DNA from: a virus
Strand: one strand, 5' to 3'
Virus record (IMG/VR): IMGVR_UViG_3300046167_000451
Span: 1 to 32,119 of that record
Length of the DNA: 32,119 bases
A model generated the notes under the pieces. That model was not told the origin of the DNA and did not search any database. It saw nothing but the letters and a program-made list of their open reading frames with translations. This document shows, piece by piece, positions 1 through 32,119 of the stretch; positions within the stretch are counted from its first letter, which is position 1; every line of letters begins with the position of its first letter. Both the position numbers and the translations under genes were made by a program.

Positions 1-23
1 CCTATCTTCAACAGGTGATTTAA

Positions 24-176
24 ATGAAATCAGAAAAAGTAATCTTAGATTGGCTAGCGAAATATGTAGACGATGTAACCACTGCTGAAGTAGATGGTGA
101 GAAGGTTATCCTACGATGTGGGAATAGTGTAGTCGGCATGTTAGTTTACCAACGCTTAATCAAGCAGGTGAAATAA
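24..176 (+). CDS. Hypothetical 50-residue protein
   Basis: A short complete ORF whose ATG follows an AGGTGA Shine-Dalgarno sequence at about 14-19. The protein is small and mixed charge, with an N-terminal stretch likely to be helical and then a strand-like VILRCGNSVVGML segment. I recognise no family. It runs directly into the next small ORF (TAA then ATG). The 23 bases before it contain stops in two frames and may hold the tail of an upstream gene. Support rests on the start signal and the packing. Confidence 0.55.
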   Translation: MKSEKVILDWLAKYVDDVTTAEVDGEKVILRCGNSVVGMLVYQRLIKQVK

Positions 177-263
177 ATGAAACTCAAGAAGATAGCATAT
201 AGGCTACTTCAATTACTAGAATTTCTAGTATTGGCATATCTAATCAATAGATATGTTATATGA
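177..263 (+). CDS. Possible 28-residue membrane peptide
   Basis: The ATG directly follows the stop of the 50-residue gene. The predicted peptide begins with basic residues (MKLKK) and then has about 20 mostly hydrophobic residues rich in Leu, Val and Tyr, as a single-pass membrane peptide would. No family is recognised. At this length a chance ORF is quite possible; the coupled start and the composition are the only support. Confidence 0.3.
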   Translation: MKLKKIAYRLLQLLEFLVLAYLINRYVI

Positions 264-268
264 TTCCA

Positions 269-338
269 GTCGGTTTTTGCAGTAAAAACGACGAAGGTTA
301 CACGGCAGATAGTAGTCCTCCAACTACGAAGTCGTTTT
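269..338 (+). promoter_or_regulatory. Leader with alternative RNA hairpins
   Basis: This lies in the 93-base gap before the gene at 357. The segment AAAAACGAC (284-292) can pair with GTCGGTTTTT just upstream (269-278, one bulged G, loop GCAGT). Its last eight bases can instead pair with GTCGTTTT downstream (331-338), enclosing a small hairpin GTAGT/ACTAC (312-327). The two folds are mutually exclusive, as in attenuators or riboswitch-like leaders. A CCTCC run at 317-321 could also pair with the G-rich start region at 341-348. Function is inferred from base pairing alone. Confidence 0.35.
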
Positions 339-356
339 CCGGCGGGGGTGATTATT

Positions 357-587
357 ATGATAGAATGGATTAAAAGATTCTTTACCAAGAGTGAGATAAG
401 AAAGGCTGACTTGCCTAAATGTAGCAAGTGCGGTCTTCTTTCTACTAAGAGAATCGAGATAAGATTTATACAGGGCGAAGAGATTTCGTCAATAGCGGGC
501 AATTGTTGTGACAGTTGCGAAGATGATTTAAGCAGGGAGTTTAATCCATTATGGATTCCTCCCTTAGTTTTTGAACAGGAGAAATAA
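357..587 (+). CDS. Small zinc-binding protein (two CxxC motifs)
   Basis: A 76-residue protein with a basic N-terminus and two knuckles, CSKCG near residue 22 and CCDSC near residue 50, which together can bind one zinc ion as a zinc ribbon. The ATG at 357 is preferred over the upstream GTG at 348 because that GTG lies inside the GGTGA Shine-Dalgarno element. It follows a structured leader that may regulate it. Its partner (DNA, RNA or protein) cannot be told. Confidence 0.65.
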   Translation: MIEWIKRFFTKSEIRKADLPKCSKCGLLSTKRIEIRFIQGEEISSIAGNCCDSCEDDLSREFNPLWIPPLVFEQEK

Positions 588-589
588 AT

Positions 590-832
590 ATGAAAGATAT
601 ATTGGAGTTTTGTGGATATAATTCAGCATACAGTATGTTGAGTGACCATATGACAATAGAAGAAAGAATCATGTTTTTTGAGGACTTAGTTAATAGTCCT
701 GAAGATGCAGTTGATTTTGTTAGGGAAGAAGTAGAAAGAATAGCAGCCGATTATTTTGATTGGGTAGACCATGAAAGGATGAAGAGTGATGCAGATGAAG
801 AAGCCTATCAAAGATATAGAGATGGTGATTAA
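590..832 (+). CDS. Hypothetical acidic 80-residue protein
   Basis: A complete ORF two bases after the previous stop. The protein is rich in Asp and Glu, largely helical by eye, and ends in a charged tail (RYRDGD). It has no cysteines suited to metal binding and no membrane segment. Its 3' end supplies the GGTGA Shine-Dalgarno element for the next gene. No family is recognised. Small acidic helical proteins are common among viral host-takeover genes, but nothing specific supports that here. Confidence 0.6.
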   Translation: MKDILEFCGYNSAYSMLSDHMTIEERIMFFEDLVNSPEDAVDFVREEVERIAADYFDWVDHERMKSDADEEAYQRYRDGD

Positions 833-833
833 T

Positions 834-1112
834 ATGAGTGGTAGAGCAAAGAGACTAGGAAGAGTAACTAGACAAGAAGCGAATTGGTTAGACGCTCTAG
901 AAAGAAGTGATTTAGATACTTCGCTCCCCTTTAGTGGGACTGATGCTGCTAGAATGGTAGCAATAACTCCTAATAAAAAAGGGCACATAATGAAAATGGT
1001 TCCAATACCTAGGAAAATGACAAGGCTATTGATTAAGAGCCCTAACTATGTTAGGTGGAATTATTCCAAATATAAGCATGGAACAGTTTACTGGGTGAGA
1101 GTAGATGACTAA
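834..1112 (+). CDS. Hypothetical basic 92-residue protein
   Basis: The start ATG at 834 sits just after the upstream TAA and behind GGTGATTAAT; the earlier in-frame ATG at 786 would overlap the upstream gene and lacks such a signal. The protein is basic (SGRAKRLGRVTRQEANW at the start, several Arg/Lys clusters later) and ends in strand-like GTVYWVRVDD. It could bind nucleic acid, but no fold is recognised. It overlaps the next gene by eight bases. Confidence 0.55.
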   Translation: MSGRAKRLGRVTRQEANWLDALERSDLDTSLPFSGTDAARMVAITPNKKGHIMKMVPIPRKMTRLLIKSPNYVRWNYSKYKHGTVYWVRVDD

Positions 1113-1320
1113 ATATACAGAAGATGATATTGGCAATATAGTAACTATTGAAAGAGACAATGGTACATCCATTGATGAACGAATTGTAATGGTTTATTGT
1201 CAAGTTTGTGCGGCTAGATTTATCGGGCCGATTAGAGAAGCAGGTGGTTTCCTTGGGGGCCATGATATTTTTCACACATGGGAATTTAAGATTGAATATG
1301 AAACAGAATTGGAGGCATAA
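1105..1320 (+). CDS. Small protein with CxxC and HxxxH-type residues
   Basis: A 71-residue protein. A CQVC pair at about residues 32-35 and a GGHDIFHTWEF segment could form a Cys2His2-like metal site. Behind it is a GGTGAG Shine-Dalgarno element inside the previous gene. The N-terminal half reads as strands (DIGNIVTIERDNG). No homologue is recognised; the metal site is inferred from residue spacing only. Confidence 0.55.
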   Translation: MTKYTEDDIGNIVTIERDNGTSIDERIVMVYCQVCAARFIGPIREAGGFLGGHDIFHTWEFKIEYETELEA

Positions 1321-1322
1321 AT

Positions 1323-1589
1323 ATGAATGATATAATATGGAAAGAAGGAGAAGGATTGAAGTACGGATTACCTGACCAAGATTGGGCTACTAGGAAATTG
1401 CTAACAGTTTATCCAACTAAGCATGGTTGGAGAGTAACAGTTTGCTGGGGCGATACTTGGGGTCACTTAGTAATTAAAACACATGAGAAGTTTGAACCGT
1501 GTTTTAACCAAGCAATCCGACAAGCGGTTAGAGAAGGCTGTCCTAAAGAATGGCTACCCGAACCTTTAGACGGAGTTGATTCGGAATGA
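1323..1589 (+). CDS. Hypothetical 88-residue protein
   Basis: A complete ORF starting two bases after the previous stop. It has a Trp-rich middle (HGWRVTVCWGDTWGHLVI) that reads as two strands, and a Pro-rich acidic C-terminus. It overlaps the next gene by four bases (ATGA), which points to translational coupling. No motif or family is recognised. Confidence 0.55.
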   Translation: MNDIIWKEGEGLKYGLPDQDWATRKLLTVYPTKHGWRVTVCWGDTWGHLVIKTHEKFEPCFNQAIRQAVREGCPKEWLPEPLDGVDSE

Positions 1590-1933
1590 GTTTAGGAAAA
1601 GAATTTGTACCTAGTCTAAGAAGAAGCGGTATCATTGCCATGAAGGTAAATGTTGCTCCGATTATTATGAGTAGAGACGAAGCAATTTCTTCTCTAGTAG
1701 AAAACATAGGATGGAGAGGAATACCTTACATCCATAATCTAAACAAAGGTAGAACCAAATCACAATTAACTATGGCGGCAAAATACCTTTCCTATTATGG
1801 TTATTTTGAACATCAGCCACAGTCTAGAGAGAATTGTGAAGAATACTACAAAGACCAACTAGAAGTTTGGGATGCTTGTGCGTTCTTGATTGACAAGCAC
1901 TTCCCAGAATTTAATAATTTAAAAGGTGAATGA
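1586..1933 (+). CDS. Hypothetical 115-residue protein
   Basis: The start overlaps the preceding stop. The sequence is mainly helical by eye, with an aromatic stretch (AAKYLSYYGYFEHQP) followed by an acidic helix ending near HFPEFNNLKGE. Internal Met codons at residues 19 and 28 are possible alternative starts. The last codons include a GGTGA that serves the next gene. No family or function is recognised. Confidence 0.5.
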   Translation: MSLGKEFVPSLRRSGIIAMKVNVAPIIMSRDEAISSLVENIGWRGIPYIHNLNKGRTKSQLTMAAKYLSYYGYFEHQPQSRENCEEYYKDQLEVWDACAFLIDKHFPEFNNLKGE

Positions 1934-1937
1934 AAAT

Positions 1938-2102
1938 ATGAAAACGGATGTTTATTTTGACGAAAAGGAATTTAGTAAAGCCCTAGATAAAATTAGTATG
2001 GATTTCTTTGGTCACACTAATTGGGAATATGTAAGGAGCGAAAGACGCAAGTTCTATGTTTTCAAATTCAATGTCCCATACCCTATGGAGGATTTAATAT
2101 GA
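1938..2102 (+). CDS. Hypothetical 54-residue protein
   Basis: An ATG preceded by AAAGGTGAATGAAAAT gives a 54-residue ORF that ends at the TGA overlapping the start of the next gene (ATGA, 2099-2102). The protein mixes charged and aromatic residues (WEYVRSERRKFYVFKF), suggesting a small alpha/beta domain. The Shine-Dalgarno element and the overlap at both ends support it. Function is unknown. Confidence 0.5.
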   Translation: MKTDVYFDEKEFSKALDKISMDFFGHTNWEYVRSERRKFYVFKFNVPYPMEDLI

Positions 2103-2758
2103 ATATATTTGCACTATCAGAATGCCCAAGAGAATCGGCACAAGAAATGCTAGACAAGCATGTAGTAAAAATGCCTACTGAAAGTTGTCAAATGTTACAT
2201 ACTAATATACTCTACATGAGGTTTATTTCTGAATGTCGCTATGAACCATCATTGGCGGAACTAAAGATATATCATAAAATGATTAATTCTAGACTAATGA
2301 AACCGGCCATGTTAAATCATCCTAGTACCATTTGGGCAAGGAAGTCTTTAGATAACTTCAATTGGCTACTAGCACATGGTAAGGCCCTTTGCGAAGAATT
2401 TACTTTTAGATATGGTAAAAGGCATGGTTCTTATGATAGGATTCTTGATGTTGTCGATTACGGTAAGTTGCTTAGAAGTCACGATTTTACTTACAAGGAA
2501 TTAACTCCGGTAACAATTGCTATGGATGACTATTACAGATTAGACCGTGATGTGTTTTGTGAAGACCAATATGATGAATGGGATTTCGTAATAGAATCTT
2601 ATCGTAATTATTACTTAGAAGGTAAATGGAAATTCGCAACTTGGAGAAAGGGCAGGACTCCTTCTTGGTGGCCAGTAAACCACTACAAGAAAATGAGAAA
2701 TGCTGAGATAAAAAAGAGTAATGAGATATTTGGTACTAATACGGAGATGATTGAATGA
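2099..2758 (+). CDS. Conserved marine-phage protein of unknown function
   Basis: A 219-residue protein starting at ATG 2099 behind a GGAGG at about 2087-2091; the longer reading from 2021 has no start signal and would overlap the 54-residue gene. The pattern SECPRESAQEMLDKHVVKM, then SCQMLHT, NHPSTIWARKSLDNFNWL, CEEFTFRYGKRH and a late YRNYY followed by TPSWW, is one I recognise from a widespread uncharacterised family in cyanophages and other marine viruses. Conserved His, Trp and Arg residues suggest an enzyme. I cannot assign a reaction. Confidence 0.6.
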   Translation: MNIFALSECPRESAQEMLDKHVVKMPTESCQMLHTNILYMRFISECRYEPSLAELKIYHKMINSRLMKPAMLNHPSTIWARKSLDNFNWLLAHGKALCEEFTFRYGKRHGSYDRILDVVDYGKLLRSHDFTYKELTPVTIAMDDYYRLDRDVFCEDQYDEWDFVIESYRNYYLEGKWKFATWRKGRTPSWWPVNHYKKMRNAEIKKSNEIFGTNTEMIE

Positions 2759-3030
2759 TTGAATGTAGAGAATGTAAAGGTAACAACTTTATCAAAACCT
2801 TTTGCCATGCGACTGAGAGATTTGTTTATGATGATTGTTGGGATTGCCTTTCTGAAGAAATGTACGCAGTAGAAATGCAAGAAAAGATTACTAAAATACT
2901 TATTAGCGAGCCTAGTGAGGAACTACTCACTACTATTAGTGGCATACTAGTTAGGACAGTAATTGAAAATAAAGAAGGTGCATTAATGCACAAAGATATA
3001 GAAGAGATATGGAATTTAATGAGGGATTAA
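2755..3030 (+). CDS. Small protein with N-terminal zinc site
   Basis: A 91-residue protein overlapping the preceding gene by ATGA. The first 30 residues have CRECKG and a later CHA...DDCWDC, giving four to five cysteines that could hold one zinc. The rest is an acidic helical region with no recognised domain. It may be a small adaptor. Function is unknown. Confidence 0.55.
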   Translation: MIECRECKGNNFIKTFCHATERFVYDDCWDCLSEEMYAVEMQEKITKILISEPSEELLTTISGILVRTVIENKEGALMHKDIEEIWNLMRD

Positions 3031-3031
3031 A

Positions 3032-3265
3032 ATGGAAGTAGAATTTAGAATAATAGATGATGAAGAATTACCTGCGGTAATTATTAAAGAGAATGCAAAC
3101 GGAAGTCCGGAGATATTGATTAACAACTATCATAGGCTTTGGCTATGTTTGCAGCGAGGAACAATTGCTGGAATTTTTGAAGTATTCCCAAAGAAACTAA
3201 CAGAGATGTTAGATGCTTATTTGAGAGAGCAATACCAATACGAGATAATGGATAGAGGTGAATAA
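3032..3265 (+). CDS. Hypothetical 77-residue protein
   Basis: It begins one base after the preceding stop. Strand-like segments (EVEFRIIDD, PAVIIKENANG, EILINNY) are followed by a helix (KKLTEMLDAYLREQY), a small alpha/beta pattern. No metal or catalytic motif is seen. Its end supplies GAGGTGA as Shine-Dalgarno for the next gene. Family unknown. Confidence 0.5.
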   Translation: MEVEFRIIDDEELPAVIIKENANGSPEILINNYHRLWLCLQRGTIAGIFEVFPKKLTEMLDAYLREQYQYEIMDRGE

Positions 3266-3267
3266 TA

Positions 3268-3450
3268 ATGGTAGCACTACATAAAATGGAAAGTAAGTTC
3301 GGTACTTGTATCGAATGTAAGAGAACCCAAGGCTCCACTAGTTGTGATAAATGCAGGGGGCCAAGTTGTCCTTCCTGCGTATGTATCATTCCTAAAAAGC
3401 AAGGGGAAGTAGAAATAAGACATAAGAGTTGTATAAGAGGTGGAAAATAA
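3268..3450 (+). CDS. Cysteine-rich zinc-finger microprotein
   Basis: A 60-residue protein with at least seven ordered cysteines: CIEC, CDKC, CPSCVC and a final C. The spacing suggests two interleaved zinc sites, like a tiny B-box or RING-like finger. Its TAA overlaps the ATG of the next gene (TAATG). RING-like fingers act as E3 ligases in other ubiquitin systems and this virus has Ubl/E1/JAMM genes nearby, but the match here is only in cysteine density. Such fingers also bind nucleic acid. Confidence 0.6.
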   Translation: MVALHKMESKFGTCIECKRTQGSTSCDKCRGPSCPSCVCIIPKKQGEVEIRHKSCIRGGK

Positions 3451-4601
3451 TGGATGAATTACTAATTAAACCTAAGAGAAAATTAGGTACTGGAAGATAT
3501 GATAGGAAACTAATCGAGAGGATGATTGATTTATCTGTAGCAGATGATTATGAAGAGGCTTGTAAAGAATGGATTGCCACTGGTAAAGTTTACTGGGGAG
3601 ATATCGAAGTTCCCGAATGGTGGGAAGATAGAAAGGGCAAATGTCTTTGTGGGCACAGTATTGTATATCACTTTGAAGTAGAGAATACCGAGAATGGAGA
3701 AATGATTTTAGTTGGTTCCGACCATATTAATTCCTACCATATTCTAAAGCAGATAGCACTATCTACTGGAATGCAGGAAGAGATGATTACTGATGAAATG
3801 ATTGATGAATGGATGAAGGTAAGAGTTGCTTCTATGATGCAAACCGCTTGGTGGCATAATCACGGAGAGCATTTTACTGAGATGTTTGAAGCCGTTAAAG
3901 AATATGATGTTAGAGTAAATGTTAGAGTTCTTAAATGGGAATATAATGCCAAGTTAGGAACTAGGCGACCCGTTACTGCGATAAGGAAAGCAGGTAAAGG
4001 AAACTATGGCGAAGAGGGCCACACTATGGCATCAATTGTTTGGAGATGGAACCATCCCGACAATCCTAAAGCACAGATACACACTAGAGGATATCCTACT
4101 GAAAAACTATGGCAAGATTTGGTTCTATTCAATCTTAGAATAGAAGAGTATAGGCAGCAGTGTGAGACAGAAGATATGCAATTGGATGTCTTAATGTCCC
4201 TAAAAGACAAGAGAGAATCTCTTAGAACGGCTCAATATACTATGTTAAGAGAAGATAAGGATAGATTGGCAAGAGAAATGTTTGCTAAGGTTTGTGAATA
4301 CTACGGGCTTCCGGACTTTTACAATATATCTACCGACTCTATGACTGATTGGGAGAAGAATTTCATCGGGGACATGAAGGGTAGGGTTACTAGCGGCTAT
4401 GGCCACATACCCCATCTTTCGACCCATCAACTACAAACCCTTGATAAGATTATCAAGGGCGAAGATACTCCATCTACACTTAAGCAACAGAGATATTTGT
4501 TAAGGCTTGGATATGAAGGAGAAGTAGGAGAGTTAGGTCAGAAAGAGGCTAGTCAAATAATTGAAAATATATTGGCTTTGGGTGGCAAACCCGAATACTA
4601 A
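3450..4601 (+). CDS. Conserved viral protein with C-CGH zinc-knuckle motif
   Basis: A 383-residue protein starting at ATG 3450 behind AGAGGTGG. Near residue 65 it has CLCGHSIVYHFEVENTENG followed by a strand and VGSDHINSY. This resembles a motif seen in many phage proteins where C.CGH is followed by an N-x-x-x-G turn. The middle is Trp-rich. The C-terminus (TLKQQRYLLRLGYEGEVGEL, then KEASQIIENIL) resembles the short helical module found at the tails of phage proteins that bind nucleic acid. I cannot name a function. Confidence 0.6.
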   Translation: MDELLIKPKRKLGTGRYDRKLIERMIDLSVADDYEEACKEWIATGKVYWGDIEVPEWWEDRKGKCLCGHSIVYHFEVENTENGEMILVGSDHINSYHILKQIALSTGMQEEMITDEMIDEWMKVRVASMMQTAWWHNHGEHFTEMFEAVKEYDVRVNVRVLKWEYNAKLGTRRPVTAIRKAGKGNYGEEGHTMASIVWRWNHPDNPKAQIHTRGYPTEKLWQDLVLFNLRIEEYRQQCETEDMQLDVLMSLKDKRESLRTAQYTMLREDKDRLAREMFAKVCEYYGLPDFYNISTDSMTDWEKNFIGDMKGRVTSGYGHIPHLSTHQLQTLDKIIKGEDTPSTLKQQRYLLRLGYEGEVGELGQKEASQIIENILALGGKPEY

Positions 4602-4657
4602 ACGCAGGGCTTTAATAGGTAATGCGAACTAAAAAAAATAGAAGAGGTGAATGATAA

Positions 4658-4858
4658 ATGATAAGTTTAACAATTTTGAATGAGACAGGACATACATCAC
4701 TATCCCTAGTGGCTAGTGAAGTAATAGAGCAGATTAATACCCACCCTACGGATTGGGTATTTATTGACGGAGAAATGGTATCGAGAGAGAACATTTCATC
4801 TGTTAACTGGGATGATGTCGAATCGGTTGTTTTAACTCCGGCTATCGTCGGCGGTTGA
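4658..4858 (+). CDS. Ubiquitin-like beta-grasp protein ending in Gly-Gly
   Basis: A 66-residue protein with the ThiS/MoaD layout: strand ISLTILNE, a central helix (SEVIEQINTHP), strand WVFIDGEMVSRENI and a final strand ESVVLTPAIVGG. The last two residues before the stop are Gly-Gly, as in ThiS, MoaD, SAMPs and mature ubiquitin, so the C-terminus could be adenylated without cleavage. The start lies behind GAGGTGA. An E1-like enzyme (7634) and a JAMM protease (8185) follow in the same gene block. It may modify proteins or carry sulfur. The fold call is by pattern, not structure. Confidence 0.72.
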   Translation: MISLTILNETGHTSLSLVASEVIEQINTHPTDWVFIDGEMVSRENISSVNWDDVESVVLTPAIVGG

Positions 4859-4873
4859 AATAACTAAGTAAAT

Positions 4874-4905
4874 AGGGAGGGTAGTAATGGGAAACTACTC
4901 TCCCT
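4874..4905 (+). promoter_or_regulatory. 12-bp hairpin with a start codon in its loop
   Basis: AGGGAGGGTAGT (4874-4885) pairs with ACTACTCTCCCT (4894-4905), with eleven Watson-Crick pairs and one G-U. The eight-base loop holds the ATG at 4887, and the stem holds the GGAGGG Shine-Dalgarno element. The hairpin could block translation of the next gene, or end or pause the upstream transcript. No T-run follows immediately. Confidence 0.5.
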
Positions 4906-5183
4906 TCCCTTGGGGTTTAATTATGTTTTTTAAAAATGAAAAACAATGTATATCGGTGATTGAAACTTTCATCGAGGAACTTAGCCCTGTTAACAGGACT
5001 AAAATGGAGTTAGTTATCTCTTTAGATAACTCTCCAAAGGAAAAGATATTTGCAATTACTTCCGTATTTAGAGAATGCCTATGGGACATTCCGGAAGCAG
5101 TTGAGATGGGATTCTTCGAATGGATGGCAAAGAACATACCTGAAAGAATAGAAGCAATAGAATACTATGAGGCTTTAAAATGA
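4887..5183 (+). CDS. Hypothetical protein after the ubiquitin-like gene
   Basis: A 98-residue protein if started at ATG 4887 (good GGAGG spacing, but buried in a hairpin) or 86 residues from ATG 4923 behind a weak GGGG. The first residues, MGNYSPFPWG, are encoded by the hairpin itself, so 4923 may be the real start. The body is helical and acidic (SVIETFIEELSPVN, RECLWDIPEAVEMGFFEWM). No family is recognised. It overlaps the next small gene by ATGA. Confidence 0.5.
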   Translation: MGNYSPFPWGLIMFFKNEKQCISVIETFIEELSPVNRTKMELVISLDNSPKEKIFAITSVFRECLWDIPEAVEMGFFEWMAKNIPERIEAIEYYEALK

Positions 5184-5347
5184 AAGACAAAGACCCCAAT
5201 TATACTCCTAGTGCTTGGTCGTACAAGAAAAGAATAGCGACTAAGTGCAGAATATGTGGTAAGCAGTTAGTCTTACCCGAAGAAATGAAGAAAGAAATAC
5301 ACGATAATTGTGATAATAATTTAAGTAATAATACATATATGATGTGA
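5180..5347 (+). CDS. Small zinc-finger-like protein (55 residues)
   Basis: This ORF starts in an ATGA overlap with the previous gene. CRICGKQL near residue 23, followed by HDNC near residue 41, gives a C-x2-C / H-x2-C arrangement that would suit one zinc ion. The N-terminus is hydrophilic (DKDPNYTPSAWSYKK) and the tail is Asn-rich. It stops four bases before the next ATG. No specific family; the metal site is inferred from spacing. Confidence 0.5.
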   Translation: MKDKDPNYTPSAWSYKKRIATKCRICGKQLVLPEEMKKEIHDNCDNNLSNNTYMM

Positions 5348-5351
5348 TAAA

Positions 5352-6611
5352 ATGAGAATAACAATAATAAATACAGACAGAAGTACTCTGATAACAGAAA
5401 TAACTTCAGACGGGGGCCTAACCCTACCAGTGCGCCGAGAAGTATCGGGAACAGTTCAGACCAAAGGCGACCCTATTCATACGAGCCTAACCAATCTCTT
5501 TTCTAGGCAGTTAAAGAAAAACTATGGGGAATGGGAAACTGTTCTTACTATAGGTGGGTTGCCTATACATGTAAAATACGATGGTAAGTATCATGTCATG
5601 GGTAAGAGCCATAGTTTGAAATTAATATCTTCGGCTTTGGCTAGAGTTGCCTACAGTGCTGCTGTAGGCGAGGCGGATTCTTCTAAATTGCTAAGTCTTT
5701 TGTTTACTAATATGGAAGTTCCGGAGCCTATCTCTTATGCTATTGAGAATAGGGCCCCTTACCATTTCTATGAAAACTACAATAAGGTTGAGGTTAGATT
5801 AAATGTAGAAAAAATAGGCTCTACCAAATACGCAATAGAAGTTTCCGATTCGGTGTGGGGAGAAATAGCCCAAAAGGATTTAGTGACCTTTGTTAATTCG
5901 TATAGGGATGGAAGTAGAAGAGGCAATTGGAATAACCTTTCGCCTAAAATGTTATTTTGTAAATTAATGGAAAGAGAGCCTAGCGAATCAGAATTAAAGT
6001 TGATGAAGGCGTTCCTTTCACAAAACAGAACTAGCGATATAGTGGAAAAGAGAGCCAAGGAATTAGTTGAGGAAATATGTGAAAATTTCCCGAAGACTTT
6101 CTTCTATCATGTTGAAGAAGAAGGGGCAATAATCAAAACGAAGACTCATGCAAAGTTCGCTAAGGGGAAGTCTTCTCTTAAAACTACTGAGCAGACAGTA
6201 GGCTCAAATAATAACGAGTGGCTATTTATTAGGGGTAATTCGTATGATTGGAAGATTAGGAAGTCTAGCAACCAAGAAAGTACCCAATCGGTACAGACAT
6301 ATATTTGGCAGAGATTCACACACAAGATAAAAATCGGTCAAGAAGAAGACGATGACGGAGATTGGAGAGATGTCTTCAAAATCGCTTATCATTACGGATG
6401 GGCTGGCCCTATATGTGTAGATAATATGAATTTTAATGGGGCCACTAGCGTAGGCGACCAAATGGTGGCTAGAGGATTCGCTTTCATGAATGATAGTGCT
6501 ACTATTCGTTTGGTTAGTACCATTAAGGGCTATCTCAACAAGAGAGATATGAGCGAGAACCGATTAGACTTTGAAGATTTAATTAAAAACGACTTGGGTC
6601 GATTACTATGA
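5352..6611 (+). CDS. Unknown 419-residue protein in the Ubl-E1 block
   Basis: A large complete protein lying between the Ubl gene and TFB and overlapping TFB by ATGA. It starts with strands (MRITIINTDRSTLITEIT) and has a conserved-looking segment ETVLTIGGLPIHVKYDGKYH followed by helices. A late segment, GWAGPICVDNMNFNGATSVG, is rich in small residues and has one Cys. I have an impression of similar proteins in other marine viruses but cannot name a family. There is no P-loop, zinc site or nuclease motif. It could be a partner or target of the Ubl system by position only. Confidence 0.55.
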   Translation: MRITIINTDRSTLITEITSDGGLTLPVRREVSGTVQTKGDPIHTSLTNLFSRQLKKNYGEWETVLTIGGLPIHVKYDGKYHVMGKSHSLKLISSALARVAYSAAVGEADSSKLLSLLFTNMEVPEPISYAIENRAPYHFYENYNKVEVRLNVEKIGSTKYAIEVSDSVWGEIAQKDLVTFVNSYRDGSRRGNWNNLSPKMLFCKLMEREPSESELKLMKAFLSQNRTSDIVEKRAKELVEEICENFPKTFFYHVEEEGAIIKTKTHAKFAKGKSSLKTTEQTVGSNNNEWLFIRGNSYDWKIRKSSNQESTQSVQTYIWQRFTHKIKIGQEEDDDGDWRDVFKIAYHYGWAGPICVDNMNFNGATSVGDQMVARGFAFMNDSATIRLVSTIKGYLNKRDMSENRLDFEDLIKNDLGRLL

Positions 6612-7438
6612 CATGTATAGAGTGTGGAAATAATAATTTTAGTTTTGATGAAGTGATGGGAGAAAGAATCTGCGACGATTGCGGCTTGGTCGAAATAACC
6701 GAATTGTTTGAACAAAGTGTTTCGCAATTCAGCCCATCCGGAGAAGTGGTTAGAGAATCTACCTTTAGGAATACTTTAGGAACCACTAACAGGAACAGGT
6801 ACGATGCTTCTGAAACTAACATACAGACTGGTTTGGTATATTGTAATCTAGTTCTATCGTCTATTGCTACCAATCATCCTCTAAGAGATAGAGTAGAAGA
6901 ATGCTATATTTCTTTATTTAGAGGGCATGTGTTTAGTAATAAATATAGTTACGAGACTAGGGCAACGGCATTAGTGTATTATGTTCTGAAAGAAAACGGA
7001 ATACCTATTAAACTTAGAGAAGTTAGAAAGGAATTCGAATGTGATATGAGAAAGGTCAACCGCCTAACTAGGGCAATAGCAAAACACTTTGGTAACTCTA
7101 GCGTATATGCTAGAGACAATACAGTTTCGATGTTAGATAAAACTTCTAGGGCTATTTATGATAGTGCTGAATTTATTACGCTATGTCAAGAAATGCACAT
7201 AATGTTAGAGCCCATCCTAGAGGCAAGCAATTTTACCAAGGGTAGAACATATTGTGCTGCTGTTTGTATGATAGTGGCAAAGGCTAATCTAATGCAGATA
7301 ACCCAAAAGGAGTTGTCAGAAAAAACAGGATACGATGTTTCTACAATCCGTATTCAAGCAAAGAAGATATTACAGATGTTAGGTTATAATAGCCTAAAAC
7401 AAATTAGTGGAAAAACAATAGGAGAAATGATAAAATGA
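6608..7438 (+). CDS. tfb: Transcription initiation factor B (TFB)
   Basis: A 276-residue archaeal TFB/TFIIB-type factor. An N-terminal zinc ribbon uses C3, C6, C22 and C25. A linker with the B-finger region follows (FSPSGEVVRE and onward), then two cyclin-like repeats, roughly residues 75-165 and 175-270, the second ending in a helix-turn-helix (TQKELSEKTGYDVSTIRIQAKKIL). TFB binds TBP and the BRE next to the TATA box and recruits RNA polymerase. A viral copy could send host polymerase to viral promoters. No TBP gene is seen here. Length is a little under cellular TFB (about 300). Confidence 0.85.
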   Translation: MTCIECGNNNFSFDEVMGERICDDCGLVEITELFEQSVSQFSPSGEVVRESTFRNTLGTTNRNRYDASETNIQTGLVYCNLVLSSIATNHPLRDRVEECYISLFRGHVFSNKYSYETRATALVYYVLKENGIPIKLREVRKEFECDMRKVNRLTRAIAKHFGNSSVYARDNTVSMLDKTSRAIYDSAEFITLCQEMHIMLEPILEASNFTKGRTYCAAVCMIVAKANLMQITQKELSEKTGYDVSTIRIQAKKILQMLGYNSLKQISGKTIGEMIK

Positions 7439-7632
7439 TAGAAGAAGAATGGTATGAATATTATGTATATTTAGAAGAACTTAGACAAAGTGGAGTAACC
7501 AATATGTTTGGTGCTTCTCCCTACCTGCAAGAAGCATACGGTTTAAATCGAAGAGAAGCCAGTAAGGTTCTAGTTAGTTGGATGGAAAACTACAATGAAC
7601 TTGTAGAAAGAAAAATAATTGTGAGGAATTGA
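7435..7632 (+). CDS. Small conserved phage protein, helical
   Basis: A 65-residue protein overlapping TFB by ATGA. The core, SGVTNMFGASPYLQEAYGL, followed by NRREASKVLVSWMENY, matches a short family I recognise from cyanophages and other marine phages (a VTNMFGA...F.LSR.EA...L..WM pattern). It is likely a small helix-turn-helix. Its function is not known to me. It sits between TFB and the E1-like gene. Confidence 0.6.
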   Translation: MIEEEWYEYYVYLEELRQSGVTNMFGASPYLQEAYGLNRREASKVLVSWMENYNELVERKIIVRN

Positions 7633-7633
7633 A

Positions 7634-8188
7634 ATGAGAAGAGTATTAATTATAGGAGCAGGTGGAATTGGGAGTTTTCTAATTCCGCTTCTGAAGAAGA
7701 CGGGACTGTATTCTATTACAGTGGCAGACCCCGATATCGTAGAAATGAAAAATATACCGTATCAGAATTACGGCAAAGAGGATGTTGGCGATAATAAAGC
7801 ATCAGTGATGCACACTAGGTTTAATTTAACAACCTGCATACCGCATAAGATTCTAACTACTAAGCAAATGGAAGGATTCGATTTGGTTATATCTTGTGTA
7901 GATAATCTAAGTCTTAGAAGAACCATGTATCGAAGTAAGTTTGATTGGCTAGACTTGAGGGCACAAGGACGCAATGCTGCGTTTATATCTTCAGATTCTA
8001 GTCCGGATATGTGGGACACTATGTTGGCTGGGCCGGATGGAAGTTTTTCTTGTCAAGGAGATTCTTGGGATGGAAGTAATAAAAATGTTCACTTTATGCA
8101 AGTGGCAATTGCTGGAATGGCGGCAGAATGGATTCAAAGATGGTTCAATAGTGAAGATGTTGGGCTTTTTAAGGTGGTAAATGTATGA
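7634..8188 (+). CDS. Compact E1-like (ThiF/MoeB-type) adenylating enzyme
   Basis: A 184-residue protein. A Rossmann nucleotide motif GAGGIGS at residues 8-14 is followed by strand ITVADPD with the acidic pair at 32/34, NIPYQNYG, DVGDNKA (Lys55) and ISCVDNLSLR (residues 87-95). These are the ATP-binding and adenylation features of ThiF/MoeB/E1 enzymes, which activate the C-terminal Gly of a ubiquitin-like protein. C140 in SFSCQGD is the likely thiol. It is shorter than cellular MoeB/ThiF (about 240 or more) and lacks the usual zinc CxxC pairs. It overlaps the JAMM gene by ATGA. Confidence 0.82.
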   Translation: MRRVLIIGAGGIGSFLIPLLKKTGLYSITVADPDIVEMKNIPYQNYGKEDVGDNKASVMHTRFNLTTCIPHKILTTKQMEGFDLVISCVDNLSLRRTMYRSKFDWLDLRAQGRNAAFISSDSSPDMWDTMLAGPDGSFSCQGDSWDGSNKNVHFMQVAIAGMAAEWIQRWFNSEDVGLFKVVNV

Positions 8189-8778
8189 CTGAAATAATGA
8201 ATGATGATTTGGGCCCCGATTATAAGGTCGGGATTGTATCTGAATGGGAATTGAATCCTGAAATTACGGAAAAATTCCTATCGGAAATATGGAAGGCTTC
8301 TACAGAAATACTTCCGAAACTGGAAGTCCAAGTAGTCATTGATGATAATGACAGACTGCACATTAGTAGCGGTACTGCTGGATATGTCGATTTTAAAGTA
8401 GACCCAGTAGGAATGAAACTTCCCATCAAATGTTGGATTCATACGCACCCATTCGGTTCTGCATATTTTAGCGGCACTGATATTAGCACTGTTTCCATTT
8501 GGGAACCTATGATGAAATCTGCTATAGTAGTGGGTGGAAAGGCTCACTATGGTCATTGGACTAAACATATGCCTAAGCAGTTGGTAATCTATAGTGACCA
8601 TCGTTTTGAGAGAGTTCAGAGTTGGGAATATGATTCAGTGATGCCAAGTGCTTCTTCAGTCATTCCGATTGATTACGAAAGACTTAGAGAAATTCTGTTA
8701 GACTACGATTTTATTACAGAACACGAACTCATAAAAGCAGAAGAATTACTTAGACTAGAGCAGGGGGAAGAGGAATGA
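8185..8778 (+). CDS. JAMM/MPN+ (JAB) isopeptidase-like metalloprotease
   Basis: A 197-residue protein with the full JAMM signature: H86-T-H88, seven residues, S96, two residues, D99 (IHTHPFGSAYFSGTD). JAMM proteins bind zinc and cut isopeptide bonds at the C-terminus of ubiquitin-like proteins, or process Ubl precursors. The conserved upstream Glu is not obvious by eye. The C-terminus is an acidic helix. It is coupled to the E1-like gene by ATGA, so removal of conjugates or release of the Ubl is the likely job. A Mec+-like role in sulfur metabolism is an alternative. Confidence 0.82.
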   Translation: MTEIMNDDLGPDYKVGIVSEWELNPEITEKFLSEIWKASTEILPKLEVQVVIDDNDRLHISSGTAGYVDFKVDPVGMKLPIKCWIHTHPFGSAYFSGTDISTVSIWEPMMKSAIVVGGKAHYGHWTKHMPKQLVIYSDHRFERVQSWEYDSVMPSASSVIPIDYERLREILLDYDFITEHELIKAEELLRLEQGEEE

Positions 8779-9032
8779 AACTTAGGCACAGAAGAATGGA
8801 GAAGAAACTTCTAGAAGCAACGGAGGTCGGACAAGAATTGACTTCCGACCAAGCGATAGATATTCTGAAAAAACTAATAGGGCCTGTTAAAGATAGAAGT
8901 AGTTACCGCCATCAGACTATGGCGTTTATTCCTACAATGCAGGGCATGGCCTACCTACTAAGAATATCTAACCACTTTACTAAATGCGAAGTAGGCATGA
9001 GAAAAAAGAATGTTTGGAGGAGAATAGTATGA
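8775..9032 (+). CDS. Small winged-helix-like protein
   Basis: An 85-residue basic protein overlapping the JAMM gene by ATGA. The C-terminal part (YRHQTMAFIPTMQGMAYLLRIS, then KCEVGMRKKNVWRR) has the recognition-helix plus Trp-Arg wing layout also seen in the small proteins at 21364, 22290 and 22577. It may bind DNA. The family is not known and the fold is inferred by eye. Confidence 0.5.
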   Translation: MKLRHRRMEKKLLEATEVGQELTSDQAIDILKKLIGPVKDRSSYRHQTMAFIPTMQGMAYLLRISNHFTKCEVGMRKKNVWRRIV

Positions 9033-9301
9033 TACAATGGACGGTTAGAAAACTAATTGGTTTAATGGGAAGGGTGTATGTTTTCTTGGATAAGTTTCTA
9101 GACCATGATACTAGAGAAGTATTAGGGACTCCTATAGACGAAGATTTTCAAAATATGTCTAGGCGAGAATTGTGCAGATACATTGAAATCAAGTTAGGCT
9201 GGAAAGATGATGCCTTTTGGAATTTAGAATCTACTCAAAAGATTAGACTATGTTGCCAAGTAGCACGGTTGAATAGATTTAAGTTAGGTGAAGAAGAATG
9301 A
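9029..9301 (+). CDS. Hypothetical 90-residue protein
   Basis: The start at 9029 (behind GGAGGAGAAT) is preferred to the ATG at 8984, which lies inside the previous gene. The N-terminus is amphipathic (VRKLIGLMGRVYVFLDKFL). The C-terminal part, SRRELCRYIEIKLGWKDDAFWNLES followed by QKIRLCCQVARLNRFK, looks helical. It ends in a GEEE tail overlapping the next ATG. No family is recognised. Confidence 0.5.
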   Translation: MIQWTVRKLIGLMGRVYVFLDKFLDHDTREVLGTPIDEDFQNMSRRELCRYIEIKLGWKDDAFWNLESTQKIRLCCQVARLNRFKLGEEE

Positions 9302-9480
9302 ACTTAGGGACTTTAAAAAAAGGTGACGCATTACAGAATATACATCTAGGCGTTAAGGCTACAGTTAAGTCAATCGAAAAGTTCACTAGGGGAAGCAAAA
9401 AATATACAATTTTTGTGCTAAATAACGATACAAGATGGAACGGGTATCATCTAATTAATAATTGGGAGTTGGCTAAATGA
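9298..9480 (+). CDS. Hypothetical 60-residue basic protein
   Basis: A short basic protein coupled by overlap at both ends, to the genes before it and to the GroES-like gene after it. Strand-like stretches (GVKATVKSIEKF, KYTIFVLNND) suggest a small beta-barrel. No motif or family is recognised. It could be an SH3- or OB-like nucleic-acid binder, but that is a guess. Confidence 0.5.
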   Translation: MNLGTLKKGDALQNIHLGVKATVKSIEKFTRGSKKYTIFVLNNDTRWNGYHLINNWELAK

Positions 9481-9707
9481 TTAAAACGATAGGGAAATGG
9501 GTTGCCTTTCTCCCATTAGTGGAAGAAAGTGCTAGTGGAATAAAGAGCGAGAGCCTAGATAAAGGAACCGTTTTATTTGAGATGAAAGAAGTTACCAACG
9601 GACTAAAGGTTGGAGATAAGATACACTTTGATATTAACAAGGTTGCACATAAGAGTGGCGACTATTGGGTTATTGATATAGATTATATTTACGGGGTGGT
9701 TGAATGA
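9477..9707 (+). CDS. groS: GroES-like co-chaperonin
   Basis: A 76-residue protein immediately before, and overlapping, the GroEL-like gene. It follows the GroES strand order: GKWVAFLPLVEE (like the start of GroES), a short loop SASGIKSES in the position of the mobile loop, KGTVLFEM, GLKVGDKIHFD and a final YIYGVVE. It would cap the chaperonin ring during folding. It is shorter than bacterial GroES (about 95) and its loop GIKS replaces the usual GIVL. Gene order groES-groEL is conserved. The call rests on layout and context. Confidence 0.68.
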   Translation: MIKTIGKWVAFLPLVEESASGIKSESLDKGTVLFEMKEVTNGLKVGDKIHFDINKVAHKSGDYWVIDIDYIYGVVE

Positions 9708-11200
9708 TTATACATGGTAAAGAAGTAAAGGAAAAATTACTACAGGGAATTAACTTAGTAGCAGATACAGTAAAACCTACTCTTGGCCCACAAGCAAAGA
9801 CGGTTATCTTACAAGGTAATCCTCCTGTCATTATTAATGACGGAGTTACCATTACCAAGTATATTTCTCACCCCGACCCCTATGTTAGTTTAGGGGTTAA
9901 GATGGTTCAGAATCTTGCAATGCAAGCACAACAAAATGCAGGCGATGGTACTACTACCGCTTGTATTATTGCTCAAGCATTGTGTAATGGTTTAGCAGAA
10001 CTAGATGCAACAGACTTGCACCATCTTAGATTAGAGATGGAGAGCATTAGGAATGCTGTTCTAAACAGTTTATCAGACCAAGCGATAGAAGTTACAGATG
10101 AAACTATAATTGATGTCGCCACTATTGCATCTAATAACGATGTTAGAATGGGTAAATTAATTGCAGAAGTATTATCTCATGTAGGTAAGGATGGAGTAAT
10201 AACTGTAGAAGAAGGAAATCAATTAGAAACTTCTTATGAAGTTAAAGAAGGGTTAGAAGTAGACGAAGGATATTTCAGTCATCTTATGGCAAATGACCCT
10301 TCGGGAATCTGCGAACTAAAGAATCCGCTTGTACTCACCACCAATAAAAACATCAGTAATTTTTCAGACTTATTACCAATATTAGAATTGGCTTCTTCTA
10401 AAGGAAAGCCCGTTCTCATATTCTGTAAAAGTATTCAAGGCCCTGCGCTAAACAATATGATTATGAATATCGTAGAAGGTAGAATAGAAGCATGTGTAGT
10501 AACTGCTCCTAATTTCGGCGATGCTCAACTAGATGAACTGGGAGACATTGTTTCTCTGTTAGGTGGAAAGGTATTCAGTGACGAGAATAATTCAGATATC
10601 ACTTCTGCTACTATTGAAGACTTAGGTACTTGCGAGAAGGCAATAATTACTTCTAGCAATACAACTTTAGTTGGAGGAGAAGGAGATGTGTCAGATAAGA
10701 TTTCGTCTCTGAAAAGCCGCTACGAAGAAATAGAAACCAACTATGATAGAATGCGAATCAAGAAAAGACTTAGCAGACTACAAGGAGGAGTAGCAGTAAT
10801 TACTGTAGGTGCAGGTTCGAGTATGGAAATGCGTGAAACTAAAGAAAGATTAGACGATGCTCTAAATGCAACAAAGGCCGCTTTACAAGAAGGAATTGTT
10901 TTGGGTGCTGGAAGGGCTTTATGGGATGCTTCTAAAGAATTAGATGGAAATGTAGAATTGAATAGAATTGTTATTGATTCTCTAAAGGCTCCTCAATTAA
11001 TTCTTAGCGGACATGTACCGTTGGTTCGCCTACTACAAGACAATCAAGGATGGAATGCAGTAAAGGGAGAATATGTAGACTTGTTAGAAGACGGAATCAT
11101 CGACCCCGTTAAAGTTACAAAGAGTAGTTTTTCTGTAGCCATGTCTATTGCAATGCTATTCCTTACAACAGAAGTAGCAGTATTGTTACCGGAGGAATAA
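9704..11200 (+). CDS. groL: GroEL-like group I chaperonin
   Basis: A 498-residue protein of the Hsp60 family. KPTLGPQAKTVIL at residues 24-36, INDGVTITKYI, and GDGTTT at 80-85 with the catalytic-loop Asp81 form the nucleotide site. A second Asp in KERLDDAL and AALQEGIVLGAGRAL fits the GroEL region around D398. The end, GIIDPVKVTKSSFSVAMSIAMLFLTTE, matches the equatorial C-terminus. It lacks the GGM tail and is about 50 residues shorter than E. coli GroEL. It would fold viral proteins such as capsid or replisome parts. In an archaeal setting a group I rather than thermosome type is unusual. Confidence 0.9.
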   Translation: MIIHGKEVKEKLLQGINLVADTVKPTLGPQAKTVILQGNPPVIINDGVTITKYISHPDPYVSLGVKMVQNLAMQAQQNAGDGTTTACIIAQALCNGLAELDATDLHHLRLEMESIRNAVLNSLSDQAIEVTDETIIDVATIASNNDVRMGKLIAEVLSHVGKDGVITVEEGNQLETSYEVKEGLEVDEGYFSHLMANDPSGICELKNPLVLTTNKNISNFSDLLPILELASSKGKPVLIFCKSIQGPALNNMIMNIVEGRIEACVVTAPNFGDAQLDELGDIVSLLGGKVFSDENNSDITSATIEDLGTCEKAIITSSNTTLVGGEGDVSDKISSLKSRYEEIETNYDRMRIKKRLSRLQGGVAVITVGAGSSMEMRETKERLDDALNATKAALQEGIVLGAGRALWDASKELDGNVELNRIVIDSLKAPQLILSGHVPLVRLLQDNQGWNAVKGEYVDLLEDGIIDPVKVTKSSFSVAMSIAMLFLTTEVAVLLPEE

Positions 11201-11202
11201 AA

Positions 11203-11316
11203 ATGTTCGACGATAAGGATATAGTAAGGATGACGATTGTTTATGCAGATGGCTCGATGACCATTCTAACTAAAAACAAAGACGGTACTATGTCGGTTCA
11301 GAGGAGAGAAAAATGA
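11203..11316 (+). CDS. Possible 37-residue protein
   Basis: A short ORF two bases after the GroEL-like stop, with GGAGGAATAAAA ahead of the ATG. It ends in an ATGA overlap with the next gene. Two short strands (RMTIVYADGS, TILTKNKDGTM) suggest a beta hairpin. No family is recognised. The Shine-Dalgarno element and fit into the gap support a real gene. Confidence 0.45.
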   Translation: MFDDKDIVRMTIVYADGSMTILTKNKDGTMSVQRREK

Positions 11317-11717
11317 GCAAGAAGAGGGCCGTCACCGTAACTTTACCTGCGCCATATGCAGCAGAAATTAAATGTCCTATATGTAGCGGCAATAAATGTA
11401 AGGTGTGTAGCAATACAGGTAAGATGAAAATAGAAGTCGCCCCGAAGATACCAATTCAAAGGGCGCACATCATCAAGTATGTAATTGATAACATACACGA
11501 AGTAGCGGGAGAACTCACTAGGATGTATGGACTAACCCCCGAAATACAAACGAGGGAAATAGTAGAGGTCGAAGATGGCCAATATGAAATAGTTCAGATA
11601 TCTAGTTTGGGCGGTGCTTGTTGGGTTGTTAATAGATTGGATTCTTTAGAGTCTCCTAGATATTTCATCTCAAGAAAGGACTTAGAGAAATTTAAAGGAG
11701 GGTTAATGATTGAGTGA
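11313..11717 (+). CDS. DnaJ-zinc-like protein of unknown function
   Basis: A 134-residue protein. Near residue 21 it has CPICSGNKCKVCSNTGK, two CxxC knuckles with Gly residues reminiscent of the DnaJ CxxCxGxG zinc centre, though only half of that centre. A helical middle (AHIIKYVIDNIHEVAGELTRMYG) and an acidic strand-rich end follow. It lies right after the chaperonin genes, so a client or co-chaperone role is thinkable, but there is no J domain. It could also be a plain zinc-binding regulator. Confidence 0.5.
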   Translation: MSKKRAVTVTLPAPYAAEIKCPICSGNKCKVCSNTGKMKIEVAPKIPIQRAHIIKYVIDNIHEVAGELTRMYGLTPEIQTREIVEVEDGQYEIVQISSLGGACWVVNRLDSLESPRYFISRKDLEKFKGGLMIE

Positions 11718-11934
11718 TTTAACATTACAAGGAAGGGTGGCTAGAAATGCTACAGATGAAATACAGATATATTCCGGTGAATACTGGAAGAAACAAGTCG
11801 TAGACTTTAGATGGTATTCTAATGATAAGCCTACGAAGAAAGGCATTAGGATGAATTTAGAAGAAGCAACTAGGGTACATGCGATACTAACTAGAATACT
11901 AAGAGAGGCTGATTTAGATGTGGAAAATGATTAA
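11710..11934 (+). CDS. PC4-like ssDNA-binding/coactivator protein
   Basis: A 74-residue protein. The best start is TTG at 11710, with AGGAGGG about eight bases upstream; a later Met would delete the domain. The sequence VVDFRWYSNDKPTKKGIRMN, followed by EEATRVHAILTRIL, fits the PC4/p15 pattern (strand, PtkKGI turn, strand, final helix). PC4 proteins bind ssDNA as dimers and assist transcription or replication. The call is by pattern only, and the TTG start is somewhat unusual. Confidence 0.5.
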   Translation: MSDLTLQGRVARNATDEIQIYSGEYWKKQVVDFRWYSNDKPTKKGIRMNLEEATRVHAILTRILREADLDVEND

Positions 11935-12322
11935 GATATACAAAGACGATAAGGAATTTATTGCGTGGACTAAAAGAATAGAGAAGAAACTCAAGGGAGA
12001 AGTCCTTAGCCAGTTCAAAGAATCATGGCCCAAAGTTAGAACTAATAATGAAGCAATAAAGGGTTCGTTTGTTTACTATTGGGAAATGAGAAGTGGTGCT
12101 GGTCAAATACATAATATGGCCCAGCCGATGTCTATAGGATATCTAGCATATTTAGCAGACGGCGCACATGCAGCAGGTAGAGAAGATATCATAGAAGTTC
12201 TAAACAATATGATTATGAACATCCCTAGAATAAATATGGAGATAACCAACGGGCTAGTTACTAAAATAAAAAGTGACGAATCCACCGAGGGGGAAGTAGA
12301 GGATGAAGAAAAAGGACTATAA
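11918..12322 (+). CDS. Hypothetical 134-residue protein
   Basis: This overlaps the PC4-like gene by 17 bases; ATG 11927 is an alternative start. The N-terminus is basic and helical (FIAWTKRIEKKLKGEVLSQFK). A middle segment rich in Ala, Gly and Tyr (GYLAYLADGAHAAGREDII) is followed by a helix and a strongly acidic tail (DESTEGEVEDEEKG). No domain is recognised. Confidence 0.5.
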   Translation: MWKMIKIYKDDKEFIAWTKRIEKKLKGEVLSQFKESWPKVRTNNEAIKGSFVYYWEMRSGAGQIHNMAQPMSIGYLAYLADGAHAAGREDIIEVLNNMIMNIPRINMEITNGLVTKIKSDESTEGEVEDEEKGL

Positions 12323-12548
12323 GGAAATAGCAAACAAATTATGGGGTATTACTAGGAGGCCAAATGCGCCTACAGTAGACTTTACAATCAGACAAAAGGA
12401 ACTGATTAAACAATTGATATTAAGATGCAATGAGGTGAAAATTTATGACGATGAAGAAGTTAGCGAGACTGTTAGAAGCGACGAACTACAAAACTCCAAC
12501 ACAACAACAGGCTTTAGTTTCCAAAGAACTAGAGAAATTCGAAAATAG
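12303..12548 (+). CDS. Hypothetical 81-residue protein overlapping ligase
   Basis: A basic N-terminal half (MKKKDYKEIANKLWG, then RQKELIKQLILRCNE) reads as helices. The gene overlaps the start of the ligase by 104 bases, unusual here where overlaps are mostly 1-20 bases. The overlapping C-terminal half is low complexity and Ser/Thr/Asn rich, so this part may be non-functional extension. The unique part (12303-12444) otherwise has no ORF, which supports translation. Function is unknown. Confidence 0.4.
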   Translation: MKKKDYKEIANKLWGITRRPNAPTVDFTIRQKELIKQLILRCNEVKIYDDEEVSETVRSDELQNSNTTTGFSFQRTREIRK

Positions 12549-13257
12549 GCCAGCCCTATTTTCTATTCTTTCTATGGAATATGAAAGTAATAACATAGGA
12601 CTGTCGAAGGCTAAGAAGTGGATAGCGAGGGCCTTGAGTATATTTGAGGATGAAGTTGATTCAATGTATGCCGCACTAAATGATTTGGGCGATGCTATTT
12701 ATTCTTTAGATAGTAGCCAAACATCAGAAACCGAAATAGGTTTGGGCGAAGTACTTTCACTACTACAAATAGAATGTAAGGGGATAGACTCTAGCGAATT
12801 TAATACCTTTAGTATGTCCTTCAATTCTATGTCTTCATTGGAAAGAAAGTGGTTCGTTAAGTATTGGCTAGGTGTTCCTAGAAATGGTATTAACATTGGC
12901 AATGTTCAAAAGATGTTGGCTAAGGCTTATGGTAAAAAATTATCAGAAGTTAAACACCATACTAATTTTAATTCTATTCAAGTGACTACTAGATATTATG
13001 AGATGAAAGAAGAACCGTCATGTTCTTTGCAGCATGGTAAGTTTCTAAAACCAATGCTAGCAAAAGAAATTCCTATGAAAAAGTGGCCCAGAGATAAGAT
13101 TGTCGATTATAAATATGACGGCAATAGATATCAAGTCCATAGAAAAGGCGAGAGTGTTATTGTTTTCAATAGAAAAGGCAGAATCGTAACCCCACAATTT
13201 TCAGACATAGTGAATCTTGTAAAAAAGTTACAGTGTCGATTGTATTCTAGATGGTGA
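12445..13257 (+). CDS. lig: ATP-dependent DNA ligase, N-terminal part (frameshifted)
   Basis: The start follows GAGGTGA. Residues 1-190 form the helical N-terminal domain typical of archaeal/eukaryotic DNA ligases. Motif I is KYDG with the adenylated Lys223, followed by VFNRKGRIVTPQF. The frame then breaks at a run of six A's (13221-13226) and stops at 13257 after an out-of-frame CRLYSRW. Removing one A restores a continuous ligase into the next ORF, starting VDCILDGEIYP. The enzyme seals nicks in viral DNA. Whether the break is real, a sequencing error or recoded cannot be decided from one read of sequence. Confidence 0.85.
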   Translation: MTMKKLARLLEATNYKTPTQQQALVSKELEKFENRPALFSILSMEYESNNIGLSKAKKWIARALSIFEDEVDSMYAALNDLGDAIYSLDSSQTSETEIGLGEVLSLLQIECKGIDSSEFNTFSMSFNSMSSLERKWFVKYWLGVPRNGINIGNVQKMLAKAYGKKLSEVKHHTNFNSIQVTTRYYEMKEEPSCSLQHGKFLKPMLAKEIPMKKWPRDKIVDYKYDGNRYQVHRKGESVIVFNRKGRIVTPQFSDIVNLVKKLQCRLYSRW

Positions 13258-13303
13258 AATCTATCCGATTAAGGAAGACGGTAGCCCTGCGGAACACAAA
13301 AGG

Positions 13304-13981
13304 ATGGGAACTAGGGTTCACTCAAAAGACCATGCTAAAGCAGTACAGGATTGCCCTGTAAGATGGGTGGCCTTTGACGCATTAATGGTAGGTGGAGAAA
13401 CTCTTACAGATTTGCCCTATCATGAAAGATTAGAAAGGATGTCAATGATACCCGACCAAGCACATAGAATGGAAAAGGGTGGCGATGTTTTAGCATTCTA
13501 TAACATTGCAATTAATGATGGCTTCGAAGGAATTATTGTTAAAGATGCTAACCATAAATATGAGTCTGCCAAGCGTTCTGCTTCTTGGGCTAAATATAAG
13601 CCCCCTAGAATTGATTTAGATGTAGTCATTACTTCTGCTAGATATGGAGAAGGGGCTAGGGCAGGATTCTTTGCTTCTTTCGATATAGCAGTAAAGAGTG
13701 AAGATGGTTTCATGAACATAGGTTCTGTAGGAACTGGACTATCAGAAAATGAAATGTTTGTATTAACAAATAAGTTACGAACATTGGTAGAGGGATATAA
13801 GGGAGATACTTATTTATTCTTACCGAAGGTGGTAATAGAAGTTACCGCCGATTTAATCTCAAGAAATAGTAAGGGAGATATTGGTCTAAGGTTTCCCCGA
13901 ATAGTAAAGATAAGAGAAGATAAATATGTAGCAGATATTAATACAGTATCAGATGTAATTCAGACTATGAATGGATTTTGA
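13304..13981 (+). CDS. lig: ATP-dependent DNA ligase, C-terminal part (frameshifted)
   Basis: This continues the ligase in the +1 frame. The frame is open from 13223 and carries DCILDGEI (motif III) before the first ATG at 13304, so that ATG is not likely the native start. Then come VAFDALMV, EGIIVKDANHKYES (motif IV), WAKYKPP (motif V) and an OB-fold C-terminal domain (VITSARYGEGARAGFF, GSVGTGLSENE, LRFPRIVKIREDK). Together with the upstream part it gives a normal-length ligase of roughly 510 residues. Confidence 0.85.
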   Translation: MGTRVHSKDHAKAVQDCPVRWVAFDALMVGGETLTDLPYHERLERMSMIPDQAHRMEKGGDVLAFYNIAINDGFEGIIVKDANHKYESAKRSASWAKYKPPRIDLDVVITSARYGEGARAGFFASFDIAVKSEDGFMNIGSVGTGLSENEMFVLTNKLRTLVEGYKGDTYLFLPKVVIEVTADLISRNSKGDIGLRFPRIVKIREDKYVADINTVSDVIQTMNGF

Positions 13982-14333
13982 TATAATGCTAGACCCCGAA
14001 ATACAGACTTGGTGCGAGAAATACGAAAGAGTGAACACTTATTCCTTTATGGTTTATGGTGACATAAGTGATGAAGAAATAGAGTTTGTAGGAGGCGGGG
14101 TTAAAATCCACCTTCTATCAAGAGGAGTAGACCCACCGATGATGTTATTTTCTAAGGGCATAGACGAAGAAGAAGCCAAGTCCCTAAACATTTACAGGGG
14201 AAATAATGTAACAGTAGTCGTTGCGAATTGTGAACTCTCGGACTACATCATAGAGATTATGCTAGAGGGTTTAAATTTCCTTAGATTTAAGTGTGAGTGT
14301 TTAGGTACGAGACAGGTGACAAATTATGTTTAG
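13971..14333 (+). CDS. Hypothetical 120-residue protein
   Basis: This overlaps the ligase end by 11 bases; ATG 13986 is an equally possible start, and neither has a clear Shine-Dalgarno element. The protein is acidic with alternating strands and helices (EEIEFVGGGVKIHLLSRG, NNVTVVVANCELSDYIIEIMLEGL). No motif is recognised. It sits between the ligase and a homing-endonuclease-like gene. Confidence 0.5.
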   Translation: MDFDIMLDPEIQTWCEKYERVNTYSFMVYGDISDEEIEFVGGGVKIHLLSRGVDPPMMLFSKGIDEEEAKSLNIYRGNNVTVVVANCELSDYIIEIMLEGLNFLRFKCECLGTRQVTNYV

Positions 14334-14724
14334 TAAAGAAGTTATGATTGGTATTTTTATCGGCGTTGCTAATTGCGATGTCCGAATAGAATCGGACTAT
14401 AGAAGTACATTGGGATATCAAGTAAGGCCCAAGATTCAGATTAGAGGAGAATTGGATTTCCTTAATCAAATTAAAAGAACTCTATTACAATATAATGTTA
14501 AGTGCCACATCAAAGAAAGGGAGTCTAAACTAAGACAGAAACCAATACTAACTATTTCTAGAATAAAGGATTTAGTTATTATAAGCAATATAATTCCTCC
14601 GGAATATTCTGATGCAAGAAATCAGTGGCCGGACTTCAGAACCGTAATAAATATAATGAATGATAAAAGGCATCTTAGCCTTAGTGGGCTAGATGAGATA
14701 TTAAAAATAAAGGGATTGATTTAA
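14326..14724 (+). CDS. Degenerate single-LAGLIDADG-like protein
   Basis: A 132-residue protein whose early part (VMIGIFIGVANCDVRIE, then TLGYQVRPKIQI, FLNQIKRTLL) follows the LAGLIDADG layout: helix ending in a Gly-rich motif, a strand pair with GY-x-x-RP, then a helix. The usual GLIDADGSF is replaced by GIFIGVANCD, so the catalytic acidic residue pattern is damaged. Such single-domain proteins are known in archaea and viruses. It may bind DNA without cutting, or have been adopted as a regulator. The next gene starts in a TAATG overlap. Confidence 0.5.
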   Translation: MFSKEVMIGIFIGVANCDVRIESDYRSTLGYQVRPKIQIRGELDFLNQIKRTLLQYNVKCHIKERESKLRQKPILTISRIKDLVIISNIIPPEYSDARNQWPDFRTVINIMNDKRHLSLSGLDEILKIKGLI

Positions 14725-15587
14725 TGGGACTAACCAATATGAATAAAGATAGAACTATAGTAATTACCGGAAAGAATGGAAGCGGTAAGTCTACTATGGC
14801 AAAGGAGATGTTTGAAGATGCTATTATCTACTACGCTAATGATATGGAAATACTTGATATTAAATCGCTACCGAAAGAAAGGGGAATAATAATAGAAGAC
14901 ATACACTACAAGCCGAAGAAAGATGAGATACTAAATGTTCTTAGAAACTATGGCGGTAAAGTGGTAATGACTTCGTTGAATCAAAAAAGTATTCCTGCTG
15001 ATATTAAGAATAAGGTTAAATTCAAGAGAGCAGGAAACAAACAATACCTAAGAGAACAGATTAAGGAACTAGCACCTAGATGCGAAGAACCGCTTTCATT
15101 GGAAAGAGATACATTCTCTTTAGTAATGGAATACATGAAACAAAGTGATAGGGACTTAGTTGCTAAGTTGTTAAAAATTAACAAGCCAGCAGACACGCAG
15201 ATTATGTCTTGGCTTGTAGAAAATATCCATCCTAATAGATTGATATTTGCAGATGGAGTCGTTAAGAGAAAGTGGCCACTGAACTACTTTTACGAAGTGT
15301 TAGCATATGCTTACATAGGTAAGAATTACAGTAGGCCAGCATTTCCTAAACGCAAAGCATATTCCAAAATACCTTCTCTATGTAGAAGGTTAAAACTAAG
15401 AAGCGGAGACGAAAGACTTCTTCGCCAATTATGTAAAGATGAAGACTTTAGCCGTTGGGCTAAAACCAAACTAAACAATAGTGAGTGTAGATTACTCGGT
15501 CTTGGTGAAAAGAAGATAAGAAAATCTAAACCTAAAATAAAAATGAGTAAGTTGAGTGATTATTATGCTATGGACGGAAAAATATAG
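14724..15587 (+). CDS. P-loop ATPase, possible clamp-loader large subunit
   Basis: A 287-residue protein with Walker A GKNGSGKST at residues 16-24 and an acidic strand IIIEDIHY as possible Walker B. The middle and end are helical and basic, and near the C-terminus MSKLSDYY looks like a PCNA-interacting (PIP) motif. It overlaps the RFC small subunit gene by 23 bases. Archaeal RFC large subunits carry a C-terminal PIP box and work with RfcS, so a divergent RfcL role is likely but not shown. It lacks classic RFC boxes such as SRC. Confidence 0.5.
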   Translation: MGLTNMNKDRTIVITGKNGSGKSTMAKEMFEDAIIYYANDMEILDIKSLPKERGIIIEDIHYKPKKDEILNVLRNYGGKVVMTSLNQKSIPADIKNKVKFKRAGNKQYLREQIKELAPRCEEPLSLERDTFSLVMEYMKQSDRDLVAKLLKINKPADTQIMSWLVENIHPNRLIFADGVVKRKWPLNYFYEVLAYAYIGKNYSRPAFPKRKAYSKIPSLCRRLKLRSGDERLLRQLCKDEDFSRWAKTKLNNSECRLLGLGEKKIRKSKPKIKMSKLSDYYAMDGKI

Positions 15588-16476
15588 GCCCGCTTTACTA
15601 AGCGGAATAAAAGGACAAGAACACTTCGTAATGGATGCGGAGAATTGGGTAGAATTACAGAACATGCCAAATGTTTTGTTTTACGGTACTTCCGGTACAG
15701 GTAAAACTGCGGCAGGTTTAGCCCTAGCAAAAACATTACTTGGGGAAAACGCACTAGATAATTTCTTTGAGATTAATGCTTCTGATGATAGAAGATTAGA
15801 AACTGTCAGAACTAAAATCAAAGAGATTGCCCAAAGCGGTAAACTTGGCAATGTTCCATTCAGAATAATTCTATTAGATGAAATGGATGGAATGACAAAC
15901 GATGCACAAAACGCATTGAAAAGAATTATGGAAAGATATTCAGACAATGTTAGATTTATTATTACTTGTAATGATAGAACTAAAATTATATTTGCCCTAC
16001 AAAGTAGGTGTGCAAACTATCACTTCAAGCCTCTTGTACCGGCAGTAGTCGGTTCAATTTTGATGGACATTTTGGACAAGGAGAACATACCTAACAGGCC
16101 AACCGAGTCCGAAATGCAGGGCTTTATAGGTGTTTATGGAGGTGACTTAAGGAGAGCAATCACCGAGTTACAGGCGGCAATTGCATCTGACAAACCACTG
16201 AAGGTACAAGTCCAAGAAGGGCTACAGGAATATGAAAATATAATTAATGAACTTATCAATAAAAATACTGACATTCTTACAACACTACACAACTTACTAT
16301 ACGACGGTAAAACCGTTAAGGATATTTGTGTTTCTTTGCATGATGTTATTATCAATGCTACTTTAGATGGAAATGTAAAATACAAATTTTTGAGAGTGAT
16401 AGGAGAAAGTGAATACCGGTCTACTACTATGACACCGAGAGTTTTACTCTCATGGATGGTAGGACAATTAATATGA
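15565..16476 (+). CDS. rfcS: Replication factor C small subunit (clamp loader)
   Basis: A 303-residue protein starting at ATG 15565 behind GTGATTATT. The N-terminus LWTEKYRPALLSGIKGQE is the RFC box II start. Walker A GTSGTGKT is at 41-48, Walker B LLDEMD at 103-108, sensor IITCND near 132, and SRC at 147-149 is the arginine finger. It would form the clamp loader that opens PCNA onto primed DNA using ATP. It is adjacent to its likely large-subunit partner. A compact C-terminal collar region follows. Confidence 0.92.
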   Translation: MLWTEKYRPALLSGIKGQEHFVMDAENWVELQNMPNVLFYGTSGTGKTAAGLALAKTLLGENALDNFFEINASDDRRLETVRTKIKEIAQSGKLGNVPFRIILLDEMDGMTNDAQNALKRIMERYSDNVRFIITCNDRTKIIFALQSRCANYHFKPLVPAVVGSILMDILDKENIPNRPTESEMQGFIGVYGGDLRRAITELQAAIASDKPLKVQVQEGLQEYENIINELINKNTDILTTLHNLLYDGKTVKDICVSLHDVIINATLDGNVKYKFLRVIGESEYRSTTMTPRVLLSWMVGQLI

Positions 16477-16494
16477 AAAAGGAGGAATCTGAAA

Positions 16495-17706
16495 ATGGAT
16501 GAAAAAACGAAGAACGAAATAGAGCAAGGAGCAAGTCTTCTCGGACTTAGTGCGGAGGACGCACTAGGAAAGTACGAAGATATTTGTAAGGAGAACGGGG
16601 TAGATGCCCAAAGCCCAATCGGTTTAGGACTATGGCGAAGCCATGTTGCCCAAAGCCGTAGGCAGAAATCTAAACCTAGTGGTGGGGGAAATAACCAATT
16701 GTCTAAGAAGGCATTTGGTTTCTTTATCTCACTTGAGTCTCCTAGAGACACAATGGTTTGGAATAGAAACAAGGCTAAGGAAGAATACGGTAGAAATCCG
16801 GATGCGGCTTTAGAAGCAGGGCTAATTGCTACTGCTGAAGAAACAGACGGTGGATGGAAAATCCTTAGAGTGTTCAAGGGCGATTACCAAGAAAGAATCG
16901 TTAAGTCACTACCCGACGGCGCAGAAGAAATTGATGGGAATACTATTATTCCTTTAGATGCTACTGACCGCTACCCTAACGGTGGGACAAACCGCAACTT
17001 TGGAAAACCGCTACCAGCACAAGAATTCCGTAGAACCGGAGTTTTCTATGGTATGGTCGGAGACAGTACAGAAATGAAACCGTATTTCTTTTCTTACAAG
17101 AAAGATGGTTGTCTAGGATTTGCACCGAATTGCTTCGAGTATCTACACATGGTTGTAATTAAGAATGAAACATCGGATGACATTTATGGTTATACTGAAG
17201 TTACTAAGGCTAGCCTAGTAATGAATGAAAACCTAGACCCTGAGAATTCCGATTACAGGGACATGTCTAACTTCGATTATGTTTCTACTCTTACAGAAGT
17301 ATTTTCTGATAAGATTGCAGAACTTGTAGATATTGATAGGCAACATGCTAACTTAGCAATGCTTCCGGTAAAGCAGAGATATGTTATTACTGACGGTACT
17401 GTTTGTAATATGAACATGACTCCATTTGGAAATGGAAACCGTGTCCTAAACATTACTGACTTAAATGCAGAGTTCGATTATGAAGGTGGAAATAACATGA
17501 CTACATGTTGGGTTCCCGAACATATCGGAATTGATTTTGGTATAGGAAGTAACATTATTGTTATCGGAAGAACTTCTCAAAGACAAGGAGACGACGGGCC
17601 GGAACCAGTTACAATTAATGTATCGGGACTTCTAGTTGTAGAAAGAGTTGGCTCTCCTGTAGAAATTGAGCAGTACGAAGAAACCAACGACGATTGGTTT
17701 AGTTGA
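16495..17706 (+). CDS. Probable ssDNA-binding protein (RPA-like OB fold)
   Basis: A 403-residue protein behind AAAGGAGG. The first 65 residues are a helical module (EIEQGASLLGLSAEDALGKY) followed by a Gly/Lys linker. Later regions read as strand-rich OB-fold blocks (KAFGFFISLESPRD, VLNITDLNAEFDYEGG, GSNIIVIGRTSQR, TINVSGLLVVERV). The end is acidic with NDDWF, like the protein-binding tail of SSB proteins. Its place between RFC and recombinase/PCNA genes fits a viral ssDNA-binding protein. The family call is uncertain. Confidence 0.5.
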   Translation: MDEKTKNEIEQGASLLGLSAEDALGKYEDICKENGVDAQSPIGLGLWRSHVAQSRRQKSKPSGGGNNQLSKKAFGFFISLESPRDTMVWNRNKAKEEYGRNPDAALEAGLIATAEETDGGWKILRVFKGDYQERIVKSLPDGAEEIDGNTIIPLDATDRYPNGGTNRNFGKPLPAQEFRRTGVFYGMVGDSTEMKPYFFSYKKDGCLGFAPNCFEYLHMVVIKNETSDDIYGYTEVTKASLVMNENLDPENSDYRDMSNFDYVSTLTEVFSDKIAELVDIDRQHANLAMLPVKQRYVITDGTVCNMNMTPFGNGNRVLNITDLNAEFDYEGGNNMTTCWVPEHIGIDFGIGSNIIVIGRTSQRQGDDGPEPVTINVSGLLVVERVGSPVEIEQYEETNDDWFS

Positions 17707-17740
17707 TTCCAAGGGGATTACGCCTCTTCAACAATTAGTG

Positions 17741-17750
17741 TAAATATATT
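17741..17750 (+). promoter_or_regulatory. Possible archaeal TATA element
   Basis: TAAATATATT in the 107-base gap after the ssDNA-binding gene resembles an archaeal TATA box, 60-70 bases upstream of the gene at 17814. Transcription would start near 17770. It is one of the few gaps large enough for a promoter in this block. AT-rich chance matches are common, so support is weak. Confidence 0.25.
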
Positions 17751-17776
17751 CTAATGGGAAAAGAATGATATTCAAG

Positions 17777-17799
17777 TGGGTGCGAAGCCCATATTTTTT
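17777..17799 (+). terminator. Hairpin followed by a T-run
   Basis: TGGGT (17777-17781) pairs with GCCCA (17787-17791, one G-U) around the loop GCGAA, followed by A and T then a run of seven T bases (17793-17799). This is a small intrinsic-terminator-like structure between the ssDNA-binding gene and the next operon segment. It would reduce read-through or separate early subunits. Confidence 0.45.
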
Positions 17800-17813
17800 A
17801 ATGAGGAATTTTA

Positions 17814-18068
17814 ATGAGTGAATTAATAGATGAAAGATATGTAATGAAGTCTGGCAGTTATGTCGCAGACTTATCCCTAGTGGAATTTATTACATGGAGA
17901 CAGAACGACGACGGGATTTTACTAAAGTTGCATATAGGGCAAAAGGAAATACGATTCCTTAGTACTAAGGAAATGGCAACAGAAGTTATGGGAATTTGGA
18001 CAAAATTCCGTGGTCAAGAAATAGACTTTAGAGAATATGAAATAGGTGGTAAATATGAGTTTAACTAA
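17814..18068 (+). CDS. Hypothetical 84-residue protein
   Basis: Behind TGAGGAATTTTA. It has strand-like segments (VADLSLVEFITWRQ, GILLKLHIGQKEIRFLS) and then a helix (TEVMGIWTKFR), which could be a small alpha/beta domain. No motif is recognised. Its 3' end holds the GGTGG element for the recombinase-like gene and overlaps it by 14 bases. Confidence 0.5.
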   Translation: MSELIDERYVMKSGSYVADLSLVEFITWRQNDDGILLKLHIGQKEIRFLSTKEMATEVMGIWTKFRGQEIDFREYEIGGKYEFN

Positions 18069-18897
18069 AATGAAGAAGGAAGTTATGGAAGAAGCAAAGG
18101 AAATCGCTGATGCGAAAAAGAAAACAATCTTTGGTAAAAAACAAGATGAGTTTAATTCTTCCTTTGCAGATTATATGAAAAAGAAAAGAGAAGCCAAGAG
18201 TTCTAGAATGGTTCTAGGCATTTGGGGAGAACCTAAATGCGGGAAGACTGGGATTGCTTTGGATTTCCCCGATAGAAACATTTGTGTTTTAGATTGGGAT
18301 AAAGGCGTAGATTCTACATGGAGAGAATGGCACAATTCTTCTGAGAAGATTGATGTCTATTGCCCTATTGTAATGAACAAAGAGAATGTTGTAGATATTG
18401 ATAAGAGCGATGATAACTCTCACGCCTTTGTTAAATATGTTAGGCAGAAAATAGAAGATGGAGATAATCCTATCTTTGTATTCGATGGAGTAGATACTTG
18501 GTTTCAATCTTGTTTGTTGAAAGTAAATCCAAATCCTAGAGTAGTCACTAAGGTAATGCCATACCAATACGGCGCAAGAAATAATATCTTCTACCATCTT
18601 TTGGAAACTATTTACCAACTGAACTGTGATGTGATTTACATTACTCACGAAACAGAGAAGTATCTAGATAACTCTCCTGTGGGTATGATGCCTAACTGGA
18701 AAGATTGGGGAGGAAAACTAGAACAGGAAATCTACTGTACTAGAAAGAAAATAAAGGGGCAAACTCACTTTGTTGCAGAACTAGTAGGTAGCCGAACTAA
18801 TGGAAACTTAGTAGGGAAGTCTTGGACTGTTAGAGAAGGTAATCCTCCTAACATTAAGTGGAACGGAGTACCGGAATTAAAAGAGGGTAAGATATGA
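18055..18897 (+). CDS. RecA-like ATPase (Sak4/RadA-related, AAA_24 type)
   Basis: A 280-residue protein starting at ATG 18055 after GGTGGTAAAT. Walker A GEPKCGKT at 58-65 and Walker B IFVFDGVD at 140-147 are followed by DVIYITHETEKYL, which fits sensor-like residues of RecA-family ATPases. The short length and lack of N-terminal HhH domain match Sak4-type single-strand annealing ATPases of phages more than cellular RadA. It would act in recombination or replication restart. It is coupled to the PCNA gene by ATGA. Confidence 0.72.
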   Translation: MSLTKMKKEVMEEAKEIADAKKKTIFGKKQDEFNSSFADYMKKKREAKSSRMVLGIWGEPKCGKTGIALDFPDRNICVLDWDKGVDSTWREWHNSSEKIDVYCPIVMNKENVVDIDKSDDNSHAFVKYVRQKIEDGDNPIFVFDGVDTWFQSCLLKVNPNPRVVTKVMPYQYGARNNIFYHLLETIYQLNCDVIYITHETEKYLDNSPVGMMPNWKDWGGKLEQEIYCTRKKIKGQTHFVAELVGSRTNGNLVGKSWTVREGNPPNIKWNGVPELKEGKI

Positions 18898-19637
18898 AAT
18901 TTAACATTGATAATAAAATACTAGAAAGAGCATTAGACGACATTCAAGGAAAGGGTAAGTACGGAGTAACAAACAGCAGTTTGGATAATACTATCTACAT
19001 TTCTCTAGAAGGTAACTTGCTAGAACTATGGAATGCCGACTCTACTCTATCTCTAAATATTAATTTAGAAGTGGATGGAGAAGAAGATGGTGATTTCATT
19101 TTCGATGCGAAGTATCTACTTCCCTTCGTTAAGAAGTTTAGCGGAGTCTGTAGTTTTGTTGCAGAAGATACTTTACAAGTTTCTTGTAATTCCCAGCAGG
19201 TAATAGTTCCAAGAATTATTACCCATTCTAATATGAATGCAATTACTAGAATAAAGGGAATGCTAGAACATGTTAGTTACGAAGAAGAACCGGAAACATT
19301 GTTTATGTTCGGCCCTTCTAAATACGAAGCAGTATTCACAATACATTCCGAGGACTTTAAGAGGACAATGGGATTATGTGAATTAATTAAAAGTGGAGTC
19401 TATCGTTTAGATTACGCAGAAGAAGCAGCAGTAATTAGCAGTCAGACATCTGCCTCTAATCGCTATCTAGAATCAATGGCAATATCTAATGCCAGTGGAG
19501 ATGCGGCTGTAGTAGAATGGTCTGGCCCTCTACACAAGTTCTTTGATGGTAAAATCAATGTCTACCTTAGAGACGACTTCCCACTATTATTAGTTGGAGA
19601 AGATAGAAGATTAATTCGTGCCCCGCATGTGAGTTGA
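18894..19637 (+). CDS. pcn: PCNA-like sliding clamp
   Basis: A 247-residue protein of normal PCNA length. The pattern LSLNINLEVDGEEDGDFIFDA followed by YLLPFVKKF, then INVYLRDDFPLLLVGEDRRL and an end near IRAPHVS, fits the two-domain clamp fold and its C-terminal strand before the AP end. The clamp encircles DNA and tethers PolB, nuclease and ligase through PIP motifs. Several neighbouring proteins have such motifs. It sits directly before PolB. Confidence 0.82.
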   Translation: MKFNIDNKILERALDDIQGKGKYGVTNSSLDNTIYISLEGNLLELWNADSTLSLNINLEVDGEEDGDFIFDAKYLLPFVKKFSGVCSFVAEDTLQVSCNSQQVIVPRIITHSNMNAITRIKGMLEHVSYEEEPETLFMFGPSKYEAVFTIHSEDFKRTMGLCELIKSGVYRLDYAEEAAVISSQTSASNRYLESMAISNASGDAAVVEWSGPLHKFFDGKINVYLRDDFPLLLVGEDRRLIRAPHVS

Positions 19638-19642
19638 ATAAT

Positions 19643-21367
19643 ATGATTATATCCACCATGAGAGATAATAAAAATATATTTCTCTCTTGGCGAGAAGAAG
19701 GAGAAAAGAAATGGAAGGTGGAAACCCATCGCCCATATTTTTTTGTAGATGATTCCCATAGGGAAATTAGATTTTACAGGCCTTCTAAATATGTCAAGAG
19801 AGAATTTGAGTATGAGAGTGGAGAATGGTTTTCTCTAGAAGGGACTAAACTAAAGAAAGTATATGTCGAGCAAGCAGACGATGTTAGAAATGCAAAGGAT
19901 ATGTTTATTCAGACTTGGGAAGCAGATGTAAGACACCACCATAGATACGCCATAGATAATCTAAAAGAGATACCGGAATACAAAATGCGTAAATGGTATT
20001 GGGATATGGAATGGCAACAAGGCGGAGAACATCATGATGAAATTACTACTATTGTAATGTATGATAATTATGATGAGAAGTATTACCAATGGGTTTGGTT
20101 TCCAAATGAAAGCCCTCTCTATACTCACTATGAAGGCAAGCACACTTATTGCTATAATAATGAAAGAGATATGCTTGAACATTTCATTAATACAATGGTA
20201 GAGAAAGACCCCGATATGCTAATTGCATGGTTTGGTCTAAAGTTCGATTTGCCTAAACTTATTGATAGATGCTGTGCATTGAGAGTTAATCCACTAAAAC
20301 TATCTCCGGTAGGAAGAGTGTCTAATGTATTCGCTACTAAGACCGGCTTTAGATTTACTAAAGCGGAGGAAGGATATTCTCCAATCTCCCAGCCCATTGC
20401 TGGTAGGATTTGCCTAAATTTAGATTTGGCATTTGAGAGACAATGGAATGATTCCCAAAGAGGAACGCTACCATCGCTAAGTCTAAACTATGTTTCTGAA
20501 AATGTATTGGGTAGAAATAAACTTGTCTCGGAAAAGTTTCCGGATGCAAATGAATTCTATCGTAGAGGGTGGTTAGAAGATACAGAAACATATCTAAGGT
20601 ATGCGTTAATAGATGTAGAACTAATGGTAGAGATTGACGAAACTAATTATTGTAGCGAGGCTATTCTTGCATTGCAAAGATTACTAGTTGCGCCCTTCGA
20701 CGCATGTTTCTATGCTAGCCACATGGGAGGAATATATTTTATGAGGAACGCTACATGGAAAGCCCCTACTGGAATTAGGCCAAAGAATAAAATCTGTTCT
20801 AATTGTAATACGGTCAATCTTAAGAAAGCAAAGACCTGTAAGAACTGTAAAGAAAGTTTATCCTACCAAGGTGCTATGGTTTATGACCCTCTAAGTGAAG
20901 GGACTAATGGCCTACATCATGGCGTGGCTGCATTTGATTTCGCTGGACTCTATCCTTCAATGATATTGGCCCGCAACATTTCTTTCGAAACTATTAGCGA
21001 TACCCCCACTGAATTCGGGGCGAATCTCGCTACGCCGAAGGACTTCAGCATAAGCGATGCAGAAGACATGGTTTATTTCAAAACCGATGAGTTAGGATTA
21101 TTACCAACTGCGGTCTTAGAATTGAAAGAATTGCGTAATGAATATAAGGCAAGGATGAAAGAAGCCAAAGGGCAGAACAATGATTCTGAGTATGTTAAGT
21201 GGTACAATAACCAAATGGCAGTAAAAAGATTATCTGCCAGTTTCTACGGGATTCTCGCTTTTGCTGGATTCGGTTGGTCGAATGTAACCTTGGCAGAAAG
21301 TATTACAGCAAGTGCAAGAGAAGCAATTAGATTAGCAGCGTTTAAGGCTAAGGAGATGAAAGCATGA
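19643..21367 (+). CDS. polB1: DNA polymerase B, N-terminal part (exo, motifs A and B)
   Basis: A 574-residue protein; ATG 19643 is preferred to TTG 19634. Exo I is WDMEW (D121, E123), Exo II has FD at 201-202, and Exo III is YALID (Y320, D324). Motif A is DFAGLYPS with D432. A zinc ribbon insert, CSNCN to CKNC, lies near 385-402. Motif B is KRLSASFYG, with Ala where Asn is usual. The protein stops after motif B; the palm motif C lies in a separate gene at 22906. The split resembles PolB1/PolB2 of Methanothermobacter. It replicates viral DNA with proofreading. Confidence 0.9.
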   Translation: MIISTMRDNKNIFLSWREEGEKKWKVETHRPYFFVDDSHREIRFYRPSKYVKREFEYESGEWFSLEGTKLKKVYVEQADDVRNAKDMFIQTWEADVRHHHRYAIDNLKEIPEYKMRKWYWDMEWQQGGEHHDEITTIVMYDNYDEKYYQWVWFPNESPLYTHYEGKHTYCYNNERDMLEHFINTMVEKDPDMLIAWFGLKFDLPKLIDRCCALRVNPLKLSPVGRVSNVFATKTGFRFTKAEEGYSPISQPIAGRICLNLDLAFERQWNDSQRGTLPSLSLNYVSENVLGRNKLVSEKFPDANEFYRRGWLEDTETYLRYALIDVELMVEIDETNYCSEAILALQRLLVAPFDACFYASHMGGIYFMRNATWKAPTGIRPKNKICSNCNTVNLKKAKTCKNCKESLSYQGAMVYDPLSEGTNGLHHGVAAFDFAGLYPSMILARNISFETISDTPTEFGANLATPKDFSISDAEDMVYFKTDELGLLPTAVLELKELRNEYKARMKEAKGQNNDSEYVKWYNNQMAVKRLSASFYGILAFAGFGWSNVTLAESITASAREAIRLAAFKAKEMKA

Positions 21368-21570
21368 ATACATTTCTAAGAAATAGAATAGAAGTTGAAG
21401 TTCACAATATGCCCCAGCCATTTACTTCCCATATGCTGAGAGTACATATGATAGAAATTTACGGAACTAAGTTCGCAGGTAATAGTAGAAGCATAGGATA
21501 TATTCTTACTAGGATGGACAATATAGAAAGAGCAGGTAAGACAGAATGGAGGGTTATAGGTGGAGTTTGA
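21364..21570 (+). CDS. Small winged-helix-like protein between PolB halves
   Basis: A 68-residue protein overlapping the PolB N-part by ATGA. The end, SRSIGYILTRMDNIERAGKT followed by EWRVIG, has the recognition-helix and Trp-Arg wing pattern shared with the 8775, 22290 and 22577 products. It could regulate DNA or be a remnant of an inserted element. Family unknown. Confidence 0.5.
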   Translation: MNTFLRNRIEVEVHNMPQPFTSHMLRVHMIEIYGTKFAGNSRSIGYILTRMDNIERAGKTEWRVIGGV

Positions 21571-21835
21571 TTTAGAAACATACTATGGGTTAGTAGAATG
21601 GGCCACTAGCAAGGAAGGAATTTTAGTTGCATTATTAGCGGTGTATTTGGCTTGGTTTCTTATACCGGCAATACAGGCATCCTTTATTACCCCTCAAGGC
21701 GAAGAACCATCTAGCATTGCTACTAAAGTAATAGTTTTCTTCGTGGTATTTGTACTGTTACCGCCTGTATTACTATTGGCTATGACTCTAAATTTTCTAG
21801 GACTACTGGGTGAAGAGGAGGGCGTGGAAGTATGA
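21560..21835 (+). CDS. Membrane protein with two predicted helices
   Basis: A 91-residue protein from GTG 21560, which has a GGAGGG element about seven bases upstream. Two hydrophobic segments, near residues 20-42 (ILVALLAVYLAWFLIPAI) and 57-83 (VIVFFVVFVLLPPVLLLAM), with a short acidic loop between and an acidic end. It is likely to sit in the host membrane, perhaps for lysis or superinfection exclusion. No family is recognised. Confidence 0.6.
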   Translation: MEFDLETYYGLVEWATSKEGILVALLAVYLAWFLIPAIQASFITPQGEEPSSIATKVIVFFVVFVLLPPVLLLAMTLNFLGLLGEEEGVEV

Positions 21836-21984
21836 AAACCAAATACATTACAGTCAAAGTAGATTATGATTCAGAAGAAACTTGGGAAGTTTCTCTAGAA
21901 GAAATTAGTGAGATAATCGCTATGATGAATAATCTAAAACGCAAGGCGGAGATAGTAGGAATTGAATCGGAGTTGAAAATATGA
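21832..21984 (+). CDS. Hypothetical 50-residue protein
   Basis: A short ORF with ATG at 21832 inside the end of the membrane protein, and its stop overlapping the next ATG. The sequence is a strand (KYITVKVDYDS) followed by a helix (SLEEISEIIAMMNNLKRKAEI). The strand-helix layout and coupling support it. No family is recognised. Confidence 0.5.
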   Translation: MKTKYITVKVDYDSEETWEVSLEEISEIIAMMNNLKRKAEIVGIESELKI

Positions 21985-22112
21985 TGATGGACAAGACCAA
22001 CGAACTCTTAGAAGAATTGCTGGCTATGATAGCAAAAAGTAATAAGATATTGATGATGGTAAATATCGTAAACATAGCAACCATTATAACAATAGTAACG
22101 GTGATATTATGA
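21981..22112 (+). CDS. Single-pass membrane microprotein (43 residues)
   Basis: It begins with ATGATGATG; the first is taken as the start, in overlap with the preceding stop. Residues 4-20 are an acidic amphipathic helix (DKTNELLEELLAMIAKS) and residues 24-43 a hydrophobic helix (LMMVNIVNIATIITIVTVIL). This fits a holin-like or pinholin-like small membrane protein, but no function is shown. It ends in overlap with the next gene. Confidence 0.5.
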   Translation: MMMDKTNELLEELLAMIAKSNKILMMVNIVNIATIITIVTVIL

Positions 22113-22285
22113 GCGAAGAATTAAAGGAAGAAATTGTTAATCTAAAGAACAGAGTAAAGGAATTAGAGATGGATTTAAAGTATCAGATAGAGCAGAACCA
22201 TAACAATACAAAAATGTGGAATGCTATCTTAGAGATACAAGAATTTTTATCTACCAATGAACAGTGGTTCGTACACAAGTTGTGA
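22109..22285 (+). CDS. Small coiled-coil protein (58 residues)
   Basis: The ATG overlaps the previous stop. Residues 2-30 have a heptad pattern with Leu/Val/Ile at spaced positions (LKEEIVNLKNRVKELEMDL), suggesting a coiled coil that could dimerise or pair with the preceding membrane protein, as spanin-like or accessory lysis pairs do. That role is only a guess. No family is recognised. Confidence 0.5.
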   Translation: MSEELKEEIVNLKNRVKELEMDLKYQIEQNHNNTKMWNAILEIQEFLSTNEQWFVHKL

Positions 22286-22289
22286 TATT

Positions 22290-22577
22290 ATGAAGGAAAA
22301 TAAAGCGTATTTTAATATGAATAAAAATTGTCGTAGAATCATTAGGGCTTTTGAAGAAAGTGGAGAATCGGTCTTAACGACTCATCAGATATATTCTAGA
22401 TTGTTAGACCAAACTAGCGCAACAGGCAAACGCCTAGTCACTTGCCCTACTAGGCATACTCTTGCCCAAACCCTAAATAAATATCCATTCTTTGAAAAGG
22501 CTGGTATGTCTAGAGAAAAAAGCATAGGCGGTAATGGTATGGATGTATGTCTTTGGCGAATATCGGCGGTGGAATAA
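22290..22577 (+). CDS. Winged-helix-like protein (95 residues)
   Basis: The start at ATG 22290 is chosen over the upstream 22257, which lies inside the coiled-coil gene. The chain has CRRIIRAFEESGE, then LTTHQIYSRLL, RHTLAQTLNKYPFFEKAG and a CLWRIS wing, fitting a winged helix-turn-helix. It is likely to bind DNA. Its TAA overlaps the next ATG (TAATG). Confidence 0.55.
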   Translation: MKENKAYFNMNKNCRRIIRAFEESGESVLTTHQIYSRLLDQTSATGKRLVTCPTRHTLAQTLNKYPFFEKAGMSREKSIGGNGMDVCLWRISAVE

Positions 22578-22909
22578 TGGGGAGGGGGAATATTAAATCC
22601 CTAGATTGGAAAATGGCAGATGCTAGTTTAGACATGGTTCTATCGGAACTGACTGTAGATGAAATATGGTTAGAAGACTTGACATGTCGTGTTATAGATA
22701 AATATGTCCAATTAAGCCGACATCATGTTATTCAATACAATACTTACCCCAAGAGCAGATTCCAAAACTGTATCACTAAAAAGAGACTATTGGAAAAGGG
22801 ATGGGAATGTAAGCGTAGGACTTCGCACTATTTTGTTACTATTAGTGGAAACCCTAAACCCTTCCCAAGACAGAGAACCAAAGCATTTAGGATAGGTGAA
22901 GAAGAATGA
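22577..22909 (+). CDS. Winged-helix-like protein (110 residues)
   Basis: It starts at ATG 22577 behind GGCGGTGG. The chain reads TVDEIWLEDLTCRVIDKYVQ, a Tyr/Asn-rich loop, then KSRFQNCITKKRLLEKG and a basic wing (KRRTSHYFVTIS). This again resembles the winged-helix set of this genome and could bind DNA. It ends in GEEE overlapping the PolB C-part start by ATGA. Confidence 0.5.
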   Translation: MGRGNIKSLDWKMADASLDMVLSELTVDEIWLEDLTCRVIDKYVQLSRHHVIQYNTYPKSRFQNCITKKRLLEKGWECKRRTSHYFVTISGNPKPFPRQRTKAFRIGEEE

Positions 22910-23790
22910 AAGTAGTATATGGACACACTGATTCAATCTATGTAAAAATGGATTCTATTGAAAGAGGAAAAGAAGTAGTACAGGAAATTAATCTACATGT
23001 TAGAGAATCCTTCCCTAACCTACTAGGGTTAGGAGAACATCCAGTGACCTTAGAGTTTGAGAAATACTTCTCTAGGTTGGGAGTTGGCTCTACTAAAAAT
23101 AGAAACGCCGGTTTAATTTCATGGAAAGACGGATATGAGTTAGAAGAACCGGAATTCACTATGACTGGCTTCACTGCGAAGAGGATTTCAGAAACCCCAC
23201 TGGCTAAAGGCGTTCAGATTAAGGTTTTAGAGATGTGGCTTAACGACCACACCTTCAAAGAAATAAATTCGTGGCTTAATGCAAAGTACACTAAGATAAT
23301 AAATAGCGATTTTGATAAAGTGGATATAATTAAGCGAAGTAGGCTTAAGGTAGAGAGATTTTCTGTAAAATGTCCGGATTGCAATAAGAAATATGAAGTC
23401 AAAGAGTGCTACGCTATAGATTATTGCGAAAAATGCGGAGTCTTGAAAGAAAACTTCGTAACTTTGCAGAATAAGAAGCCTTCCTTCGGGGAAGGAGTAG
23501 GAGGAGTCCTATATGGAAGGGAAAAACTCAACATGGAATACGATGACTCTTATTTATTTATGAAGGTAAGAGCAAGTGATACATTCACTCACCCATTGAC
23601 GGGTGAATTAAAGTCGGCTGAGTATTTTTCGGCGACTACGCTTGAAGATTTTAAAGATGTAGTGCCGGACTTAGCGTATTACGGAAATGTAATAATAAAA
23701 AAAGCAGAGCCTATCTATCGGGCTATGGGTTGGAATACAGATTCAATCCGAACAGGTAGAATGCAAACAAGTTTTGATGATTGGTGGTAA
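22906..23790 (+). CDS. polB2: DNA polymerase B, C-terminal part (motif C, PIP box)
   Basis: A 294-residue protein. Motif C is YGHTDS with D9; the usual first Asp of YGDTDS is His, but the essential second Asp stays. A four-cysteine zinc ribbon (CPDC to CEKC) lies in the thumb-like region. The C-terminus MQTSFDDWW is a PIP box for PCNA. Together with the N-part (574 residues) it gives a normal PolB of about 870 residues. Seven small genes, about 1.5 kb, separate the parts. The pieces would assemble as in split archaeal PolB. Confidence 0.88.
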   Translation: MKVVYGHTDSIYVKMDSIERGKEVVQEINLHVRESFPNLLGLGEHPVTLEFEKYFSRLGVGSTKNRNAGLISWKDGYELEEPEFTMTGFTAKRISETPLAKGVQIKVLEMWLNDHTFKEINSWLNAKYTKIINSDFDKVDIIKRSRLKVERFSVKCPDCNKKYEVKECYAIDYCEKCGVLKENFVTLQNKKPSFGEGVGGVLYGREKLNMEYDDSYLFMKVRASDTFTHPLTGELKSAEYFSATTLEDFKDVVPDLAYYGNVIIKKAEPIYRAMGWNTDSIRTGRMQTSFDDWW

Positions 23791-23792
23791 TA

Positions 23793-24686
23793 ATGAATTA
23801 TGAAGAAGAGATTAAAAATATGGATGAATATACATATCAGTGGAATGCTGATAATTATGAGAACGAAGATGAGCCGATTCTAAAGATTACAAAGTCTTCT
23901 ATGATGTCGCATCTTTGGTGTCCCAAGAAATATGAATTTGGGTATATACAAAGACTACCGCAAGACCAAAGCGAAGCAATGCGAAAGGGTACTGTAATGC
24001 ACAATGCTAGAGAAGATTTCTTTAATGATTTTAGTATTGCTAAAGCAGAGACTCTATCACACGATGAGTTAGTAGATTACTGCACTAGTCTTTTTCCAGT
24101 AGATGAATACTTTGACGAATATGTTTCTATTGCTTCTTTCGAAGCGAATAGATTCTCGGAAGCAAAGACAGAAGATAAGTTAGAAGAGTTTCTTCCAGCG
24201 TGTAACGAAGGTAAGTTTGATTGTGAGATTATAATTAATGCAGAAACTGACCCGAAATATCCTCTTAGGAGAGATTACAAAGTCCACCTACAGGGAATTA
24301 TTGATAGGGTCTTTCAAGAAGGAAACGGATATATTCCTATGGAATTTAAAACTGGTAAGTGGACAGATGGGAAAGTTTCTAGCATGAGAAAAGAAATGGC
24401 CTTCTATAAACTAATGATAGACAATGCCAGTGAAGAAGTTCTAAAACAAGCAGGGCTAGAACCAAATGTCCCTGTTACGCATTGGTCTTGGTACTATCCA
24501 ATATCAAATTATATTTATGTCGAAGAAGTGAAGAAGACTTCCATGAACGCTATGATGAAAAGCATCGCTAGATTAATTCACGCATACGAGCGTAAGAATT
24601 TCCCTGCTAAGTTTTTCTACAAAACATGCGCTCACTGTAGTTACTTTGGTATTTGTGATTCGGCGCAAGAAGATACATGGGTGTGA
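23793..24686 (+). CDS. Cas4-like PD-(D/E)XK nuclease with Fe-S cysteines
   Basis: A 297-residue protein, ATG 23793. H70 in GTVMH, D171 in IIDRV, and E184-F-K186 form the RecB/Cas4-type active site. C43 in LWCPKKYEF together with C279, C282 and C288 near the C-terminus match the 4Fe-4S arrangement of Cas4/AddB nucleases. Such nucleases process DNA ends. No CRISPR array or other cas gene is present, so this is a stand-alone viral nuclease for recombination or genome processing. Confidence 0.8.
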   Translation: MNYEEEIKNMDEYTYQWNADNYENEDEPILKITKSSMMSHLWCPKKYEFGYIQRLPQDQSEAMRKGTVMHNAREDFFNDFSIAKAETLSHDELVDYCTSLFPVDEYFDEYVSIASFEANRFSEAKTEDKLEEFLPACNEGKFDCEIIINAETDPKYPLRRDYKVHLQGIIDRVFQEGNGYIPMEFKTGKWTDGKVSSMRKEMAFYKLMIDNASEEVLKQAGLEPNVPVTHWSWYYPISNYIYVEEVKKTSMNAMMKSIARLIHAYERKNFPAKFFYKTCAHCSYFGICDSAQEDTWV

Positions 24687-24690
24687 TTAA

Positions 24691-24852
24691 ATGAGTGAAA
24701 AAAAACCAATGTATCTTTGTATGTATGCGTATCTTTGTGGATGCCATACTATAATGTCAAACAATAGAGAAACTATTAGCGCACATATGAAGGCGGCGCA
24801 TGGTTGGACTCAACAAGATTGTGATGATACTTTGATGGGTGATGATAAATGA
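24691..24852 (+). CDS. C2H2-like zinc-finger microprotein
   Basis: A 53-residue protein starting after GTGATTAA. C16-G-C18 is followed by a helix carrying H32 and H37 (ISAHMKAAHG), close to a C2H2 finger with unusually tight cysteines; an earlier Cys at residue 10 could also take part. The tail is acidic. It overlaps the next gene by ATGA. It may bind DNA or protein. Family unknown. Confidence 0.5.
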   Translation: MSEKKPMYLCMYAYLCGCHTIMSNNRETISAHMKAAHGWTQQDCDDTLMGDDK

Positions 24853-24986
24853 GCGAATATGAAGAATGTAACGAATGCGGAAATAGAGTAGATATAGCGG
24901 AAGACGGGGACATGTATTGTCACACAGTACATGGCTCTTTTAGCGTGTGTCACAATTGTACGGATGTACCAAGCGGGAGGATTTGA
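24849..24986 (+). CDS. Cysteine/histidine-rich zinc microprotein
   Basis: A 45-residue protein with CNEC, CHTVH and CHNC in order, enough for one or two zinc sites. It is coupled by overlap to the previous zinc-finger gene. The following gene uses the GGGAGG inside its end as Shine-Dalgarno. No family is recognised. Confidence 0.5.
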   Translation: MSEYEECNECGNRVDIAEDGDMYCHTVHGSFSVCHNCTDVPSGRI

Positions 24987-24988
24987 AC

Positions 24989-25183
24989 ATGAATAAAAAT
25001 ATAAATGAACTGCTAAACGAACTTAATGTTTTAAAAAGAAAAATTGCATTATTAGATGTGTTAGAGGATAGGGATGGTATCTTAGACAAGTGGATTCTAA
25101 ATGCTAAGGGTATCTTTAAAGAATCCGAACTAAAGGGCCTCTATACAGATGAACAATTAGAAGGCTATGACTATTGGTGTTGA
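24989..25183 (+). CDS. Hypothetical 64-residue helical protein
   Basis: ATG 24989 lies behind GGGAGGATTTG and is preferred to 24947 inside the zinc gene. The first half is a leucine-rich helix (NINELLNELNVLKRKIALLDVLED) of possible coiled-coil type; the second half is mixed. No motif is recognised. Confidence 0.5.
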   Translation: MNKNINELLNELNVLKRKIALLDVLEDRDGILDKWILNAKGIFKESELKGLYTDEQLEGYDYWC

Positions 25184-25187
25184 TAAT

Positions 25188-25559
25188 ATGATAGATTTGT
25201 TAATAGAAGCAAAAGTAATTTCTAGGGATTGGACATTTAATCAAATATCCGATTTAAAGAATACTATAGAAGAACTTTCTACAGAATTATATTCTGAAAT
25301 GAAACTGCGAGAAAGATTTGAATTAATTAGAGAATGTCCTGTTAATGATTTATATGTGGGGCAGACTTTTGAAGATGCTTTTAGGGAAGTTGTAATGATA
25401 ACTCTAAGAGGAGAAGTCGCAGGTAAAATAAAAAATATGCTAGGAAAAGCAACAATAAGTTTTGGTGATAACAATGAAATTTCCGAGAGAAGTGTGGGCG
25501 GGAAGCCACATAAAGAACGCTCCTCAGATGAAAAGAAAGATAGTAAGAACGAAGAGTGA
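25188..25559 (+). CDS. Hypothetical 123-residue protein
   Basis: ATG 25188 is preferred to the upstream in-frame start, since it follows GTTGATAAT and clears the previous gene. The protein is helical (ISDLKNTIEELSTELYSEMK) with a hydrophilic Lys/Glu/Ser-rich tail. It overlaps the primase gene by 86 bases; the overlapping part is the low-complexity tail. Function is unknown. Confidence 0.45.
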   Translation: MIDLLIEAKVISRDWTFNQISDLKNTIEELSTELYSEMKLRERFELIRECPVNDLYVGQTFEDAFREVVMITLRGEVAGKIKNMLGKATISFGDNNEISERSVGGKPHKERSSDEKKDSKNEE

Positions 25560-26520
25560 ATATACTGCGTTTGTAAGGGCGCAGAATAATCGCACTAATG
25601 TTTATACTACTGTCTATGATTTTGAGCATTTTAGCGAGATGGCTAAAGTTGATTCTAGCGTAATTCTAGATAGGATTTTCTTAGACTTTGATGCCCACGG
25701 AGAAGATTTGGACAATGCCTTCGAAGACTTGAAGATGGTAATGGAATATGTGATTACTAATGACATACAACATTCTTGTTTCTTTTCCGGAAGAGGCTTC
25801 CATTTATTTTTATATGGCGAGCCAACGGATAATATTCGTGACATCCAAGCCTACTTTAGAATAATTAAAAAGTATCTAAAGAATAATACCAATTACGAAA
25901 TTACCCTAGACGACAGGGTGGGGCAATCTACTAGACTACGAAGAGTACCTAATACTGTAAATATGTCAAGTAGAAGCGAAGCAGGTATTCCGTACTATTG
26001 TATTCCCATCTTTTATGAGGATTTGGCTAGGGGAATTTCCCACATACTGAAATTAGCAGAACGGCCTAGGCTCATACCTAAGAGGATAACAGGCAAGGAA
26101 AAAATATCTTGGCCCAAGTCTAAGCCATTAGAGTCAGTAGAAGGAGAAGTAGTGGCTACCGTTTTCAAGGGTAGGCTACCTATTCTTCCCTGCTTGCATA
26201 GTGCAATTATGGTAGAGAATCCTAGTCATATGGCTAGAGCATATCTAGTATCTTGGTACAGGGATTTACTGTCCGGTTGTAGTAAAGGACTAAGTAATTC
26301 TGAAAAGCAAGATATATTAGATAAAGTCGTAGAGGAAATTAAATGGATAGCCGAAACTCATGATGATGTTTGGCTTGATTGGGACGAAGGAGAGACTAGG
26401 AAACATGCTCGCTTTACAGTGTTTGGAGAATATACTGCTCCGCATTGTAAAACAAAGTTGATTCCCGAAGGGTATTGCATTGGTAAATGCTGGAGATACC
26501 CACATGAGGTGAAAGAATGA
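25474..26520 (+). CDS. priS: PriS-PriL fusion primase
   Basis: A 348-residue protein, ATG 25474 behind GGTGATAACA. The N-terminal part is the archaeal/eukaryotic primase catalytic domain: DFD at 71-73, SGRGFH at 105-110, and a later LDD at 145-147 before RLRRVPN. The C-terminal part (from about 230) has LPILPCLHS, SHMARAYLV and cysteines at 240, 325, 335 and 339, matching the PriL-CTD iron-sulfur domain. So one chain carries both primase subunits. It makes RNA or DNA primers for PolB. Confidence 0.82.
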   Translation: MKFPREVWAGSHIKNAPQMKRKIVRTKSEYTAFVRAQNNRTNVYTTVYDFEHFSEMAKVDSSVILDRIFLDFDAHGEDLDNAFEDLKMVMEYVITNDIQHSCFFSGRGFHLFLYGEPTDNIRDIQAYFRIIKKYLKNNTNYEITLDDRVGQSTRLRRVPNTVNMSSRSEAGIPYYCIPIFYEDLARGISHILKLAERPRLIPKRITGKEKISWPKSKPLESVEGEVVATVFKGRLPILPCLHSAIMVENPSHMARAYLVSWYRDLLSGCSKGLSNSEKQDILDKVVEEIKWIAETHDDVWLDWDEGETRKHARFTVFGEYTAPHCKTKLIPEGYCIGKCWRYPHEVKE

Positions 26521-26648
26521 ATATAGATAGATTAACACATGCAAGCATATGTTTAGATAACGCATTAGAAGAAGCAATGAATGGTAATCCTGAGAAGGCT
26601 CAGGAATATATTCGCAAGGCTAAAGTAAGTTTGGAGTGGTTTGAATGA
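26517..26648 (+). CDS. Hypothetical 43-residue helical protein
   Basis: A short ORF beginning in an ATGA overlap with the primase and ending in an ATGA overlap with the PIP-motif peptide. The sequence is helical and repeat-like (SICLDNALEEAMNGNPEKAQ), as in small tetratricopeptide-like helices. Its position couples primase, PIP peptide and nuclease translation. No family is recognised. Confidence 0.5.
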   Translation: MNIDRLTHASICLDNALEEAMNGNPEKAQEYIRKAKVSLEWFE

Positions 26649-26731
26649 AGCAATTAACATTAGATGATTTTGGATTGATTATGGAAGGGCAAACTAAGTT
26701 GAGTGATTTTGATGCTAGTAATAGACAGTAG
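26645..26731 (+). CDS. 28-residue peptide with two PIP-like motifs
   Basis: A tiny ORF coupled by ATGA to the previous gene and overlapping the XPF-type nuclease start by 20 bases. It starts MKQLTLDDFG, very close to the PCNA-interacting consensus (Q-x-x-L-x-x-F-F type), and then has QTKLSDFD, a second partial match. It may bind the viral clamp, or may be a detached PIP tail of the nuclease that follows. Reality as a protein is not proven at this size. Confidence 0.5.
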   Translation: MKQLTLDDFGLIMEGQTKLSDFDASNRQ

Positions 26732-27407
26732 AGAAAAGAAAGGTTCTCTTCTAGTAGACCTAGTAGAAAGTAAGGCCAAGTCTTTAAACATAAAAACTGA
26801 AAAGAAATGGCTTGAGATTGGAGATTATGTTTTCGATGATGTTTGCTTTGAAGCAAAGTCTGTAGTGGATTTTATTGGTTCAGTTATGAGTAAAAGAATT
26901 TGGACTCAAATAGATAATATGGATAGATATTACAAGACCAATGTTGTTATTATCTACGGTAGTTTATCCGAAGGCATTAATAACATAATGGAAAATAGTC
27001 AATCCAAGTTACCCCCTTCTGCTAGGGCGGTAATGTTGAATAACAAGTTTTTAGGAGCCATAGGGAGAATTACATTAGATACAGATTGTAAAGCATTTTG
27101 GGTTCCTACAGAAAAAGAAGCATCACTAATAATAACGGCAATATGCAAAATGAAACCAATAGAAAGGGAAGTAATAAGACCAGAAGTTTTCAAACGAATT
27201 ACAACAGATGATTTGAGGCTAGATTTACTGACAAGCATAAAAGGCGTATCAATCAAAAAGGCAAAGGAACTCATTAAAGAGTTTGGCTCGATTATGGAAA
27301 TAGGGGAGCAAAGGCCTCACGAATTGACAATAATAGATGGCATTGGAACAGTCGTCGCCGAGAGGATAATTAAAGTTCTAAACAATGAAGGTAAGGTGAA
27401 AATATGA
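26712..27407 (+). CDS. XPF/ERCC4-family nuclease with HhH domain
   Basis: A 231-residue protein. ATG 26712 (MLVIDSRE) is preferred to GTG 26703. The ERCC4 nuclease motif has D5, R7, E8 in IDSRE, then EIGDYV (D38) and FEAKSVVD (E48, K50, D53). Residues about 160-230 carry two helix-hairpin-helix motifs (LTSIKGVSIKKAKELIKEFG, ELTIIDGIGTVVAERIIKVL). These nucleases cut branched or flap DNA, usually with PCNA. The normal C-terminal PIP box is missing, but a PIP peptide lies just upstream. Confidence 0.82.
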   Translation: MLVIDSREKKGSLLVDLVESKAKSLNIKTEKKWLEIGDYVFDDVCFEAKSVVDFIGSVMSKRIWTQIDNMDRYYKTNVVIIYGSLSEGINNIMENSQSKLPPSARAVMLNNKFLGAIGRITLDTDCKAFWVPTEKEASLIITAICKMKPIEREVIRPEVFKRITTDDLRLDLLTSIKGVSIKKAKELIKEFGSIMEIGEQRPHELTIIDGIGTVVAERIIKVLNNEGKVKI

Positions 27408-28861
27408 ACGAAGACATAAATATAGAAGAATTGGCAGAACTTGTAGATATTCCTGAAGAATATTACGGGGTTGCGCTAGAAGAAAAGATGCCTAGATTGG
27501 TAGAGGATTGGAAAAGGACAGTACTAACGGTTTCTCATAAAAATGATATTCCGGCTATGGCTTCTTTCTTTTCTTTACTTGGTCAAATTACTAAAGACTT
27601 TATTAGAATACCTAGAGGAAAGAATACTGAAGATAGCAGAATACATTTCTGTTGGATGCAGACATCCGGTACAGGTAAAAGCACCCTATGGAATTTTATG
27701 GGGCCGGTAAGTAAATCCCTACATAAGAAAATAAATGACTTTGAGGGAACAGGAGGAACTGATTCTTCCGAAGTATATATTCCTAAAAAATATGACAATT
27801 TCGATGTTGTAGAATATACAGATGCCGCTTTAATTGGTTTCTACGAAAGGCTGAAAGAGTTAGATGAAAATGACGAACCTGTATTTGAAAGAAGGTCGGG
27901 CTCTTTAGAAGGGAATGGTTTAGCGCATTGGGATGAATTCGAATACTCCGGCGTATTTAAACAGAGTCAGCATAAAGAAAATATCATTGTTTATCTAAAC
28001 ACTCTAATGAACACCTTGGAAGGAGAGTCTTGGGTAATTACTAAGAAGTTAAAGGAAGGGCATTTGATGGAATGTATGTGTCAGCGTTCAGTTTGGGCCA
28101 CCACCTATATTCCTAAACATCTTAAATCTGTGATAGCAGAAAAAGGGGTTCTACAAAGAATGTTGGTCTATGTTAGAGAAGTTCCGGAAGAAGAACAGCA
28201 CGATATGAGAATGCTACAATTAAGGCAATCGGGTAAAAGAGAAATAACCGAATTAGACACGGAAAGATTTGCAAAATCGCTATTCACCCTTTACAAAAAT
28301 GTAAAGGCAAGATTCTTAGAAGTCGGAGAAGACCCGTTTAAAACTATTACTTATAGTGACGGATTCGCAGATGCTCTAATAAACGAATACATGAAAATGA
28401 GAGAATATATTAAGTCCTCTAGACCGGAGATTAGAGAAATCGCTCAGAACTTTATGACTAGGATTAATGTTCAACTGCTTAAACTATCTGTGCTATGCTG
28501 TATAGCGGAAAGAAAGTTTGTAGTAACGCCAACTCATGTTCGTCAGGCATATATTTTGACCCAACAATGTTATAGCACATTGGTAGAGTGGCTAGAACGA
28601 AGCCTAAAGATACAGAAGTCGGCCTTGGTTCAAAACAAGTCCGTTGTATTCATACAACAATATCAAGAAATGGTGAAAAGCGGAGAGGCAAAAGGTGATG
28701 GCTATGTCAGTAAACCCAAGTTATTCGAAAAGGTTCAGTCCAAGGGAATATCTAGGGCGCAGTGCTATAGGGATTGGAAAATCATCGAAAGTAAATTTCA
28801 AATCGACACCGTTAGCCGTTCAGTATTTGTTAGGTTAAAAAAAGGAGATGAAAATGAATGA
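27404..28861 (+). CDS. AAA+ ATPase, MCM/DUF3987-like putative replicative helicase
   Basis: A 485-residue protein overlapping the nuclease by ATGA. Walker A lies in QTSGTGKST (86-94), Walker B in AHWDEFEYSG with D177/E178, and WATTYIPKHL is sensor-like. The C-terminal part (FMTRINVQLLKLSVLCCIAE, then HVRQAYILTQQCYS) looks like the helical lid found in MCM and DUF3987 proteins, followed by a winged-helix-like tail. In this replication cluster it is the best candidate for the helicase. Family assignment is uncertain. Confidence 0.55.
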   Translation: MNEDINIEELAELVDIPEEYYGVALEEKMPRLVEDWKRTVLTVSHKNDIPAMASFFSLLGQITKDFIRIPRGKNTEDSRIHFCWMQTSGTGKSTLWNFMGPVSKSLHKKINDFEGTGGTDSSEVYIPKKYDNFDVVEYTDAALIGFYERLKELDENDEPVFERRSGSLEGNGLAHWDEFEYSGVFKQSQHKENIIVYLNTLMNTLEGESWVITKKLKEGHLMECMCQRSVWATTYIPKHLKSVIAEKGVLQRMLVYVREVPEEEQHDMRMLQLRQSGKREITELDTERFAKSLFTLYKNVKARFLEVGEDPFKTITYSDGFADALINEYMKMREYIKSSRPEIREIAQNFMTRINVQLLKLSVLCCIAERKFVVTPTHVRQAYILTQQCYSTLVEWLERSLKIQKSALVQNKSVVFIQQYQEMVKSGEAKGDGYVSKPKLFEKVQSKGISRAQCYRDWKIIESKFQIDTVSRSVFVRLKKGDENE

Positions 28862-29094
28862 ATTGGGAAAACCACTTTTTAGTGTTCGATGTTTCTAAAG
28901 GGCCGAAGGTCATTATAGAGGCACTGAATACTTATGGAGAAGAGGGCTGGGAATGTTCTTCTATGATTGCTGTAGCAAACACAAACATAGTAGTATTCCT
29001 AAAGCGAAGAACCGATGTAGAGGAAGAACCTAAAGATGAACAAGCAGAAAAACTTGCTAAACTTTGGGCCACCCCTTCTAAAGCAAAGGAGTGA
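28858..29094 (+). CDS. DUF4177-like small protein
   Basis: A 78-residue protein with the pattern HFLVFDVSKG, IIEALNTYGEEGWECSSMIA and VVFLKRR, as in DUF4177 (strand, helix with LN-x-x-G-x-E-GWE, strands ending in KR). The acidic tail (EEEPKDEQAEK) is extra. The function of this family is not known to me. It is coupled to the helicase-like gene by ATGA. Confidence 0.55.
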   Translation: MNWENHFLVFDVSKGPKVIIEALNTYGEEGWECSSMIAVANTNIVVFLKRRTDVEEEPKDEQAEKLAKLWATPSKAKE

Positions 29095-29099
29095 TAGGG

Positions 29100-29693
29100 A
29101 TGTCAGTATTAGCCATTGACCTAGAAACCAAAAACATGTCTTATGAGATAGGGGGCTTCGGCAACACTCACATGTTCAAGGTTTCCACGGTGGCTACTTG
29201 GGATGGGAATAGCGGTACGGTATATGTAGATGAGCCAGTAGATTCATTTGCTAAATCCGGTGTAGAAACTAAGCCACTATCCCAACTAAAGTATGACTTG
29301 GATGACCACTTGCAAAAGGGCGGGTCGTTGCTAGGACATAATATAGGGGCATTTGACCTACCTATTCTTAGAGACTCTATGGATATTTTTTGTATTCATA
29401 AATATCTCAAAGAAGAAAAATACATTGATACTAGTAAACTCTTGGTAAAAGGACACGGAGAAAGATTCCAATTAAAGAATCTTGTAAAGTGTTCTCTAGA
29501 TGATGCTAAGTTAATGGAAAGCGCAGACGCTCCTAAACTTTGGAAACAGGGAAACCATACCGAAGTAGTGGAGTATTGTTTGAAGGACACGCAATTGGTT
29601 TATGACCTATGGAAGTATGGTCAAGATAATGGATTTGTAAAAGCCTTCTCTACAGAGAAAGAAGAATTTTTGGAATTAGGAGTTGATTGGTAA
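29100..29693 (+). CDS. DEDD-family 3'-5' exonuclease
   Basis: A 197-residue protein starting at ATG 29100 after GGAGTGATAGGG. Exo I is AIDLET (D7, E9), Exo II HNIGAFD (H80, D86), and Exo III YCLKD (Y159, D163), the DEDDy pattern of RNase H-like exonucleases related to the PolB proofreading domain. It would trim 3' ends in repair or replication. It is separate from PolB, which already has an exo domain. Confidence 0.75.
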   Translation: MSVLAIDLETKNMSYEIGGFGNTHMFKVSTVATWDGNSGTVYVDEPVDSFAKSGVETKPLSQLKYDLDDHLQKGGSLLGHNIGAFDLPILRDSMDIFCIHKYLKEEKYIDTSKLLVKGHGERFQLKNLVKCSLDDAKLMESADAPKLWKQGNHTEVVEYCLKDTQLVYDLWKYGQDNGFVKAFSTEKEEFLELGVDW

Positions 29694-29845
29694 TGGACAC
29701 ACTAGAATGGTTTGGTCTAATCATTTTCTTGGTAGTCGTAACGCTACTATTCTTCGCAGCATTCGGTGGTTCTAAACTATCGGATTCTAGCGTTGAAGAG
29801 TATCTAGCACGACTAATGAGGGAAGATGATAAGCGTGGGCCTTAA
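29693..29845 (+). CDS. Single-pass membrane protein (50 residues)
   Basis: A TAATG overlap with the exonuclease. Residues 6-24 are a strong hydrophobic helix (WFGLIIFLVVVTLLFFAAF), followed by a charged cytosolic-like tail with an acidic/basic helix (SVEEYLARLMREDDKR). It could sit in the host membrane. Function is unknown. Confidence 0.6.
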   Translation: MDTLEWFGLIIFLVVVTLLFFAAFGGSKLSDSSVEEYLARLMREDDKRGP

Positions 29846-29975
29846 GAAAAAATGTAGGTACTGCGGCTCGCTTACTATAGCGAAGCGTATGCAGGGTTTT
29901 TACTTGGGGTCGAATGACAAGCAAAAACTTTGGGAATGTCGAGACTGTAAAGGAATTTGGTCAGACAAAAAATAA
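29826..29975 (+). CDS. Zinc-ribbon microprotein (49 residues)
   Basis: ATG 29826 is behind GAGGGAAG; GTG 29835 is possible. CRYC near residue 10 and CRDC near residue 38 form one zinc ribbon, and the body is basic. It overlaps the membrane protein by 20 bases and is the last gene of the rightward block. Such ribbons bind nucleic acid or act in transcription. No family is recognised. Confidence 0.55.
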   Translation: MISVGLKKKCRYCGSLTIAKRMQGFYLGSNDKQKLWECRDCKGIWSDKK

Positions 29976-29990
29976 TACTAATGGGTCGAG

Positions 29991-30030
29991 GGCTCACTTT
30001 AACGAGTGGGTCTTCGGCTCATTTTTTTTT
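29991..30030 (+). terminator. Terminator at the end of the rightward gene block
   Basis: GGCTCACT (29991-29998) can pair with AGTGGGTC (30005-30012, two G-U pairs) around TTAACG, followed shortly by a run of nine T bases (30022-30030). It directly follows the last plus-strand gene and precedes the convergent minus-strand genes, as a rightward terminator would. Confidence 0.6.
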
Positions 30031-30129
30031 ATAGCGTTTTTTTCAGAATATGCGATTTTAAATCTATTAGGATAATATACTAAAATAATATTTTTTACAT
30101 ATAAAATAACTTATCCAATCTGATTAAAC

Positions 30130-30160
30130 AGTGCCATTTTTAACCTTGGCACTTGGCACT
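30130..30160 (-). terminator. Possible leftward terminator hairpin
   Basis: AGTGCCA (30130-30136) pairs perfectly with TGGCACT (30147-30153), with a second direct copy of TGGCACT at 30154-30160. It lies just past the last leftward gene. No strong T-run follows on the minus strand, so termination is a weak inference. Confidence 0.35.
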
Positions 30161-30162
30161 AA

Positions 30163-30609
30163 TCATAGTGGAATAGCAACCAATACACAATCTTGCGACA
30201 CGGTAATATCTCCACCTGCACCATCTTGAACTCTACAACTAAGTGAGTAAAGACAGTCGTTTGGTGGGTCAAGAGCACTTGCCGGAATTGTGCCGGTAAT
30301 AGCCAATGTATTGTATCTAGCCGCATTTGTTGTTCCAGCAGAATTAACACTAAACACATTATTAGGGTCACGAGTTTCTGAATTAGACCAAGTATAGGTA
30401 TAACTACCACTTCCACCCGTAGCAACTACTGAAACATCCCATATTGGTATTCCGCTAGCCCCCGTAGTAAAAGACCCACTACCGGCAGGTACAGCATGTT
30501 CTATTAAATCAACTAAAAGGGCAGAACCATCTATAACGATTTCAGCCGCTAAAGGCGTTCCTCTTGATGGATGCGCTCCAAATCCACAAACAGCATAACC
30601 GAAACTCAT
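30163..30609 (-). CDS. Small structural protein with Ig/PKD-like sequence
   Basis: A 148-residue protein encoded leftward and coupled by ATGA to the fibre-like gene. The region SVVATGGSGSYTYTWSNSET, with later SVNSAG and CRVQDGAGGDITVSQDC, fits an Ig- or PKD-like beta-sandwich repeat common on virion surfaces. It has no signal peptide or membrane helix. It is likely to be a virion or fibre accessory protein. The overlapping smaller leftward frame is a shadow. Confidence 0.6.
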   Translation of the reverse strand: MSFGYAVCGFGAHPSRGTPLAAEIVIDGSALLVDLIEHAVPAGSGSFTTGASGIPIWDVSVVATGGSGSYTYTWSNSETRDPNNVFSVNSAGTTNAARYNTLAITGTIPASALDPPNDCLYSLSCRVQDGAGGDITVSQDCVLVAIPL

Positions 30610-32119
30610 TCGTCATTCCCCGCATCAATTGTATAGAATATCTTCATTCCTAATAATCTTGCATCGGCGTTATAACCATCAGCAGAAACATCTCTATTAA
30701 GTTGGAAAAAGGTAATCGAATCGGTAGTGGCATTCTTTACCGTACAAGCAGAAGCACTTACAGACCTATTAATATCATTAGTAGTTCCACTATGGGCCTT
30801 TGCCGTAGTATTTGCAGGACTTCCGAATGTAGTATCAACAGGGTCACTATCGTCAAAACAAACTCCTTTTAATTGCCAAACAACATCACTTGTATTTGTA
30901 TTTCCACCCATCCAATATACTTCATAAGTTAATGTTCCTTCATTCCAAGACTTAGGGAACGAAATAGTAAATTGGCAGAACTCATCAGAAGTATTATCAA
31001 AATCTAATACTTTTATTTCCGGCCCGTTTGATAATTCAACTTGAGTTAAAGCAGAGCAGCCACTGGTACTATTAGGGTACATCGCAGAAGCAGGGATGTA
31101 AATAGAATGTAGCCCTGTTTTTAAGAACTTATAGTCAGTTCCATTACCTGCAATCATATGTAATTCATTATCTGCATTAGTGTATAGTTGTCCTCTGTTC
31201 GCAGTATTTGTTGGTGCGCTTATTTCATCTAATGATATTGCACCTTCGACTGTCAATAGCGCATTAGCATCTACTGTACCAGTACCAATACTAACTTTAT
31301 CTTCAGAAGCGTCAGTAAATAATAAGTTAGCATTAGTATCTCCTTCAACTCTAAAATCAATATCATCTCCTTGGTCATTAACTACTACATCTCTTGTAGT
31401 AGCCCTAAGCCTCATAAACTCGGTAAGAGTTCCCGCTTCAATTAAATTAAAGGTTATATGACCATCTTCACTACCATCTGAAGTATCATCCATACCTCCT
31501 TCAATTGTAGCATAATTTACTTCTTGGGGTGTACTAGCATCGTTTTCACCTCTAAAAACAATTTGACCTATCAAATCATTATCATCAATATCTGCGGCTG
31601 CATCATCGCCATTTCTAAACAATACAAAGTTAGGGGCTGAAGTAGCCGCACTACCTAAAGTTCCCTCTAAAATAAGATGGTCGCCCGAACCAGCACCAAC
31701 TACATGTAAATTAGCATCGGGACTTGCAGTACCAATGCCAACTTTTTCAGTACCGCCATCAACATAAAATATATTATCATTATCTTTACCTGCTATCATG
31801 AAGTTTATATCCTCTTGATTGTGATTAAAAATCACACCTTCTGAACCACTCATTCTTAAATGCTCAACTGAAGCCCCTACTTTAGTAACATAAATTAAAA
31901 TCCTACCGTCTTCTGTACCTGCTGTTTCATCAGGAGCATCGGCATTTATTACGCAATACTCGTGAAAAGAGCCGCCATCGTCTTTTGCTGTAAATCTAAT
32001 TTTACCTATATCCCCGCTTGTACCCGAATTGGAACTACCACTTCTTTTGAAAATTAACTCCGGCTCATCTGTTGAAGCATCAGTAGCGATGTTTTGAGTA
32101 TTTTCTAAAATTATTTGTG
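30606..32119 (-). CDS. Fibre-like virion protein (N-terminal end cut by the window)
   Basis: The frame is open to the right edge, so the start is outside; ATG 31853 is internal and should not be taken as the start. Two tandem units carry the tail-fibre motif KVGIGTASPDANLHV / KVSIGTGTVDANALLTV. Each begins with a PELIFKRSG- or PNFVLFRNG-type stretch and has an HLRM- or FMRL-type ending before VIFN or VVVN. The C-terminal 200 residues (SIYIPASAMYPNSTSGCSAL, FPKSWNEGTLTYEVYWMGG) resemble a domain seen in many marine phage virion proteins. It probably binds the host cell or forms a spike. Confidence 0.72.
   Translation of the reverse strand, partial: QIILENTQNIATDASTDEPELIFKRSGSSNSGTSGDIGKIRFTAKDDGGSFHEYCVINADAPDETAGTEDGRILIYVTKVGASVEHLRMSGSEGVIFNHNQEDINFMIAGKDNDNIFYVDGGTEKVGIGTASPDANLHVVGAGSGDHLILEGTLGSAATSAPNFVLFRNGDDAAADIDDNDLIGQIVFRGENDASTPQEVNYATIEGGMDDTSDGSEDGHITFNLIEAGTLTEFMRLRATTRDVVVNDQGDDIDFRVEGDTNANLLFTDASEDKVSIGTGTVDANALLTVEGAISLDEISAPTNTANRGQLYTNADNELHMIAGNGTDYKFLKTGLHSIYIPASAMYPNSTSGCSALTQVELSNGPEIKVLDFDNTSDEFCQFTISFPKSWNEGTLTYEVYWMGGNTNTSDVVWQLKGVCFDDSDPVDTTFGSPANTTAKAHSGTTNDINRSVSASACTVKNATTDSITFFQLNRDVSADGYNADARLLGMKIFYTIDAGNDE
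31238..32075 (-). repeat. Tandem ~140-residue repeat units in the fibre-like gene
   Basis: Two units of about 420-440 bases each can be aligned by eye: unit 1 about 31690-32075, unit 2 about 31238-31640. Matching points are the FKRSG / FRNGD start, EDGRI / EDGHI, HLRM / FMRL, the DINFMIAG / DIDFRVEG step and the KVGIGT / KVSIGT end. This is protein-level duplication with diverged DNA. Further units may lie to the right of the window. Confidence 0.6.

Follow-up and report, generated by a model that had tools for sequence, protein, structure and literature searches.

A ubiquitin-like modifier, an E1-type enzyme and a JAMM protease, apparently carried together by all magroviruses

Magroviruses, tailed viruses of marine Poseidoniales archaea that are reported to be ubiquitous in the surface ocean, appear to encode, apparently in all cases, their own ubiquitin-like (Ubl) tag together with an activating enzyme and a removing protease. 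The set suggests reversible protein tagging, or sulfur carriage, during infection. We found no earlier description of the complete cassette in the accessible literature. The ThiF gene alone was already noted in archaeal viruses, where “MoeB/ThiF” is among the most prevalent auxiliary genes (PMC8276007).

A conserved gene block in a probable magrovirus

We analyzed the 32,119 nucleotides of IMG/VR record IMGVR_UViG_3300046167_000451 (hereafter, the window). Judged by its gene content, the window probably comes from a magrovirus. It encodes GroEL, TFB and RFC-like proteins, its PolB is split over two ORFs, and the genes at its end lie on the opposite strand. Compared by profile, and with a weak match for the sliding clamp, this content agrees with the ICTV profile of Magrovirales (GroEL/GroES, TFB, RFC-S, PCNA, split PolB, and opposed replication and morphogenesis modules). 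The features of the block are as follows.

3429..4601, + strand: P0006, 390 aa with a CxCGH motif, the gene before the Ubl; present in 50/55 loci with room upstream
4644..4649, + strand: Shine-Dalgarno-like GAGGTG ahead of the Ubl start, read from the sequence
4658..4858, + strand: Ubl, a ubiquitin/ThiS-like modifier of 66 aa with the C-terminus AIVGG-stop (ORF list, alignment, AF2)
4850..4855, + strand: Gly65-Gly66 codons, the predicted conjugation/adenylation end, invariant in relatives
4887..5183, + strand: 98-aa ORF between Ubl and P0004; relatives in 29/40 loci
5180..5347, + strand: 55-aa protein with CxxC...H...C, a possible single zinc site; relatives in 32/40 loci
5352..6611, + strand: P0004, a conserved protein of 419 aa; 74/74 loci
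6608..7438, + strand: viral TFB-like transcription factor, zinc ribbon and core (profile matches); 73/74 loci
7435..7632, + strand: 65-aa ORF that shares 4 bases with the TFB gene and precedes E1; relatives in only 5/40 loci
7634..8188, + strand: E1/ThiF-type adenylating enzyme, 184 aa (Pfam ThiF, PRTRC ThiF alignment); 74/74 loci
8051..8053, + strand: codon of Cys140 (SFSCQG), the predicted E1 catalytic/thioester cysteine, invariant in alignments
8185..8778, + strand: JAMM/MPN+ metalloprotease, 197 aa, its start overlapping the E1 stop by 4 bases (motif, matches); 74/74 loci
8323..8325, + strand: codon of the JAMM catalytic Glu47, invariant in the alignment
8440..8481, + strand: JAMM zinc motif H86-T-H88-x7-S96-x2-D99, invariant and aligned to AMSH-LP

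The initial annotation had proposed that a Gly-Gly-ended Ubl, a ThiF/E1-type enzyme and a JAMM protease share one block with TFB inside it, and this arrangement indeed recurs in related viruses. Ubl, E1, JAMM and P0004 occur together in a fixed gene order in all 74 loci with enough flank, TFB lies inside the cassette in 73 of these 74, and the cassette is retained in every relative with enough sequence. Reciprocal searches agreed, finding a JAMM near E1 in 80/80 cases when centered on E1, and an E1 near JAMM in 35/35 when centered on JAMM. The 55-aa Cys protein, whose relatives sit upstream of P0004 in 32 of 40 loci, is also part of the conserved block, as is P0004. At the level of sequence, the triad matches what activation and removal in a Ubl system would require, and it is co-inherited universally in magroviruses.

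Comparing the window with loci L004-L006 and L033 revealed purifying selection on Ubl (dN/dS 0.04-0.08), E1 (0.12-0.18) and JAMM (0.11-0.26), with Ubl among the slowest-evolving proteins of the cassette. Given this selection and the conservation, the genes are real, and a chance explanation of the cassette is ruled out. A scan with an E. coli-type promoter model, which is ill-suited to archaea, gave no excess over shuffles.

The TFB-like protein matched TFB PRK00423 at 3.2e-6 and Zn_Ribbon_TF at 1.6e-5, the latter below the cut-off. P0004 has invariant residues in its alignment (Cys355, Asp369-Gln370 and Gln224-Asn225-Arg226). Profile and structure searches with it yielded no family match and no solved fold, the fold search returning only three unnamed viral homologues. 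We rejected P0004 as a hidden E2 (hhalign 0.3% against PRTRC-B, and no family or solved-structure match) and as a PRTRC-F relative (hhalign 0.1%); crAss gp75 and gp78 were likewise rejected as its relatives on comparison. The family search with P0006 gave no match worth using, and an annotated phage collection searched with Ubl, P0004 and P0006 gave no match. Cellular occurrences of the Ubl were limited to three contigs of one “Altibacter” MAG; since these bear more cassette genes where long enough (P0004, E1 and JAMM on L059), they are probably misbinned virus, and we rejected a cellular origin.

The putative modifier, activating enzyme and protease

The ORF at 4658-4858 encodes the 66-aa Ubl as first described, and its Gly-Gly end is kept in 84/84 relatives, followed by 0, 1 or 2 residues. 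Most relatives carry a tail of one or two residues, and the window's clade ends in bare Gly-Gly. The alignment contains the invariant stretches NETGHT, PT.W and A.VGG. The AF2 model has the topology of the beta-grasp fold expected in the initial annotation (beta-beta-alpha-beta-beta-(alpha)-beta, pLDDT 87), and such a fold is therefore predicted. The fold matches in the PDB were one-sided in its favor, ubiquitin-like/ThiS structures making up most of the top 50 listed, but none was individually significant (best E 0.07); ThiS had the most balanced TM-scores (0.47/0.47).

Profile searches differed between the proposed families, with ThiF passing its cut-off, Prok-JAB falling below, and the window Ubl matching no Pfam family; one Ubl relative matches ThiS at E 0.033. 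For the E1, the assignment as a compact ThiF-type enzyme holds: the window protein matched Pfam ThiF at 1.1e-16 (61.2 bits, over the curated cut-off of 28.1), and ThiF was over the cut-off in 21/21 long virus records. The motifs G-x-GGIGS, D-x-D and D-N, together with Cys140, are invariant in 81/81 relatives, and Cys140 aligns with the PRTRC PSCS cysteine and the MoeB LTCVEAG cysteine. In the alignment the E1 begins without the N-terminal segment found in MoeB, and the Arg of the MoeB/PRTRC motif N-x-x-R-Q is replaced by Tyr (N-x-x-Y-Q) in 81/81 relatives; because of these two departures, adenylation by the E1 is not certain.

The protease was described as carrying a complete JAMM motif, and the full motif E-x(n)-H(S/T)H-x7-S-x2-D is present in 81/81 relatives (HTH in the window); sequences missed by the regular expression still carry the catalytic Glu. 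Against Prok-JAB the window protein scored E 0.002 (18.4 bits, below the cut-off of 25), and 27/30 JAMM relatives matched this family at E<=1, the best at 1.9e-4. Its best sequence matches in the PDB were AMSH-like deubiquitinases (E 0.0014). All 17 tail-less Ubls adjoin an intact JAMM, and on the tree the tail state changed about 4 times, with at least 2 changes forced; the JAMM therefore does more than trimming.

Predicted pathway and competing explanations

Predicting from the genes, we lean toward the view that the block is a virus-owned, E2-less, reversible SAMP-like Ubl modification system. As the initial annotation had observed, no E2 is recognizable: UQ_con at E<=1 and the PRTRC-B-type Prok-E2_D were each found in 0/21 long virus records. 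In tailed Ubls, the JAMM would trim one or two residues to expose Gly-Gly, which in the window's clade would be bare from the start. The compact E1 would use ATP to adenylate the terminal glycine of the Ubl and probably then hold it on Cys140. The Ubl might pass directly to protein amino groups, in the way that haloarchaeal UbaA attaches SAMPs, or its transfer might be aided by a factor from the host or from the cassette itself, where P0004 and the 55-aa Cys protein are candidates. The JAMM would take the tag off again. Gene neighborhood suggests early-infection proteins as likely targets, namely host transcription factors that the viral TFB of the same operon would displace or, alternatively, the viral replisome encoded just downstream of the block. 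That this private conjugation and deconjugation pathway acts with the TFB and the neighboring replication genes in redirecting the archaeal cell toward viral transcription and replication is a more tentative proposal, plausible though somewhat short of probable.

If true, magroviruses would offer the first case of an archaeal virus with an E2-less Ubl pathway of its own, kept throughout an entire order of viruses. A Ubl-E1-JAMM set without an E2 would reveal the minimum for ubiquitin-like conjugation and offer a virus-side model of archaeal Ubl signaling, and the prevalent “MoeB/ThiF” auxiliary gene of archaeal viruses would gain a defined, testable pathway.

The main rival, which we consider rather unlikely, is a sulfur carrier: the Ubl would be trimmed by the JAMM, adenylated by the E1 and converted to a thiocarboxylate via host sulfur donors, and would then hand its sulfur on to a metabolite, a nucleotide or tRNA, like the Qbs, Hcy and CysO carriers. 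Ubl tails such as GGCY and GGSY resemble that of QbsE, the balanced ThiS fold match points the same way, and a Gly-Gly protein with a ThiF-like enzyme and a JAMM is the anatomy of rows 4a-4c of Iyer et al. 2006 (PMC1779556). However, rhodanese, PAPS reductase and ATP_bind_3 (PP-loop thiolation ATPase) were found in 0/21 long virus records, no sulfur-metabolism gene was recognized next to the cassette, and the E1 has no rhodanese fusion. The absence of a viral rhodanese is not decisive, since host sulfur donors could serve.

Hijacking or countering of host SAMPs is improbable. Here the JAMM would be the main effector, with the set competing with host SAMPs or stripping SAMP tags off viral proteins. 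The Borg elements of archaea abound in putative desampylases with an AMSH-like fold, for which a role against tagging by the host has been proposed (PMC12660748), and the magrovirus JAMM too matches AMSH best. Yet pure counter-defense needs neither an own Ubl nor an own E1, both kept in 74/74 loci, and the slow evolution of the Ubl is unlike that of an arms-race protein. Least credible is a Ubl acting as a non-covalent adaptor or assembly factor with E1 and JAMM working elsewhere, for example in MccB-like peptide adenylation: the E1 profile finds its best match in the PDB in MccB (Cap2 also matched) and the E1 departs from MoeB as described, but a terminal invariant Gly-Gly with optional variable tails beside an intact JAMM is not easily accounted for unless the C-terminus is reactive.

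Relation to known systems

The PRTRC cassette of plasmids, apparently row 6d of Iyer et al. 2006 (PMC1779556), likewise groups Ubl, E1 and JAB into a single operon on a large replicon. The likeness drawn in the initial annotation survives for the E1, for which PRTRC is the nearest cassette: PRTRC ThiF aligns with the magrovirus E1 at 99.3% hhalign probability, catalytic Cys included, although the window E1 does not reach the PRTRC_ThiF equivalog (52.4 bits vs 144.75). It fails for the other parts. At its C-terminus PRTRC-C has only one G (TKG/TNG), whereas the magrovirus Ubl has GG, and their profiles show no similarity (hhalign 2.2%); the PRTRC-B E2-like protein is absent, and no PRTRC-F relative was found, P0004 being unlike it. 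By sequence, the cassette thus resembles PRTRC and fails its defining features.

The crAss-like phage crAss001 also has ThiF (gp76) and JAB (gp77, HSH..FFSGTD) among replication genes, but its ThiF is extended at the N-terminus, no Gly-Gly Ubl was identified there, and its JAB is only weakly similar to the magrovirus JAMM (hhalign 18%). As a Ubl relative, gp79 was rejected for want of a profile match. Bil and type II CBASS (Cap2/Cap3) use E1 and JAB chemistry in conflict biology; these are host defenses with E2-like domains, whereas the magrovirus set has no E2 and is virus-owned. In the QbsE/QbsD and HcyS/HcyD sulfur-carrier systems, the tail of a Gly-Gly protein is trimmed by a JAMM. QbsE-QbsC-QbsD, HcyS-HcyF-HcyD and CysO/Mec+ share with our cassette the small Gly-Gly protein, the ThiF-like enzyme and the JAMM; the magrovirus set differs in belonging to an archaeal virus, with no sulfurtransferase or biosynthetic enzyme found.

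The precedent in haloarchaea is SAMP/UbaA/HvJAMM1 (PMC4443979). The magrovirus set differs in being virus-encoded in a tight operon with TFB, in its E1, which is far shorter (184 aa) and has Tyr in place of the usual Arg, in the one- or two-residue tails of many Ubls, and in that its conjugation is predicted from genes. Both comprise a Gly-Gly beta-grasp modifier (predicted in magroviruses), one E1-type enzyme without a dedicated E2, and a JAMM desampylase or its counterpart, in an archaeal setting, and sampylation marks TBP2, a basal transcription factor, for degradation (PMC4895103).

Conservation of the gene block

The three genes that the initial annotation had proposed as a ubiquitin-like triad are real open reading frames (ORFs), lying where it had placed them within a larger block. 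The genes of the block, all on the same strand, are:

3429-4601, P0006, a 390-aa conserved protein with a CxCGH motif
4658-4858, Ubl, a 66-aa ThiS-like protein ending in Gly-Gly
5180-5347, a 55-aa cysteine protein
5352-6611, P0004, a 419-aa conserved protein
6608-7438, TFB, a TFB-like transcription factor
7634-8188, E1, a 184-aa ThiF-type enzyme
8185-8778, JAMM, a 197-aa predicted metalloprotease

We scanned IMG/VR by pattern plus tblastn and recovered stretches encoding relatives of the Ubl (181), E1 (256) and JAMM (312), with contigs overlapping between scans and some near copies. Among the Ubl-centred loci whose flanks were long enough, the set of Ubl, P0004, E1 and JAMM was complete in 74/74, P0006 was present in 50/55, and TFB, placed inside the block as the annotation had it, lay between P0004 and E1 in 73/74. 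The order P0006-Ubl-P0004-TFB-E1-JAMM, on one strand, was found without exception. The reciprocal searches agreed with this: E1-centred loci had JAMM downstream (80/80) and TFB upstream (64/64), and JAMM-centred loci had E1 upstream (35/35). Each of 21 long virus records carried one ThiF gene. Since some relatives have extra genes between Ubl and P0004, such as a ribonucleotide-reductase-like gene, the order is conserved and the spacing is not. In locus L041 this gene is a 624-aa ORF (10667-12541; named by eye), and related loci have a similar gap.

One MAG, labelled Altibacter sp. EAC109, contributed three contigs (L057, L058, L059) that encode the magrovirus Ubl, L059 with additional cassette genes as well; these contigs probably represent magrovirus sequence misbinned into a bacterial reference genome. 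Contig IMGVR_UViG_3300021958_000021 (L045, L179, L265; 184733 bases) is roughly double the length usual for a magrovirus. It has a Ubl block close to its beginning and another E1 relative around base 115,000, and is either two joined genomes or a chimera.

The virus itself appears to be a magrovirus on the basis of gene content, with no named magrovirus record in the collections searched. The window, a virus contig of 32,119 bases, encodes GroEL, TFB, a clamp loader, DNA ligase, ERCC4 and PD-(D/E)XK nucleases, a two-ORF family B polymerase, and a GroES-like ORF and sliding clamp with weak profile matches each; this agrees with what has been published on magroviruses, which are tailed viruses that infect marine Poseidoniales (PMC10768690, PMC12999244). 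Several small ORFs separate the polymerase ORFs (19634-21367 and 22906-23790), as has been described in aoguangviruses (PolB-NTD/CTD). The ATP-dependent ligase is split into ORFs of different frames (12445-13257 and 13304-13981) that share one frame in the close relatives L002 and L003, indicating a frameshift, either real or an assembly error. Directly downstream of the block, at 9477-11200, lie the GroES-like ORF (weak profile match) and a bacterial-type (group I) GroEL whose start it overlaps by 4 bases. An ORF at 2021-2758 has a pyrimidine dimer DNA glycosylase (Pyr_excise) domain, possibly serving UV-damage repair in a surface-ocean virus.

The Ubl, E1 and JAMM proteins

The E1 was confirmed as a ThiF/E1-type enzyme, with a Pfam ThiF score of 61 bits where the cut-off is 28, and with the motifs G-x-GGIGS, D-x-D-x-[VI]-x-x-KN-x-x-YQ, C-[VA]-DN and S-[FY]-SCQ in 81/81 sequences. 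It matched PRTRC ThiF with 99.3% probability (hhalign), its Cys140 opposite the cysteine of PRTRC PSCS. In a MAFFT alignment Cys140 also lies opposite the cysteine of E. coli MoeB LTCVEAG, which we take to be the active-site residue of MoeB. Two features call for caution: the E1 lacks MoeB's N-terminal segment, and every relative has Tyr in place of the N-x-x-R-Q Arg (Gly in crAss-phage relatives).

For the Ubl, the predicted topology, beta-beta-alpha-beta-beta-(alpha)-beta (AlphaFold2, 27 sequences, pLDDT 87), agrees with the proposed beta-grasp fold, and the best 50 listed Foldseek matches in the PDB were mostly ubiquitin-like, ThiS or other beta-grasp proteins. The best E was only 0.07 (TM to ThiS 0.47), which makes the structure matches consistent with a beta-grasp protein rather than decisive. 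Profile search gave the window's Ubl no family match, one relative matching ThiS (0.033). The Ubl is among the slowest-evolving block genes (94% identity to L004, versus 55% for P0004 and 80% for TFB). Its Gly-Gly end is conserved as an invariant AxVGG, followed by no residues in 17 loci, one in 6 and two in 61 (e.g. SL, CY, SY, NY). Optional, variable residues behind a fixed Gly-Gly look like a processed precursor.

The complete JAMM motif, HTH-x7-S-x2-D, was borne out in 81/81 JAMM-centred and 76/77 Ubl-centred loci (the exception is cut at a contig end), and none of the loci has lost the upstream Glu, the ten missed by the regex included. On its own the window's JAMM falls under the Prok-JAB cut-off; 27/30 relatives match. 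Its first solved-structure matches by profile were AMSH-like deubiquitinases (E 0.0014). An intact JAMM accompanies the tail-less Ubl at 17/17 loci, and tail state changed about four times on the E1 tree, at least two changes being forced by supported branches. Trimming the Ubl tail therefore cannot be the JAMM's only job.

Protein conjugation or sulfur carriage

We lean towards reading the block as a protein-conjugation system, in which the Ubl would offer an activatable C-terminus, the E1 would activate it and the JAMM would expose or free the Ubl end. In haloarchaea, UbaA is required to attach SAMPs, ubiquitin-like modifiers, to lysines and HvJAMM1 takes them off (PMC4443979), a precedent that such parts suffice for conjugation in archaea. 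The annotation's observation that no E2 is present extended to the 21 long records, in none of which a UQ_con or Prok-E2_D match was found. The main rival, sulfur carriage by the Ubl, seems to us rather unlikely. Ubl, E1 and JAB operons do occur in siderophore and sulfur pathways, and JAB operons without metabolic genes may encode standalone regulatory pathways (Iyer et al., PMC1779556). The magrovirus block belongs with the operons that lack metabolic genes; rhodanese, ATP_bind_3 and PAPS reductase were found in 0 of the 21 long records.

For conjugation, the best candidate extra factor is P0004, because its presence is as strictly conserved as that of the triad and its Cys355 is invariant. 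It had no family match and no solved structure with a matching fold; the only homologues found were three unnamed viral proteins, and no relation to PRTRC-B, PRTRC-F or crAss proteins was detected. Immediately upstream of P0004, 32/40 loci encode the 55-aa protein (CxxC...H...C). As the basal factor TBP2 is sent to the proteasome by sampylation (PMC4895103), the near-constant viral TFB within the operon is suggestive, if by gene neighbourhood only.

Comparison with known systems

ThiF/MoeB has been listed among the auxiliary genes most prevalent in archaeal viruses, together with a remark on ubiquitination (PMC8276007), and Borg elements carry many putative desampylases (PMC12660748). No paper among those read reports a virus owning Ubl, E1 and JAMM. 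The JAB gp77 and the ThiF gp76 of crAss001 are encoded two and three genes downstream of gp79 (L026:2244-2921), whose N-terminal ~85 residues resemble a ubiquitin-like beta-grasp domain by eye; profile comparison did not match gp79 to the magrovirus Ubl. PRTRC plasmids and crAss-like phages share with the magrovirus block a related E1 and JAB neighbourhood, theirs lying near replication genes.
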